A DNA stretch of 64,000 nucleotides from Boswellia sacra (taxonomy: Eukaryota; Streptophyta; Magnoliopsida; Sapindales; Burseraceae): contig SNVD02006977.1 of NCBI GenBank assembly GCA_013180625.2, positions 209,249-273,248 on the forward strand, given 5' to 3'. Of the stretch, positions 1-64,000 are shown in pieces. Position 1 is the stretch's first letter, and the number at the start of each line of letters is the position of its first letter. A program made the position numbers and the translations under genes. The notes below the pieces were generated by a model. That model made no database searches and was not told the DNA's origin. It saw only the letters and a program-made list of their open reading frames with translations.

Positions 1-47
1 TCATAATTTTAAGTTGTTAGAATGGTTTGGTGAGTCAGTTTACATAA

Positions 48-275
48 CCAAGATCAGACCCATTTGAGGAGAAGAATGGAGTGAAGTTGCCAAGGTACAA
101 GGGGGACAACATTAATGGCGATGCTTTTGATGAGAAATCAAGAATTCCAGACCCTAATAGGACGATTTGAGCTTACTTCCAAGGTGCAACTGCTCTTGAC
201 CTTCTTAGAACTTTTGTATTAGGAGGTTATGCAGCAATGTAGAGGGTTACTCTCAAATTATTGGGGTTCTTTTTA
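48..275 (+). pseudogene. DAHP synthase (class II, plastid) fragment
   Basis: In the frame starting at position 51 the translation reads [20 protein letters not shown] and continues through [16 protein letters not shown] and LLRTFVLGGYAAM. This is the conserved core of plant class-II 3-deoxy-D-arabino-heptulosonate 7-phosphate synthase, the entry enzyme of the shikimate pathway. Only about 70 codons are present. Two in-frame stops interrupt it: TGA where the family has Arg (CGA) and TAG where it has Gln (CAG). Both are explained by C-to-T change, as expected of methylated, silent DNA. No other exon is seen to the right, and the left continues out of the window. It could be one exon of a dead gene or a piece captured by a transposon. 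Confidence 0.88.
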
Positions 276-2120
276 ATGATTCTAGCAAAATTGACCTTGT
301 GAAATTATTATTTTTGTGATTTTTATATTTGTATAATTTTTATTAGACTATGTTGTGCACTTTATATTAATTAATTTAATTTTAATTTTCATAAATGTCT
401 CTTTTAACGATATTGTTGATTATATTCATTGGTGTTGCATAGATTGAGTTATTATTAGACTTGGAAGTTTTGTTGGATTTTGCTGAGAATAAGAGGAGTT
501 TTGTTGGGTATTTTGCTAAGAATAAGGGAGGAGTTCTAATGACTTAGCGAGTCAAATCCAAAATATTTGCTCTTGATTGCTGGAACTTGTCATGTAAACT
601 TCAAATTTGATTTTATTGGCTTGTTTTTGGATTTGAATTAGAATCATAGTTTGTTGTTGATAGTTACTCGTATGGTTTAGCTTATGTATTGGTAATGATA
701 TTTTATGGAACTTGTTTTATATATTGTTATGTGGATGTTAATAGTACAAAGTGTTTTTGGACTTAATTGGATGTGCACTTTAAGTTTTAGTTCCTATTGA
801 ATTTGTAAATGAATTTCAAATTGAAGAATGCGTAAATAAAATAAAACAATCATAATTTTACAAAACTAAATTTAAATATTGTGACAAAAAATATCAATCA
901 TAAATTCTGTTATAAACAATATAATTTACTGTAAAAAATTAACCTAATACTAATTTTCAAACTAAAATTAATTGATATCCACACAAAAAAGTTAATTTTC
1001 CTGCTAAAAAATTCAAATGTAAAAGTCAATTTTTTTTGCTAAAAAAATCAACAAAATTGACTGAAAAATTAATTTCCTAGTGTGACAGATGTATGACTTG
1101 TAAAAACTATTATAAAAGTTATAACAGTGATATAGATTACTGATAAATTCTCTATCATCCGCTCCCGTTTATGATTGTTTATTTTTGTCATCTATTGCAA
1201 TTTTTCTTGTAGTGAAATATATTTTTTTAATAGAATAACTACTTATTTCTTTCTTTTGAAAAACTTGTTTCTTAAATAAAATTTTCTTTCAAAGTATTTA
1301 AACATTTAATCATTTTGAAAAGAAATTTGTACACTTTTTCTTTCTAGGAAAACATATAAACAACTATTTCTTCTCAAACTTTCTTTTTTAAACTTTGTTC
1401 TTGCAAAACAATTAAGTAATTTCTTAACTTATTGAAAAGAAAATACTTTATGGAAATCTTTATCTTCTTTATCAAGATCACATAATATTTTTAAATTATA
1501 TAAGTAGTTCACATACTTACGTTTACTCAAAACACTTACCTAATCCTGTATCTCAGCACAATACGTATCATTGTATATCAATCGTTTTTATAAAATAAAT
1601 ATATAAATTAATGCTAAAAAACAATAAAAAAAATTTCAAATCACATTCTTCTCATTATGAAACTACATTTTTTTTCTAGCTTATTAAAAAGTTTACTAAA
1701 TATCTAGCTATCATATACTCAAACACTTATTAACTATAAATCTATTTTCTAAATCATTCATAACTGTTATGACTTCCTCATATATGGTAAAATCATGTGT
1801 ATTAAAAAATCTGCCATACCTATTAAAGATATCATCAGATTTTCTTCATAGAACTTTAAAACAAATAAGCTTTTTATTAATAATCTTCAAATGCTTCTAC
1901 TTGTTTCTACACTTTTAAAAAAACAATAAAAAGAATGCATTTGTTCAATTCCATAAAACAAAGCTTACGATATTTATGCTAAACCATCGACATAATTTCC
2001 AAAAAAATCTTCTTTCAAATAACTTTTGTAAATAATATTTTTTTTTCTCAAGCTAATTCATATAAATGTATTTAAAACACTTTTGGTTATACTAAACAAG
2101 TACTCATGTAGCTGTCTAAT
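276..2120. other. AT-rich non-coding stretch with a CACTA right end
   Basis: No ORF of note. The sequence ending at 1214 (tttttcttgtagtg) is the mirror of the CACTACAAGAAAAA terminus shared by many plant CACTA transposons, so the DNA before it is probably the right end of a non-autonomous copy. Its left end is not recognisable in the window. Beyond 1215 I see nothing but AT-rich DNA. Confidence 0.5.
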
Positions 2121-2270
2121 CATACGTGGTGAGACTTAACATTGCGAAGATAGAGCTATCTGAATCTCCTCATACCTGATGAGATCTAACATCATACAGG
2201 CAAAGCTATCTGTATCTTCTTATATCTGGTGAGATCTAATATCATACAGACAAAGCTATCAACTCATATG
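2121..2270. repeat. Three-copy 50-bp tandem repeat
   Basis: Units start at 2121, 2171 and 2221, an exact 50-bp period. Each has the form catacNtggtgagatctaac followed by a caaagctatctg-like block. The units differ at several positions, so the array is old. It lies in DNA that probably belongs to the LTR ending at 4709; short tandem arrays of this kind are common inside plant LTRs. Confidence 0.75.
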
Positions 2271-4709
2271 CATGCACTAAGCTAGTCCAAGAAGGCTAAA
2301 ACGCCTAGATTACATGGCCCAAAGCTTCTACGTGTGTCTGAATAAGCCCCGAAGGCCTCTATCTGTATAACTGTCTGAATATCTGTATCACTATCTGAGT
2401 ATACTGGGTACTGGTTTAGTATAAAGCTGATGAATTTTCTTCTTATCTTTACTAAAATTGTTTTTTTTTTCAAACACACGTCATAAACTGAACTTTACCT
2501 TTCATATCATAAGTTGAACTTTACTTTTCATATAACTTTATCAAACTCTGAAGAATTTGTGCAAACTAACTTTGAAAATAATGATGTCATTAAAAACCCA
2601 TGATGAACATATAAAAAAATGCATTTTGTAATATTTCGAGAAGCTTTTGAATAAAATGCTAGAATTTTTATAAATATCGTGATTAACACCATTTCTCTAA
2701 TATAGTGAAAACATTTCTCTTGAATTCAACTAGAAACATTTAAACATAAAATCTAAATTTTTCCTTTCTAAATGCTATATGAACAAATAAACACTTCTTA
2801 GTGTTATTTAGAATATAAATATGCTACTCTCCTTAGACTTTCTAATATGCATAAAAATAACACTCAAAACTTATTTATAACTCATAAAAGAAAATAATAT
2901 TCTTTTTCAACTCATAATAAACCATAGCTTTTCTTTTTATCCCAAAATATCATACTTTTCATATAACGTTATTCTATAACTTCTTTTCACATAATTATGC
3001 TTCAAAGCTTATCTAACTTCCGAAAATCCCAATTCAAAATTTCAAAGACTTTCAAAATCCTAAAATTCATGATTTAAATGAAAATTATTTGAATAACTAA
3101 AATATTCAGAATTTTGCATTAAGGTCCCTACAAATTCTAGAAAAGTTTTCATAAATTAATTTTTACCCTCTACTGCTAAATAATTTAAAAATTTGACAAT
3201 TTCACTTGTAGAAATGGCATTTAAAATTCCTAAGGCTTTTCTCCAAAAATTTTGCCATTATTTTAAGCATAAAACCAGCCATCATTCTTATATTTCTTAA
3301 AATAAAACATACTTTTTCCACTAATATAATTACTTCATACATTCTATAATTTTATCCTTGAACCAATCCATTCTTAAAATAAAGCATTCTATGATGATTG
3401 TTAGTAATTTTTCACTTGAACCAACCCATTGTGGGTCACTTGAACTCAATCATCATTATCTTCAAAACTAACTTTATATGAAATCCTTAACAATATAATT
3501 ACTTCCACTAATATACTAACATTCATACATTCTATAATTTTATTCACTTTTCTCTTCTATCCAAGCTAAACAAAGCAAAGATTATTTTAGACTCAAATAT
3601 TAACTTAATAATTTGAATGCTTTACAGAAACTTTACTTTTGCAAAATATTCAATTTATAGGACTAAATTTATGAAAAAATAGTAATTCAATCTAATACAA
3701 ATATTGAAAATCTCTATATCCATAAACATATAACACAACCCATAAATTCTTCTTATCTAAAACTAAGTACTTTACACACCCATATGTTTCAAAATATCAT
3801 AATCAATCATCCTTTATTCTTATCAATAATTAATATATCAATAAAGACTTTTAGTAACTCAATTAATTAATTTAACTAATAATTTATATCATGTGAAAGA
3901 CTAATGATTTAAAATCACTAAAATATGATAAATATTGAAATATAATCCACTCATTGAAATTAAGCCCATCTTTAACTAAGAAACGTCCTAAAAATAATTT
4001 GATGGCTAGAAATGTCATACGAAATCATTGTTGGGGAAATGAATAGTGATCGAAACTCATTTCTCTTCAATTTGAAAGTTTCACTTGTCAATGTGCAACA
4101 AAAAGGTATGGTTAGAAAGAACATAGAATAGGCTTTAAATTGATGCATAAATTGACCAGTAACTCACTGGATTTCGACCAGAAAATGAATAGGAATCCGT
4201 CGGCTTCCAAGCTTCAATCTACAAAAACCGTGAAAAATCTAGTGATGAGATGGATATGGATGAAAAGAGGACGAAACAAGCTTTGAAACAACATATTATT
4301 CGACTCGAAACTCGTTGAAAATCGGTTGGAATTGGTGGTCAAAGACCAGCTATCGATGGCCAAACAGTAGAGGGGCAACTAGAATTTTCCAGAAATTCGC
4401 GCGGGGGTGCGGGAGGGTTGTTGTTGGGGTTGTGCTGGTTACATATTCTTGGGCATGCAACAAATTTCATTATTACCCCTACATAATAATTTCTCTCTAT
4501 CTCACTCATTTTAAATCTGATTCACACACCATTTATGCCGAAACAATCGTTATTCCAAGTACTATCAAATAAAATAATAAAATAATGATATGGTTGAGAA
4601 TAAAATAACGAAAATTATAAATTTAGTTTGTATCCAGAAAACCTGACTATTTGTCCAAAATATTCGGATTGCTCGTGAAGAATGGAAACAACAGGGTTTA
4701 GGGTGTTAC
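2271..4709 (-). repeat. Probable LTR or LTR-element remnant
   Basis: The block ends with gggtttagggtgttaca at about 4693-4709. On the minus strand that reads TGTAACACCCTAAACCC, the typical 5' start of many plant LTRs. The DNA to its left is AT-rich with one GC-richer patch (about 4320-4440) and no credible coding region. The other LTR boundary, primer-binding site and any partner LTR were not found, so the left limit given here is arbitrary. Confidence 0.35.
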
Positions 4710-4722
4710 AGAATATATATAA

Positions 4723-7700
4723 AATTGAGTTTTTCTAATAATTTGAGATTTTCTATATTAATAAAAGAAGAATATGATAAGTAATGGACCACTTTATAAT
4801 AATAATTTTAAAAAACTTTATAGGAAAGAATGTGTATATAATTAAGTTGCTTTACAGAATTGAGAATTTTTGTTATCAATAAAAGAAAATTATGACAATT
4901 GGCGGAGCACTTTATAATTAAAAATGATAAGATAACAAATGAAATGTAAATCTAAAGTGGAAGATGACGAATCATTGGAAATAAATGGTAACATGCAAGA
5001 TGTGATGGACGACTTTATGTCTAATTAGTTTATTTAATTTAACTAAGTCATTAAATTATCACCAAAATATTTAACATATGAATCTTAGTTCTTCTTTATT
5101 TTTTGATATATGCTCTCTTTATCCGTCCAATGTTTTACAAGTTTAATAGAATATGCATGATATAATAGTACACCTAGTTGTTTGCATTAATTCATTAATA
5201 TAATTAAGGCATTAAAGGAGAAGATGGAGCAAATGAGTGCTTTGATATTCAAAATGAATCAAGAAAGTTATTCTACAATTAACTACAAATGAAAAATGAG
5301 ATGTATAGTTTTATTTAACAAATTAAGTGTTAAAATTGTACATAATCAAAGTGTTGACAACATGATGAGTTCTTATGCGTTTGTAACCCTCGAGTAACGA
5401 GTTTTTATAAGTTGTGTTCTATTTATATCGAATATTTAAATGAAAATGTATAATACTTTATTAAATTGAGCTAATTTTATGAATTGTAGTCATTTCAAGA
5501 AAGTGGTCCACATCCACAAATTATGCCAAGTGAATACAAGATGTCATTTATTGCATTGGTATTCAAATGATCTATATGAAATTGTGGTTAAAGGGAAGAT
5601 TGCAACTGTAGATCCCAAAGCTAAAGTACATCACAAGCCTTTAGGAAGGGAGCATTGGAAAGCTTGGTTAATTCATGCAGTTAAAGTTAATGTTGAGTTG
5701 TATAGATCAACCAGTGAAGTTGAATATCTTGATCAAGCAGTAAGAAGTGCTATTGCTTGGCCTAAGAATAGCATCAAATTGACATAAATAAGGTAATAAT
5801 TTATAATTTATTTTGATTAACTGAATAATTTTTTTATAAACATGTAATTAGAAATTTATTTTACTTTGTGAATATATTAAGTCTACTAGTTGTTTGTTGT
5901 TATATTTTACTTTGTTCTAGGTGGAGGTTGCTTTTTCATGTGTTCTAGCTATTAAGGTAGTACACACATTATACTTTCATAATGTCTAATAACTTTTATT
6001 TGGATGTTGTTTTGATTTGTCTTGGCTTGGTAAGGATTGGAGGTCCCGTATAGTTGTTTTACAAAAATTATTTGGTCTTATAAGTGTTTCTAATATGCTA
6101 TGTAAATTTGGGAAAGACCAATTAATAGATGAACACTGTTAACAAAAATTTTAGATTGTTATGATAACTACTTTTAATTGTAAATTAACTTGGCATAAGA
6201 TTGTGTTTTATACATCTAACTTGTTGATATTTCTTCTATACGACTTGTCGTATTTATCAAATTGCTTCAAGAAAATGAAAGAATTAAAGAGTTGCAAAGA
6301 CATATTTCATTTCTAATGGTTGTTTCATTTTTGGTACTTCTAAACTTAATCATGTTGCACTTGTTATTTCCTTATTCTATGCCATTTAGGCTACTATTAT
6401 ATGGAAACAAATACTTGAACTTCTAGTATTGTAATGATATTTATTTTAATTTAAATGTGCACTTTGATATTATATTTAATTGTGAACTTTAGTGTAATCA
6501 TTTGTATTGTAATATATATAATTATAAATATTACAAGCATTAAAAATTACCCAAAAAATTGCATTATATGGCAACGTGCAAAAATAGATTTCGCAATGTG
6601 CAATGCTCGTTGCAAAAGGTAGCCATATCTCAGTGTTTCAGCAATGTTTATTGTACGTTGCCATTTGATACTAGCGATGTACATCATGTGTTGCTAAAAG
6701 TTCAAAAATGCATGATATTTAATAATGTGCAATGTGCGTCATTGTGAAATCATTTACTACAACAAGCAAAAAGGCCTTCCACAACACGCAGAATAGAAAC
6801 ACGTGCTTTCACATTGCGAAAAAGCTTTCGCAATGTGCAATGCATGTTGCCTTAGGCTCTTTTTCTACTAGTGATATCCTTGCTTCAAATATGTTTTTAT
6901 CCATGAAAAAAATCAAATGAACATAAAAGTAATCCTTTTTTCTTGTTTTGGGTTTTTTTGGTATTAAATTTATTATAATGATTGCAAGATAACACGATTA
7001 ATTAAGAAGAATCACCAATTACTTCATTAGTAGAAAAAAGGCTTACAATAATGTGCATTACGCGTCGTGAAAGGGTTTTTGCAACATGCAGGCGCATGTT
7101 GCTGTTCTTCATTGCAAAAGGTGTTCGACTTTCCATAACATGCGTCATGCATTGTCGAAGGCCTTTTTTCTTATTGTAGTAAACGATTTTGCAACATGCT
7201 AAGTGTCATGCATTTCTGAAGTTACGTTGCTAGTTGTTAAATAGCAATTCCCTTGAGGGTGGGGGGAGGTGGTGTGTGCATTTTTATGATGCAGAATTTT
7301 TTTGGGTAATTTGTAATGCTTGTAATATTTATAATTATATACATTACAATACAAATGATTACACTAAATTTCACAATTAAATATAATATCAAAGTGCACA
7401 TTTAAATTAAAATAAATATCATTACAATACTAAAAGTTCAAGTATTTGTTTCTATATAATGGTAGCCTAAATGGCTTAAAATAAGGAAATAACAAATGCT
7501 ACATGATTAAGTTCTGGAAATACCACAAATAGAACAACCATTAGAAATGAGATATGTCTTCTGCAACTCTTTAATACTTTCATCTTCTTGAAGCAATTTG
7601 ATAAACACCAACAAGTCCTATAAAGTGCTCCACCACTTGTCATATTTTTCTTTTATTGATATAAAAAGTTCTTAACTTTGTAAAACAAATTAATGATGTA

Positions 7701-7815
7701 TCCATTGTTTCCTATAAATCTTTTTTTTTTTATTATAAAGTGGTCCACTACTTATCATATTTTTCTTGTATTACTAAAAAAAATCTCAATTTTATAGAGC
7801 AACTCAATTTTCTAT
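4723..7815. mobile_element. CACTA-derived palindromic element
   Basis: DNA at 6235-6565 is the inverted copy of 7290-7625, and 4725-4915 is the inverted copy of 7625-7815, so the right arm matches two separated blocks of the left arm. The 1.3 kb separating the left blocks holds transposase-associated coding remnants. Near the centre are CACTA-like termini: a right end at 6873 (ctttttctactagtg) and a left-type end at 7025 (cattagtagaaaaaagg), with further end-like sequences at 6755 and 7181. Repeated gcaatgtgcaatgc-type motifs around them look like subterminal transposase-binding repeats. I read this as two related CACTA copies lying end to end in opposite orientation, one with a large internal deletion. 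Confidence 0.65.
5479..5787 (+). pseudogene. CACTA transposon-associated DUF8039-like fragment
   Basis: 102 codons. The C-terminal half (VNVELYRSTSEVEYLDQA followed by VRSAIAWPKNSI) matches the pattern of the domain found in plant En/Spm-type transposon proteins, which ends in an AVGSxVAWPK-like motif. The N-terminal part is not convincing, and the true frame upstream is broken. A nearby stretch around 5215-5280 encodes a KEKMEQMSALIFKMNQESYS-like helix, also typical of these proteins. No catalytic transposase domain is present, so this is a relic inside the palindromic element. Confidence 0.55.
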
Positions 7816-9890
7816 GCATTCTCTCTTATAATTATTGTAACTCAAATAATTAAAGATTACAACTTCACAAAACTTACAATTTCTAACTTTCAAAATCACA
7901 CAACTTTAGGAATTCTCCACACAAGCTATTCCACTCTTTCACAACTCCACAAACATTAAATAATATAAAAACACAAAATCATAACTTCATAAAGTATTAA
8001 AAAGTTATCACTAATTAATCACAAAGTTTCGATAGCATTATATTAGAAAGCAATTCGTATGTGTAAGCAATTCATATTATAGTAATTCATAGATCAAGAT
8101 TCCTATATAGGCACATTGAAAAAGCATATAACATGAGAATTTAAGAAATAAATACAGTATAGATAAATGAATTGCGCAAACAGAACTGGTCATGAACCTT
8201 TGCTCTACAATTAATGTCAAAGTGGAAAATAATAAATATGGTGATTCATTGTCAAGCAACTTTTGAAAAAGGAAAGATAATTCTAATTTTACATTAAACA
8301 ATGATTATCGATCTCTTTTTTCTTTCTTTGAGGTTTAAATAAGACTTTGATTCCTTAATAGTTTTTTGAATGTGACATGAAATAGAGCATTGTCTGTCCT
8401 AAAATAGAGTAGTGTTTGTCCTCTGATTTTTTAATAAATATTCTACTGATCAAAATGATATAAGATTTTACACATGGCCTTCTAGACCTATGCATCTAAC
8501 TTCATTTAAAATTTCATAGCATTCTAATTCATTAGGTACCTTAAATACAATTCAAATTTTCCAATACAACAATTTTGTCACACAATTTCCATAATTGACC
8601 TCTCTCTATTAAAAATATATAACAATTCATGGTTAATTTCTCAAACCATAAATTTTTCACATTTAACCTAGAAATAAAGATAAACAAATCTATCAAATTT
8701 CATAATTTTACCTTTAGTTACCTTAAATAATTTTCACAATACTGACCTCTTGTAGGAAGTCGAAAATTCTAGCATTGTACAACCATCTTAAAAAATTCAT
8801 AATAATTCAATTACTTAACATTTTTCCATGAAACCAATTTTAGACAAACCATTAAGATGTATATTTCAACATGTATAAATTTTGGGAATCAAAACAAAAG
8901 CAAATCAACCATAGAAATTTCAAATTCCTATATTGTCGACAACAAACCCTAGGTTTTCATTAACACCATCTTAAACACTAACCTTTCCACAAATAAACTC
9001 AACAAACATCACGAGAAAGATGTAATACCTTAAACAGGAATTCCAATTTTTGAGAACATTTGATTAATTTTCCTTCTCTCTCCGGGTTCCTAAGCTTGCC
9101 AACTTTCCTTCTATTTCAATTTTCATTAATGAAATATGTAATAGGTACTCTATTTAGTTTAGAAAGTATGAATTCTACCTAATTTCCCCTCTTCAAACAG
9201 CCACCATTTTTCCCTCTTCACCAATTTTCCTCTCCCTCTCCCAACTCTCGTCGCTTCTTTTTCCTTTCTCTTGTTGTCTCTTTTTCTTTTTTCTTTTTTT
9301 TTTCTAATGATTTATATTAAAAGGTACTAATAGGTTGGGTATTAAACAAAAGAAAAATGAGTGTGGTGGATTTGAAGTTAAGAGTTGTTGGACGCTGGTG
9401 TAGTTAAAAGAGAAAGGAGTTGTTGGATGCTGGTGGCTAGACTTGATGATAAGGAAATCTTGGCCTTTTTTGTTTTTTGGGCCACTTTGCAACCAAAACG
9501 ACAAAGAATCAAAATGACACAGTTTTGGATGTACAATTTTTTTTTCCAAATTCTTATTTTCTTTTAAATTTTAAATTTTAATGGATCACTATTTAATCAT
9601 GAAATTATATTATTTAGTAGTAACTTTTTTTTTCATATTCCTAATTCATAAGGTTTTTGTTAAATAAATTTTAATTCATTTCCTTAACTTTCAATTTTTA
9701 CATTATTTTCATTTATTTCTTTAAATTTTTTTAAGAAAATTATATTTTTATTGAATTAAAATTAAAATTTATTTCTTATTTCATAAATTAAATTAATTGC
9801 ATGTTATTTATTTTAAAATTTTTTATATTTTTATATTTTATGAAATTAATATAAAAATTAAATAATAATTTAATTTATTCGTTAGTTAAG
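7816..9890. other. AT-rich intergenic DNA, nothing recognised
   Basis: The few short ORFs have no family features and low-complexity, AT-driven composition. A pyrimidine-rich stretch lies at about 9180-9310. I see no gene, RNA or complete transposon here. Confidence 0.6.
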
Positions 9891-9892
9891 GT

Positions 9893-10050
9893 TTTTACAA
9901 TGTGCATGTTTTGCACGTAGCGAAACTAAGTTCTAGTAACATAACTTGTTTCCGTATTGTGCATTTGCTACATGTTGCCAAAAGGTAGATTTCATCAAGA
10001 TGCACGTAGTATACATTGCGAATTGTTTGATGCTGAAACCATATTTTTGT
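9893..10050. mobile_element. CACTA subterminal-repeat fragment
   Basis: The motifs acaatgtgcatgttttgcacgt, gtgcatttgctacatgttgcc and gatgcacgtagtatacattgcg are the same kind as the subterminal repeats at 6560-7200. No terminal CACTA sequence is visible, so this is probably a broken copy of that family. Confidence 0.45.
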
Positions 10051-11083
10051 CTAACGTATTTACGATATAAGGAACATCAAAATTACTATTTTTATTTTTT
10101 CAACAAACTATGGGTACGTTGAAATCGATTTATGAATATATAATTATCAGAGACTAAAAATCGATGAAATATTTTCATTGATCTTGTTTCCATTGAAGAA
10201 ATTGAAAATTGGCAGCTCCATACGGCTTACAAATGCCGTGTATTTTGTCTTCAGAATTGTCATCGGATTTTGGATACATCGTTAAAACGGTGGGCTTTTG
10301 AAAATTGTATTAACTGTCAACGAATTGGAAGTCTAAATTTTGCTGCAATCTCTCACAGGTCATAATTCTGAAGCTGATTTTGGTGGCTGCATGATTCAAG
10401 TACTAGATTTTTTACTATAAATAAATAACGGCGCCATGCAAGTGCATATTATAAGTCTCAAGCTATTCAAGCATATTTGAGATTGAGAGGGTGAGAAACT
10501 TGAGAGTCTATATGGGTTTTGGGTTTGAAGTAGTAGTCTAAAAATTAAGTTATAACTCTGTGATAGTAAAATTATTTTTTGGATTATCTTAATTTTTATG
10601 TGATTGTAAGGTAAATTAAAAATAGAACCATGTAAATTATTGTTTATAACTTGTTAATTTATGTGGTTTTCATTAATTTTCTCTATCAATCTCATCATTG
10701 ATTTTCCATTAAAATTCTCAGATTAGCAACATGAGCAAATTAATTCCTTTGCAAGTATTGGATCATAAATTCCAGTACTTCAAAGCCAAGAAATCACATT
10801 ATTCTACTGTAAGTTTTCCAAATGAACCTGTTCATGGTTGATAGTGCTGACCCTAATTACTAATTGCTGCAATGTCAAGTAGCTGGTTATCGCAAATGTA
10901 AACTCCTTCCTCGCTGAGCCCAAGAGCTTAGGACATGGATACACATTTGGGCTGCGATGCGTCGTACGGGCCGAATGTTTGGTGGTCTTGCATCTTCTAT
11001 CATTTAAACATAGTACAGTACACATAAATGCTTCACTGCCAAAAAAGGAATTAAAATAGTTTTCTTCCAGCGACATAGAAAAA
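10051..11083. other. Intergenic DNA with a possible LTR remnant
   Basis: The stretch from about 10190 to 10680 has the texture of an old LTR 3' end (mixed-composition block, then a run resembling a transcript leader), but I found no boundary, partner or primer-binding site. The DNA at 10800-11083 is directly downstream of the MATE stop codon and probably contains its 3' UTR. Confidence 0.3.
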
Positions 11084-13311
11084 TTAGCTCAGTACTGAAA
11101 TGCCCTGCTTTTGTCCATTATCTACTGAATATGTACGGTTAAATATCCTATCTCTTGCCTTAGTTGCCTGCATTATCAAAAACCAAAAAAAGGGTCATCT
11201 TAAAATAGGCAATCACTTTGATTTCAAAGGAAGGCAATCAGTTTGATTTCAAAGGATTAGAGACATTTGATCCATTCAAGGGCTAACCTGTTTCTCCCAA
11301 TTTTGACGACTTGTAATGAGAGATAGTAAAACAACTTGCACAAAAGCACCAACTTGTATACCAATCCAGAGACCCTCTCCTCTCAGTTGTAACCAGAAGC
11401 CCAATATGGTGGCAACCGGAATCCCAAAGAGATAGTACGCTGTGAGGTTGACATAAGCCCCCAAGTCCTGCCACCCACATCCCCTGGCTATCCCTGATTA
11501 ATTGCAAGAAACAAACATGTAATTTCTCAAAAATTCGTAATCAGAAAAGAAGTCTGTTGCAGCAGAAGGGGAAGAGGAAGGACTAACCTGAAAGGACAGC
11601 TTGTAAGCCGTTCAATATAACACATAGACATATCAAAGGAGCCATGGTTGTGACATAGTCCACAACTTCTTTCTCATTGCTAAAAAGATAACCAAAAACA
11701 TGCCGGCTAGCATAGAGAATTGAACTTACTATAACCGTTTCCAAGACTGTAAGGAACATCACAGCACAGACAGCAAGACGAGCTGCTTGTGGATTTCCAG
11801 CTCCTAGTGCATTTGAAACCCTAGTGCTACACAAGAATCAGGGAGAAAAGAAAGTTCATCTTAAATACTACTATCATGAATAATTAAGTACACTAAACGT
11901 AAGTAGTTTTATGCATCAGGTACATTCTTATGTGTTGGAGCAAACCTTGCTGCAGCACCAAGCCCATCCGGTATTGTAAAAAGTGTTGTGATAGTTGCTA
12001 GACTGTTTGGAGAGAAAAAGAAATAATCATCGATACACACAAAACAGATACATGTGGTTTGATGGAATGAGCCTAATTAGTTAGTTCTTTCCATGTAGAT
12101 GATAATAATATGTACAAACGTTTTTAGTTCTCTTCTGACGAATCAAATTGTTCTGAATATAAAACAGTAATAGAGAGAACATACCACACAGACAAAACTG
12201 AAGTTTCAAGCTTTGGGTTTGGTAGAAGTCCAGACAGCAAGGTAAGAAACTCAAAAGACCACCATTCAAGGCTGCAGCCATGCATTCGACAATAGAATAG
12301 GCATCAAATCTAAGAAAATAATGTTTTAGAGTTACACTACAGATAATGAGCTCTCTTCAGAAGTATTAAAATGAAGGGAGAAGAAATTACCAAACCATAA
12401 AAGCAGAGGGGACTGCAAGGCGAAAGAACTCTCCTACTCCTTGGAATAGCTCAGTAGATAGTGGCACACGAGTTTTTTCACAGGTCGAAGAGTACGTCAT
12501 GTATAATGAAAGTAATAGCACATTCAACCAATATGACAAACCAATTGCTAATGCTGCCCCTATGTTCCCTAGTTCAAACTTCAATATCAGAGCCCAAGAG
12601 ATGAATATGTGGAAACAAAAGGTTGCAGAAGAGGTTATGACCATGGGAGTGATCAAACTCTGCATTTGATAGTATCGAACAAGTGGCTGAAGAGTTGCAT
12701 AAGCAAAGAGTGCAGGAACAAGCCACACCGTGAATTTCCCAGATTCACTTGAAATTAAAGGGTCTTGGCCCATTAAAATGAGCAGTTTCCCCATGTTAAT
12801 CCACAAGAGAGACACAGGGAAACAAACCAGAATTAGACAAAATATAGCAGTATGAGTTTGGATTCCAAGTTTTTTATATTGCTGAGCTCCAAAAGCTTGT
12901 CCACATAGAGTTTCCATTGCAGTTGACATTCCAAACTGTTTGCCATATCCATATCCACCAAAGTGGAAGGATTCATATATTAGTGACTAACGAATTGATC
13001 AACAATACAAGTCTTATAATTTTGCAGACAGTTGGGAAGGAGAATAAAGGACTTACAATAAGACTGAAGCCAGTGACAGCATTGAAAGAGATAGCTATGG
13101 CTGTGCTAGATAAAGAGAGCTCACCAAGGTGACCCACCATCATCAATGATATAACTTGCAAGAAGTACTGTGACAGGTACACACCTACCATAGGTGCAGC
13201 TATGCTTCCAAGCTTCTTCAATTCTTCAATATAAGCACCAAATGTTCTCTCTTCTCCATCTTTAGCTAACAATCCCTTCTCCATATCATCAGTTTCCTTC
13301 CTTGAATTCAT
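11084..13311 (-). CDS. MATE efflux transporter (DETOXIFICATION family), complete
   Basis: Seven exons: 13311-13057, 12935-12391, 12271-12185, 12002-11946, 11826-11588, 11493-11288 and 11167-11084. All introns are GT-AG, the phases agree throughout, and the product is 490 residues, the usual size for plant MATE/DTX proteins. These 12-helix proteins of the plasma membrane or tonoplast export metabolites, toxins, hormones or citrate in exchange for protons or sodium. Family signatures are clear: [19 protein letters not shown] at the first helix, [18 protein letters not shown], the CLEWWSFE motif made by the exon 2/3 junction, [20 protein letters not shown] spanning exons 4/5, and [16 protein letters not shown] in exon 6. 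The first ATG is used because it opens the only in-frame exon. The substrate cannot be told from sequence. A dead sister copy lies further right on the same strand, so the locus was a tandem pair. Confidence 0.96.
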
Positions 13312-14779
13312 GTCTCTTGGCTACCTACTTCCCAGCTCTGTTCACTCACTTACGGGAAATTTAATTGAAGCAAGAGTCTCTATCAGCTATCACATCAATT
13401 ATCGTGTACTCAACTGTAGATTTGTGGTTGGACTTGGATTACCCTCAAATTATTTGCAAATTCAACTTAAACTTTTCTATGTAACTAAAACAGTTTTGCA
13501 ATAAACTTTTTTCTTTAATGTATAAATGAATTTGTTTAACCAATTATTGAAACCTTTGAAAGTGCAGATCTTATGGGGGCATTCAGATACAACACTTCAA
13601 GTTATTTGTCTCTGACATATAATTGGAAATTAGTGTTGGATACGTTACAACTCTCCCTAGCTGTGCCTGTGCCTGTGCCTGGACAGATTCTCCTACAAAA
13701 CATAAATATTGTCTTTTTCAAGCATTTATCATTATCCTATTCTTATTTGTCCTGTTTTCAGTTAGCAGTGTACGTAACAAATCGAAGTTTATATTATCTT
13801 TCCCTGATGGCCTGAGGACTGCAGTCTAACGTTTGATTTTTACACGGTTGGCATGTGACGTCATGAACCCAGAGACTTTGTCTTCAGCTGGCAAATTGTA
13901 GTAACATGACAGCTATTCATTTATAATCGAAGTACTGAACATATCCATCATCCAACCTGATGAGGTTAACTGATAATACATTTACATGTGAACTTCAACA
14001 ATAAACTAAATCTGAATCATGTATTGAATGGTTGAATTGTTTGAATAGTTAAGAACAGAAAATAAACTTTATCTATGCAAGTAGTTCTTCTAATGAAGTA
14101 TAAATAATATGAATATTTTGAAAGAGTTGAAAGGTTTTAAACCTAAAATTGTTCTGCTTTTTGTTTTCATGTGAAAATATAATCCTGGACTTCTTGAGAA
14201 TTTAGGGTGGAATTAATCTGTTACAACCAGAAAATCAGGAACATTTAATTTAATTGTTTCTTTTCTTTTTGGTTGTTGCCTTTTTTTGTGTTCTAGGACC
14301 CTCCGCCGTTGAGTCTAATATACAAGGCCAGGTGATGGCTGTGATACCAAATGTAATGATCAGGAAAAAGAAACACTAATTTGACTAATAAAAGATAACC
14401 TCTTGATTAATTTCTCAATGATCCTTTACAAAAGAAAGTCTCTCTTATATGGTAAGAGAGCCTCAAATCATTAGCTTGATTAGAAAGATTATTTCCTTTA
14501 ATTAAGCTAATTTTTTTTTCAAATTAAAAGAAAAGGCAATACCCAAAAAGGAGATAAACAATTAAATCAAAGGTTCCTGATATTCTGCTTGAAACATAAT
14601 CCAACTATAGATAATAAACAAATGGAAATGAAATGAATTAAAACAATATTATCAACAATATGAATTCTTGGAAAGTTCAAAAAGACTCCAACCTCAATTT
14701 CTTTGATGCTCATAGTTGATATTTTCTCTATTGTATTGAAATTTTCATTTAACTTCATATATTTGAGAGATTAAATAAA
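13312..14779. other. Intergenic region upstream of the MATE gene
   Basis: This holds the presumed promoter and 5' UTR of the MATE gene. A short gtgcct triplication sits at about 13660-13680. No further gene, TATA box or regulatory site can be assigned with confidence. The 9-bp target-site copy (14771-14779) of the next element closes the region. Confidence 0.5.
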
Positions 14780-16208
14780 GTGATATTAACAATTTATCCT
14801 CTGAGGTTAAGCAAAAATACAAATTTTCCCTTGTAAGATTTGAAATTACAAATTGCCCATTAATTTTTGAATTCTGATGTTAAATTAAACGAAAATGGAG
14901 GATAAAGAAATTTTTTCACAATTTTACCAAAATAACCTCATGTTCAGTAATTTAATATTGACAATTTACCCTCTGAGATTAAGAAAAAATACAAATTCCC
15001 CCTGCATATTTTGAAATTGCAAATTGTCCTTTTATTTTTTAATTTCGGCATTAAATTAAGTAAAAAATGATGAGAGAGAGGATAATATATGCTATTCGAC
15101 TAAATGCCCTTATACAAATACAAGCACCCTTACCTTTCTTTCTTCCTCCGTCTCCTTCTCTGTCTCCAATCCACCAGCAATCTCCACCACTTCTTCCTAG
15201 TGCTTCACCAAATCTTCCCCCCCACACTGCCATCGTCTAAGGGTGGCAGTTGAATAATGACACCCGAACATGACACGAATACAACATGAACACGATACAC
15301 GATTAATAAATGGGTCGAATTCATATTGAGGGTGTTTAACACACCAACCAGTTTAATGACACGAATAATTAAATATATATTGTCAACCATTAACATGCAA
15401 GCTCTTTTAATAATATAATTTTTACTTTCTTATAACATGTATATTATAAAACTGAAAATTTTATATAAAGTAAATTAATTTACATAACAGTAAATTGTAA
15501 TGATTTTAATAATTTTTTATACTAACAATTATTTATATTCTAAAAATAATTTTAATTGATATAAATATATAGAATATGATATATTATTCATAATTAGGTT
15601 AAAGAATTAAGTAAATTATGTTAATTAAATATAACACGATTACAACACGTAAGTGACACATTTAATAACTGTGTCGAATCCGCTTTTCATATCTTGTCAC
15701 GAACAATTAAATGGGTCGACACACATGACATGAATTGTCATCCCCACGATCGTCGTTTCCTTCTCTTCATTGGCGAAATTGCTTCGATCACAAATTCCTC
15801 CTCTCTCTCCTCTACTAAAGCTCGCCACCGCCTAATTTGGGTTTGTTATTTAAAACTCGGATTAAATGGTGGATTCAATTTGATTCAAATTTATTTTTTA
15901 TTATTTATTCAATAAAGTTTTAAATATTTTTAATTATTATTGTTTTTAATTATTATTATTATTTTCATCCTCATTTTTTAATTATTTTTATTCTTGGGAG
16001 GAGGAAATTTGTATTTTCGTTTAACCTCAGAGGGTAAATTGTTAAATATCCCTTAATTTCATCGCACGAGTTTTATTTTCAATAATACCCCTACTCCGTT
16101 TAACTTAACGTCAGAATTCAAAAATCAGGAAGTAATTTATAATTTCAAATCTTACAGGAGGTAATTTATATTTTCACTTAACCTCGGGGGGTAAGTTGTT
16201 AATATCCC
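14780..16208. mobile_element. Mutator-like element (copy A) with captured DNA and nested MITE
   Basis: The ends are inverted: gtgatattaacaatttatcc at the left and its mirror image ending in gttaatatccc at the right, and similarity extends inward for more than 100 bp. The flanks ttaaataaa (14771-14779) and ttaaatgaa (16209-16217) form a 9-bp target-site duplication with one mismatch; long terminal inverted repeats and a 9-bp duplication are the Mutator pattern. There is no transposase. The interior holds C/T-rich, GC-richer segments (about 15120-15240 and 15745-15850) that look like the 5' part of a host gene, as in Pack-MULEs, split by a second element at 15241-15745. A sister copy lies inverted at 45556-46754. 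Confidence 0.72.
15241..15745. mobile_element. Nested hAT-type MITE (in copy A)
   Basis: The ends gggtggcagtt and aattgtcatcccc are inverted. In the sister copy they are better preserved (ggggtggcaattcgtgtcat and caaattgtcacccccta-like). The interior repeats gacacgaat and gtgtcg-type words. The same insertion at the same point in both Mutator-like copies shows it entered before that element was duplicated. Confidence 0.6.
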
Positions 16209-16217
16209 TTAAATGAA

Positions 16218-16656
16218 ACATAAATTTAGCCGGAAAGAAAAGGGCTTTTTAACGTTTTGTAAGTGAAAATTTGATAAATAAAAGAAATGAAAAAAATTAG
16301 TTTCATTCTTTGCAGTTGGTGAGAAAGAAGATCAAAATTTTTTTTAAAAAAAATTAAAATATAACACTAACATTTAACCCTAACTTTATATATAAAAGAG
16401 TACTTGATCAAAATCAATATGTAACATATGTTTTTCATTTGTGGATCATTTTAATAGAATTCCACAAAGCAACTAATTTAATTACATGGTTCATCACTCT
16501 TTCTCTTTCCTAGAAGAAAAATAAAATAATAGACATGTATAGCTTACGAGAACATTCATCTAATTGCATGCTACATTACCAAGCAATATTGTTTCTCTCT
16601 TACAATTGTCTGAAAAAATAGAAAGCAGTTCCTCAATATTGACTTAATTTGCTCAC
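16218..16656. other. Intergenic DNA between the Mutator-like element and the MATE pseudogene
   Basis: AT-rich; no gene or element recognised. Confidence 0.5.
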
Positions 16657-17892
16657 TCACATTACTCCATTTTCTGTTGAAGTTCTTTCCTCAAATATAG
16701 TCTCCTTTGCTCTACTTGCCTGCAATATTTTATAATGGGACACCCTTTAGAATTATAGAGGTCATCAGTGGACCATAACAAGGCAATACATGCTCTAAAC
16801 TCCTAGAAAAATCTCAATAAGTGTCAAACTCATTTGTGAAGGTACGATCAAACGAGTACAGTCGGTTACTTTCACAGATTCATCTAAAAGGGCGATATAT
16901 TAGTTTATGTCCACTTATTATCCTGCTTTGTTATACCTCACTTCACTTCATCTATCTTAGCTTGTTATCTCAAAAGTTTTGAGTTTCACCATTGCAGAGT
17001 AATTATTCTTAAATCACTAGATGTGCATGTTGTCTGAATTAAGTATGATATATGAAGCTTACAAAAGGATAAAGAGTGGATAAAACAAACCTGTTGTTCC
17101 CAATTTGTACAACTTGTAATTATAGCAAGCAGAAATTTTTGTGTGAAAGCAACACTTTCTATTCCAATCCATAGGCCTAGTCCTATTAACTTTACCGAGA
17201 AACCCAAAATAGCTACAATTGGAACTCCATAAAAATAGAAGGCCCTAAGATTGACGACAGCTCCTATATGCTGCCACCCACATCCTCTTGCAACACCTGA
17301 TGACATGTAGACCAATTGAAGAGAACTATTGAATAGGACACTCAAAACAAAGCAGAGAACAATAATGCTAATCTGAAAAAAGGGAACTTATATTAACTAT
17401 TTAGAGGGCAGAAGAAGTTAATTAATATAACATGCGAGGACTGCTCGGAAGCTGTCCATTATGACAGACAAAAGACCAGAGAAGACATGATTGTGACATA
17501 GTCCACTGCTTGCTTCTAGTTGGTAAAAATGTAACCAAAAGCATGCCGGCTTGCAAAGAGGATTATGCTTATTACAATGGTTTCTGCAGCTGCCATAAAC
17601 ATCACAGCATACACAGCTAAACGGCCATTTGCGGGTTTCTAGAGCCTAATTCATTTGAAACTCTAGTAATGTACACAAATAAATAATGGTTAAGAAGAAT
17701 ATTAGCATTTAATTATTGGAAATAAGGTTAAAACGCTTTGTTGTCTGATGAATTTGAGACCAGTATGTTTTTAAGTTTAATTTTTAAACTAAATTGTAGG
17801 GTAAGTAAAAATATGATTGTTAAAACAAACCTTACTGAGGCCCCAAGTCCGCAGGATATTTGTAGAGGGTTGAAAAAGTAGTAAGACTGCCC
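16657..17892 (-). pseudogene. MATE transporter pseudogene, 3' part (exons 7 to 4)
   Basis: Sister copy of the intact MATE gene, on the same strand. Exon 7 (16719-16657) encodes ASRAKETIFEERTSTENGVM plus stop. Exon 6 (17296-17091) keeps the same 206-nt length as in the intact gene and reads GVARGCGWQHIGAVVNLRAF onward. Exon 5 (about 17672-17425) is damaged: it starts TRVSNELGSRNPQ, then shifts frame, and has a stop after the FGYIFTN motif. Exon 4 (about 17885-17832) is recognisable but frame-shifted. The missing 5' half lies 11 kb to the right, beyond a transposon insertion. Confidence 0.92.
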
Positions 17893-17942
17893 AAAAATTT
17901 AGAAAGCAACAGTAGAAGTGTTTACGTATATGCTATTAATTT

Positions 17943-18285
17943 TGTTGAGAACTAAGGATCTTTAGCCAATTAATTCCACCCAAAAATCAAGCAATAAATA
18001 AAGTAACACAATAAAGAAATCAATTTGAGGGCAAACAGTCAAGCAAGCAACCACAAATAAAGAACACCAGGATTTTAGTGGTTCGGCTCAATATGAACTT
18101 ACATCTACTGGGAAGATAGCAGAATAATTTTTACTACGAAGACAACGGATTACAAGGCTTCAACTCTCAATAATTTGAGATCAACACTCTCTTTAGTTGT
18201 GTTTTCGTTCCCAAGAAATCCTGCAAGAAAATGCCCTAGAAGTCTTTCAAAGATATAATTATGAATCCTTTAAATATGTGTGAAA
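17943..18285 (-). repeat. Copia LTR (3' LTR of the element, truncated)
   Basis: Starting at tgttgagaactaaggatc, this matches the LTR at 28525 for about 340 bp, including the shared words caagcaataaataaagt, gttcggctcaatat and cctttaaatatgtgt. The two then diverge abruptly, so this LTR has lost its inner part or has been replaced. The element is on the minus strand, so this is its downstream LTR. Confidence 0.85.
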
Positions 18286-21200
18286 ATGATTTTAGGAGTG
18301 AAAATGATGATTTTTATATAATTTTATAAGTGTGATTGATTAAAAATACATAATCGTTTTCTGATTAAAATTAAGCCAAAACTTGAGGGTACATATTGAT
18401 ATTATCTCAAAAAAATTGGTTGTTGTTTTAGGTAAAAACTATTTTGAATAGCACAGAACAATAAATTTCACTAATGCATCAAAGTTCATAGATTTCAAAT
18501 GATTCCCCTCATAAACTTCGACATGATATTTCTTCATTGATATAATAATACAACCAATTACATAATCTTGTTACTTTCGTAAGCTTTTAGAGTCATCAAA
18601 TAAACACAACAAATGAAATTTATAAAAGAGACGAAGTAGGTGCTTTTGCTTTAAAATGTTTCCTCCTAACTTTTGAAAAATTAAAATAATTAAAAACAAT
18701 CATACATCTTGTACCTCACTTTATCCCAATCATATGCACCACCAATGCCAACTATAACAATCTCTTGAAAGATTTTAATACCCATTATTTAAAGTCTGCA
18801 TCATTTCCAATTCAATAATAAGTATTCTCGAAAAAATTTCAAAGAAAATAATAATAATGCAAACTTTGTTCATCAACATATGAGACCATGAAAACAATAT
18901 AAATCACAAATCAAATGATCAATCTCTTGAATAGGGAATAGACTAAGTTAACTAAGTTTTTTTAAAAAAAAAGATATGAACAAGTAGCAGAACTAACGTG
19001 GTCTTGGACAAAACCATAGGAATATAACCTACTTTCACACTCTGGAAGTTGACATAAAAGAGCTTATTATACGATAATTAGCATTAGAAAGATACTTGAG
19101 TTGAGAGGGCTAGTGGTGGCATGGTAGTGGGTTTTTTGCACATTGAAGCAAAATAAGATTTGTACAAATGGCCAAGTTTTAGTTTTTCCCTTTTAGCAAC
19201 ATTTACTCTCTTCAATTCCTTCTAGTTGTAAAAATAACAAATAATAAGGACATATATATATGGAGAAACTCCAGCCATGGCCATCCGCGAATAAAAAAAA
19301 GTTGCATTACGAATATTAGCAACAAGATACATAAAGGCAGAAATTATATGAAAGAAAAACCAATAGTTTGAAACATGATATGAATTTTAGTGCAATATAT
19401 TAATGTTGGCAAATAAAAGTCTATATAAGACACTAAGTGAAGTAATTCCTTACATTTATCCATTCATCATCGGGATTGATGTCCACAAGTTTCATTAGGC
19501 TGGCAAAAAGAAAAACAAAATAGTGTAGTAGAATTAATTTGACAAGGTGTGATATAAGGTAAGAAACTGGGGAGTTCAAATACAATGACAAATTCATATG
19601 GCAGTATAACCCCCTAATGTGAGCACGCTTTAACTATTTCTTACCCCTTGGAGAGCACTTAACTAGTTTAGTCTAAAGCAAACTAAACTTTCATTTTAAA
19701 CACTAAAATTTACAGTTTCTCCATTGAGAAGCAGAGGAAACAACCTGTTGACTGGGTCACAAACAAGCCAAAACTTCAATCAACAATGCAGTGTTAGGCT
19801 AGACCAAACACTTTGTCAAACTCCTGCATGTAGGCAATAATATTGTCAACCTAAATAACTATTGTGCTATATGAAATTGAAATCCCTAGGCAAGTCAGAA
19901 AAGGTATGAATCAGATTGAAAAACCCAAAAAGAAGTCACTAGTTCACATGATGCTAATTATTTGTTTCAAACGTGAAACCTCCAAGAATGTATTTTTTTT
20001 CCCTTCTTTTCCTAAATCTTTCCCAAACTTCAAATATTACATAATGCTAATTATTTTTGCAAGTTTAAATTATTTCTTTGATAATATGAACAGAGAGCAA
20101 AATAGAGCAATTATGAAATAGTTGGGCTTTTGAAATGAAAATCGATTAAACTAAAATCTCTGAAAAAAAAGCTTAATATATAAGAGGCCTGCTTCGGAAA
20201 CTCAAGAAGTCAATTCATAAAAGTCGAACTATAATACATTCCACAACCCAATTGCCGAAACAAAGATCGAAGTCATTGACTAGCCTTCCTATAGTTTGGG
20301 CTTAGAAAACTGAATTGAATCCTTGCTAAGTTAAATAATGTGTTAGCTACAAAGTTGTATGAACAATCAGATTTGCTAGCTGAACATGCAAAGTCATGGA
20401 AACCATAATTAGAATGTGACCTCAACTAGGATACAATATGAGATGCTAGCATCAAAATGTACATAATTTAAAAAAGGATTTAATAAATAGAGATTTCTCT
20501 ACCTAAGAATAAAAATAAAATGTGAAAAAGATAGCCACAACACAAGTATACTAATAATAAATAAAGCCAATGAGGTAGTGCGTGGATCTGGACAACAGTA
20601 ACCTAATGAAAGGGGTCTAATTGGCTTCACCTCAAAGCCAAAGCTACCTTTGTTTCCATGTGGATCACCTGACTTCCAACATTAATATTAGAATTTACTA
20701 AATTAATTAATTATAGCAATTTTGAAAACTTATCTCATGTGCTTTCTCTTCGACTCTATCAACAAACCATGCACAACTTTGCTTTCTCTATCAAACAAGA
20801 CAACAAGGTCAGCATTAATCGTTCACAATCTTTTAAAAAAAAAGATCTGCATTCAACATTTGATATATAGTGTTAAAATAAGATGTAAATTCCTATAAAC
20901 TAAATTTTCCTTTCTGTTTCCTTCCTTTCATTTGATATTCCTCTAATTTCTAAGCAAGCAAGTAAATTATTATGATTGATGACAAACAAATTGAACCCAG
21001 AATTCTCTAATCAATCTTCATATTCAGATCACAAACAAATTTTTGGATCTTCACTACCAGAGATAAAGAAAGCCAGTAAACCGGTTCAACTTCTATTTCT
21101 CTTTGAAACTAGATTTAGATTTACATAATTCTCCTTAGAAAATTACAGTTTTACTGATTAACTAGAAGTCATTTTATTGTAGACCACTTATTACATCTTG

Positions 21201-22020
21201 CTCTTGAGCATTTTATCAAACATTTTAAAATGTTTTTCCACGTGAATCCAATACACAACCATATCCATGACCCACTTAATACACACTTTAAAAACTCTAA
21301 ATCCACCTATAAATAAAAATACCCAAATCACAAATTATAAGTAGCTCACCTTTTATTCCCGAACGTAGCCAATTTTTTTAAAATTTATGTTCTAAGTATT
21401 AGTAAACTCTAATGGGGCTCTTAGATCTGGTGATTTCGATCAATGTCCTAAGATATTGAAGAAAAGAAGAAGAATGCAAACATGCAAAGTCATTGCATAA
21501 TAGAACAAAATAACAGAACCCAAGTGCTTGCGTCAATGCTTCACAAACTGAGAGACGATGAAACCCAACTATTTTCAAATTATTAATTAAGAATAATAAG
21601 ACAATAGTTTAGTTCTCATTAATTAATTAATCAATAAATAAATATAGAATAGTTTCAATAGCTTCTATAATGACCTAACCTTGATTAAGCCCATAGCACA
21701 ACGCCGATTGCCTTCGTGCACAGGAAGGCAACGAAGAATTGATGTAACTGTTCAAATCTTTATTGAGTGCACTTACATAGCTAGATCGAAAGGCAGGGTT
21801 TGAGCAGTTTAAATCTGATTAGTTTAAAGATCGAAAATAAACGATAAAGAAGAATCGATATGTGAAACCCTAACACTTAATCGGAATAGCTATTAGAACT
21901 AATGACATGCAGAGAACTAATGGGAGTGAAAAGGATTCAGAGTAAAATAAATTTGAGAGTGAAAGGAACTGAGAGTGAAGGGGGCTAAAAGTGAAAAGGA
22001 GAATGGGTAAATTAGTGGGC
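18286..22020. other. AT-rich DNA inside the Copia insertion, no gene found
   Basis: By position this should hold Copia reverse transcriptase and RNase H, but no trace of their motifs (such as YVDD or YGLKQ-type boxes) is seen on either strand. The DNA is AT-rich, and its longest ORF (19864-20121) has no family features. It is probably filler that replaced the pol end through deletion and further insertions. Confidence 0.5.
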
Positions 22021-22262
22021 TAGCAACCAAAATAATATATATTTTTTAATTTAGTTATCCCCAACACTCAGTGTTTGATGTTGCAGTATGTATAAAACTT
22101 CACAGTGTTTTTTAATTAAACGCTATAAAACTATTTTCATTTACTTATAGACAAAAAGAACACTATAAATAGAAAAAGGGATTTTTCGCTGGATCATATT
22201 TCTCAACATTTATGTAGAAAAATGTTGTAAACCGATGTTGTAAAAAGTTATATTTCTTGTAG
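22021..22262. mobile_element. CACTA-like right end inside Copia pol
   Basis: The sequence gttatatttcttgtag ending near 22262 is the mirror of the CTACAAGAAATATAAC terminus of plant CACTA elements, followed inward by acaacatttttctac-like and cagtgttt-like subterminal words. It cuts the Copia coding sequence just after the GTKGYRLY motif. The left end of this insertion was not found. Confidence 0.45.
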
Positions 22263-22718
22263 AGTCTATAGCCTTTTGTACCTTTGAAGTAGCCTACAAA
22301 GATACATTTCAATGCTCTAGGTTCTAGCTTTCTATCATTCATGTGTGCATATGCTGTGTAACCAAACATTCTCAAGTTGTCATAACTTGCAAGTCTACCA
22401 CACTACATCTCCTCAGGTGTCTTACAATTAATAGTCGTAGATAGACTTCTATTTACTAAGTATGCTACAGTACTTATAGATTTTGTCCAGAACTCTTTCT
22501 CTAGTCCTGCATCAGAAAGCATACACCTAACTTTCTCCACCAAAGTCCTATTCATCATCTCTGCTAAGCCATTCTATTAGGAGGCATATCTAACTATCTT
22601 ATGTCTCATAATACCATGGTCTCTACAGTAAGATTCAAACTCATGACTACAAAACTCAAGCCCATTAATTGTCCTAAGTCTTTTCACCTTTTTACCAGTC
22701 TAGGTTTCTACAAGCTGT
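22263..22718 (-). pseudogene. Copia integrase C-terminal part
   Basis: On the minus strand this reads, in pieces, RTINGLEF, CRDHGIMRHKIVRYAS with a stop in place of Gln, NGLAEMMNRTLVEKVRCMLS, and finally NLRMFGYTAYAHMNDRKLEP and CIFVGYFKGTKGYRLY. These are the end of the Ty1/Copia integrase core and the linker to reverse transcriptase. It continues the fragment at 26935-28500, from which a LINE insertion separates it. Confidence 0.9.
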
Positions 22719-22735
22719 TTCCACTGTCTAAACTT
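22719..22735. repeat. Target-site duplication of the LINE (left copy)
   Basis: The 17-bp word ttccactgtctaaactt is found here and again at 26918-26934, immediately flanking the LINE. Both copies are Copia integrase sequence. Confidence 0.93.
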
Positions 22736-23080
22736 TTTTTTTGGAAAAAGTTACTATTTACATAAAAGAAAAAGTGAATGTACAAGATACGAGGGGTATA
22801 CCCCAAGAAGAGTACCTAATACTCACAATTCCTAACAGGAAATACTAATGCCCAAGGGCCTAAAACAAAACAACCTAAGCAAGAGAGCCAAAGGCCCAAT
22901 CAAATAGAAAAAAAGGCGCACAGGCCCAAACCAACCACAACTAAACCAATAGCAAAACAAAGTCCAAGAACAAAGTTAATTATGCAGACCCCATATGGCA
23001 CGAAGCTGAGGAGTGATCGTATACTTGGCCTCCAAGGCTAGAAGTCGGGAACGAACCAAGTCAAAAATCTCATCAGTCAC

Positions 23081-26000
23081 CTAATGACAGGTCTGGCATC
23101 GCTGTTGATACATACGATCATTCCTTTCATACCAAAGAGAATAAACCGTTGCAGAGAAGACCAAACGTGCAAGGATATGTCCAAAATTCTTCCTGCCCTG
23201 GAGATGCAGAGAAGCCCATTGGAGCAAGGACGTCCAACAAAAGGATTGCCAAACAACGAGAGTCTTAGCTGAAATCTCCCCCCAAACAGAAGATGAGAAA
23301 GGACAGCTAAAGAAAAGATGGTCATGGGTCTCATTTGCTGAAACACAGAGAACACAGCTTGAAGATTGTAAGATACCATGACGTTGTAGTCGATCCATAG
23401 TACGAAACCGACCCAAAGAGGCAAGCCAAAGAATAAAAGAGTGTCTTGGGACATGGCCAGGGAACCAGAGAAGATGATGAAGAGTGTTCACCGGTCGCCT
23501 ACTCCGTAACAATTCCCATGCGGAGCCAATAGAGAAAATACCTGAGGTATGACCCTTCCAAACAACATGATCAGAAGCCCCCATCGTAGGTCGGATGCTG
23601 ACTGAGTCCCAAATCAACCTAAGGGCCTGACCTCCATCAGGAAAAGCCCAGTCCCCATTCTGAATAATGTCTGAGACCCTAGCATCTGAAGGAAGACCTG
23701 TGGATGTAAGAGTCCTGAAGGGTAACAAGTCACACAGATGCCTCTGTGGCAACCAGTAATCCTACCAAAGAGAGGTATTACGGCCATCTCCAATACAAGA
23801 GATAAATTTATCTCTACACCAAGCCCGACTGTGCAAAATCTTCCTCCAAGACCAAGAGGCTCCAGAAGTTACCCGAATCTGCCAAAATGAGCGGCCCCAA
23901 AGGAGCACCTTATGAACCCAAGAAGACCAAGTGGAGGATTGGTTAGAAAGAAGTCTCCAAACATGTTTCAGAATAGCTGCACGATTCCACTCTTTGACTC
24001 GCTTTATTCCTAATCCACCTTTTTTCAATGGATATCAAACTGAATCCCAAGCTACTTTGGCCCCAAAACGAGACAAAGAGATCCCTTTCCAAAGGAAAGC
24101 AACCATAATACCCTCGATCCTCCGTACCACAGCTGCAGGTAGAGTGAACATAGAGGACCAATAGACCTGGATGGAAAAGAGAACTGACTTGATCAATTGA
24201 AGTCGGCCAGCATAAGTCAGCATAGCAGATGTCCATAACCTGATCCTCGACAAAATCCGTTCTATCAATGGAGCACAATCTGAGAGGCGTAATCTGGTAC
24301 TGATTAGAGGTACCCCCAGATATCTGACTGGCAGACTCCCCACTTGAAAACCCAAGATGGCCTCCAATGCAGTTCGGTCCTCATCATTGACTCCAGAGAA
24401 GAAGACATGACTTTTGGCTGAATTCGTAACTAAACCAGAGAGCTCTGTAAACTTCTGTAATGCAGCACGGATCACACTAATAGAGCCCATATCTGCCCTA
24501 CAAAAAACCATTAGATCATCTGCAAAATAAAGATGAGTGAGAGAAACCTGCTAACATTTCCAATGATATCGAAAACCAGGCCTCTGAGTAGCCTCTCGAA
24601 GAATACCACTCAAACCCTCCATGGCCAGCGTAAAAAGGTATGGCGATAAAGGATCACCCTGTCGAATTCCTCTGGAGGTGGAGAAGAACCCGTGAAGCTC
24701 TCCATTTAAAGTAACCTAGAAATATGCAGAGGACATACATGTCGCAATCCAGCGAACCATACACTCTGGAATACTGATTGTTCTTAAACCCAAAAAGATG
24801 AAATCCCAGCTGACAGTATCAAAAGCATTGCGAATATCTACCTTTAAAGCACATCGAGGAGGCGAGCGCCCAAGATGATAATTATGCATCAGAAATTCTT
24901 CGATCGGGGATAAAAGCAGACTGTGAACTCCCAATCACATCAGGTAAGGCCGCTTTGAACCGATTCACGATCACTTTGGAGATACACTTATAGAGCACAT
25001 TACAATAAGAGATTGGTCGAAAATCACTTATAGTCCTCGGACTCTCAACCTTAAGGACCATGGCAATTCTAGTGGCATTAACACATTTAAGCATCCGACA
25101 AGTCATGAAGAAGTAGCGTACAACAGCCTTAAACTCCATACTAATAATATCCCAAGCCCTCTTAAAGAATAGAGAGGTATACCCATCTAGTCCTGGGGCT
25201 TTATCATCAGGAATCGAAAATAAAGCTGACTTGATCTCATCATCAGTAATAGTGCATGACAAAGAAGGTAACATCTCCTCAGAAACTCTTCCAGAGAAAA
25301 ACCGAGAAGCATCTTCAATAGAAGGTCTAGAAAGAGCTGTAAGTAGCTTCTGAAAATACCTCACATCTAGATGTCCTAATTTGCCTTGATCTATAAAGAC
25401 GGTGCCATCCTTATCCTCAAGTTGATGAATTCGGTTCCTGGCCTGTCTATGGATCAATGACTTATGAAAGAATTTGGTATTCTGATCCCCCAAAGAAAGC
25501 CATTGGAACCTTGACCTCTGTCGAAAGAAAACCTCCTCGTCTCTGCATAATTGCGAATACTGTTTAGCAGAAACCCTCTCAGCCGAAATTCATTCTGTTG
25601 AATAGGGGTTCTCATCCAGAGCAGCCTGAGCCGCAACCCACTGAGCCTTGGCCTCGATGACTCTACTAGAAATATGGCTAGAATCTTTTGCATGTAAAGT
25701 CCTGAGTTCACGTTTCAACAAACCCAATTTCCGTGTGACCCGAAACATAGGATCTCCATCGACAGGTATAGACCACACTTCTGTACAATCTCCAAGAAAC
25801 CATCTCGGTCAGCCCAAAAGTTCAAGAATTTAAAAGGACTGAAGGTTCGCCTACGCTGATCTCCAAATCTGATAACCATAGCACTGTGGTCAGAAGCATC
25901 CCGAGGAAAAACCTCAGAAGTTGTGCTTGGCCATGTCAAGAACCATGAAGAGTTACCAAAACTCCAATCAAGAGTTCTAAGAATAGTACCCTCTCCTTGC

Positions 26001-26565
26001 TGCCCATTATGCCAAGTGTATCGAAGCCCAAAAGATGAAACTCTTATCAATGCTGCATCATGAACACACTGACTAAACTTATCTATATAACCATGCCAAG
26101 CTTGAGCTCCACCAACTCTGTCTGTAGAGTGTAAAATCGCATTGAAATCACCCAATACCAACCAAGGTAAATCACCAAAGCCTACAGATTGATCTCTGAT
26201 AAAGTCCTACAACTGTCGACGCCCACCCGGATCATTAGAACCATAAACGAAGACCAGACCACAAGAAACCCCATCTGACAATCTGAGAACTCGACAAGCT
26301 ATCCACTGGGGAGAAGACTGCAGACTACTCAAACTGTACAAAGTAGGATCCCGACAAACCAAGATTCTGCAAGCAATTGAATCAGTGACATTTGACAAGA
26401 AGTGCCAGGAAGGACAAATTTTTGAAACAACCGATGCAAGGTGTTGCTTATTAACCTTAGTCTCTATAAGACCAATTAAACCCAATGAAAACTTAGAAAT
26501 CTAATTTTTAACTGCCCGCTGCGAAGAGAAGCTGTTAAGGCCTCTAATATTCCAACTTCCTATCA
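23081..26565 (-). pseudogene. LINE ORF2: endonuclease and reverse transcriptase
   Basis: Starts with MIGSWNIRGLNS at 26565, as plant L1 ORF2 does. Order of domains: apurinic-type endonuclease (GLIGLIETKV; LVLGDFNAILH; then DASDHSAMV), reverse transcriptase ([67 protein letters not shown]; the catalytic box LYFADDLMVF at about 24500-24530), and the zf-RVT region near the end (CVLCVSANETHDHLFFSCP). In-frame stops occur near 26505, 26207, 24556, 24030 and 23760, and there may be others, so it cannot be translated as one protein. The core motifs are well kept, which argues for fairly recent death. Confidence 0.94.
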
Positions 26566-26601
26566 TAGGAAACTGAAAGGAGTTCAAACTCAATAAAGAA
26601 A

Positions 26602-26910
26602 TCAACGGAGGCTTGTGCCTCCTCTACTCTCATTAGCTTCCTGTCTTTTCTTATTATTCTTACCATCAGCAGCAGTAAGGGAAGGATTAGAGACAGGCGG
26701 TTGATTGTTCAAAGTTGTCATATCAGATTTCAGAGAATCCTTAGTAGCAAGCCCTTTTGGAGGAGTAGTCTCTGAAGAGCTAGGCAAAGTAGCATGCTTT
26801 AGAAGTGTATCATGGGCTACCTCAATATGATGTAGTGGATTAGAGCCAAAATCTGACTCAGAATCTGAATCATTAGTAGCAATCTCAAGCCGATCAAAGA
26901 TTTTGCCCAT
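26602..26910 (-). pseudogene. LINE ORF1 C-terminal remnant
   Basis: 102 codons starting eight bases inside the LINE's 5' boundary and ending just before ORF2. It is Ser/Asp-rich near the start (TNDSDSESDFGSNP) and basic near the end (GKNNKKRQEANESRGG). The position matches the tail of ORF1, whose RNA-binding and zinc-knuckle parts are gone through 5' truncation. Assignment rests on position rather than on a conserved domain. Confidence 0.7.
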
Positions 26911-26917
26911 TGTACTC

Positions 26918-26934
26918 TTCCACTGTCTAAACTT
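26918..26934. repeat. Target-site duplication of the LINE (right copy)
   Basis: Identical to 22719-22735 over 17 bp. Confidence 0.93.
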
Positions 26935-28500
26935 CTTAAAAGCTTTTTTTTTAAAGCTTTTTTTTCTTAAAAGCTTTATTCTTATGTTTCAAAAAGTAAG
27001 TCCATAGCTCCCTAAAGTAATCATTAGTCAAGGATAAGAAATACCTGTTACCACCATGTGAACGCTTACTAGTTGAACCCCAGAGATTGAATGCATATAA
27101 TCAAAAGCACCCTTTATAGTATGACACCCATTTAGAAATGAATTCGATATTGTTTCCTAAAGAAACAATGTTCGCAGAACTCCAATTTACCCACTGGATC
27201 ACCAAACAATAATCTTTGATTGCTTAGCTCCTTCAAACCTCTCTCACTGATATGACCAAAACTTTAACACCAAAGCTTGGTTTTATCCCTATTAGAAATG
27301 TCTCTAAATACTATTTCACCCATTAAAACCTCACCTTACAACATATGCAAGCCATTTTGAATCTTAGCTTTCGTGACAACTAGAGCTCTTTTTGTCACAC
27401 GTATCATCCTAGATAATGTCTTTTACTCACAATCTGTTTTATCCCAGGTACTTAAGGAAATCAAGTTCCTTTTTAACCCAAGAACAGGGTTGACTTCCTT
27501 CAAGATTTTGACAGTCCCATGAAATATCCTAAACCTAACACATCCGATTCCCACAAGATCACAAGCTACATTATTCCCCATCAGAACTTTTTCCCTATTT
27601 ACTGACTGATAAGAAGCAAAAAATTCTTTCTTAAGACATATGTAGAATGTGAACCCTGAATCGAGAATCCACTCACCACCAGATCTCATGTATGACATTA
27701 TTAAAACTTGCGCAGTCTCATAGTCAGATGTTGACGCCACAGCTACATCACCATCATCTACTGCTTTCTCCTTTTTGTTCTTCTATTCAGGGAAGTCACA
27801 TCTAAAGTGACCCTTCTTTTTACAATGACAACACTTCTTCCATTGCTTGAACTTTGACTTTGATCTTGATTTTCTTTTGCCCCTCTGCTCTCTCGTCTCT
27901 GATCAACCTCTCACTGTCAAACCCTCTTCACTGTTTTTAGTTCATTGTTTAGTCCTAATCTTGAGCTCCCTAGATCTCAAAGTCCTAAGCATATCATCAA
28001 AATCAATGTCCCCTATCTTTAATAGCAAATTTAGTTTCCCTGAAATTTTCTGGTAGAAAATTCAAGAGTATAACTACCAAATTTTGTTAACTAATTTTCT
28101 CGTTAACATTAGCAAGATCAACTATAATTTTTATAAAGTCATCAAGATTATTATCTTATTTGATAAATATTTAGTCATATACGAAGATTCGAGTTTAGTC
28201 TAAATCTTTGTTACAGTATCCTCTCTATCTATTTGACGTAACACATTATTTGACAGGTAGAAAATAAGAGTGTTATAGGTCATTTCCATGACCTTATCTT
28301 TCTCCTCCTCAGATAGTTTAGCACTAAGAGCAGTTTTGCCATCAAGAGGTTTAGTGCACTTCTGCTACACTACGATAGCCTTCATCTTCTTTCTCTAAAG
28401 ACTAAAGTCACCCTTTCCATCAAAGTTCTCTATCAAACTTTATTCCATCCATTGCTTCTCACTCAGGAATTTTCACAAATAGGTTGAATCCCAAAACAAG
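26935..28500 (-). pseudogene. Copia gag, protease and pre-integrase part
   Basis: Read on the minus strand from 28500 down. Gag carries several stops; its zinc knuckle KKCCHCKKKGHFRCDFPE is at about 27785-27840. The protease region is in an open stretch (27740-27423): GGEWILDSGFTFYICLKKEF, where the usual Cys after DSG is replaced by Phe, then MGNNVACDLVGIGCVRF and LKRNLISLS. A GAG_pre-integrase-like segment with SFGHISERGLKEL follows, damaged. The reading continues at 22718 after the LINE. The element is dead. Confidence 0.9.
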
Positions 28501-28504
28501 CCAA

Positions 28505-28522
28505 CCAAGGGCTCTGATACCA
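28505..28522 (-). other. Copia primer-binding site
   Basis: On the minus strand it reads TGGTATCAGAGCCCTTGG, the initiator-Met-tRNA complementary site of most plant Copia elements. It lies two bases inside the LTR and fixes the minus-strand orientation. Confidence 0.92.
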
Positions 28523-28524
28523 AT

Positions 28525-29110
28525 TGTCGAGAACTAAGAATCTTCAACTAACCAATTCCACTTGAATCAAGCAATAAATAAAGTCATACAATAAAGAAAT
28601 CAATCAAATGGCAAACAATCAATCAAGCAAACCATAAACAAAGAACACCAAGATTTAGTGGTTTGGCTCAATATAAAACAACATCTACTAAAAAGACTAC
28701 AGAAGAATTTTACTATGAAGAAAATGAATTACAAGCTAGGCTTTACAACTCTTAATAATCTGAGATCAACACTCTTTATAAGTATGTTTTCGATCCCAAG
28801 AAAGCTTACAAGAGAATACCCTAAAAGTCTCTCAAAAATATAATTAGGAATCCTTTAAATATGTGTTAGTTTGCAACGCGGTGCTATGATCTCCATGCAT
28901 ATTAATGCTAGGGCTTAGGAGAAAAAGTGTCTTTGTCTTCGACGTTGCACCACGGTTCAATCTCTTTGGCACTGCGACCGCAAGCTCTCTACCTAAAATA
29001 CATATTTCTTCTAGAGACTACTACGCCGTGGCTTACTGCCTCTTGAGCCGCAACTCTAATGCTTTTGTCTGAATTTCAAACTTATTCAAATTGGAGGGCC
29101 AAATAACAAT
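28525..29110 (-). repeat. Copia LTR (5' LTR)
   Basis: Its inner end (tgtcgagaactaagaatc at 28525) adjoins the primer-binding site. About 340 bp match the LTR at 17943; the further part (from about 28866) has no match there. The outer boundary is uncertain: I could not find a target-site duplication shared with the other LTR. Confidence 0.8.
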
Positions 29111-29244
29111 AAATTTTAAGAACAAAGGTACTTGAATATGTGAAAAAACCCAATTTATTTTGTGTGCTTTTGTGTTGATAAAAGATCTATGAGAAAAAAT
29201 GAATTCCATTTTACAAACATTTAAACATAGAAAACATATGATAT

Positions 29245-29982
29245 GGATAAGACTGAAGGTTCAAGCTTTGGATTTGGTAGAAGCCCTAACATCAAGATAA
29301 ACAGCTCAAATGACCATTATTGTAGACTGCCATTATAAAGCATCAAACACATTAAGTTAATTTTGTCTCTAAAAGGAAGACATGAATCCATTCTTCTACT
29401 CATGAAGAAAATAATTAATAGAATTTACCAAGTCATTATGCAAAAGAGATAGCAAACTGGAAGAACTCTCCAATTCCTTAGAACAACTGCCTGGAAATTG
29501 GAACTTTGGTTTTTGCACAAGCAAAAGAGTACTTCTTATACATTCCAGGGAAAACTACATTTAACCAATATGATTTATTAGAGGCTAATGCTCCTCTAAG
29601 ATTATCAAGTCTAGACTTGAACACTAAACCCTAATAGAGAGGTACATTTAGACAAAGAATGTCACAGCAACTTAAGAGCATCGGGATGATCAAGTTTTGT
29701 GCTTAAAAGATAAAAAAAGTGACTAAAGAGTTGCATATGCAAATAGGGCAGGCACCAGCTAGATTATGAATTTTCAGCTTCATGTGAGATTTGGGGGTCT
29801 TGGCCTAAAAAAACTAGCAGTTTCCCCATGTCCATCCATAGCAATGGCACAGGTGCACATACTAAGAATAGACAGAATATAGCAGTGATATTTTGAATTT
29901 CAATTTTTTGATACTGTGAGCCCCATAAGCTTGGCACAAAGTTTCCAGGCACTAGCCATTCATGACTGTTTGACATGAACAA
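29245..29982 (-). pseudogene. MATE transporter pseudogene, 5' part (exons 3 and 2)
   Basis: Exon 3 (about 29325-29245) reads a stop, then [20 protein letters not shown], where the intact gene has CLEWWSFE. Exon 2 (about 29960-29420) includes AIFCLFLVCAPVPLLWMDMG and KLLVFLGQDPQISHEAE, clearly parallel to the intact gene, but the CGQAFGA motif is degraded and several stops follow. Exon 1 was not found to the right. The Copia element sits in what was the intron between exons 3 and 4, and together with the part at 16657-17892 this makes one gene split by 11 kb. Confidence 0.9.
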
Positions 29983-31609
29983 AAGGATAACTAATTAGTT
30001 GCAAAAGATAAACAATTCAAACTTAACTTATCCTTTTAGTGGCAAGAATTTAGCTTCAGAAGAAGACTAGCTAATTACTTTGCTAATCTTTGGAAATTAC
30101 TAGACAAATATTAGAATTTATTTATGGTTGATCAATTTCTAATAATTGATAATATTAGCACCCCAATTTTGTAGAAGAACTCTTATGATAATTTAAAGCT
30201 CTAGTCATAGACTTTCTTTCCAATGAGGACAAGCAGCTCATTTGACACCATTTCAAAGATTGTTTTTGGTTTAGAAGCTAAATAGACTAAAAGTACCCAT
30301 TAAAAGGAACTTGTTGAAAATTCTATTATGGCTCTTGGAATTTTAATTTCTTACTCCATTGTATAAAAGGATCTTTCAAAAGTGGGCATAAAAGTACTAC
30401 ATTATTTGATTTCCCATTTGTGGTGCCAAAATTATTCCCAAAAGCACCATTAAATTAATTACTTCATATAACTAACCAAGATTCCATATTCAGAAAACAA
30501 AAGAAGTCTCTTTTGTCAATGAGACTGGATGGCCTTAAACCACTCATGCAAAGCTTTTGCTAGCTAGCTAGCCTAGAATCACTTATCCACAAAAACTGTT
30601 TTCATTGTTTTTAATTGTGTTGCCTAGAATCAATTTGTGCCCAGCTTCACTTCAGCAAATCCTGAAACTTTAATTTCTTTTAATTTATTGCTTTCTTCTT
30701 GGATTGAAATTTATCCTCATGACATATAAAAAGAATTAATTTCTGAGACAATTAAGTTGAAAATAGGAAAATTTCATAAATGACCCCATATTTTAGCTTA
30801 ACATGACAAATGACCTTGCATTTTTTAAAACTGACAAAAAAACTCTAACATTTTGGAAATCATTTCAAATGACCCTAAAGTTATTTAATTCTATTAAGTT
30901 GGATGGAATAATGTTGAAATGACTTTAATGCCCCTTAAATAAATTTTTGATAAATAAATTTTTGAAAATTGATAACAAGGGGGGATTTGAACTCAAGATG
31001 TTACCATGCACATATCCAACAGTACCACCATGCCAGCTCCTCTTTTACGTCTACCATAAAGAAATTTTCATATTTAGTAAATATTGATTCTAAGGGAAAA
31101 GTACAAAACCTTGTATCTTCCAGTGATTCACACCCGAGACATCTAAATACAAATTTTGAACCATTCCCTTTACACCAACTCCTTGCTTGCAATTTATGAA
31201 TACAAATTTTATTATTAATTATAATGTTACTTTTTAAGGAAAAAAACCCAAATTTTTTAACCTTCTCACACCTTCCCTTCCTCCTCAAACCACACCGCCT
31301 TCTCCTTCTGCCTCCCTCTCCTTACTCTGCCTCCTATCTCTATCTACTACTTCTAATCTCTAACTTACACGAACAGCCACCAGCCCACCACAAAAGAAAC
31401 AAAGACACAACATCATTGTCACCTATCATCTTTTTCTCTCTCTTTCTCTTTCATTTTTTTCTCTCTTTAGATTGACAGAGCCATGGAATTTGGGTTTTTG
31501 GGGAATTGATGTTGAGCCATGGATTTGGATAATGGTTGGCAGTTGCATACAAGGAATTGTAGGTTGATTTTTTTGTTTTTTTAAGAATTGCGGTGGCTTG
31601 AGTGGATGT
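29983..31609. other. Intergenic DNA left of the Gypsy element
   Basis: No gene. At 30770-30950 the words aaatttcataaatgacccc and caaatgaccctaaagtt resemble the ends of a common plant MITE or MULE type, but inverted partners could not be fixed. A tRNA-like ggggggatttgaactcaagat lies at about 30980, perhaps a SINE or tRNA-related relic. A pyrimidine-rich block is at 31260-31470. Confidence 0.45.
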
Positions 31610-33026
31610 TGATAGGTGTCTATTTATGTATTACTTTTATATCAATTCGTCCATGTTTCTTTGCTATATTCCTTGGTATTTTTATGTTTTTGTGTGGTTT
31701 TGATGTTTGTAGGAGTTTTGGAGCAACTTGCACAAAAATGGAGTAAAACCCTTCATTTTCACCTCTGCTAGTCAACCATCTTCTCGATTTAATTGTATTG
31801 ATATACAATGAACCCGATGACATATTATATACCGTTGGAAAGCTCTCGAAGTCTATTTTCTGGAGAAATTTACGGTTTATAAATCCATTCAGTGTACCAA
31901 AAGTTGTAATCAAACAGTGTGAGATGTATAGAAATATAATTCCACAAGTCACTGTAGCATGTATAATACGGGGCACTGTAGCAAGTCACTGTAGCAGAGT
32001 ATTTAAACACATTTTAGGGTTTTATTTTGATAACTTGAAGGGGGAAGAACGTGGTGGAGGCTGCAGCTCTGGAATTCTTTCATCTCTTGGAGTTCTTGAA
32101 GGAGAAAGGAAGCTTGGAAAGAGGAAGAACTACAATCCAAAGAGAATTACATCAAATTTGCTAAGTTTTTCCCTTCCCTTCATTTTCTGGAATGTCTCCA
32201 TGTTGTATTGTATTTACCACGTTCTTAAACATGTGTAACTGAATCTGAATTGGTTGACGGTGATTTCAAAGCCCCTGATATGGTTTTTTGTAAGTTGATT
32301 GTGTAAGGAATTGTTATCCAATTCTCTAATTGAAGTTGCTTGTATTCTCCCATATTTAATGCTTATGATTGCTTGCTGATTGTATTTGAGTGGCCAACTG
32401 AATATAATCTGGTTGTGATTTAATGCTAGACTAGAAATCTTGATCCGTAATTGTCTTGAATTTCTAATCATTAGTAGCAAAATTGTGATCAGAGATTGCA
32501 ATTTGAGAATATAACCTAAGTTAAATAATCCGAGCTTGCATGTTTATTGCTTAGATCAACCTGTCTTTCTTTTCATAATGCATCCATTGAATTAAATTTA
32601 GAGAGCTTCTTCTAGGTTGTTTAATGTATAGAGATTAAATAAAAAGCCTATTTTATTTAACAACAAAGTAAGGAAAGATTGGGATAACAGAGCTTATTGT
32701 TATCTACAGTTGATAATTTCAGTGGTGTAATTGGATGATAATTCTACATTTAATTCGCAACTCCATATCTTGTGGTGGAGAATGATCCCTTAACCAGATT
32801 TCTATCATCGATTAATTCCCATTTCAATTAAGTTTGCATTGTGTTATTCATTAATTACTGTAGTATTCAGTTTTTCATCTAGTTAATCAACCAACAAAAC
32901 CCCCCATTTAGTTAATTGTTGCTGGAAATAACAAATTCAATTAGAATCAATCCTCGTGGGAACGATATCTTACTTATCACTTTATTACTTGTGCGACTAG
33001 TATACTTGCTAGTTTCGAACGCATCA
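31610..33026 (+). repeat. Left LTR of the Gypsy derivative
   Basis: 1417 bp from tgataggtgtctatttatg to gaacgcatca, paired with 38612-40021 in direct orientation. The first 1.1 kb differ at only a few percent of positions. A stretch at about 32800-32920 is much more different from its partner. The primer-binding site follows at once, so the element is read on the plus strand. Confidence 0.95.
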
Positions 33027-33032
33027 AGTTTT

Positions 33033-33048
33033 TGGCACCGTTGCGGGG
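33033..33048 (+). other. Gypsy primer-binding site
   Basis: TGGCACCGTTGCGGGG a few bases after the LTR is a slightly altered form of the primer-binding site usual in Athila/Tat-type plant Gypsy elements. Confidence 0.88.
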
Positions 33049-33140
33049 GATTGATTTTCTAATCGATTTGTTATTTTGTTTTCATTGTTGATTCATATTT
33101 TTGTTTGTTTTTCTTTTTTGATTGTTTGTGTTTAGACGAC

Positions 33141-33943
33141 ATGGCAGTAAACTTCCATCAATTCAGTGGCGAATTTGAGCCACAACTACCATGGAGAGTA
33201 AATGAAGTAAGCACTCCGAACATTGAACAACAACTTTTTGAGTTAACTTCTCTTGTGGAAAACATGGCTGTAGGACATATGCAGAAATCTTATGCATGTG
33301 GAGTATATTCTACCATGGAGCATCCAATCGACATGTATCCAACTTTACAGGAAGAATATATGGAACGGGCCAATGCCATGGGTGGATTTCCAGGACAACC
33401 AAGGCAATGGTATGATCCCTTCTCTAATACTTACAATGCCGGATGGGGAGATCACCCTAATTTTAATTATTGGAATCATCAACCAATCGCCGCAAATGCC
33501 ATACCAAATCGGCCACAATGTTTCAATCAACCTAGAGTGCATCAACCATTTCAAATGCAACCACCACCAATGCCATATCCAGCACCACAACCAACTTCAC
33601 AAAACTCAGGTATGTCTCTCTAGGATATTGTTAATGCACTTGCCACTAATACAATGCAATTCCAGCAGGAAACTAGGGCAAGTATCCAAAATCTCGCAAA
33701 TCAAATGGGACAATTGGCTACTAGCATGAGCAAATTTGAAGGCCAATGCTCAGAAAAATTATCTTCTCAAACGGTGATCAATCCAAGAGAGAATGCTTGT
33801 GCGATAACTTTGCGAAGTGGAGAGCAAATTCGAAATGGAGAGCAAATGGCAACTGGGCAAGTATCCAAAACTGACAAAGAAATCACACCTGATGAAGGAG
33901 ATGCACCACTTCCCCATGAAACAAGACATCATCCTCTAAGGTA
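33141..33943 (+). pseudogene. Gypsy gag, 3' part
   Basis: The frame opens at 33141 (MAVNFHQFSGEF) and has one stop (TAG at 33621) before continuing as DIVNALATNTMQFQQETRAS, IQNLANQMGQLATSMSKFEG and NPRENACAITLRSGEQI to 33943. This is the Gln/Pro-rich C-terminal half of an Athila-type gag. The retrotransposon gag domain itself (N-terminal half) and the zinc knuckle are not found between the primer-binding site and this point, so a 5' deletion is likely. The copy cannot make a complete capsid protein. Confidence 0.88.
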
Positions 33944-34240
33944 AGTCCTTAAAACTGCTATTCCTTCTTATGTTACTCCTCTCCTCCACTTTTTTCCTAG
34001 CAATTGACAAATTGAAAAAGGGAGGAACAAGAAACAGAAATCCTGGAACTTCTCGTAAATTGAGATAATATACCACGTCTAGAATGCTACCGATTCAGTA
34101 CCGTGTTATACAAAATGTCTCAAGGAGTTCTGCACCAGCAAGAGAAAGTTAAAAGGGAATGAGAAAGTAAGTGTGGGGGAAAATTTTTAGCTTACTACAA
34201 GAAAAATTCCTTCGAAATGCATAATCCCAGTACGATCACC
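33944..34240. other. Degenerate gag-protease spacer
   Basis: No open frame. A gtgtgggggaaaatttt purine-rich run lies at about 34171-34187 and a cttactacaagaaaaattcc word at 34194-34213. The first looks like a Gypsy polypurine tract but is in the middle of the element, which fits a rearranged or chimeric structure. Confidence 0.4.
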
Positions 34241-34259
34241 ATTCCATGCACCATTGTAA

Positions 34260-35177
34260 AACAAGTTGAAAGAGCTATGTTAGATTTAGAAGCATCTAGT
34301 AGTCTGCCATTTCCTATTTATGCTTCTTGAAATCTTGGACCTTTTGCGAAAACTGGTATTACCATTCAACTTGCTGATCATTTTAATGCATATCCCAAAA
34401 GAGTTGTGGAAGATGTGCTTGTGCAGGTGAATCGATTGGTTTTCCCAGCAAACTTCTATGTCCTTGAAATAGAGAATGAGACATCTCCTGATTCTTTTAG
34501 GAAGACCATTCTCGAAAACTGTTAGAACCAAGATTTATGTTCATGATGGCACTCTTATCATAGAGTTTGATGGCAAGGTGATATGTTTCAATATTTTTGA
34601 GGCAATGAGGTACTCTAGTGACTTACATTCTGTTTTTGCAGTTGACGTTGTTGATTCTTTGCCACAACAATATTTTGAGTTAACTTGCAAGAATGGACTG
34701 GATGTAGCTATTAGTGAGCACATAGGGACAGAAAATTCTAAGGAATCAAGAATTTTGATACAAGTGTCTAAAGAAGTGAAGAAAGCTCTGGCAAGCTTAG
34801 ATGAGACTATAGCCATAACCATAAGTAGGTATGATGTTTCGTATTTTGAATTGTCTTTATCTAATGAGAAACTTTTTCATTCTGTGATGAAGGCCAATAC
34901 CATGGAGCTTAAGTCACTTCCAGATCATTTGAATCATGGATTCTTAGGCGAGAATGGTACTTTGCCAATTGTAATAGAAATGGGCCTTGCACCAATACAA
35001 GAAGTGAAACTCGTCAAAGTACTTAGAGATCACAAAACGACTATTGGGTGGACAAGTGCTCACATCCAAGGCCCAGCCATATGCGTGCACCATTTCTTGT
35101 GGAAAGAAGGGTCCAAGCCCACTAGAGAAGCACAACAGAGATTGGATCCTGCCATGATGGAACCAATGTCGGGCTGA
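34260..35177 (+). pseudogene. Gypsy protease and start of reverse-transcriptase region
   Basis: Frame 1 from about 34275 reads LDLEASSSLPFPIYAS, a stop, LGPFAKTGITIQLADHFNAY and VEDVLVQVNRLVFPANFYVL, the retropepsin-like protease of Athila elements. It then shifts frame near 34500 into an open frame (LLILLGRPFSKTVRTKIYVH to 35177). The tail LKSLPDHLNHGFLGENGTLP, VLRDHKTTIGWTSAHIQGPA and GSKPTREAQQRLDPAMMEP is the segment just before the reverse transcriptase core. The frame stops there. No reverse transcriptase, RNase H or integrase follows: a large deletion ends at about 35165. Confidence 0.9.
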
Positions 35178-35217
35178 GGACGTTAAACCAAGCGCTTATT
35201 GGGAGGCAACCCAATGT
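35170..35217 (+). other. Post-pol Gypsy signature motif
   Basis: The words gacgttaaaccaagcgctta and ttgggaggcaacccaatg are a conserved non-coding signature found just after integrase in many Athila-like plant elements. Here it directly follows the pre-RT segment, which marks the deletion junction. Confidence 0.65.
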
Positions 35218-35511
35218 TTTTGAAAAATAAATAAACAAGGAAAAGAAAAATAAAATAAGGTAATAATGATCAATTTTTGTGTCTCGAGGAGATTCCTTTC
35301 GTAGACCATCAAGTTGACCAGGTTTTATCTCTCCTTGCCATCTGTCTTATTCGTTTATATATATATATATATATATTTTTTTTTTTTACTTGTTTTTGAC
35401 TTTTGTTTGCTATTGTGTTGTTATCTCTTTTATATGTCTTTAGTTTCGTTTCTGCTCTTTTCTTTTCCTTCCTTTTGTTTAATTTGATTATTCCGTACTT
35501 CGAATTCATTT

Positions 35512-35617
35512 GTTCAGCAACTTGAGGAAACATTCAAACGGGAGTTGAAGCCATTGTTCAAAGGTTTAAAACGTGCATATCTGGGAGAAGAACAAACTCA
35601 ATCGCATTATCGGTAAT
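35512..35617 (+). pseudogene. Second copy of the pre-RT linker
   Basis: The frame ending TAA at 35615-35617 reads QQLEETFKRELKPLFKGLKR and then AYLGEEQTQSHYR. ELKPLxxxLKxAYLGE is the same linker type as LKSLPDHLNHGFLGENG at about 34911-34960 but closer to the usual consensus. It is out of place downstream of the post-pol motif, so the element appears to be a mosaic of two relatives. Confidence 0.5.
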
Positions 35618-35639
35618 ATCTCTCCTTTTTTTCTCTTCA

Positions 35640-36194
35640 ATGGATGCTGATATCTTTCTATCGAACCTTCGTAAATATTTCCCTTCACTTCCAAAAAATG
35701 CTGTGTTTAAAATTTATAAAGTACGGATGACTAGACTTTGGGCATTGATGCTCCTAAATGTGCCTGATGATATCCGATGGCTTATCGAAGCCAAGGTGAG
35801 ATTGTCCGGTGAGCCGGACATTAATCTCGCAAAATACATGCCTGGTCTAGGAAAGAGCTACTACGCCAAGAGGCGAAGAGCGAAAAGGTTACAAGTATGT
35901 TATAAATGTGCTAGATGGAATTGTAACCAGACTTGTCGTTCATTAGGTTTTGCGTCCAGGAATAGAGAAGATAAACTTTCATTTATTAAGAATGGTTTGA
36001 GTAATGAGTCGCTGGATAATGTTTTGTTAACTCTCGAGTCACATTCTTGTGGACTTGTTCAGCGTGAATTGCTTAATCTATGGACACAATTTCGTGATGA
36101 ATTGCAGTGTTATAGTCTAGGGAATCTGACTAAAAACGACCCTGTTTGCCAGTTTATAAGAAAACTGGATGGGAAGCAAATCCCCGACTCATAG
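35640..36194 (+). CDS. 184-residue Arg/Cys-rich ORF, carlavirus NABP-like
   Basis: Intact ORF from the first ATG after the linker. Residues 70-84 (LGKSYYAKRRRAKRL) are a basic patch immediately followed by C87-x2-C90-x4-C95-x3-C99 (CYKCARWNCNQTC). A glycine plus YA-basic-RRRA run followed by a Cys cluster is the hallmark of the cysteine-rich nucleic-acid-binding proteins of carlaviruses and related Betaflexiviridae; in those viruses such proteins bind RNA and several suppress silencing. The Cys spacing is shorter here than in the viral family, and a C-terminal extension (residues 100-184, partly amphipathic) has no match I know. The N-terminal part has a hydrophobic segment (LWALMLLNVP). I infer a captured, diverged viral-type gene or a convergent retroelement accessory protein. 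Expression and function are not shown. Confidence 0.55.
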   Translation: MDADIFLSNLRKYFPSLPKNAVFKIYKVRMTRLWALMLLNVPDDIRWLIEAKVRLSGEPDINLAKYMPGLGKSYYAKRRRAKRLQVCYKCARWNCNQTCRSLGFASRNREDKLSFIKNGLSNESLDNVLLTLESHSCGLVQRELLNLWTQFRDELQCYSLGNLTKNDPVCQFIRKLDGKQIPDS

Positions 36195-36419
36195 AAGGCG
36201 TTTCAGCCGTTACTGGACGTAAAACCAGAGGAAGATGTGAGCCACAATCACAACTACTTGTATATTTGAATGTGTGTTGTTGTTGTAGAATTTTTTTTCT
36301 TGTTTCGTTTGATCTGATTATCAATGTTGTTTTTGTGTTGTTGTTGTTTGTTGATTTTGTTTGTTTTAATTTCAAGTTTTCTTTTTGACAAACCATATGA
36401 CTACCCTATGGCATAAGTA
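36195..36419. other. Spacer between the Arg/Cys-rich ORF and the repeat array
   Basis: T-rich (ttgttgttg- and ttttttcttg-type runs), no credible coding sequence. It may act as a pyrimidine-rich untranslated leader for the downstream region, which is speculation. Confidence 0.4.
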
Positions 36420-36676
36420 CACGTGGGAGACAAGTGTGGAGGTTTTGTCAACCTCCACCGAAAGTGTATCTCTATTTTTTATGCTTCACGTGGGAGACAA
36501 GTGTGGGGGTTTTGTCAACCCCCGTCGAAAGTGTATCTCCATTTTCCATGCTTCACGTGGGAGACAAGTGTGTAGGTTTTGTCAAACCTCGCCGAAAGCA
36601 TATTTCATTTTTTCAAATCTTGGGGCGATAAATCTGCATCGAGCAACCCCCACCGAAAGTATGTCCCCATGTGTCA
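36420..36676 (+). repeat. 67-bp tandem repeat with conserved hairpins
   Basis: Units start at 36420, 36487 and 36554, exactly 67 bp apart, with a partial fourth to about 36676. Each full unit has cacgtgggagacaagtgtg, then an inverted repeat around the loop tgtc, then ccgaaagtgtatctc. In unit 1 the stem is gtggaggtt/aacctccac (36436-36458, 9 bp). In unit 2 the core is gggggtt/aaccccc, changed on both sides. In unit 3 it is aggttt/aaacct. Paired change on both arms suggests that RNA structure matters. The period is not a multiple of three, so the array is not protein-coding. It lies 125 bases upstream of the LOG start. Confidence 0.85.
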
Positions 36677-36801
36677 AAATTTGAGAGTTTTATGGGTGTA
36701 TATATACATTCTGCATATTTTCATATGTCATTCCATAACCTGTCTTGCAATTAACACATAATATCTAACGTGTCTTACACAAGATTAGAGCACTTGTAGA
36801 A

Positions 36802-37451
36802 ATGGAGAAAACACCAATTCGGCGATTCCGCAATATATGCGTATTTTGCGGATCGCAATTTGGTAAAGATGGAGAGTTTACCACAGTAGCTCTTGATCTT
36901 GGTAGGACATTAGCTGCGAGGGGTATTAATTTGATTTATGGAGGGGGTAGTCTTGGGTTAATGGGGTGTGTGTCAACAGCTGCATCCCTAGGAGGGAGCA
37001 AAGTTCTCGGCATTATCCCTAAACCATTAGCTGTACGAGATATCGTAGGCAACACAATCGGGGAAGAGTTACAGGTCTCTAGCATGCATGAGCGTATTGC
37101 ACATATGGTTGTTAAGTCCGATGCATTTATAGCTTTGCCTGGTGGTTATGGTACATTAGAGGAGATATTTCAAATCACTCTTGGGCACAGCTAAACATCC
37201 ATCGGAAACCCATTGGTTTGTTAAATGTCAATAATTTTTTTGATGGTTTGTTGTCTTTTCTTGATCAAGCTGTAGAAAAAAATTTTATCTCACCATCAGC
37301 GAGGCAAATCCTTGTTACAGCTTCAACGGCAGGGGAGTTAATTGACAAACTACAAGAATTCGTCTATTCGCCTGATCCAACAACAGCTCGGATTGATTGG
37401 TTTGGAGAAGGCAATAAGAGGCGTAAACTGGATTTAACACTCCATCTGTAA
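36802..37451 (+). pseudogene. LOG: LOG cytokinin riboside 5'-monophosphate phosphoribohydrolase, intronless, one frame break
   Basis: LOG enzymes release active cytokinin bases from nucleotides in the cytosol and nucleus. The first frame (36802-37194) has FRNICVFCGSQFGKDGEF, NLIYGGGSLGLMG, the nucleotide-site motif PGGYGTLEEIFQIT and SSMHERIAHM, where the catalytic Arg is kept but the next residue, normally Lys, is Ile. At about 37181 the frame shifts by two bases (ITLGHS then stop, where the family has ITWAQL). The other frame then continues with KPIGLLNVNNFFDGLLSFLD, SPSARQILVTASTAGELIDK and stops at 37451. The family length is about 215 residues, matched if the break is ignored. Host LOG genes have several introns; this has none, so it came through RNA. 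It is diverged throughout, not a fresh copy. It lies between the two LTRs. Confidence 0.92.
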
Positions 37452-38611
37452 TCTCTATTTGCTGGTTTGCTTCGTTTTTGTTTGCTTTCTTTTTATTGTG
37501 TTTATTTGAAGTTTTTCATGTTATTTATTTTGAGATTTTTCAGGTTGTTTCTTTCCTCCCAGGTAATATTTTCTAATCTTGGTTTTTAGAGTGGTGGCTT
37601 AAAAAGTTTAAGTCCTCTTGAAACGCATTATGGATCTCTTTAATCTATAATGGTTGAATAAGGAGGCTAGCTTCTAAACTTTTTAGACCCATTCTAACTG
37701 ACTTGTTTTTGTTTGCTGGCTTGTTGGACTTTGTTATTTTATGAGTAAGTTTAGTTTTATGTAATTTAGAAGTTGTTATGTGTTTTTTGTCTTTATCAGT
37801 TTCGATTAAAAAAAATTGTGAAAAAAAGTTGAGAATGGCAGAATATGGGGTTTTCTTTAACCCTTGAAACACATTCTCTCGACATAAATCTGTAGTTTGT
37901 TTATTTCATGTTGTTTGAAGTGTCTTGTATCTTGTTTTGTTCTTTCATAATAAAGGTATATAGGCTGGAAACCTTAAGTCTGCGGGCTACTGGTCCTAAG
38001 GATTGTTGAAATATACAATCTTGACTCAGGTGTAACAACGCCACGTACCTCTTTTCTTACATTTTGTGGGTCGATGATAAGATAATGATTGAATTAAGAA
38101 TAACTCTTGGAAAATGATAAATGATGCATGGATCTGTGTGCTTGAAATGTTTATTGGTTTTCGCTTTGCTTTTGATTCCTTGCGCAACATTGAGCACTGA
38201 GCTATTATCACTGAGTTATTTGTTCACTTAGAGAAAGTTTATGTAATTTAAATGTTTCTTCAGATTTCAATGAATTCTAGAACTTGTTTGATGGTCACTC
38301 GAGGCGAAATCCTAGACTGTGCAACATTAGGGAAATGATTTAGGCCATCTTTGGACCGTTTGAGCCTTAAGAGCCAACCTTGACTAAAATTGATCCCTAG
38401 TTACCCCTTTGAGCCTCTGTAAACCTTTTCTTTGTTAACTCACTAAAAGATTTCCTAATCTCAATTGAATTTGTTCCAAACAGTTTATCCCTTACCTATG
38501 AGCATGTAAATCATTCGCAATTACATTTTGAGCTATGTTCTGGGTTTGGGAAGTTAGAGGAGGTTGGATTGTGCCCCGAGACTGTCAGACTTCAACATCG
38601 TGCAGTGCCGG
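37452..38611. other. 3' non-coding part of the Gypsy derivative
   Basis: No coding sequence. Typical T-rich 3' region of Athila-like elements, with gtgcaacattagggaaatga and ttgagcctctgtaaacc-type words. No purine-rich tract lies directly before the right LTR: the last bases are tcgtgcagtgccgg. Confidence 0.5.
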
Positions 38612-40021
38612 TGATAGGTGTCTATTTATGTATTACTTTTATATCAATTCGTCCATGTTTCTTTGCTATATTCCGTGGTATTTTTATGTTTTTGTGTGGT
38701 TTTGATGTTTGTAGGAGTTTTGGAGCAACTTGCACAAAAATGGAGTAAAACCCTTCATTTTCACCTCTGCTAGTCAGTGATCTTCTCGGATTTAATTGTA
38801 TTGATATACAATGAACCCGATGACATATTATATACCGTGGAAAGCTCTCGAAGTCTATTTTCTGGAGAAATTTACGGTTTATAAATCCATTCAGTGTACC
38901 AAAAGTTGTAATCAAAACAGTGTGAGAAGTATAGAAATGTAATTCCACAAATCACTGTAGCATGTATAATACGGGGCACTGTAGCAGTCACTGTAGCAGA
39001 GTATTTAAACACATTTTAGGGTTTTATTTTGATAACTTGAAGAGGGGAGAACGTGGTGGAGGCTTCAGCTCTGGAATTCTTTCATCTCTTGGAGTTCTTG
39101 AAGGAGAAAGGAAGCTTGGAAAGAGGAAGAACTACAATCCAAAGAGAATTACATCAAATTTGCTAAGTTTTTCCCTTCCCTTTCATTTTCTGGAATGTCT
39201 CCATGTTGTATTGTATTTACCACGTTCTTAAACATGTGTAACTGAATCTGAATTGGTTGAGGGTGATTTCAAAGCCCCTGATATGGTTTTTGTAAGTTGA
39301 TTGTGTAAGGAATTGTTATCCAATTCTCTAATTGAAGTTGCTTGTATTCTCCCATATTTAATGCTTATGATTGCTTGCTGATTGTATTTGAGTGGCCAAC
39401 TGAATATAATCTGGTTGTGATTTATTGCTAGACTAGAAATCTTGATCCGTAATTGTCTTGAATTTCTAATCATTAGTAGCAAAATTGTGATCAGAGATTA
39501 CAATTGGAGAATATAACCTAAGTTAAATAATCCGAGCTTGTGTGTTTATTGCTTAGATCAACCTATCTTTCTTATCATAATGCATCCATTGAATTAAACT
39601 CAGAGAGCTTGTTCTAGGTTGTTTAATGGATAGAGATTAAATAAAGAGCTTGTTTTATTTAACAACAAAGTAAGGAAAGATTGGGATAACAGAGCTTGTT
39701 GTTATCTACGGTTGATAACTTCAATGCTGTAATTAGATGACAATTCTACAATTAATTCGCAAATCCATATCTTGTGGTAGAGAAGGATCCCTTAACCAGC
39801 TTTCTGCCATTGATTTTTCATTCAAATTTACTTTCTGTTTTGTTATTCTTTACTTGCATTCTTATTTCATTTAGTAAATCATTCAACAAAAATCCCCCCT
39901 GTTTAGTTTATTGTTGCTGGAAATAACAAATTCAATTAGAATCAATCCTCGTGGGAACGATATCTTACTTATCACTTTATTACTTGTGCGACTAGTATAC
40001 TTGCTAGTTTCGAACGCATCA
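38612..40021 (+). repeat. Right LTR of the Gypsy derivative (or a solo LTR)
   Basis: 1410 bp, direct copy of 31610-33026, from tgataggtgtc to gaacgcatca. The five bases before it (gccgg) and after it (gccga) nearly match, which would fit a solo LTR with its own target-site duplication. The five bases before the left LTR (gatgt) do not match gccga. So the pair may be one old element with altered flanks, or two separate insertions. Confidence 0.9.
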
Positions 40022-40140
40022 GCCGACTCTAGTAGCCTCGCGAGGCACAGACTCTAGTAGCCCTGCGCCGTCAGCAGCCCTACCTCACGCCGACAGTAGT
40101 AGCCATGCGAGGCACCGACTCCAGCAGCCCCTGTAGTGTA
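40022..40140. repeat. GC-rich imperfect repeat next to the LTR
   Basis: The words gccgactctagtagcc, gcgaggcacagactc, cgccgacagtagtagcc and gcgaggcaccgactcc recur with changes. It is much richer in GC and CpG than anything around it. It starts exactly at the LTR boundary. No coding function is evident. Confidence 0.6.
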
Positions 40141-43100
40141 GATTGGTATTGTTTTCTCATTAGCATTCTACTACTGTAGGTTCATTGTTAATGTCTGCAT
40201 AATCTTGGAGTCTAGACGTTGCATTGCTTGTATTACTGATATCTCATAAGTGCGCTTCCTTTGATTATTATGGGTGCAATTTGGTTGTCTGATTAGTCTC
40301 AATCTAGATTTTGTTCGTTATTGTATGCCGCCCTCGCTTTGTTGTAATGTAGATGGCATTGTGGTGCTTAAAACACAGGTCTTTCACCTTTGAGACTACC
40401 ATTTATTTTACTAATGTGCTTTGTGTCCTATATTTCCTGTATCTATCTTATGGTATATTTCCCGTTATTAATTATTGTTTTGATTGTTGTGACATGATTG
40501 GCTATCAAACTTTTTATATACAAGATAGATCTCTTTATATGGGTACCCTATCTGTTATTCTTGTATGATTATGTCAATAATTATAGTAATGCAACTAGGG
40601 TTATTATCCCAAGTTGACGTCTATGGTGAGAAATGTTTGTGTAGAGAACTGAAATGTAGTTTAGTTATAATTTTTCTATGGTGTTGATGTCTTGAGCAAC
40701 TTCACCAATTTTTATTTGTTCTTGGTATCACTCACGTACTGTACAGCTACTTGGCAATTGCATTGGCCATGAGCAAGGTGCAATCTCATCTCTTGAATTG
40801 GGTTTTCATTTCAATTATCCTTATTCTTTTCTAATGATGCTTTAATAGTTGATGTTTTCAATGTTAGAAGGCTGTGTTTGTAGTTATTTCCATTTATAGA
40901 TATAAAGAAAAATTAAAGTATCATACGTATGATAAAGGCATTGTTGAAATGATATTAGCCATTTTTATTTGTAATTTCCAGTCGTGCTATCAGACATAGA
41001 GATGCCACAACTCAAGTTAGTATTTGAGGAAATTTATGCGAACCACTTCTGGTTTCTACCTGTTGGGTCACTTTATTTCCCTTGGTTTGGTCCATATTTG
41101 ACTATATTCTATACGTATTTCTGTATATGGATTTATTTATACTTCACATTTAATGCCTCCCAGAATTTGTGCAAAGTATTTTACTGTTTCTCATGGCATA
41201 TTGTAAATTTATAGTCAGAGGAAATGGGAAAACCAAGCAATCCCAGCCGCAGATGCAAGTTTGCAAGGTATATTAGAAGTTCTTAACTTCTTGCCTATGT
41301 TTCTTGGTCAATTTACTTATGAATTTTCTTATAAATCTGAAAGCAGTTTCACACCTTTCCCTTTGCTGGAGAAAATATGTCAATATGAAGCATTAGCTAG
41401 CAAGTTTTCAGCTTTGAGACCAGCCAGATTATCTAGCCATTTCTCAACCCAAGTTAATTAGTGATCAATCCAATTAGTAGAAATCTGGAGTTTCCATGGA
41501 TAAGAGCATATCTACTTAAAGAGTCTTGTGATAATTGTCCAGGAAAATAAAAGGGAGCTCAAGTTTGTGGACCTCTAAATTAATGATATTTTTTCGTCTA
41601 AAATACGCTCACAAAAGAGAGGGTGCAATCTTTGATTATGATTGGCTAGCCTTCTTTTTGAACTCAACTCCAAATGCAATCTGTTAACCTTAATAAGAGT
41701 TTTGCTTCTCTGTCATAGTAGTCCTTTGTATGAATTGTATGTTTGTCTTCAATTGTAACTTTGTCTTATTACAATACTTTGTTCTGTATGGTATTATTAT
41801 TGTTGTTTAGTGATAATCTAGTTTTGAGTTTGGTGTGTTGGTTACTCTCTCATGAGTCTTTTCATCATATATTTTGTTTTATATATATATATATATATAA
41901 TTTTTTGGAATCTAGATAGCTCTGTTGTTTTCGGGTTGATTCAGTATAATAGTATTTGTTCTAGGTCTAGGACTTTGTGTTTAAGGTGATGTTGACTTCA
42001 TTTATAATAATGTTTTTTCTGTCAAGTGAAGCAGTTTAAGCTTGTCAAAAGTGAAGCCTAGTACAAAAAAAGAAATTGGAAGTTTTGTAGAAATGGTGAG
42101 ATTCAACCACAATTGGAGAAATAGGCTTTTTGCATAAGTTAATTCTTTTGGGTAAGTTTTATTAGGTAAGTCCTGATATTAAAGTTTGAACCAAGCTGGA
42201 GGAAAAGTAACTTTTAAAGTGTAAAGTCATGCAAAGACAATGACTTTGGAGATACTCCTTTATGAACTTCTAATGGCACAAGCTTCACCTTAATTTTAGG
42301 AGTTGTGGGTCAGTATTAAGAGATTTCCACTATAGACCTGGTGATATTATTATTGTCTCAATCTATGATTTACACATTCAGTGTCACTTATGATTGATGC
42401 TCTTGATCTTGGTATATAAAACCTAATAAAATATTTATATGTCTAACATTTGTGACTAAAATTATAACTAAAAGATTGTTGAGTCCTGTTTAAAGTTTCA
42501 TAGAAACTAGTGGATTAGAGGTCTACTTTGATTCACAATTTTCTCTAAAAAATAAAATAAAATAACCAATCTGTAACTATACTTCTTTCTGATTGAATAC
42601 GGGTAGTTGAGCAGCATTTGGTCTTTGGAGTTCTTGAACACCTGTTAAGTTTGCTATATGATGAGATATTTTGGAGGTGGTCTAAACTATGCCATTTTGA
42701 CTCTTAAAATTATAGTATACCTCATTTCAAATCCATCATATGATTCTTCTGCTAAAATATGGAGTTATATTGGGCATGAGATATATCATTTTAGGTTGAT
42801 TTCATGTCTTTACTTTCTAGTTTGTGGGCTGTTGCATTTAGTTTTTATTGCATATTCTATCCAAATTTATATGCTTCCCTATTTCTAGAAAATACCTTCA
42901 CATGTGTTTAGATTTCGAGCTAGAACCTATGAACTAGAAAGTAATAATAAACTAAGCTTTTAGTTAGGTTAATTTGATGGACTTTGCAATACATGGATCT
43001 TAAAAAATTAGGATTCCTACTGTGATGCCCATTTGCATTTCCATAGAATCTGAATTTTTTGTTTTAGAGTTGTTGCTGGTGGTGAATAATTTTCTTATTG

Positions 43101-45060
43101 CACTATAATTTTGTTCAAGTTGTTCATTACTCAAGTAATCATTTTTTCTAGAAGTGTCAAAAGAAAAAGGGTGTTATGTTTTCTTGTAAAGTACAAGTCA
43201 TCCTAATTGTACTTAGTTGTGAGGATTAGCTATGTGATGTTATTTTTAATCTGTATCTTTGTCTTAATATATGGATACTAGGGTGTTCTCTTTGTTTTTC
43301 CACTTTGACAAGTTAATTAATGATATAAACTTTGTGTTTGATTTAGTGGTAGTTATTTTGGGACTCACCACATCCTTACTAGCTTATTTTCATTTTTTGA
43401 GGGCTCTTGAAAGATGTAAATTTTGGAATTATGATCATCTATGTTTCTTTTATGAGAGAATTAACAAAATCACTTTCACTTAGGAGCATCCTATTGGCCC
43501 TTCTGTTGGTCTGTACTGCACATTGGAAATGAGGGGAGAAGAATACCGACAACTATGATATCTTCTAATCGAGTCAATATAAATGTTGAGAGACATAGTG
43601 AAATACTTGTGTTAGACAAAGACAGCTGGTAAGCAACACACATTCTCGGAGGTTAGCCAATATAGAATGTAATTGGGCATATCAAATATTTGGAATCTGC
43701 ATGGGTGTCTATAAAGGCACTTGAAACTAAAAGTTTGATATGATTGTCCCATTCTTTGGTATCTTTTATTGTAGTAGACTAAATGGGAACATCCAATAAA
43801 TGTCTCTGAATCTTATTTTGAATGAGGGAATATTTGAATACAGTATGTGTCATATGGCATCATATATTGTTCTGTTTTCTTCCGAAGGTCTTTGCAATTA
43901 GAATTAGAAATTATATGAAATTTTAGAAAATTTGTTTTAAATTTAAGAATAATAGTGTTAGAAGAACTCGGTTAGGCTACTAGCAGTTTAGTATAATAGG
44001 AAGATTTGAAGGAATGAAATGAAATTTATCCTAAAAAAAGAGTTTATTCTTGGTTTATTGGTTCTACCTAATTATTATAATTACAGATATTTTGATGTCG
44101 CAAATATTTTGTTAGGATAAACCATTTTATTACACAGCTGAGTAGAATTGGTCAAGTACGTTCATATTGGTTTTTTTATTTCATGTTAAAACTTTTTATT
44201 TAACATAGTTATTAAAATTGCTTGGATCTTCTTAAACGTATTTATTTATGATCAATTGTTGTTTGTGCTTCTATATGCTTTTTGTTGCTGTTAATATTCA
44301 ATATTCAAGATTTTATTTACTCATTTGTTGGTTTGACATGGATTTAATTTATTTTTGTTGTTGGGCAAGGTTGATTAAGTAGAAGGTGAAGTGGTATTAT
44401 CAATTTTTGAATGCCGGATAAGGCTCCTCAAGTCTAGTTGTAAATACTTTTTTATTGTTATTTTAGGTTATTTTAGGATAATAGATGGATGAAATGTTGA
44501 AATTTGTTTGATAGATGATAGATATAAATTTTCAAAGTTCATTCGTGAAGTATTTTTATTATGGATTTAAGTTTTAAGAATTACTTTTATGATTAAATTT
44601 GTAATTTGTTCAATATATATTTATCATAAAGAGTCAATTAATAGAAGGTAGACACCTCTCTTGTATGTGTGGAGTTCAGACTATTGTTGATGAAGTGTTG
44701 TTTTAGTTGCTTTATGTACTGACTTGGATGTTAGTGAAGTGATTTGAATGTTGTAGTTAGTGTGGTGCTTAATTTGAATATTTTGATTTGAGAGCATCAT
44801 TTGATTTTGTACTGTGTTTTGGCATTGACATAGCATCACTAGGGAAATGATTTTATACATTTAGTTCATTTATTTATTGATTTACACGTTTTGGGAGTTG
44901 ATTTTCAATGAATGGCATGTAACATTCAAAAAATTTCAGATATTTGTTTTTACAAATATATACAGCATATGCAATATATATATATATAATACTGGCCGGA
45001 AGAGCACCAACCGAGTGGTATTCGGCAACATTAAGCGGTAAAAAAACGTCAAATATATAT
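40141..45060. other. Long non-coding stretch, nothing firmly recognised
   Basis: Nearly 5 kb of T-rich DNA with scattered short ORFs that lack family features. A ta microsatellite is at about 41880-41899. Splice-like motifs flank a small GC-richer piece at 41216-41268, but I cannot join it to a gene. It may be the remains of a long transcript or old transposons. Confidence 0.45.
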
Positions 45061-45555
45061 CTGAATAGAAAATTCATACTTATCGTTCATAAAGTGACGA
45101 ATATTATCCAATTTAAAAAAATTTTTACTGTTATAAAACCATATTTATCGTTCAACAAGCGTCAAATATGATAAAATTTAAAAAAGTTAACCGTTACAAA
45201 ATATATTTATCGGGCAAAAAGCGATAAATATGTTTCAATTCAAAAATGTTGCCGTTACAAAAACTATATTTATCGGGCAAAAAGCGATAAATACATTGCA
45301 ATTCAAAAACATAACCGTTACAAACTACCAAATTTGACAATAAAAAGTGACAAATATGGCATATTTTCTACCGTATTTATGTTATTATACTTGGCGCTTT
45401 TATGTGAGAAATATGGTTGTGAATATATTTGGTATTTTGACCAACCGCCAAATAGACTATATTTGGCGGTGCCATTAGTGTCGTTTTATTGACCGCCAAT
45501 TATATACTTATTTGGCGGCCTTTGACCGCTAAAAATGAGCGTTTTTCTTGTAGTG
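45061..45555 (+). mobile_element. CACTA transposon right end with palindromic subterminal repeats
   Basis: Ends at 45555 with gagcgtttttcttgtagtg, the mirror of the CACTACAAGAAAAACGCTC terminus. About five degenerate units of 60-65 bp lie inside (near 45075, 45141, 45204, 45265 and 45327). The best units contain tatttatcg-ggcaaaaag-cgataaata, a perfect 9-bp inverted repeat. Nearer the end, accgccaaata-gac-tatatttggcggt (about 45445-45470) is another palindrome. Such subterminal palindromes are where CACTA transposases bind. The other end and the coding part were not found. Confidence 0.85.
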
Positions 45556-46754
45556 AATAATAATTAAAAATATTTAAAAATTTATTGAATAAATAATAGA
45601 AAGTAAATTTGAAACAAATTGAACCCACCCATTAATCCGAGCTTTAATTAACAAACCCAAATTGGGCTGTGGCGAGTTCTGGTAGAGGAGAGAGAGGAAG
45701 AATTGATGACGGAAGCAATTTCGCCAATGAAGAGAAGGAAATAACGATCGTGGGGGTGGCAATTCGTGTCATGTATATCAATCCTTTTAATTATTCGTGT
45801 CAAGATATGAAACGCTGATTCGACATGGTCATTAAATGTGTCACCCATGTATTATAATCATGACATATTTAATTGATATAATTTGCTTAATTGTTTAATC
45901 TAATTAAGCATAGTATATCATATTCTATATATTTATATCACTTAAAATTATTTTTAGAATAAAAATAATTGTTAGTATAACAAAATTATTAAAATCATTG
46001 CAATTTACTATTATGTAAATTAATTTACTTTATAATATAAAATTTTCAGTTTTATACTATATATGCTGTAAGAAGGTAAAAATTATATCATTAAATGAGC
46101 TTGCATGTTAATGATTGACAAGATATATTTAACTATTCGTGTCATTAAACTGATTGGCGTGTTGAACACCCTCAATATGAATTCGACCTATTTATTAATT
46201 ATGTGTCATGTTCATATCGTATTCGTGTCATGTTAGGGTGTCATGATTCAAATTGTCACCCCTAGATGATGGCGGTGTGGGGGGAAGATCTGGTGAAGCA
46301 ATAGGAAGAGGTGGTGGAAATTGCTGGTAGAGGGGAGACAGAGAAAGAGACAAAGGAAGAAAGAAATGTAAGGGTGTTTAGGTAATTTTAAAAAAGTCAG
46401 TGAATGTATTTGTATTTATCGAAGGACATTTTGATCGAATAGCATATATTATCTTATCTTTCATCTTTTTTTACTTAATTTAATGTCAAAATTAAAAAAT
46501 AAGGGGATAATTTGTAATTTCAAAATGTGCAAGGGGAATTTGCTTTTTGCTTAATCTTAGGGTGTAAGTTGTTAATATCAAATGATGGAATATGAGGTTA
46601 TTTTGGTAAAATTGTGAAGAGGTTTTTCTCCATCCTCCTCATCCGTTTAATTTAACGTACGAATTCAAAAATCAGGGTGCAATTTATAATTTCAAATCTT
46701 GCAAGGAGGAATTTGTATTTTCACTTCATCTCGGGGGTAAATTGTTAATATCCC
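45556..46754. mobile_element. Mutator-like element (copy B), truncated, inverted relative to copy A
   Basis: Reverse complement of about 14780-15945 in copy A, including the nested hAT MITE (45752-46264). The right end is gttaatatccc at 46754. The left end is missing: similarity stops exactly at the CACTA terminus at 45555, so the CACTA insertion or a linked deletion removed the last 260 bp. The remaining segment of copy A was not found left of the CACTA end. Confidence 0.8.
45752..46264. mobile_element. Nested hAT-type MITE (in copy B)
   Basis: 513 bp with inverted ends ggggtggcaatt and aattgtcacccct. It is the counterpart of 15241-15745, at the equivalent point of the Mutator-like element. 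Confidence 0.65.
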
Positions 46755-47380
46755 TAAAAACAAGAATATAGCAGTGAATTTCTTTTTAAACAATTAGGGT
46801 TTTATGGATATGTAGAATGAAATAAAAGATATTTTAGTAATAACCGTATTTATTATTTTACTTAGTTTTTTTAATAATTAGACTTACAATAATTGATAAC
46901 AGATCTGCAATTTGATTATATTAGGTTCGTGGTATGTTTGACACCCTGAATATAACACAAGCAATATAAATGTTTCTATTGTTTTGATACACATCCTAAA
47001 ACAATGTATCGCAAATAACATAGTATATGAATTTAAAACTATCAAACCACTCATTATATCATCTAATCATCCACTAGACTAGTATTAATTGAATACACAT
47101 TATTTAAGATACAAAATTTGAAATAAAATTTGTGATGATGATTCATGATTATGATTATGATTATGATTATTATTATTATTATTATTATTTTTACATTATG
47201 TTTTGTGTGTGTGGGTTTCTTTTACAATGTTTACGCTATGTATGAATTATGATTTTTTTGTTAAAAAAAAAAGCCTAGGTTTTATTTTAATTTGCTTGTG
47301 ATGGTCCTGGATTAGGAAAAGAAAAAGAAAATAATTTTTTGTTTAAGACTACAAATACGAATAATATATCATTAATAATT
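46755..47380. other. AT-rich DNA with microsatellites
   Basis: An imperfect (gatt/att)n microsatellite lies at about 47137-47191. No gene is seen. Confidence 0.6.
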
Positions 47381-47551
47381 GACGGTGCCTGGTAAGCTAT
47401 TCAACCTGTCACTGAGGAAGAATATTTAACTCGTATTTTAACTTTCTGGACTTCTGATGAAGTCTGAAACCGAGAGTTCAAACGATTAAAATGGTTTCAA
47501 AATCGGCTTATTAATTTATCTGATTCTGTCAAACCTTCAATCAAATGAATA
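47381..47551 (+). pseudogene. Unidentified coding relic
   Basis: One frame reads DGAW, stop, AIQPVTEEEYLTRILTFWTS, DEV, stop, NREFKRLKWFQNRLINLSDS and VKPSIK, stop. Composition and continuity look like a real protein, in contrast with the surrounding AT-rich DNA. The internal stops (TAA, TGA) are one C-to-T step from Gln and Arg codons. I do not recognise the family. Confidence 0.45.
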
Positions 47552-50154
47552 TTCATTTTACATATATGACAACTCACATCTTAAAGCCGATTTATGTTAT
47601 GATTTTCTTATCAATACTTGAATTAAGCGTTAATGCTGACTGTAGTAAACAATGAAAAAAAAAATTTAATATTTCATCCAATGATTCTAAAAGAGTCTAG
47701 TATATTATCAATACTCCAAATACAACATATAACCGATTCCCAAATTAAAATGTGTTAAGCAAACTTGTATAGTATTGTTATTCTTAATTAATTCAACCTA
47801 AAATTTAAATGTTCATCTAAACACACAGATTTGAAGATATAAGTTAGTCAAATTAAAATGATAATATCATATTGATACTCTAGATCGACTGATGAGCAAC
47901 TACTTGTCATCGTTTCATGGGTTGATTGAACTAACGCCTATAGTTTCTATAGAAAAATCGATCGAATCTTGTACTTTCCAGCGTAGACTATTAAGCAGCA
48001 TAAAAGACAACAAATCCATTAATGTGAACTATTCAATTATGGATTAATTAATTAATAAACGTGAACTACTGATCAATATATGTAATACATTTGACTAGGT
48101 TTGTATAATATATATAAAATCAATTTTCAAAGATGTGATTTGATATCAAAATTGTTGACTCAGTAATCTAGAACTTTTTCGGCATTAATTAAGATGATCG
48201 TGAGAGTTGGTTAGCCTCTTGGATCTTGGGCTAACGTTTCTGGAATCACGAGTCGCGCTAAATAATTTTAATTGTTGCCAAATTACTAAGCTAACATTGA
48301 TCACCTTCATGAACCCTCCAGGCGTTAATACTAATTCATTAACAAGTGCATGAAACGTTCAAATTTCCCACCAAACGAACATATTAGAACTTAATAATGA
48401 TTGAATGTAATATTGAAAAGATTTAACAGTGAATTTCGAAAGTTTTGAATTGGATGTTTAATTTGCTATTGAAGTTTTTAATCTTAACCTTGGGCGTATA
48501 TAAGATATTCTGGACCAAGTACTAAACAACTAGTTCGGTTCATAAAAATTTTGAAGTAGCTAGATAGAGCTAGAATAAACTACTAAAATTTGACATATAT
48601 GAAGTTAATTGCAGCTTCTAACTTTTCATGGGAATTACTTCTAATTTTCAGGATAAATTCAATTAGAATATGGTTTTAAAGATCAAAGTTGATTGAGATC
48701 TAGAATTTGGTAGCTACAAATTAAGCAATCAAGAATGGTTAATTAATTAAATGATCGATATAGGAGGCCTTTGGAGTACTGTTCAACATAAAGAAAAGTT
48801 CGATATATTGGATGATTTAAATGAAACCTATATCTCTATACATAATTGATAAAAATGATTAAAGCAAAAAAAGAAAAAAAAAACCAAAACAAAAAAACAA
48901 AAAGTCTCATATAATAAGAAGAACTAAAATATGATACATGTCCGAAGCAAACTAATATATTTTTCATTCACCTCCTTAGAAGAGTTTGACCTAATAACGA
49001 TTTTTAGTGAATGTTTCCAAAAGAATTATGAGATCAAAGAAATTTACTATTTTGATGTTGACTACGCTGAACATGTTAAAAGAGACGATAAATGGAACAC
49101 TTTTTCTGATGGATAATACAATAGATAATTACTAAATATATTAAGATTAGAGTCGATGGTTCAATGAATTTCGAAGATAAAGAATTAAAAATTGAAATGA
49201 AAATCTGTTTGAAGACAGTTTATGATCATCATCATCAGCAACTATTTTTGAAAACATAGGCAGAGATTGCGTAGGAGATCATGCAATTGTGTTCAAAAAC
49301 CGTGTGCTATATTCGTAGCTTGTAACCAGCTACCACCAGTACTCATAATCCTTTCCACTTGGGGTGCAGCTAGTTTAGTTATAATCCTTGCTGATGATCA
49401 TGATTCTCCAGTTTTCTTCTTAATGGTACTAGGCAGCTTACAAAAATAATTAAATCACTAACAGGTCAACATTTTAGTATAAGATTTCCTTGAGATGTTT
49501 GTTTCCAATTTTTTTTTTTTTCATCATTGAGACTTGCCTCCACTACTGTCTATCATAGGCGGACCTAGGCTTTGACCAAGGGGCCCGGGCCTCCACTAAA
49601 AATTTGAATCCCATTATACCACTTTAAATTTCAATACTCACATATATATCATTATATAAAAATAACTTGGTTTCTAACAAATATACTTTCATATAAAAAT
49701 TATTGATTTTAATAAATATACCTCCTGCCATTGGATTCACCTTAACTTTAGGTATTGTTTATGTTAAACCCTCTTAAAGTTACATAATTAGATAGGTTTG
49801 TCTCCATTTTATTCATTGCATGATTGAAATATCATGAGCTATATACTCATACAATTTATTTGAAAGGCATTTAGAATATACATAATGATAATAGATTTGA
49901 AAGATTATTTGTAATATATATATATATACTACATCAATCTAAATTTTTATAAATATTCTTTGAATTCAATTCTTCCTCAATATATTAATTTACATACAGT
50001 CTTAAATTTAAATAATCAAATAGTTAAAAAAATAAATTCTGTAGCTATAGAATATCAAAATCCAAATATTAAATACGGTTATTTCTCATATAACGTATTA
50101 AAACAATATTATTAAAAAATATTAGTTTATTTATATTAAATAGACTTTAAAACT

Positions 50155-50193
<39 letters not shown>

Positions 50194-51976
50194 AAAACTT
50201 TATCAAATTATAATATATTCACACACACACACACACACAAATATCCAAAAATAAAAAATTATCTAATTTTTAATGTATCTTAAAATTATTTTAAATATAA
50301 TTAAATATTAATTATTATAGTTAGCTACATATTTATTTAATTCTAAAGTAAACGGTGCCCCCTATAAAGAAAATTTCTAGATTTGCCACTTACTACTATC
50401 ATCCTAAAAAATCTTTGGAGCATGAATGTTATACTGTTTTCTTCATCAGAAAACACTCTCTTTAACAGAGCTTGAATTCCATTTCCTATATACTAATTCC
50501 TTATTTACTACAATTTTTAAATGCTTATTTAATATAATTGTTAACAATCAGTTGCAGCGTGTTTATTTTCATATTATATTCTAAAAACATATTCTAAATT
50601 ACACACATTTACTAATATATTTTAAATCAATATCAGTCAGATAATTCTTAAAATTAAAAAAAATTCAAAACCGATTATATATTCTTACCAAAATTTTGAA
50701 AACAATACACAAAATTCAAAGACAAATACACCCAGGATTTCACCTTATAATGTAAGGATTCATTTATAATGTGTTGGTTTAATATGCCATTTTCACCCCT
50801 TTAGCTTACAAGGGTTTCACCTTTTTATTTTTATAGGTAGCTCAAATTCATATGACTCTTGTATTTTTAAGAAATTTTGACCTAAAAACGTTTGGATTTT
50901 CAATTATTTTATTTGAGCTATTTTTAGCTCAATATGCTTTCAGATTAAAAAATATATATATCTTTAACTTATTTGAATTGTTGTTTCTCACGTGGTTTTA
51001 TGTATATAAATTATAATATCTATTTATTTGTATTTGAGTTGGGTTTGAATTCATATCATAAATAAGGCGATAAATAGATGATTTGACTTCTCTTCTTTAT
51101 TATAAATTAGGATTGATTTGTTTCCTAAAATGTCTTGATTTATTTTTCTTATGTTTGGAAAGGTTAGTCTACTAAAGATTACTCACAATGTAAATGAGTA
51201 GTAAGTAGTTATAGGTAATAAGTCTTCAATGATATTCTTTGATTTAATTACTTTCGAGAATTATAATTTCTCTCTTTTTGTAAGCTCTAACCATTAGTAA
51301 ATTCAACTCTTTTTTCTTGTGAAATCCAGACAATAACTTAGAAGGATAATGAGAAGAATGTAATTGGTGCATATGTATTAACTCTTTTTTCAGAGTTCTG
51401 TATGCAGAACCTCTCTATCTTTTTCCGTCAGTTGTTGCAGGAGTTATATAAATTAAGAAGAAACAAATATTCTTTCCAGAGCTTCTATACCAAAGATGCA
51501 GATCGATAATATAATTTTATATTGTTTCACACGAGTACTTGAGGTAACTTAGAATCTTGCTATTGAATACCTCATTTAAGCAAATTAAGGTAAAAAGGTT
51601 CACAACGCAGCATTTAAAATACATATAATATGGATTCTGATTTCGAGCTAGACACCTCCACCTATCATGCATACAAAAACTTCACAACAATGTATTGACG
51701 TCATTAATTTGGAATAAGATAAGTAACAAGTAACAACTAGTGAAGCTATCAACTGATCCATCTTTAAATGAGACCATATTCTCCGCTGCTGGCGTAAACA
51801 AATTAAAAGTACCTGGCCCTTTTATTCATTTTCCTGAAAAAACTCGATCAAAAGTAACATTATTATAATTACAGTAAGCATACACTTAGCTTGTATACTG
51901 GTAATTTTGTTTGATTCTGATTCTATACATAATTGTAGTAATAAAAACAATTAATGGAAGTAAATCATCAAATTTC
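47552..51976. other. Intergenic DNA downstream of the Dof gene
   Basis: At about 49555-50390 the words aggcggacctaggctttg and gtgccccctataaag...ctagatttgcc mark a common plant repeat of the ggcggatctagg type, inserted and AT-rich within. Microsatellites: (ta)n at about 50157-50191 and (ca)n at about 50220-50240. Short ORFs at 48931-49116 and 49267-49449 have no recognisable family. The 3' UTR of the Dof gene should lie just left of 51977. Confidence 0.45.
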
Positions 51977-52888
51977 TCAAGTCTTGGATAAAGTATCATC
52001 ACTTGAGAAATCAAATGGACTCCAATTATTAAACAAAAGATTTGGATCTTGTACCGCTTCAGGCCCAAGCATCGGCTCTTGTGTTGCTTGAATGCTATGG
52101 TTTACCATCATTTGAGAATTCAGCCATAGCATCTCTTGAGGATTCATCCCTTCACTTGGCAATGGTGGAATTAACGCTTGAATATTATGATCACTAATTG
52201 TACTGTAAGTACTTGAACATAGTTGAACTCCATCTTGTTGATGCTTGTGATGAACTGAATCAAATACAGCAGAATACATCTGATCATTCTCTCCGAAATG
52301 AGTTGAGAGGGACAACTCTGCCAGAGACAAGCTTCCAACCACACCATTTTCTTCTGGTAGTAATTGAACTGTGCTATCCCAAGTTGTGCACGCTATGCTT
52401 GAAAACTCCAGAGATGGATCAAACTCACTAGGGAATTCTGGCATTGATTCAGAGGCTCCAGTACTACTCTTATTGGTATCCGGTTGTTGATTCAAGAAAT
52501 TTGCATAAACAAGTGCAAGATCAATATGCGAACCATCTTCAACTGTGGAAGAATTAATAGTGGATTCAACCAACGAATTGACTTTGCTGCCATAAGCGTG
52601 CCCAACTGACCCATTAGCTCTAACCCCATATGCCAAACTTTTAGAGGAAACAGCAGCAGCATCAGTTGACAACCTTACAGACTTTCCTCTCCTGTTCTTC
52701 CGGCAACCGCCACCGACGGGAACGTTCCGCAGAGAGCCGCCTTTAGTCCAATACCTTCTACATCCCTTGCAAAAGTATCGCGGTTGTGTCAAGCTATAGT
52801 TGTTGTAGTAACAAAATTTGGTATTTGAAGAGCCACAACGTGGACAATTTGGTGATATTTCAACATTAGGCTTCCACCCTCTGTCCAT
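51977..52888 (-). CDS. Dof zinc-finger transcription factor
   Basis: 303 residues in one exon, starting at the ATG at 52888 ([13 protein letters not shown]); the open frame runs two codons further up but without ATG. The Dof domain (about residues 13-65) has the single zinc finger C15-x2-C18-x21-C40-x2-C43, with [37 protein letters not shown] and a basic tail CRKNRRGKS. Dof proteins are plant-specific nuclear factors that bind AAAG cores. The rest is Ser/Asn/Gln-rich and probably the activation region, ending [17 protein letters not shown]. The short N-terminus followed by [19 protein letters not shown] suggests the DOF3.5-like subgroup, a tentative placing. A CT-rich leader lies at 52930-52990. 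No lesion seen. Confidence 0.96.
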
Positions 52889-53540
52889 TACCAATAGCCT
52901 TCAACTGCTTAGACTTCATCAAATTGCCTCAAAATCTATCTCTCCCTCTCCCTCTCTCTTTCCTCAGTTGAAGAGAGAGGCTGTCAGTTGGAGAGAATGA
53001 AACAATGTTAATTAGAGTTATAAGGAGTGATGTATGGGAATTGAAGTACGTGGGTAGTGCATTTGGTAAAGAATATTGAGTACAAAGAATATACCACGTC
53101 GAATAAACATTTATTTCATAAACTATCATTCATATTGGTGATTATAATAAACAGAATAATAATAATAATAATAATAATAATACAATCACAACATAAATTT
53201 ATGAGTTAATTATTATAATGACTAACTTGAGAGGTCTTTTTGAGTTTTAATAAAGTCTTTATGTTTTTGCCGTAATTATGTTTAACTTTAAGAGACAAAA
53301 ATTCTGCTCTAAAAAAAGTTAGAAAACATTAAAAAAATATTGTTGTCCAGTCTTGAGTTGACGAGCAATTTACCAAGTACTAAATATTATTTCGTCATTG
53401 ATGAGTAACACTCATCATCTTGAAATACGTCTCTATCAATATCAACAGAGGTTCATCAACTCGGCTTCTTTGATAAGCGCAGATTTATTATCTATGAGGG
53501 GTGTATTCTATATTAGATATTAAACTTGATTAGATAAAAA
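52889..53540. other. Dof upstream region
   Basis: The CT-rich stretch next to the start codon (about 52938-52980) probably lies in the 5' UTR. An (aat)n microsatellite lies at about 53155-53181. No other feature seen. Confidence 0.5.
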
Positions 53541-53569
53541 ATATATACATACATACATACATACATACA

Positions 53570-53624
<55 letters not shown>
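53541..53624. repeat. Compound microsatellite (atac)n(at)n
   Basis: About 13 units of atac followed by about 13 of at. Likely polymorphic. The ORF that reads through it on the minus strand is an artefact of the repeat. Confidence 0.95.
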
Positions 53625-53627
<3 letters not shown>

Positions 53628-53714
53628 TAGGGCTTTGCTATAAATAAAAGAAGCCCCTCCAACGTAATTATTTTTACGTATTGTTATGAATTTTAATTGA
53701 TATGATATATTCAT

Positions 53715-54559
53715 TAGGGGTGTGCAAATGGTAGGGTATGGTGTGGTATCGCCATACCATCCCCATACCCTACATATGTCGGGTTTTTTATTTTTATACC
53801 ATACCATACCATTTTTTAATACAATACCATACCACATTTTCGCATGGTAGGGTAAGGGCGGGTATGGTATGGTATTATTCGGGTAGTTGACCAAATTGAC
53901 CAGATTTTGACACTTTAAGTTCTTATTTTGACATTGTTTAATATTATGATTCATAAAATTTGTACTAAATAAAAAAATCAAGCAATTACACATCCTTAAC
54001 AATACAAATAATCAAGTAACTACATATTTTATAACAACACAAATAATCAAGTAACATCATATTTATAACAATACAAAAATATCACGTAACTACATATTCC
54101 ATAACAACACGAATACTCAAGCAATTACATGTCCATAACAACACAAATAACAAGTAAACTACATATCCAAATCCTTCCACAAAGTTCCAACTTCCAACCT
54201 TCAAGTCCAACCTTTAAATTCTACAAAGTTTCAATCTTTTCAACTTCCAATCTAATACAAATTTGAGAAAATAACAAAGTAAAGAAAAAAGAAACTATAA
54301 CACTCATACAAAAATATTTTATGTAACCAATTAAATACTGACATATGGCATATTTTTTATTTTTTTAAAAAAAGTATGGTATGGTATGGTATTTTCGGGT
54401 ATTTTCAAAAATATCCCCCTACCATACCATACCATGACAGATTTTGAAAATCTATACCATACCACACCCTGTATTTTTTTTATACCCTACCATACCTCCA
54501 CCATACCATGGCGGGTATGTCGGGTTTGGGCGAGTGATGGTGTACCATGCACACCCCTA
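53715..54559. mobile_element. hAT-type non-autonomous element with perfect 8-bp target-site duplication
   Basis: 845 bp from taggggtgtgca to tgcacacccccta-like inverted ends (12 bp: TAGGGGTGTGCA). Flanked by atattcat at 53707-53714 and 54560-54567, identical. TAGGGGTG ends with an 8-bp duplication are the hAT pattern. Blocks of ggtatggtatggt and its complement near both ends make the ends foldable. No transposase. It lies between the Dof and VIR genes. Confidence 0.92.
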
Positions 54560-54567
54560 ATATTCAT

Positions 54568-56250
54568 ACATTTATCACGCCGTACTTAATCATAAACCAA
54601 ACAATAATAAAACTTCAATGCAAAGATTTATTGGGAAAAATTGATGAGTTATAGTTAGAATTAGTACAAAAAAAAAAAAAAAGCACATGAAAGTGTTTGG
54701 GGTCTTGGAATGTGGATGCAGGTAGGCATGGTAGCACATGGGAATGAAGTCAAATGGGCAAGCAAGTTGGGGTTCCGGTGCCGTCAAGGACGATGGGATG
54801 GCAAGTAATGATAACAGCCCCGAAGGCAAATACAAGGTGTCGGTGTTTTCTAATGCTTGGCTTAATGCTATTGGTGGGATTGAAGGTAGTTTAGGAAGCA
54901 AATGCCTCGAGAATACCGTTCAGGCTCCTTACAACAGCGGACAGAAGAGATTTCAATTAAATTAACAAGAATAAACTCCAATTCATGTTCATCTGCTCGT
55001 GCAGGTTAATAATGTCCTCATTTCAAATAAAATTAGACTTGCCCTTGTAGAGTGGGATTCGGATTTTGGATTAATAAATATGTTTGTAAGCCCTGCAACA
55101 TTGCTCGGGATTTGTTTTGTGATTTCCGCCCGAATGGATTGGATAGATTGTACTCGTGTTAAAAGAAAAAAAAAAGTAATAATAACAATTCATTCTTGTT
55201 TGTTTTACCAATTTTTGCTTATATGATAATCACTTTATCAGAATTCTGCTGCAAGTGGGTAGCACAAATGAAAGCTACAAATTATTATGATAACCATTGA
55301 AATGAATAAATGATAAATAAGTTTCTAACAATGGTATTATACCTATTGAGAGACAACATGAAACGTGACCCGTTGGTTGGTTGAGTTTAAATTAGTTTGC
55401 AATCCAAAATTTTCACGAAAGTTCGTATTTGGAGTGATTGACTGTCGAATAATTAAGTTATTTACCGAATTGGGTAGGAACCCAGATAACTCTCAATTCG
55501 AAATTTAGAGAGTGAAAAAGAAAGGAAAATGATAAAATTAATAGGCAGGATTAATGAAAGATTGCAAAGGGCGCGGTGGCACGTGAGAAATGTTTCTTAA
55601 AGGAGGAATGTCTTCTTTTGGTCGGTAGTGAAAGCAACTTAAAGTAGTATATCTGGGATCATGGGCTTCTTGGATCATGCAGCCTTGCAGATTTCATTAT
55701 TAATATGCTTTGCAAACCTGAGAATTACATTATTATTTGTTGTTGAGCCCTTCTTCTCATCTGGAGCATCACAATTCACAACTCCAAGAAATCGTTAATT
55801 TCAATAGGTTCTCTAGGTGGTTTAAGGTTACACTTTAAGAATAAACATGATTTTAAAATAAATAATACCATTAAATTACTATGCACCAAAGACCGTGAAT
55901 CAGATAAATTTAAATTACAATAATATAAGTCATATATAAATAAAAAAATTGAGATGTCCCCGCAATCCAATTTATCTTTGGAAATCAAGTTTATTAGGTA
56001 AATTCTAACCACAAATCACAGGTTTTTAAGCTGCCACCTTAGAAGGTTTAAGTTGCTTTGAATTCTTACCTATTATGAAAACATTTGTAGTTTGGGAGTC
56101 AAGCTCTCGAAAGAAGCCAGCAAGACAACTCAACCTAGTCAGCCAAAGAGGTCCAGTACAAAACAACAGTATAAGCAAACTACTTCTGATTGAATCAGCA
56201 ATAACATTGGGAGGTGAACACCAGTACTTCGAGCTTCTTGAATAAGTTTC
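54568..56250. other. Intergenic DNA between the hAT element and VIR
   Basis: A GC-richer piece at about 54700-54960 is open in more than one frame (for example 54738-54965) but has no recognisable domain. The remainder is AT-rich. The 3' end of the VIR transcript should reach into the right side. Confidence 0.4.
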
Positions 56251-56699
56251 CAAGTATATATTTACATTTCAAGGAAATAATGTACTTTACAAGGTCAATT
56301 TGAGTAACACAACAATGCCCTCTTTTGGGTTAACCAGACAGCCAGTTTCAAAGTACAACAAAGACCTAATAGCCCACATTTTCAGGTCGTCAAGTGCCAT
56401 ACCATCAGCTAGAAAAACAAAGGAAACTACAGATTGTAAGCATTTACTGCTAATGAATAATAAAATTAGAAGATAAAATGAAGGAATATCAATAAATCTC
56501 AATAAAAATGTACATATTATAGTACATGAAAAATAGTACAGGATTAATTTGACAAAAAAATGATTGGTGAATGGTTGCCGCGTGAAAGCATGGATGCCCT
56601 TCACAACATGGAATGACTCGAAGATAACCTTGATTCACTGGATACATCTGCAGCCTTAAACCATCCTCCCAAGAAAGAAGAGCTTCCATATCGTGTCTG
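56251..56699 (-). other. Probable VIR 3' UTR
   Basis: Follows the VIR stop codon on the minus strand. An acceptor-like tttgtttttctag lies near 56410, so the UTR may be spliced. The polyadenylation site cannot be fixed. Confidence 0.4.
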
Positions 56700-59600
56700 C
56701 TACAGCTGTCCCAACCTTTCCTGTTAAACAGCAAGATGACCAGAGAACTTAAACATTATAGTGATTAAGTATGAACCAGAATTCTATTGACAAAAACATT
56801 CTTAATCTAGTTAAGAGAAGCTGAAATTTTAAAACCCCATGAAAGTTTGGGATCAAAGGAAGTAATTTATCATCCTCGTACGCTGGAGGCGATTACCTGC
56901 TTCATTTGATTCCAACCACGCCTAGTGAGGTTTTAGATACATTTATTGATGTGACCCTTTACCCCATGACTATAAATAATCCTTTAATACCCATCAAGTA
57001 CATAACCAGCAATATCACCACTACAACAATTGGCAACGATTATCCCTACCATCACTAAATCTAACCATAACCATCATGACAATCATCAAAGTCCCACCAC
57101 CTGAACACTATCAGCATAACCAACAAGACCACCACAATCTAGGAAATGATGTGGCCAAGACGACTGCCATTGATTAGGTGACAACTGGTGCTCCATCACA
57201 ACACACTACCAAAAAAAAAAAAAATTGACTACTAATAACAGTCATTGTTGCAAGTCAAGACCATCATCATCAGTATCACCCCTAAGCGGCAATCGACATA
57301 AATTATTGCTACCACAACGTTACCACTATCAATATTTCAATGATCTAATGCATTTGCGAGTACACCATCATTCATATTCAAAATTAAATTGTATGACGTC
57401 AACCTTTTAAATTTAGGCAGTTCCATAAATCCAGTCGCAATTGTTCTAAGCCCTAATATTTTCAACACTGAATTTTCAGATTTATAAAACATCAGCAAAG
57501 CAAACCAGAAAAAACCAAAATCAGAGAAATGAAATGAAATCCTGTCTAGTGTTTCATGTTCCATCATCTCTCTTGCCTCTGTTTTTATGCCTATCAGCAA
57601 TATATCCAATCACTTTGAAAGAAGGGAAAGATCTGGAAAATTAAACCAAAAAAAAAAACTCTTTTAAGTAATCGAAACCTGAAGCATCTGCATTAATTTT
57701 GGATGCTGCTCCAAAAGCTGGCAAAGTTTATCTCGGTCACTCAGCAAAGACTGCAATGGAAAAAAAAAAAAAACCATGACAAAACAATCAGGAAGAGTAA
57801 ACGTAAAGTCTACAAGAATATTCAACAAATTAAATAAAGAAGAAAAAATGAATTTATGAAATCTTTAGCAATAGTTGATGGGAAAAAAAAAACCTGAATA
57901 GCTTCTGGGGACTTGAAATACTCATGTAATGACAGTCCTGAATCTTGTTGCTGCTGGGTTGCAACATCCCCTTGGGGATGTAGAACTTGGGATGGAGCAC
58001 GTTCAACTTGCAGTTGCTGCTGTGCTGGTGAAAAGTCTTGCTGTTGGGATTGATAATAAGTATGAACTGGAGAAACTTGTGGTGGCTGCAACACTTGTAG
58101 TGGATGGACTTGCATTTGCACAGGGCTCTGCAGAGACATGCCTTGTTCCAACTGTTGTGAAGCTTGCATTGGTGGTCTAAGATGCTGAGGTGGTTGCTGA
58201 GGACGTGGAACCTGTGGGGGCTGCAAAGGCTGCAACTGAGCTAGGGAATGCATTGACTGAATGGAAGGCTGAGAAATGGAGAGATTCTGCATGATATTTG
58301 GTTGGTTTTCGCCTTGCTGCTGTGTTGGTGTGCTTCCGTAAAGAGTTACAGGGACTGATGCTGGCCTATTGAAGACTAAGGGTGGCATGAGGGGAGGTGG
58401 TGGATAAGCCGCTAGTCCAGCGGCTGATGCAGAAACACTAACTATCTGGGCCTGGGGAAGCTCAGTTGTTCCAACATTTGTCTGATTGTATATGGACATT
58501 GAAGTTGAAGTTTTCAAAGATGATAAATTATAAGGGCTAGATGAAAATGGAGCTGGTGTTGGAGGAAGTGGAGGCCTGGCAGATCCACTGTTATGGGAAG
58601 ATGATAAAGGTGCAGAATTGCCACTAAGTGCTGATAAATAATCTGTCTGAACCTGCAAGAAAGAAAGATTGGGTGATCACTGAAAGTAAATATAACAGTG
58701 GAGAGAAGATGGCAAACCCGTGGCCAAAATTTGTGAAACAAAGGAGATACTCCCTTACTTGCAAGGCTGCAGGAACTAGCAGCTGTGTTTCTGCCATAGA
58801 ATTCACAAATGGGGAAGATTGACTAGGGACAGAATCGGAAGTGTGAGAAATTACAGGCAAGACTGTTTGTGGATGTGGCATTGGTGGTAAAGGTGGTTGA
58901 TTCAGCATAACTTTTTGGTCATAAAGTCCTCGTGAACCAGAAACTACTGGAACATTACCAACAAGCTGCGGACTGTGCTTTAGGTAGAAATTTTGTGGAG
59001 TCATCCTAGAATCAATAGGCATTGATGATGCTGGCGTACTATTGTAGTGAGAGGCAGAAAACCCAGAACCATTTACTGCTGCACCAGCATCAAAACCACT
59101 AGAGGTCTTAACTGTAATTACATTCTTTGAGTCATCAGATTGTTCAAAATATTTCTTTTCTGAAGAAACACTCGGTTCTCGAGTCAAGGGCACGTCAGGG
59201 CGTGAGACTGACATCCTGGAAGAAAATTCACTCTGAGTGTTTTCATCAGCATTAGATGCTAATGGTGTACCCATACGAGAAAATTGACTATTTTCATTGA
59301 CATCACTCTCTGTCTCTTCAACAATTGAGTGTGGAGAACTTTGCTCAACCATGACAGAGGCAGGCTGCTGCAGATTATCATCCAGCTGAGGGAATGGCAA
59401 TTTGTCATCAGGTTCCGACTCCTCATCATCGAAGACAATATCAATTCCATGGAGATCATCATCAAGATCTGTCTTCAACTGCTTAGATTGGTCAACCTTT
59501 TCTTTTTGGGCATCACTTGCAGGAGCTGCATTCTTCACTTGTGCCGCTGGCTCCCCAACTACTGTTACTATACGTTTCTGGCGCTCCCTTTCTCTAGCCA

Positions 59601-62600
59601 TAAATTCATCAACATGCACTGATGGAGCTCTTCCACCAGCACATCCAACTCTCTGAGCTACTATTACATTAGAATTAGCAACACCATCAGCACTCCTTTC
59701 TTTTGCAATGTAGTCATCCACATGCAAAGATGGCGCCCTGCTGGTGTTTGGTTTCCGCTGCCGGAAGGAATCCCTCCGAGAAGGACCAGAAGGGGCTGTT
59801 GATGGACCCAAACCACGTGAAAATGTATTTTGGGTGGTTTCACCCAGTGAATTCTCGCCTTTAGTACGCCTAGTCAAGCCTTCTACCGGTGGCATTTTCC
59901 TTTTCGCAGGAAGAGTTGTTTGTGACAATCTATCAGGTAATGTTTCTGGACATTCCCATGAAAACTTGTCTTCAAATCCTACCAAGTAAAGATTATCATC
60001 AGCCCTCTCAGCACTGTCATCCACCAGTTGATGTATATTTGAAGGAACCGGAATGTCATTTGATGACAAAAGAGTTCCTTCAGTACCGATGATATCGTCA
60101 ATCTTAACTGAGCCAGTAGGGTTTTGCAACAACATCAACAATGCCCCCACAAAATTTGAAACCTATTACACCAGTAGTTAAGAAAACTTCAAAATATAAA
60201 TCAAGGGAAAACAAAGAATTTCAGAAAGACAGATTCCTAATAAGTTACAACACATACCTGACACAAGATGGTCTGCAAGTCAGGGGTAGCCAAGAAGTCA
60301 CCACCATCATTGATCTTTGAACTCAAAACATTAGCCATTTTCCAAATGTAGTTTATGTTTTCTTCAGGAAAGCCTTCAGACCCACTCTTCTCATTAGGAA
60401 GCCCAAAAAGGTATTTTAATGCAGACACCCCATCCTTGTTCACACTAACCAAGAGGGCAAACCAATAGTTCAGAGAGTGAAACAGAATCAAGCCTATTGA
60501 AGACCAAAAAAGTAGCTCTTGGAACCATTCAGTCAAACACTGTAGCATGAACCAAGTTTATAAGAGATGAAACAAAGGTTCAGAAAACAAAACAGTGGGA
60601 AATTCTGAAATACCATCTGCAGCATGTCAGAATATTATGAAATAGCAGAAAGTACCTAGAATAATGGGCCTGAAGAGGAGCAGATGCTGATGTTACACAA
60701 TGGCATGTGCCATTATTATAATTAAAAAAAACCCCATAATTGTTAAATAATTTTAGTGTTAGAAGATATCATAACTACTCTGCAAATCTTTCTTATACCC
60801 TACAAGGCTACACCAAACCAGTTGACCTATTTGACAAGCTATGCCCTACAACTGACAAAGTTTGCTTCGTAATCCCAACCGTTCACAGAACATCTTGACT
60901 TGTTTCATGAAATCTTGTAAAACAAGGTCAAAACAGTAACTGACAAAAGAAAAACGAAGAAAGTTCTCTTATTTGCAGAACATACATAGCTCAAAGAAAG
61001 ATTGCAGTTTTTGCAATTAAAAAGACGATACAAACTAGTTTTATTCAACGATAGAGATATTAAAATCTATTGCCCTTAATAATGTAGCCAATTATCAAGG
61101 CGGACCGACCTTTTTCCATCTATGCAAAAGCACAGAGAACCTAGAGAAAGTGCAGTGATGGCCTCAATTGCATAAGTTGACAAGCCCTCTTTTGAATCCA
61201 CTGATTTTAACAACTTTGTCCAGCAACTTAATAAAGGAGGATTCTTTCTCCATTCAAACTCGTTAAGAAGGCTAAGATTCCCATTCCTTTCATGTCTTCT
61301 CCCTGAATCAAATTCTTCAAGAGTAGAGCGAGTATGGCTTACAGTAGAAACTAACGCACCTTGACCTTCAGGGCAAGAAACTAATTCCTTGAAAGCTGAG
61401 AGACAAGAGACTAATTCTTTTCCAACAGGTAGGACCTGAAAAAAACAATATTCTCCATACCAATAACATTGTAACAAACACTTCTTTCTATAACTGCCAA
61501 ATGTAAAACATTCTCTGATATTCTTTCAAGCATATAAAATTCATTAAGAAAATTCCTGAAAGAAAAATTTTTCAGTGACACAAATAATACAATCAAATAA
61601 AAAAAAATCTACTAAATCATTTTGGTCTTTGACGCTGAAGCCCACATATCTTTCATTAGAAAAACTAGAAGACAAAAATGCAATAACCAACTTCTAACAA
61701 CTGCTTCAGAGATAGTGATTAGCATGAAAAACTTATAAGTATCAATTTGAACTTAAAAAGAAATAATACCTGACAAAACTTAAGGACATATGGGAAAATT
61801 AATGAACAGTCTTCAGAACTCAAATCTTCAAACTCATACCTAGTAAATCAACAAAGTAATTCAATGAATACATTGAACTTTTCCACAAAGGAAAACAGGA
61901 AAAAGAAAAAGAAAAAGAAAAAAGCACATAACACATGTCATCTACTCACAAATCATGTCTCCCAGATAGAGGTGGTCGAGAATTACAAAGCAGTGAGAAA
62001 GCTTTGAATACAGGGAGGCACCAACTAGTTAAGGTAAAACCACATTTAGCAAAATTTGTGTAGTCTGAAATCTGTTTTCCATCTGCATCAGCAGCATCAA
62101 GGCACTTCTCCAGCACTTCCATTAGCATTTGGATAATACCCTCCTTTAACAATAGTGCCTGGTGGAGAAAATAGTCATTGCACAGAAAATAAGTCACTGA
62201 TAAACTGAGAGGGGGAGGAAATTGGGGAGCATTGAGACAGATATTTATAAACCTTAGCACATGGATGTTCCAACAAGCTAGCAAGGAAATCAAGAAACTG
62301 GTGAACCTGAAAAGAGAAAAAAGCCATATCAAGCATACCAGACTCACAAATAGTTAAACTATAACATGTGAATAATAGAATCACCTTGTACACATCCATG
62401 TCTGATGAAGGAGATGAGTCAGAAAAACTAACACGGGTCCATGATAACATGGGCCGTAGAAGCGTAGAAGCATTTTCAGTTTTTAAGCAAGCAATACGTA
62501 TTATAAGAACTCGAAGCATGTCTTGTATGACTATCAATGCCTGTTAAGAAATCATATCACCAGATACGCACAAAGTAAAATAAAATAAAGTTTCTCTTCA

Positions 62601-63951
62601 AATTGAATTAGAAGTTTGACTTAGAATTGAAGTACCATAGAAGAGAATGACATCATATCAAAAGGAAAGTCTTGGGGAAAGAACACATACAGAAATAGCA
62701 TAATGTTGGATTATCTGTGCAATTTTGTCAAGGTGCGGTCTCAATTGGCTAAGCAGCTTCTCAAGGTGTCCAGGTTCTAGATACCAATCAACCTGTTTCT
62801 CCTTCTGAGGTCCCAACAACGAACCCACAGCTAATGTTCTTAGGGCACTCAACAAGGGCATTCCATTCCTCCAAAGCCAGACACCTTCTTCAGGAAAAAA
62901 ATCATTCTTGTAATGCAAAAAAGATGAACAAAAAGCTCGTCAAATAGGGCAACTCCAGGAGGTTTTGATTATAAGGATTTTTCACGACTATGTAATAAGA
63001 CAAATCAGGCAAACTTCAGCAAAGAAATTCACAATAAGTTGTCATTAATCTGTGAGACTATGATTTTGGTGAAATATAAATGCATTTGAACACAAAAAGT
63101 TATTGATTTCATGTTATTAGCAAGCTTTTGAAAGAACAAATTAAAATGGATAACTTGCATACCAAAAGACAGAGCAAACTGCAGGTCTCCTTTGGACCCA
63201 AAGCCAGCAATGAAGTAGTTTGAACACTGGCAAGAAGAGTGTGGAAAAGTCCAGGAGTCCAGCCATATATTGGCCAGAAGGCAAGAGTGGACACAACAAG
63301 ATGGCAGACTGCTCCAAACCCAAGGGCTGAATTAGGATAAGGAGTGGACAAGTCAGCTGCACAAGCAGCTAGTTTTGGGCTGCAATTACAAAATCCACTC
63401 AATTATATACCAAGTAAATAATTTGACTATCAAAAAGAAAACAGGAGAAAGTTGAATACCTAACTTCTCGATGCAAACGCAGGAGGGCGTTCATCAATTT
63501 TGTATTTTTATGCTGCTCGTTAGCTTCCTACAGACATAGCACTGAAACTATTCAATTCTTATAGAAATTTAAGGAATGCATGTCATACAGAGTGACAACT
63601 TCCCTAATAGAAAGAAGACTGAATTCCTGAATAAGCGCTCTTTCAAATAAGCATAGGTAGCCTGACTATATTACAATGCCTCCAAATAAATCACATAGAG
63701 GCCTTTCCAGTGGCAAATCAGAAGTTTATAGCAACCGTGTCACATATACAAATCAAGTGGCAATGTCACATAGTCCTTCCAAATATATCAAAGACTCAAA
63801 TTAATAATGGAACAAACCTGTAATCTCTGCAGAAGGCTGATTAGCAATACCAAAGATGGAACCAAAAGATCAACTAAGCTTTGTTCACGATTACGTTCCA
63901 ATAGTAAATCAGACGAAGAATTGCACTCTGTTCCATCATCAACAAGGTAAT
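56700..63951 (-). CDS. VIR: VIRILIZER (m6A methyltransferase scaffold), C-terminal part
   Basis: VIR is the large scaffold of the nuclear complex with MTA, MTB, FIP37 and HAKAI that writes N6-methyladenosine on mRNA. Fourteen exons are seen, with GT-AG introns and consistent phases: 63951-63818, 63527-63460, 63379-63163, 62906-62691, 62540-62385, 62306-62253, 62158-61950, 61839-61770, 61435-61110, 60444-60258, 60162-58759, 58652-57894, 57750-57679 and 56720-56700, about 1296 codons. The helical repeat part (HREVSPKLAACAADLS; VHQFLDFLASLLEHPCAK) precedes a disordered tail with two related motifs, RAPSLHVDDYIAKERS and RAPSVHVDEFMARERERQKR, acidic runs, then a Pro/Gln-rich region. It ends LSLHEYFKSPEAIQ, SLLSDRDKLCQLLEQHPKLM and ERLGQL, as in plant VIR. 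The N-terminal part lies outside the window. No lesion is seen. Confidence 0.95.
56721..57678 (-). other. VIR: Last VIR intron (958 bp)
   Basis: Starts gtttcg after CTTCAG and ends ttaacag before GAAAGG. It holds a stretch rich in accacca/ccatca words (about 57000-57160) and no inserted gene. It separates a 21-nt final exon from the rest. Confidence 0.8.
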
Positions 63952-64000
63952 CTGTAGAAGACAGCAAAGTCAAATGGTTCAATATGGCAGATAATCATTG

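What the first reader, a model, noticed from the sequence alone, without database searches (positions are those of the whole stretch)
31610..40021. LTR retroelement carrying a virus-like RNA-binding ORF and a cytokinin-activating LOG ORF
Seen: two 1.4-kb direct repeats with a primer-binding site, gag and protease remnants, then an intact 184-codon Arg/Cys-rich ORF, a structured tandem repeat, and an intronless LOG homologue, all before the right LTR. Known: LOG makes active cytokinin; carlavirus-type cysteine-rich proteins bind RNA and some block silencing. Inference: a retroelement lineage may have taken up cargo that shields it from silencing and stimulates cell division, much as pathogens use cytokinin. 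I know of no description of this combination. The host genome, not the element, could still be the user of these genes.
Basis: partly seen in the sequence, partly recalled or inferred. Interest (0 to 1): 0.92.

Follow-up and report, generated by a model that had tools for sequence, protein, structure and literature searches.

The report
Retroelement carrying viral-type and cytokinin genes
A plant jumping gene present in many copies carries two extra genes, one resembling a plant-virus RNA-binding protein and one resembling the enzyme that switches on the growth hormone cytokinin, and both look maintained by selection, which suggests the element uses them to manipulate its host cell.

Summary
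The window holds a damaged Ty3/gypsy, Athila-type element: two ~1.41-kb LTRs (95.4% identical), PBS, gag and protease remnants, most of RT-to-integrase missing, an intact carlavirus-like nucleic-acid-binding ORF (NABP), a 67-bp repeat array, and a LOG gene whose frame is broken. In the same genome (639 Mb) NABP lies upstream of LOG in 43 of 43 loci examined, the window included. Two copies were read with gag, RT, RNase H, integrase, NABP and LOG; 4 of 4 copies with both LTRs complete have 5-bp target-site duplications. Both genes diverge under purifying selection (dN/dS about 0.14-0.19). LOGs of this type from several plant families form one clade apart from the few host LOGs sampled, and most end in an LxLxL (EAR-like) tail not seen in those. 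A ~125-nt block across the NABP stop codon (UAG in 25 of 25 open copies) is more conserved than the ORF. LOG in such elements was already in print; the NABP partner, the tail and the block I did not find. Function is inferred: two growth- or silencing-related cargo proteins serving the element.

The parts
31610..33026 (+). left LTR (starts TGATAG, ends GCATCA)
   Evidence: complete relatives in the same genome have ~1.43-kb LTRs that also start TGATA
33033..33050 (+). primer-binding-site-like sequence directly after the left LTR
   Evidence: read; relative L043 has TTGGCGCCGTTGCCGGG at the same place; tRNA-Asp assignment is recalled
33141..33623 (+). gag remnant ORF
   Evidence: 31% identity to the gag zone of L040/L041, which in L040 matches Retrotrans_gag; no Pfam match itself
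34476..35177 (+). protease / RT-start remnant; RT-to-integrase missing after it
   Evidence: 29-30% identity over 229 residues to the piece before RT in L040/L041; protease name by position and recall, no Pfam match
35640..36194 (+). NABP: carlavirus-like nucleic-acid-binding ORF, 184 codons, intact, stop TAG
   Evidence: 150 matches at 98-100% identity scored in the genome, the window's included
36140..36265 (+). block spanning the NABP stop codon, more conserved than the ORF; predicted hairpins with some paired changes
36420..36613 (+). 67-bp tandem repeat, 2.9 copies; no Rfam match
36802..37194 (+). LOG gene, N-terminal 130 codons incl. PGGYGTLEE; frame broken after it
37195..37451 (+). rest of LOG in another frame (lies inside open frame 37116-37451)
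37416..37448 (+). basic cluster + LxLxL (EAR-like) C-terminal tail of LOG
38612..40021 (+). right LTR

Best explanation
The window holds a defective copy of an abundant Athila-type Ty3/gypsy family whose fuller copies read LTR-gag-protease-RT-RNase H-integrase-NABP-LOG-LTR. The two genes sit where other Athila elements have an env-like ORF. They are long-standing genes of the element, not host genes caught by accident. NABP is a basic protein of about 182 residues with an Arg-rich stretch and four conserved cysteines, related to the cysteine-rich proteins of carlaviruses. LOG keeps the phosphoribohydrolase motif and has gained an LxLxL C-terminal tail, often after a basic cluster. Proposed working (inferred): the element makes both proteins from its RNA. 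NABP binds nucleic acid, probably in the nucleus, and either blunts RNA silencing of the element or alters host transcription, as related viral proteins do. LOG releases active cytokinin where the element is expressed, and its tail carries it to the nucleus and may recruit TOPLESS-type corepressors. Together they would keep element-expressing cells dividing and permissive, so that new copies reach meristems and germ line. Shown: element identity, recurrence, linkage, selection, tail, conserved block. Inferred: expression, enzyme activity, binding partners, benefit.
For: Linkage: the 30 best loci of a LOG search (L010-L039), and 5 further LOG loci, all have NABP upstream of LOG on the same strand; so have the 8 full-length segment copies, window included, where the query held both. 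Copy number: 150 LOG matches scored of 14387 candidates, 150 NABP matches scored of 13990, 149 without an internal stop and 98-100% identical; top-scoring candidates, so lower bounds that lean to intact copies. Whole elements: gag, RT, RNase H, integrase, NABP, LOG in order in 2 of 2 copies read. LTR pairs in 6 of 7 NABP+LOG copies examined, 97-99% identical; 5-bp duplications in 4 of 4 with both LTRs complete. Selection between subfamilies: NABP dN 0.203 / dS 1.48, LOG dN 0.213 / dS 1.10; NABP window vs L001 dN 0.255 / dS 1.42. LOG tree: 35 LOGs of this type on one side of a branch, 99/98, against AtLOG3, AtLOG8, two cereal LOGs and a bacterial LOG. Residues: R102 66/69, E125 66/69, PGGxGTxxE 60/69. 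Tail: LxLxL in the last 16 residues in 54 of 74 database LOGs of this type of 195 aa or more, background 15 of 13885 windows, and in 25 of 25 own-genome LOGs open to the usual end. Viral kinship: Viral_NABP in 31 and Carla_C4 in 29 of 34 members. Viral relatives act as silencing suppressors, one also as a transcription factor inducing hyperplasia (PMC12172455, passages).
Against: No expression, enzyme or binding data. BFVD structure matches to viral NABPs rank first but are not significant (E 0.18-0.36), and the NABP model is mediocre (pLDDT 71, pTM 0.52). The host lysine next to the catalytic arginine (K103) is I, L or M in 64 of 69, which could alter catalysis. 20 of 74 LOGs lack LxLxL, among them the Xanthoceras copies that branch first, and only 11 of 25 own-genome LOGs have a run of three basic residues before it, so a nuclear signal is unsure. 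L001, with integrase and NABP, has no LOG in its 980 bp downstream, so LOG is not obligatory. Within the L010 subfamily pN/pS is about 0.4 for both genes, as expected if many copies drift after insertion. Many cut-out copies are broken: NABP of usual length in 25 of 39, LOG open to its tail in 25 of 38. That database LOGs of other species lie in elements is inferred from the clade and copy number, not shown copy by copy.
Confidence: 0.62

Rival explanations
1. The two proteins serve the element's own replication mechanics rather than host manipulation: NABP as an extra nucleocapsid, RNA-export or packaging factor in the env position, with the conserved stop-codon block as its RNA target, and LOG as a moonlighting nucleotide-binding fold.
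For: NABP sits directly after integrase with a strongly conserved block across its stop; L001 has NABP without LOG.
Against: LOG keeps the PGGxGTxxE motif and the Arg/Glu positions in most members and carries a repressor-like tail; gag already has a CCHC knuckle (L040).
Confidence: 0.22
2. Passive transduction: a host LOG cDNA and a viral fragment were trapped in an element and hitchhiked to high copy number without function.
For: Gene capture by plant LTR elements is known (PMC7264820, first of three parts read); this copy's LOG is broken.
Against: dN/dS 0.14-0.19 between subfamilies; one old LOG clade holding Xanthoceras, Populus, Parasponia, Reevesia and Diplodiscus with a mostly conserved tail (orders recalled); NABP family of 715 relatives at E<=0.01 among 2358 candidates.
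Confidence: 0.07
3. Host genes: the ORFs are domesticated or ordinary host genes that LTRs flank by chance.
For: Some LOG copies are annotated as LOGL10 in Populus; a single domesticated copy cannot be excluded.
Against: At least 150 copies of each gene on many contigs, 5-bp duplications around complete elements, LOG read without introns, LOG clade apart from sampled host LOGs.
Confidence: 0.03
4. NABP is a recent carlavirus integration (endogenous viral element) next to an unrelated retroelement.
For: Pfam viral families match.
Against: A distinct family, 49-71% identical to the window's protein among the 33 others aligned, linked to integrase and LOG; only 18-26% identity in the three best structural matches to viral proteins; no relative confirmed among IMG/VR contigs, a weak argument since that collection may hold few plant RNA viruses.
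Confidence: 0.03

Closest known systems
Gypsy elements with a LOG (YgdH) domain in Citrus and Populus (PMC9289625, section 12; Steinbauerova et al. 2011, recalled: Athila-like)
   Same: LOG-like extra ORF in Gypsy elements of plants in which I also find NABP or LOG relatives.
   Different: In the section read no NABP partner, C-terminal tail, stop-codon block or clade analysis is mentioned; LOG is listed as one of several rarer extra domains. The supplements were not seen.
Phalaenopsis Gypsy elements with an AlkB m6A demethylase ORF (PMC9289625)
   Same: Extra RNA-acting enzyme fixed in a plant Gypsy lineage, proposed to counter host control.
   Different: Different protein; activity was shown in vitro there, not here.
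Carlavirus cysteine-rich / nucleic-acid-binding proteins (Pfam Carla_C4, Viral_NABP)
   Same: Pfam scores above cut-off over the Arg-rich and cysteine region.
   Different: Encoded by a retroelement, own family; the first 34 residues lie outside the Pfam matches; direction of transfer unknown.
Plant LOG enzymes, AtLOG3 (2a33) and AtLOG8 (1ydh)
   Same: Same protein family; PGGxGTxxE and the conserved Arg/Glu mostly kept.
   Different: Intronless, separate clade, host Lys after the Arg replaced, LxLxL tail added.

Membership tests
LTR retrotransposon, Ty3/gypsy, Athila lineage | paired LTRs, PBS, 5-bp target-site duplication | tested here: met
   window: LTRs and PBS yes, duplication no; relatives: duplication in 4 of 4 with both LTRs complete
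LTR retrotransposon, Ty3/gypsy, Athila lineage | gag, RT, RNase H, then integrase (gypsy order) | tested here: met
   met in L040 and L041; the window copy lacks most of RT-INT
LTR retrotransposon, Ty3/gypsy, Athila lineage | no second (archaeal-type) RNase H (mark of Tat; PMC6317226, passages) and no chromodomain | tested here: inconclusive
   no such Pfam match in the pieces scanned and only 133 nt between the RNase H and integrase frames of L041, which fits Athila; stretches outside the scanned pieces were not tested and no RT tree was built
LTR retrotransposon, Ty3/gypsy, Athila lineage | Athila ORF-1 domain (pfam03078), found in 16% of Athila elements (PMC6317226, passages) | tested here: not met
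   not found in pieces scanned; present in a minority only, so not required
LOG phosphoribohydrolase | Lysine_decarbox/LOG domain with PGGxGTxxE and conserved Arg | tested here: met
   for the family; in the window copy the motif is present but the frame is broken
LOG phosphoribohydrolase | activity on cytokinin riboside 5'-monophosphates | not testable with these tools
   needs an enzyme assay
Carlavirus-type NABP / cysteine-rich protein | Pfam Viral_NABP and Carla_C4 above gathering score | tested here: met
   window protein above both; 31 and 29 of 34 members at E<=0.01
Carlavirus-type NABP / cysteine-rich protein | same fold as viral NABPs | tested here: inconclusive
   top 3 of 33 BFVD matches are viral NABPs or a silencing suppressor, but E 0.18-0.36
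Carlavirus-type NABP / cysteine-rich protein | nucleic-acid binding, silencing suppression | not testable with these tools
   needs bench work
EAR-motif repressor | LxLxL or DLNx(x)P motif (PMC9956375, abstract start and passages) | tested here: met
   LxLxL in 54 of 74 and 25 of 25 own-genome LOGs open to the usual end
EAR-motif repressor | TOPLESS binding and repression | not testable with these tools
   needs an interaction assay

The most novel reading that the evidence does not exclude
A plant retroelement lineage behaves like a pathogen with two effectors: a nuclear LOG-EAR protein that makes cytokinin and recruits the host corepressor TOPLESS, and a virus-type zinc-binding NABP that suppresses silencing or reprograms transcription. 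The constant UAG stop, followed by a conserved in-frame extension of at least 22 codons, is a programmed readthrough site or regulatory RNA element. Carlavirus cysteine-rich proteins and these retroelement proteins then share an ancestor that moved between RNA viruses and retroelements.
Probability: 0.27. Interest if true: 0.92.

Novelty: new variant of a known kind. Interest (0 to 1): 0.74.

Why it matters
Plant retroelements are thought to rely on the host passively. A lineage with selected genes for hormone activation and a virus-type RNA-binding protein, with relatives in several plant orders and at least 150 scored copies of each gene in this genome, would make 'do selfish elements steer host development to reach the germ line?' directly testable. 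It also offers a possible gene exchange between RNA viruses and retroelements, and an unusual enzyme-plus-EAR-tail architecture. In practice, some LOG and NABP-like gene annotations in plant genomes are probably transposon genes.

Tried and rejected
Rejected: tRNA or Rfam feature (none). A LOG remnant in L001 (a 13-residue match, E 0.03) is chance level: 13 of 200 shuffles score as high. An earlier idea of mine that the left LTR is truncated was dropped when relatives proved to start with the same TGATA. IMG/VR scans with NABP, the NABP alignment, a DNA word of the conserved block, LOG and integrase gave no relatives. First NABP fold from 34 sequences was poor (pLDDT 58); 113 sequences gave pLDDT 71. 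PDB searches gave no NABP relative. Contig-length coincidence (5 exact NABP/LOG pairs, one with unlike sources, against a mean of 0.8 at 30 shifted offsets; 87 and 27 contig lengths of 1300 or more typed by hand, chromosome-length ones left out) is superseded by direct linkage.

RNA structure of the stop-codon block: predicted energies are only mildly below shuffles (z -1.57 and -1.82). Window versus L001: two pairs changed on both sides, one on one side, none broken; permutation 0.003 for the double changes, 0.00025 with no pair broken (MFE structure). Over 29 rows (28 distinct), three pairs show a change on both sides, but eight pairs are broken or gapped in one row each. So the nucleotide conservation is firm and the structure a lead. 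A pattern count of the block in the own genome did not complete.

Literature: six of nine searches sought prior description of LOG or NABP in retroelements; three covered the viral protein, LOG in mobile elements or viruses, and LOG with an EAR motif. LOG/YgdH was found (PMC9289625); NABP, Viral_NABP or Carla_C4 in a retroelement was not. The library lacks most subscription papers, no supplements could be read, and Steinbauerova et al. 2011 (abstract recalled: two Athila-like elements similar to LOGL4) could not be read.


Full report
1. What is in the window. Two direct repeats, 31610-33026 and 38612-40021, flank about 5.6 kb. Aligned, they agree at 1340 of 1404 positions (95.4%); differences cluster in the 3' part, so age from the LTRs is unreliable and recombination between copies is likely. 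A PBS-like sequence follows the left LTR. A gag remnant and a protease/RT-start remnant follow; they have no Pfam match but resemble the same zones of fuller relatives. The rest of RT to integrase is missing. Then come NABP (35640-36194, intact), a 67-bp x 2.9 repeat and LOG. LOG's frame stops at 37194; its C-terminal part lies in another frame to 37451. No target-site duplication is seen. So this copy is a non-autonomous, probably rearranged one with one intact and one broken cargo gene.

2. The same unit elsewhere in this genome. The genome (638.6 Mb, 7431 contigs, unnamed) answered on the 15th attempt. The 35640-37451 segment gave 41 matches (40 candidates scored of 2734), 8 over the full length at 93-100% identity, the window's own included. 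A LOG protein search gave 150 matches covering all or nearly all of the protein (150 scored of 14387 candidates); by my count of the table 118 have no internal stop. An NABP protein search gave 150 matches (150 scored of 13990), 149 without an internal stop, all at 98-100% identity. These are top-scoring candidates, so intact copies are over-represented and the numbers are lower bounds of copies, not fractions of the family.

3. Linkage. NABP lies upstream of LOG on the same strand in the 30 best loci of the LOG search (L010-L039) and in the 8 of the segment search, one of them the window itself, where the query held both genes; also in 5 further LOG loci (L040, L041; L054-L056): 43 of 43. The gap is about 240 nt in the L010 subfamily and 605-616 nt in most of the window's. 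NABP is open with its usual length in 25 of 39 loci (L001 included; one more is longer), LOG to its tail in 25 of 38.

4. They lie inside elements. Two copies were read further. L041 and L040 each show gag, protease/RT, integrase, NABP and LOG in order, with Pfam RVT_1 and RT_RNaseH in both, rve in L041, Retrotrans_gag in L040. In both, gag-pol is split over more than one frame. Seven NABP+LOG copies were checked for LTRs: a pair was found in 6 (97-99% identical; in one the right LTR is cut short, in one the left LTR is only partly in the stretch); in the seventh the left LTR was not in the stretch fetched. In the 4 copies with both LTRs complete, 5-bp direct duplications flank them (TTCAG, GCAGT, ACATC, GTGCC), after moving BLAST's LTR ends by up to two bases. 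Pol was read in only one of these four. The PBS of one is TTGGCGCCGTTGCCGGG.

5. Elsewhere in plants. NABP relatives: 118 proteins at E<=0.01 among 153 candidates, 715 among 2358 with a profile (best 120 listed). Named hosts include Populus, Xanthoceras, Rhamnella, Gossypium, Citrus, Orobanche, Acer and Diplodiscus. Three gene models, P0070 (Rhamnella), P0116 (Acer) and P0118 (Diplodiscus), run NABP and LOG together, and P0068 (Rhamnella) runs an integrase-end-like stretch into NABP (the integrase part by eye, no Pfam match). L001, a plant-like 3.3-kb contig filed under a bacterial MAG, has integrase, then NABP, and no LOG in the remaining 980 bp.

6. NABP. 182 residues in most of the members aligned; in 113 aligned sequences the Arg-rich stretch (residues 77-82), cysteines 87, 90, 95, 99 and many C-terminal positions are at least 90% invariant. 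Pfam Viral_NABP matches 31 and Carla_C4 29 of 34 members scanned. The AlphaFold model (pLDDT 71, pTM 0.52) finds, of 33 viral matches, a carlavirus NABP, a fig latent virus silencing suppressor and another carlavirus NABP on top, none significant by itself (E 0.18-0.36).

7. LOG. The window's 130 codons are 56% identical to AtLOG3 and 70-71% to the nearest database LOGs checked. In a 40-row tree all 35 LOGs of this type are on one side of a branch (99/98), with AtLOG3, AtLOG8, Eleusine, Avena and a bacterial LOG on the other. Limits: only four plant host LOGs were at hand, the 35 rows were chosen from the best 120 hits to the window's LOG, and that those of other species lie in elements is inferred. 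Of 69 LOGs of 205 aa or more, R102 and E125 are kept in 66 each, PGGxGTxxE in 60; the host K103 is I, L or M in 64 (that these positions are catalytic is recalled). New here: the C-terminus. Of 74 LOGs of 195 aa or more, 54 have LxLxL within the last 16 residues, 56 a run of three basic residues within the last 22, 46 both; in 16-residue windows elsewhere in these and two cereal LOGs LxLxL occurs in 15 of 13885. The two cereal LOGs lack it, and no such motif shows in AtLOG3 up to residue 211 of 215 or AtLOG8 up to 207 of 216. LxLxL is the EAR consensus (PMC9956375). All 25 LOGs of the cut-out loci that stop at the usual end have LxLxL and PGGxGTxxE, but only 11 have the basic run. The window's broken gene also encodes the tail.

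8. Selection (intact copies only, so leaning to conserved ones). NABP: L002 (the window's) versus L012 dN 0.203, dS 1.48; versus L001 dN 0.261, dS 1.44 (0.255 and 1.42); L012 versus L001 dN 0.162, dS 0.91. LOG: L003 versus L010 dN 0.213, dS 1.10. dS is near saturation, so ratios are approximate (0.14-0.19). Within the L010 subfamily mean pN/pS is 0.41 (NABP, 19 copies) and 0.38 (LOG, 24 copies).

9. The stop-codon block. Over the last ~50 nt of NABP and ~50 nt after it, identity between subfamilies is 0.90-0.98 per 50 nt, against 0.50-0.84 in the rest of the ORF, 0.64-0.84 in the next 50 nt and 0.37-0.56 beyond that in the larger bins. All 39 loci have the 126-nt block at 91-100%. The stop is TAG in 25 of 25 open copies; in 23 of 25 the frame goes on through a near-identical stretch of at least 22 residues, in many of the L010 subfamily further, to 31-70, and four database proteins read the same stretch after losing the stop. 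Changes are not limited to synonymous positions, so constraint on RNA is more likely than on peptide; readthrough stays open.

10. How it works, and what is known. Cysteine-rich proteins of related viruses are silencing suppressors, and that of chrysanthemum virus B is also described as a transcription factor that induces hyperplasia (PMC12172455, passages). LOG proteins regulate cytokinin activity (PMC9289625 section 12; enzyme step established knowledge). Extra ORFs between pol and the 3' LTR are frequent in plant elements, Athila among them (PMC7264820 first part; PMC11728184 and PMC6317226 passages). LOG/YgdH in Citrus and Populus Gypsy elements is in print (PMC9289625). I did not find NABP in a retroelement, the LOG tail or the stop-codon block in the searches. 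Weighing: that these are selected genes of an Athila-type element, about 0.95; that they act mainly on the host cell as proposed, about 0.6; that the LOG tail binds TOPLESS, about 0.4.

Noticed in passing
window 15125-15941 and 46376-45556 (inverted): An 0.8-kb interspersed repeat pair, 88% identical, in opposite orientation, plus a smaller related pair at 14782-15123 and 46752-46410.
   Followed up: no
window 23077-26206, minus strand: Degraded reverse-transcriptase reading frames (RVT_1 below Pfam's cut-off in two of them); LINE assignment is by eye.
   Followed up: partly
window 27426-27782, minus strand: Pol_BBD fragment (E 1.5e-18), probably of a copia-type element.
   Followed up: partly
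window 51977-52900, minus strand: Dof zinc-finger transcription factor ORF (E 9e-32).
   Followed up: partly
window 12387-13320, minus strand: Probable exons of a MATE transporter gene (MatE E 1.3e-18 in 12390-12986).
   Followed up: partly
L001 (DAIEQH010000041.1): Contig filed under a Candidatus Nomurabacteria MAG encodes a plant-type retroelement integrase and NABP, so it is probably plant contamination.
   Followed up: partly
protein database, Reevesia pubescens: Dozens of annotated LOG proteins on many chromosomes are close to the window's LOG; those put in the tree fall in its clade, so they are probably transposon genes annotated as host genes.
   Followed up: partly
window 36266-36366: T/G-rich imperfect repeats (TTGTTGTTG) between NABP and the tandem repeat; no function assigned.
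   Followed up: no
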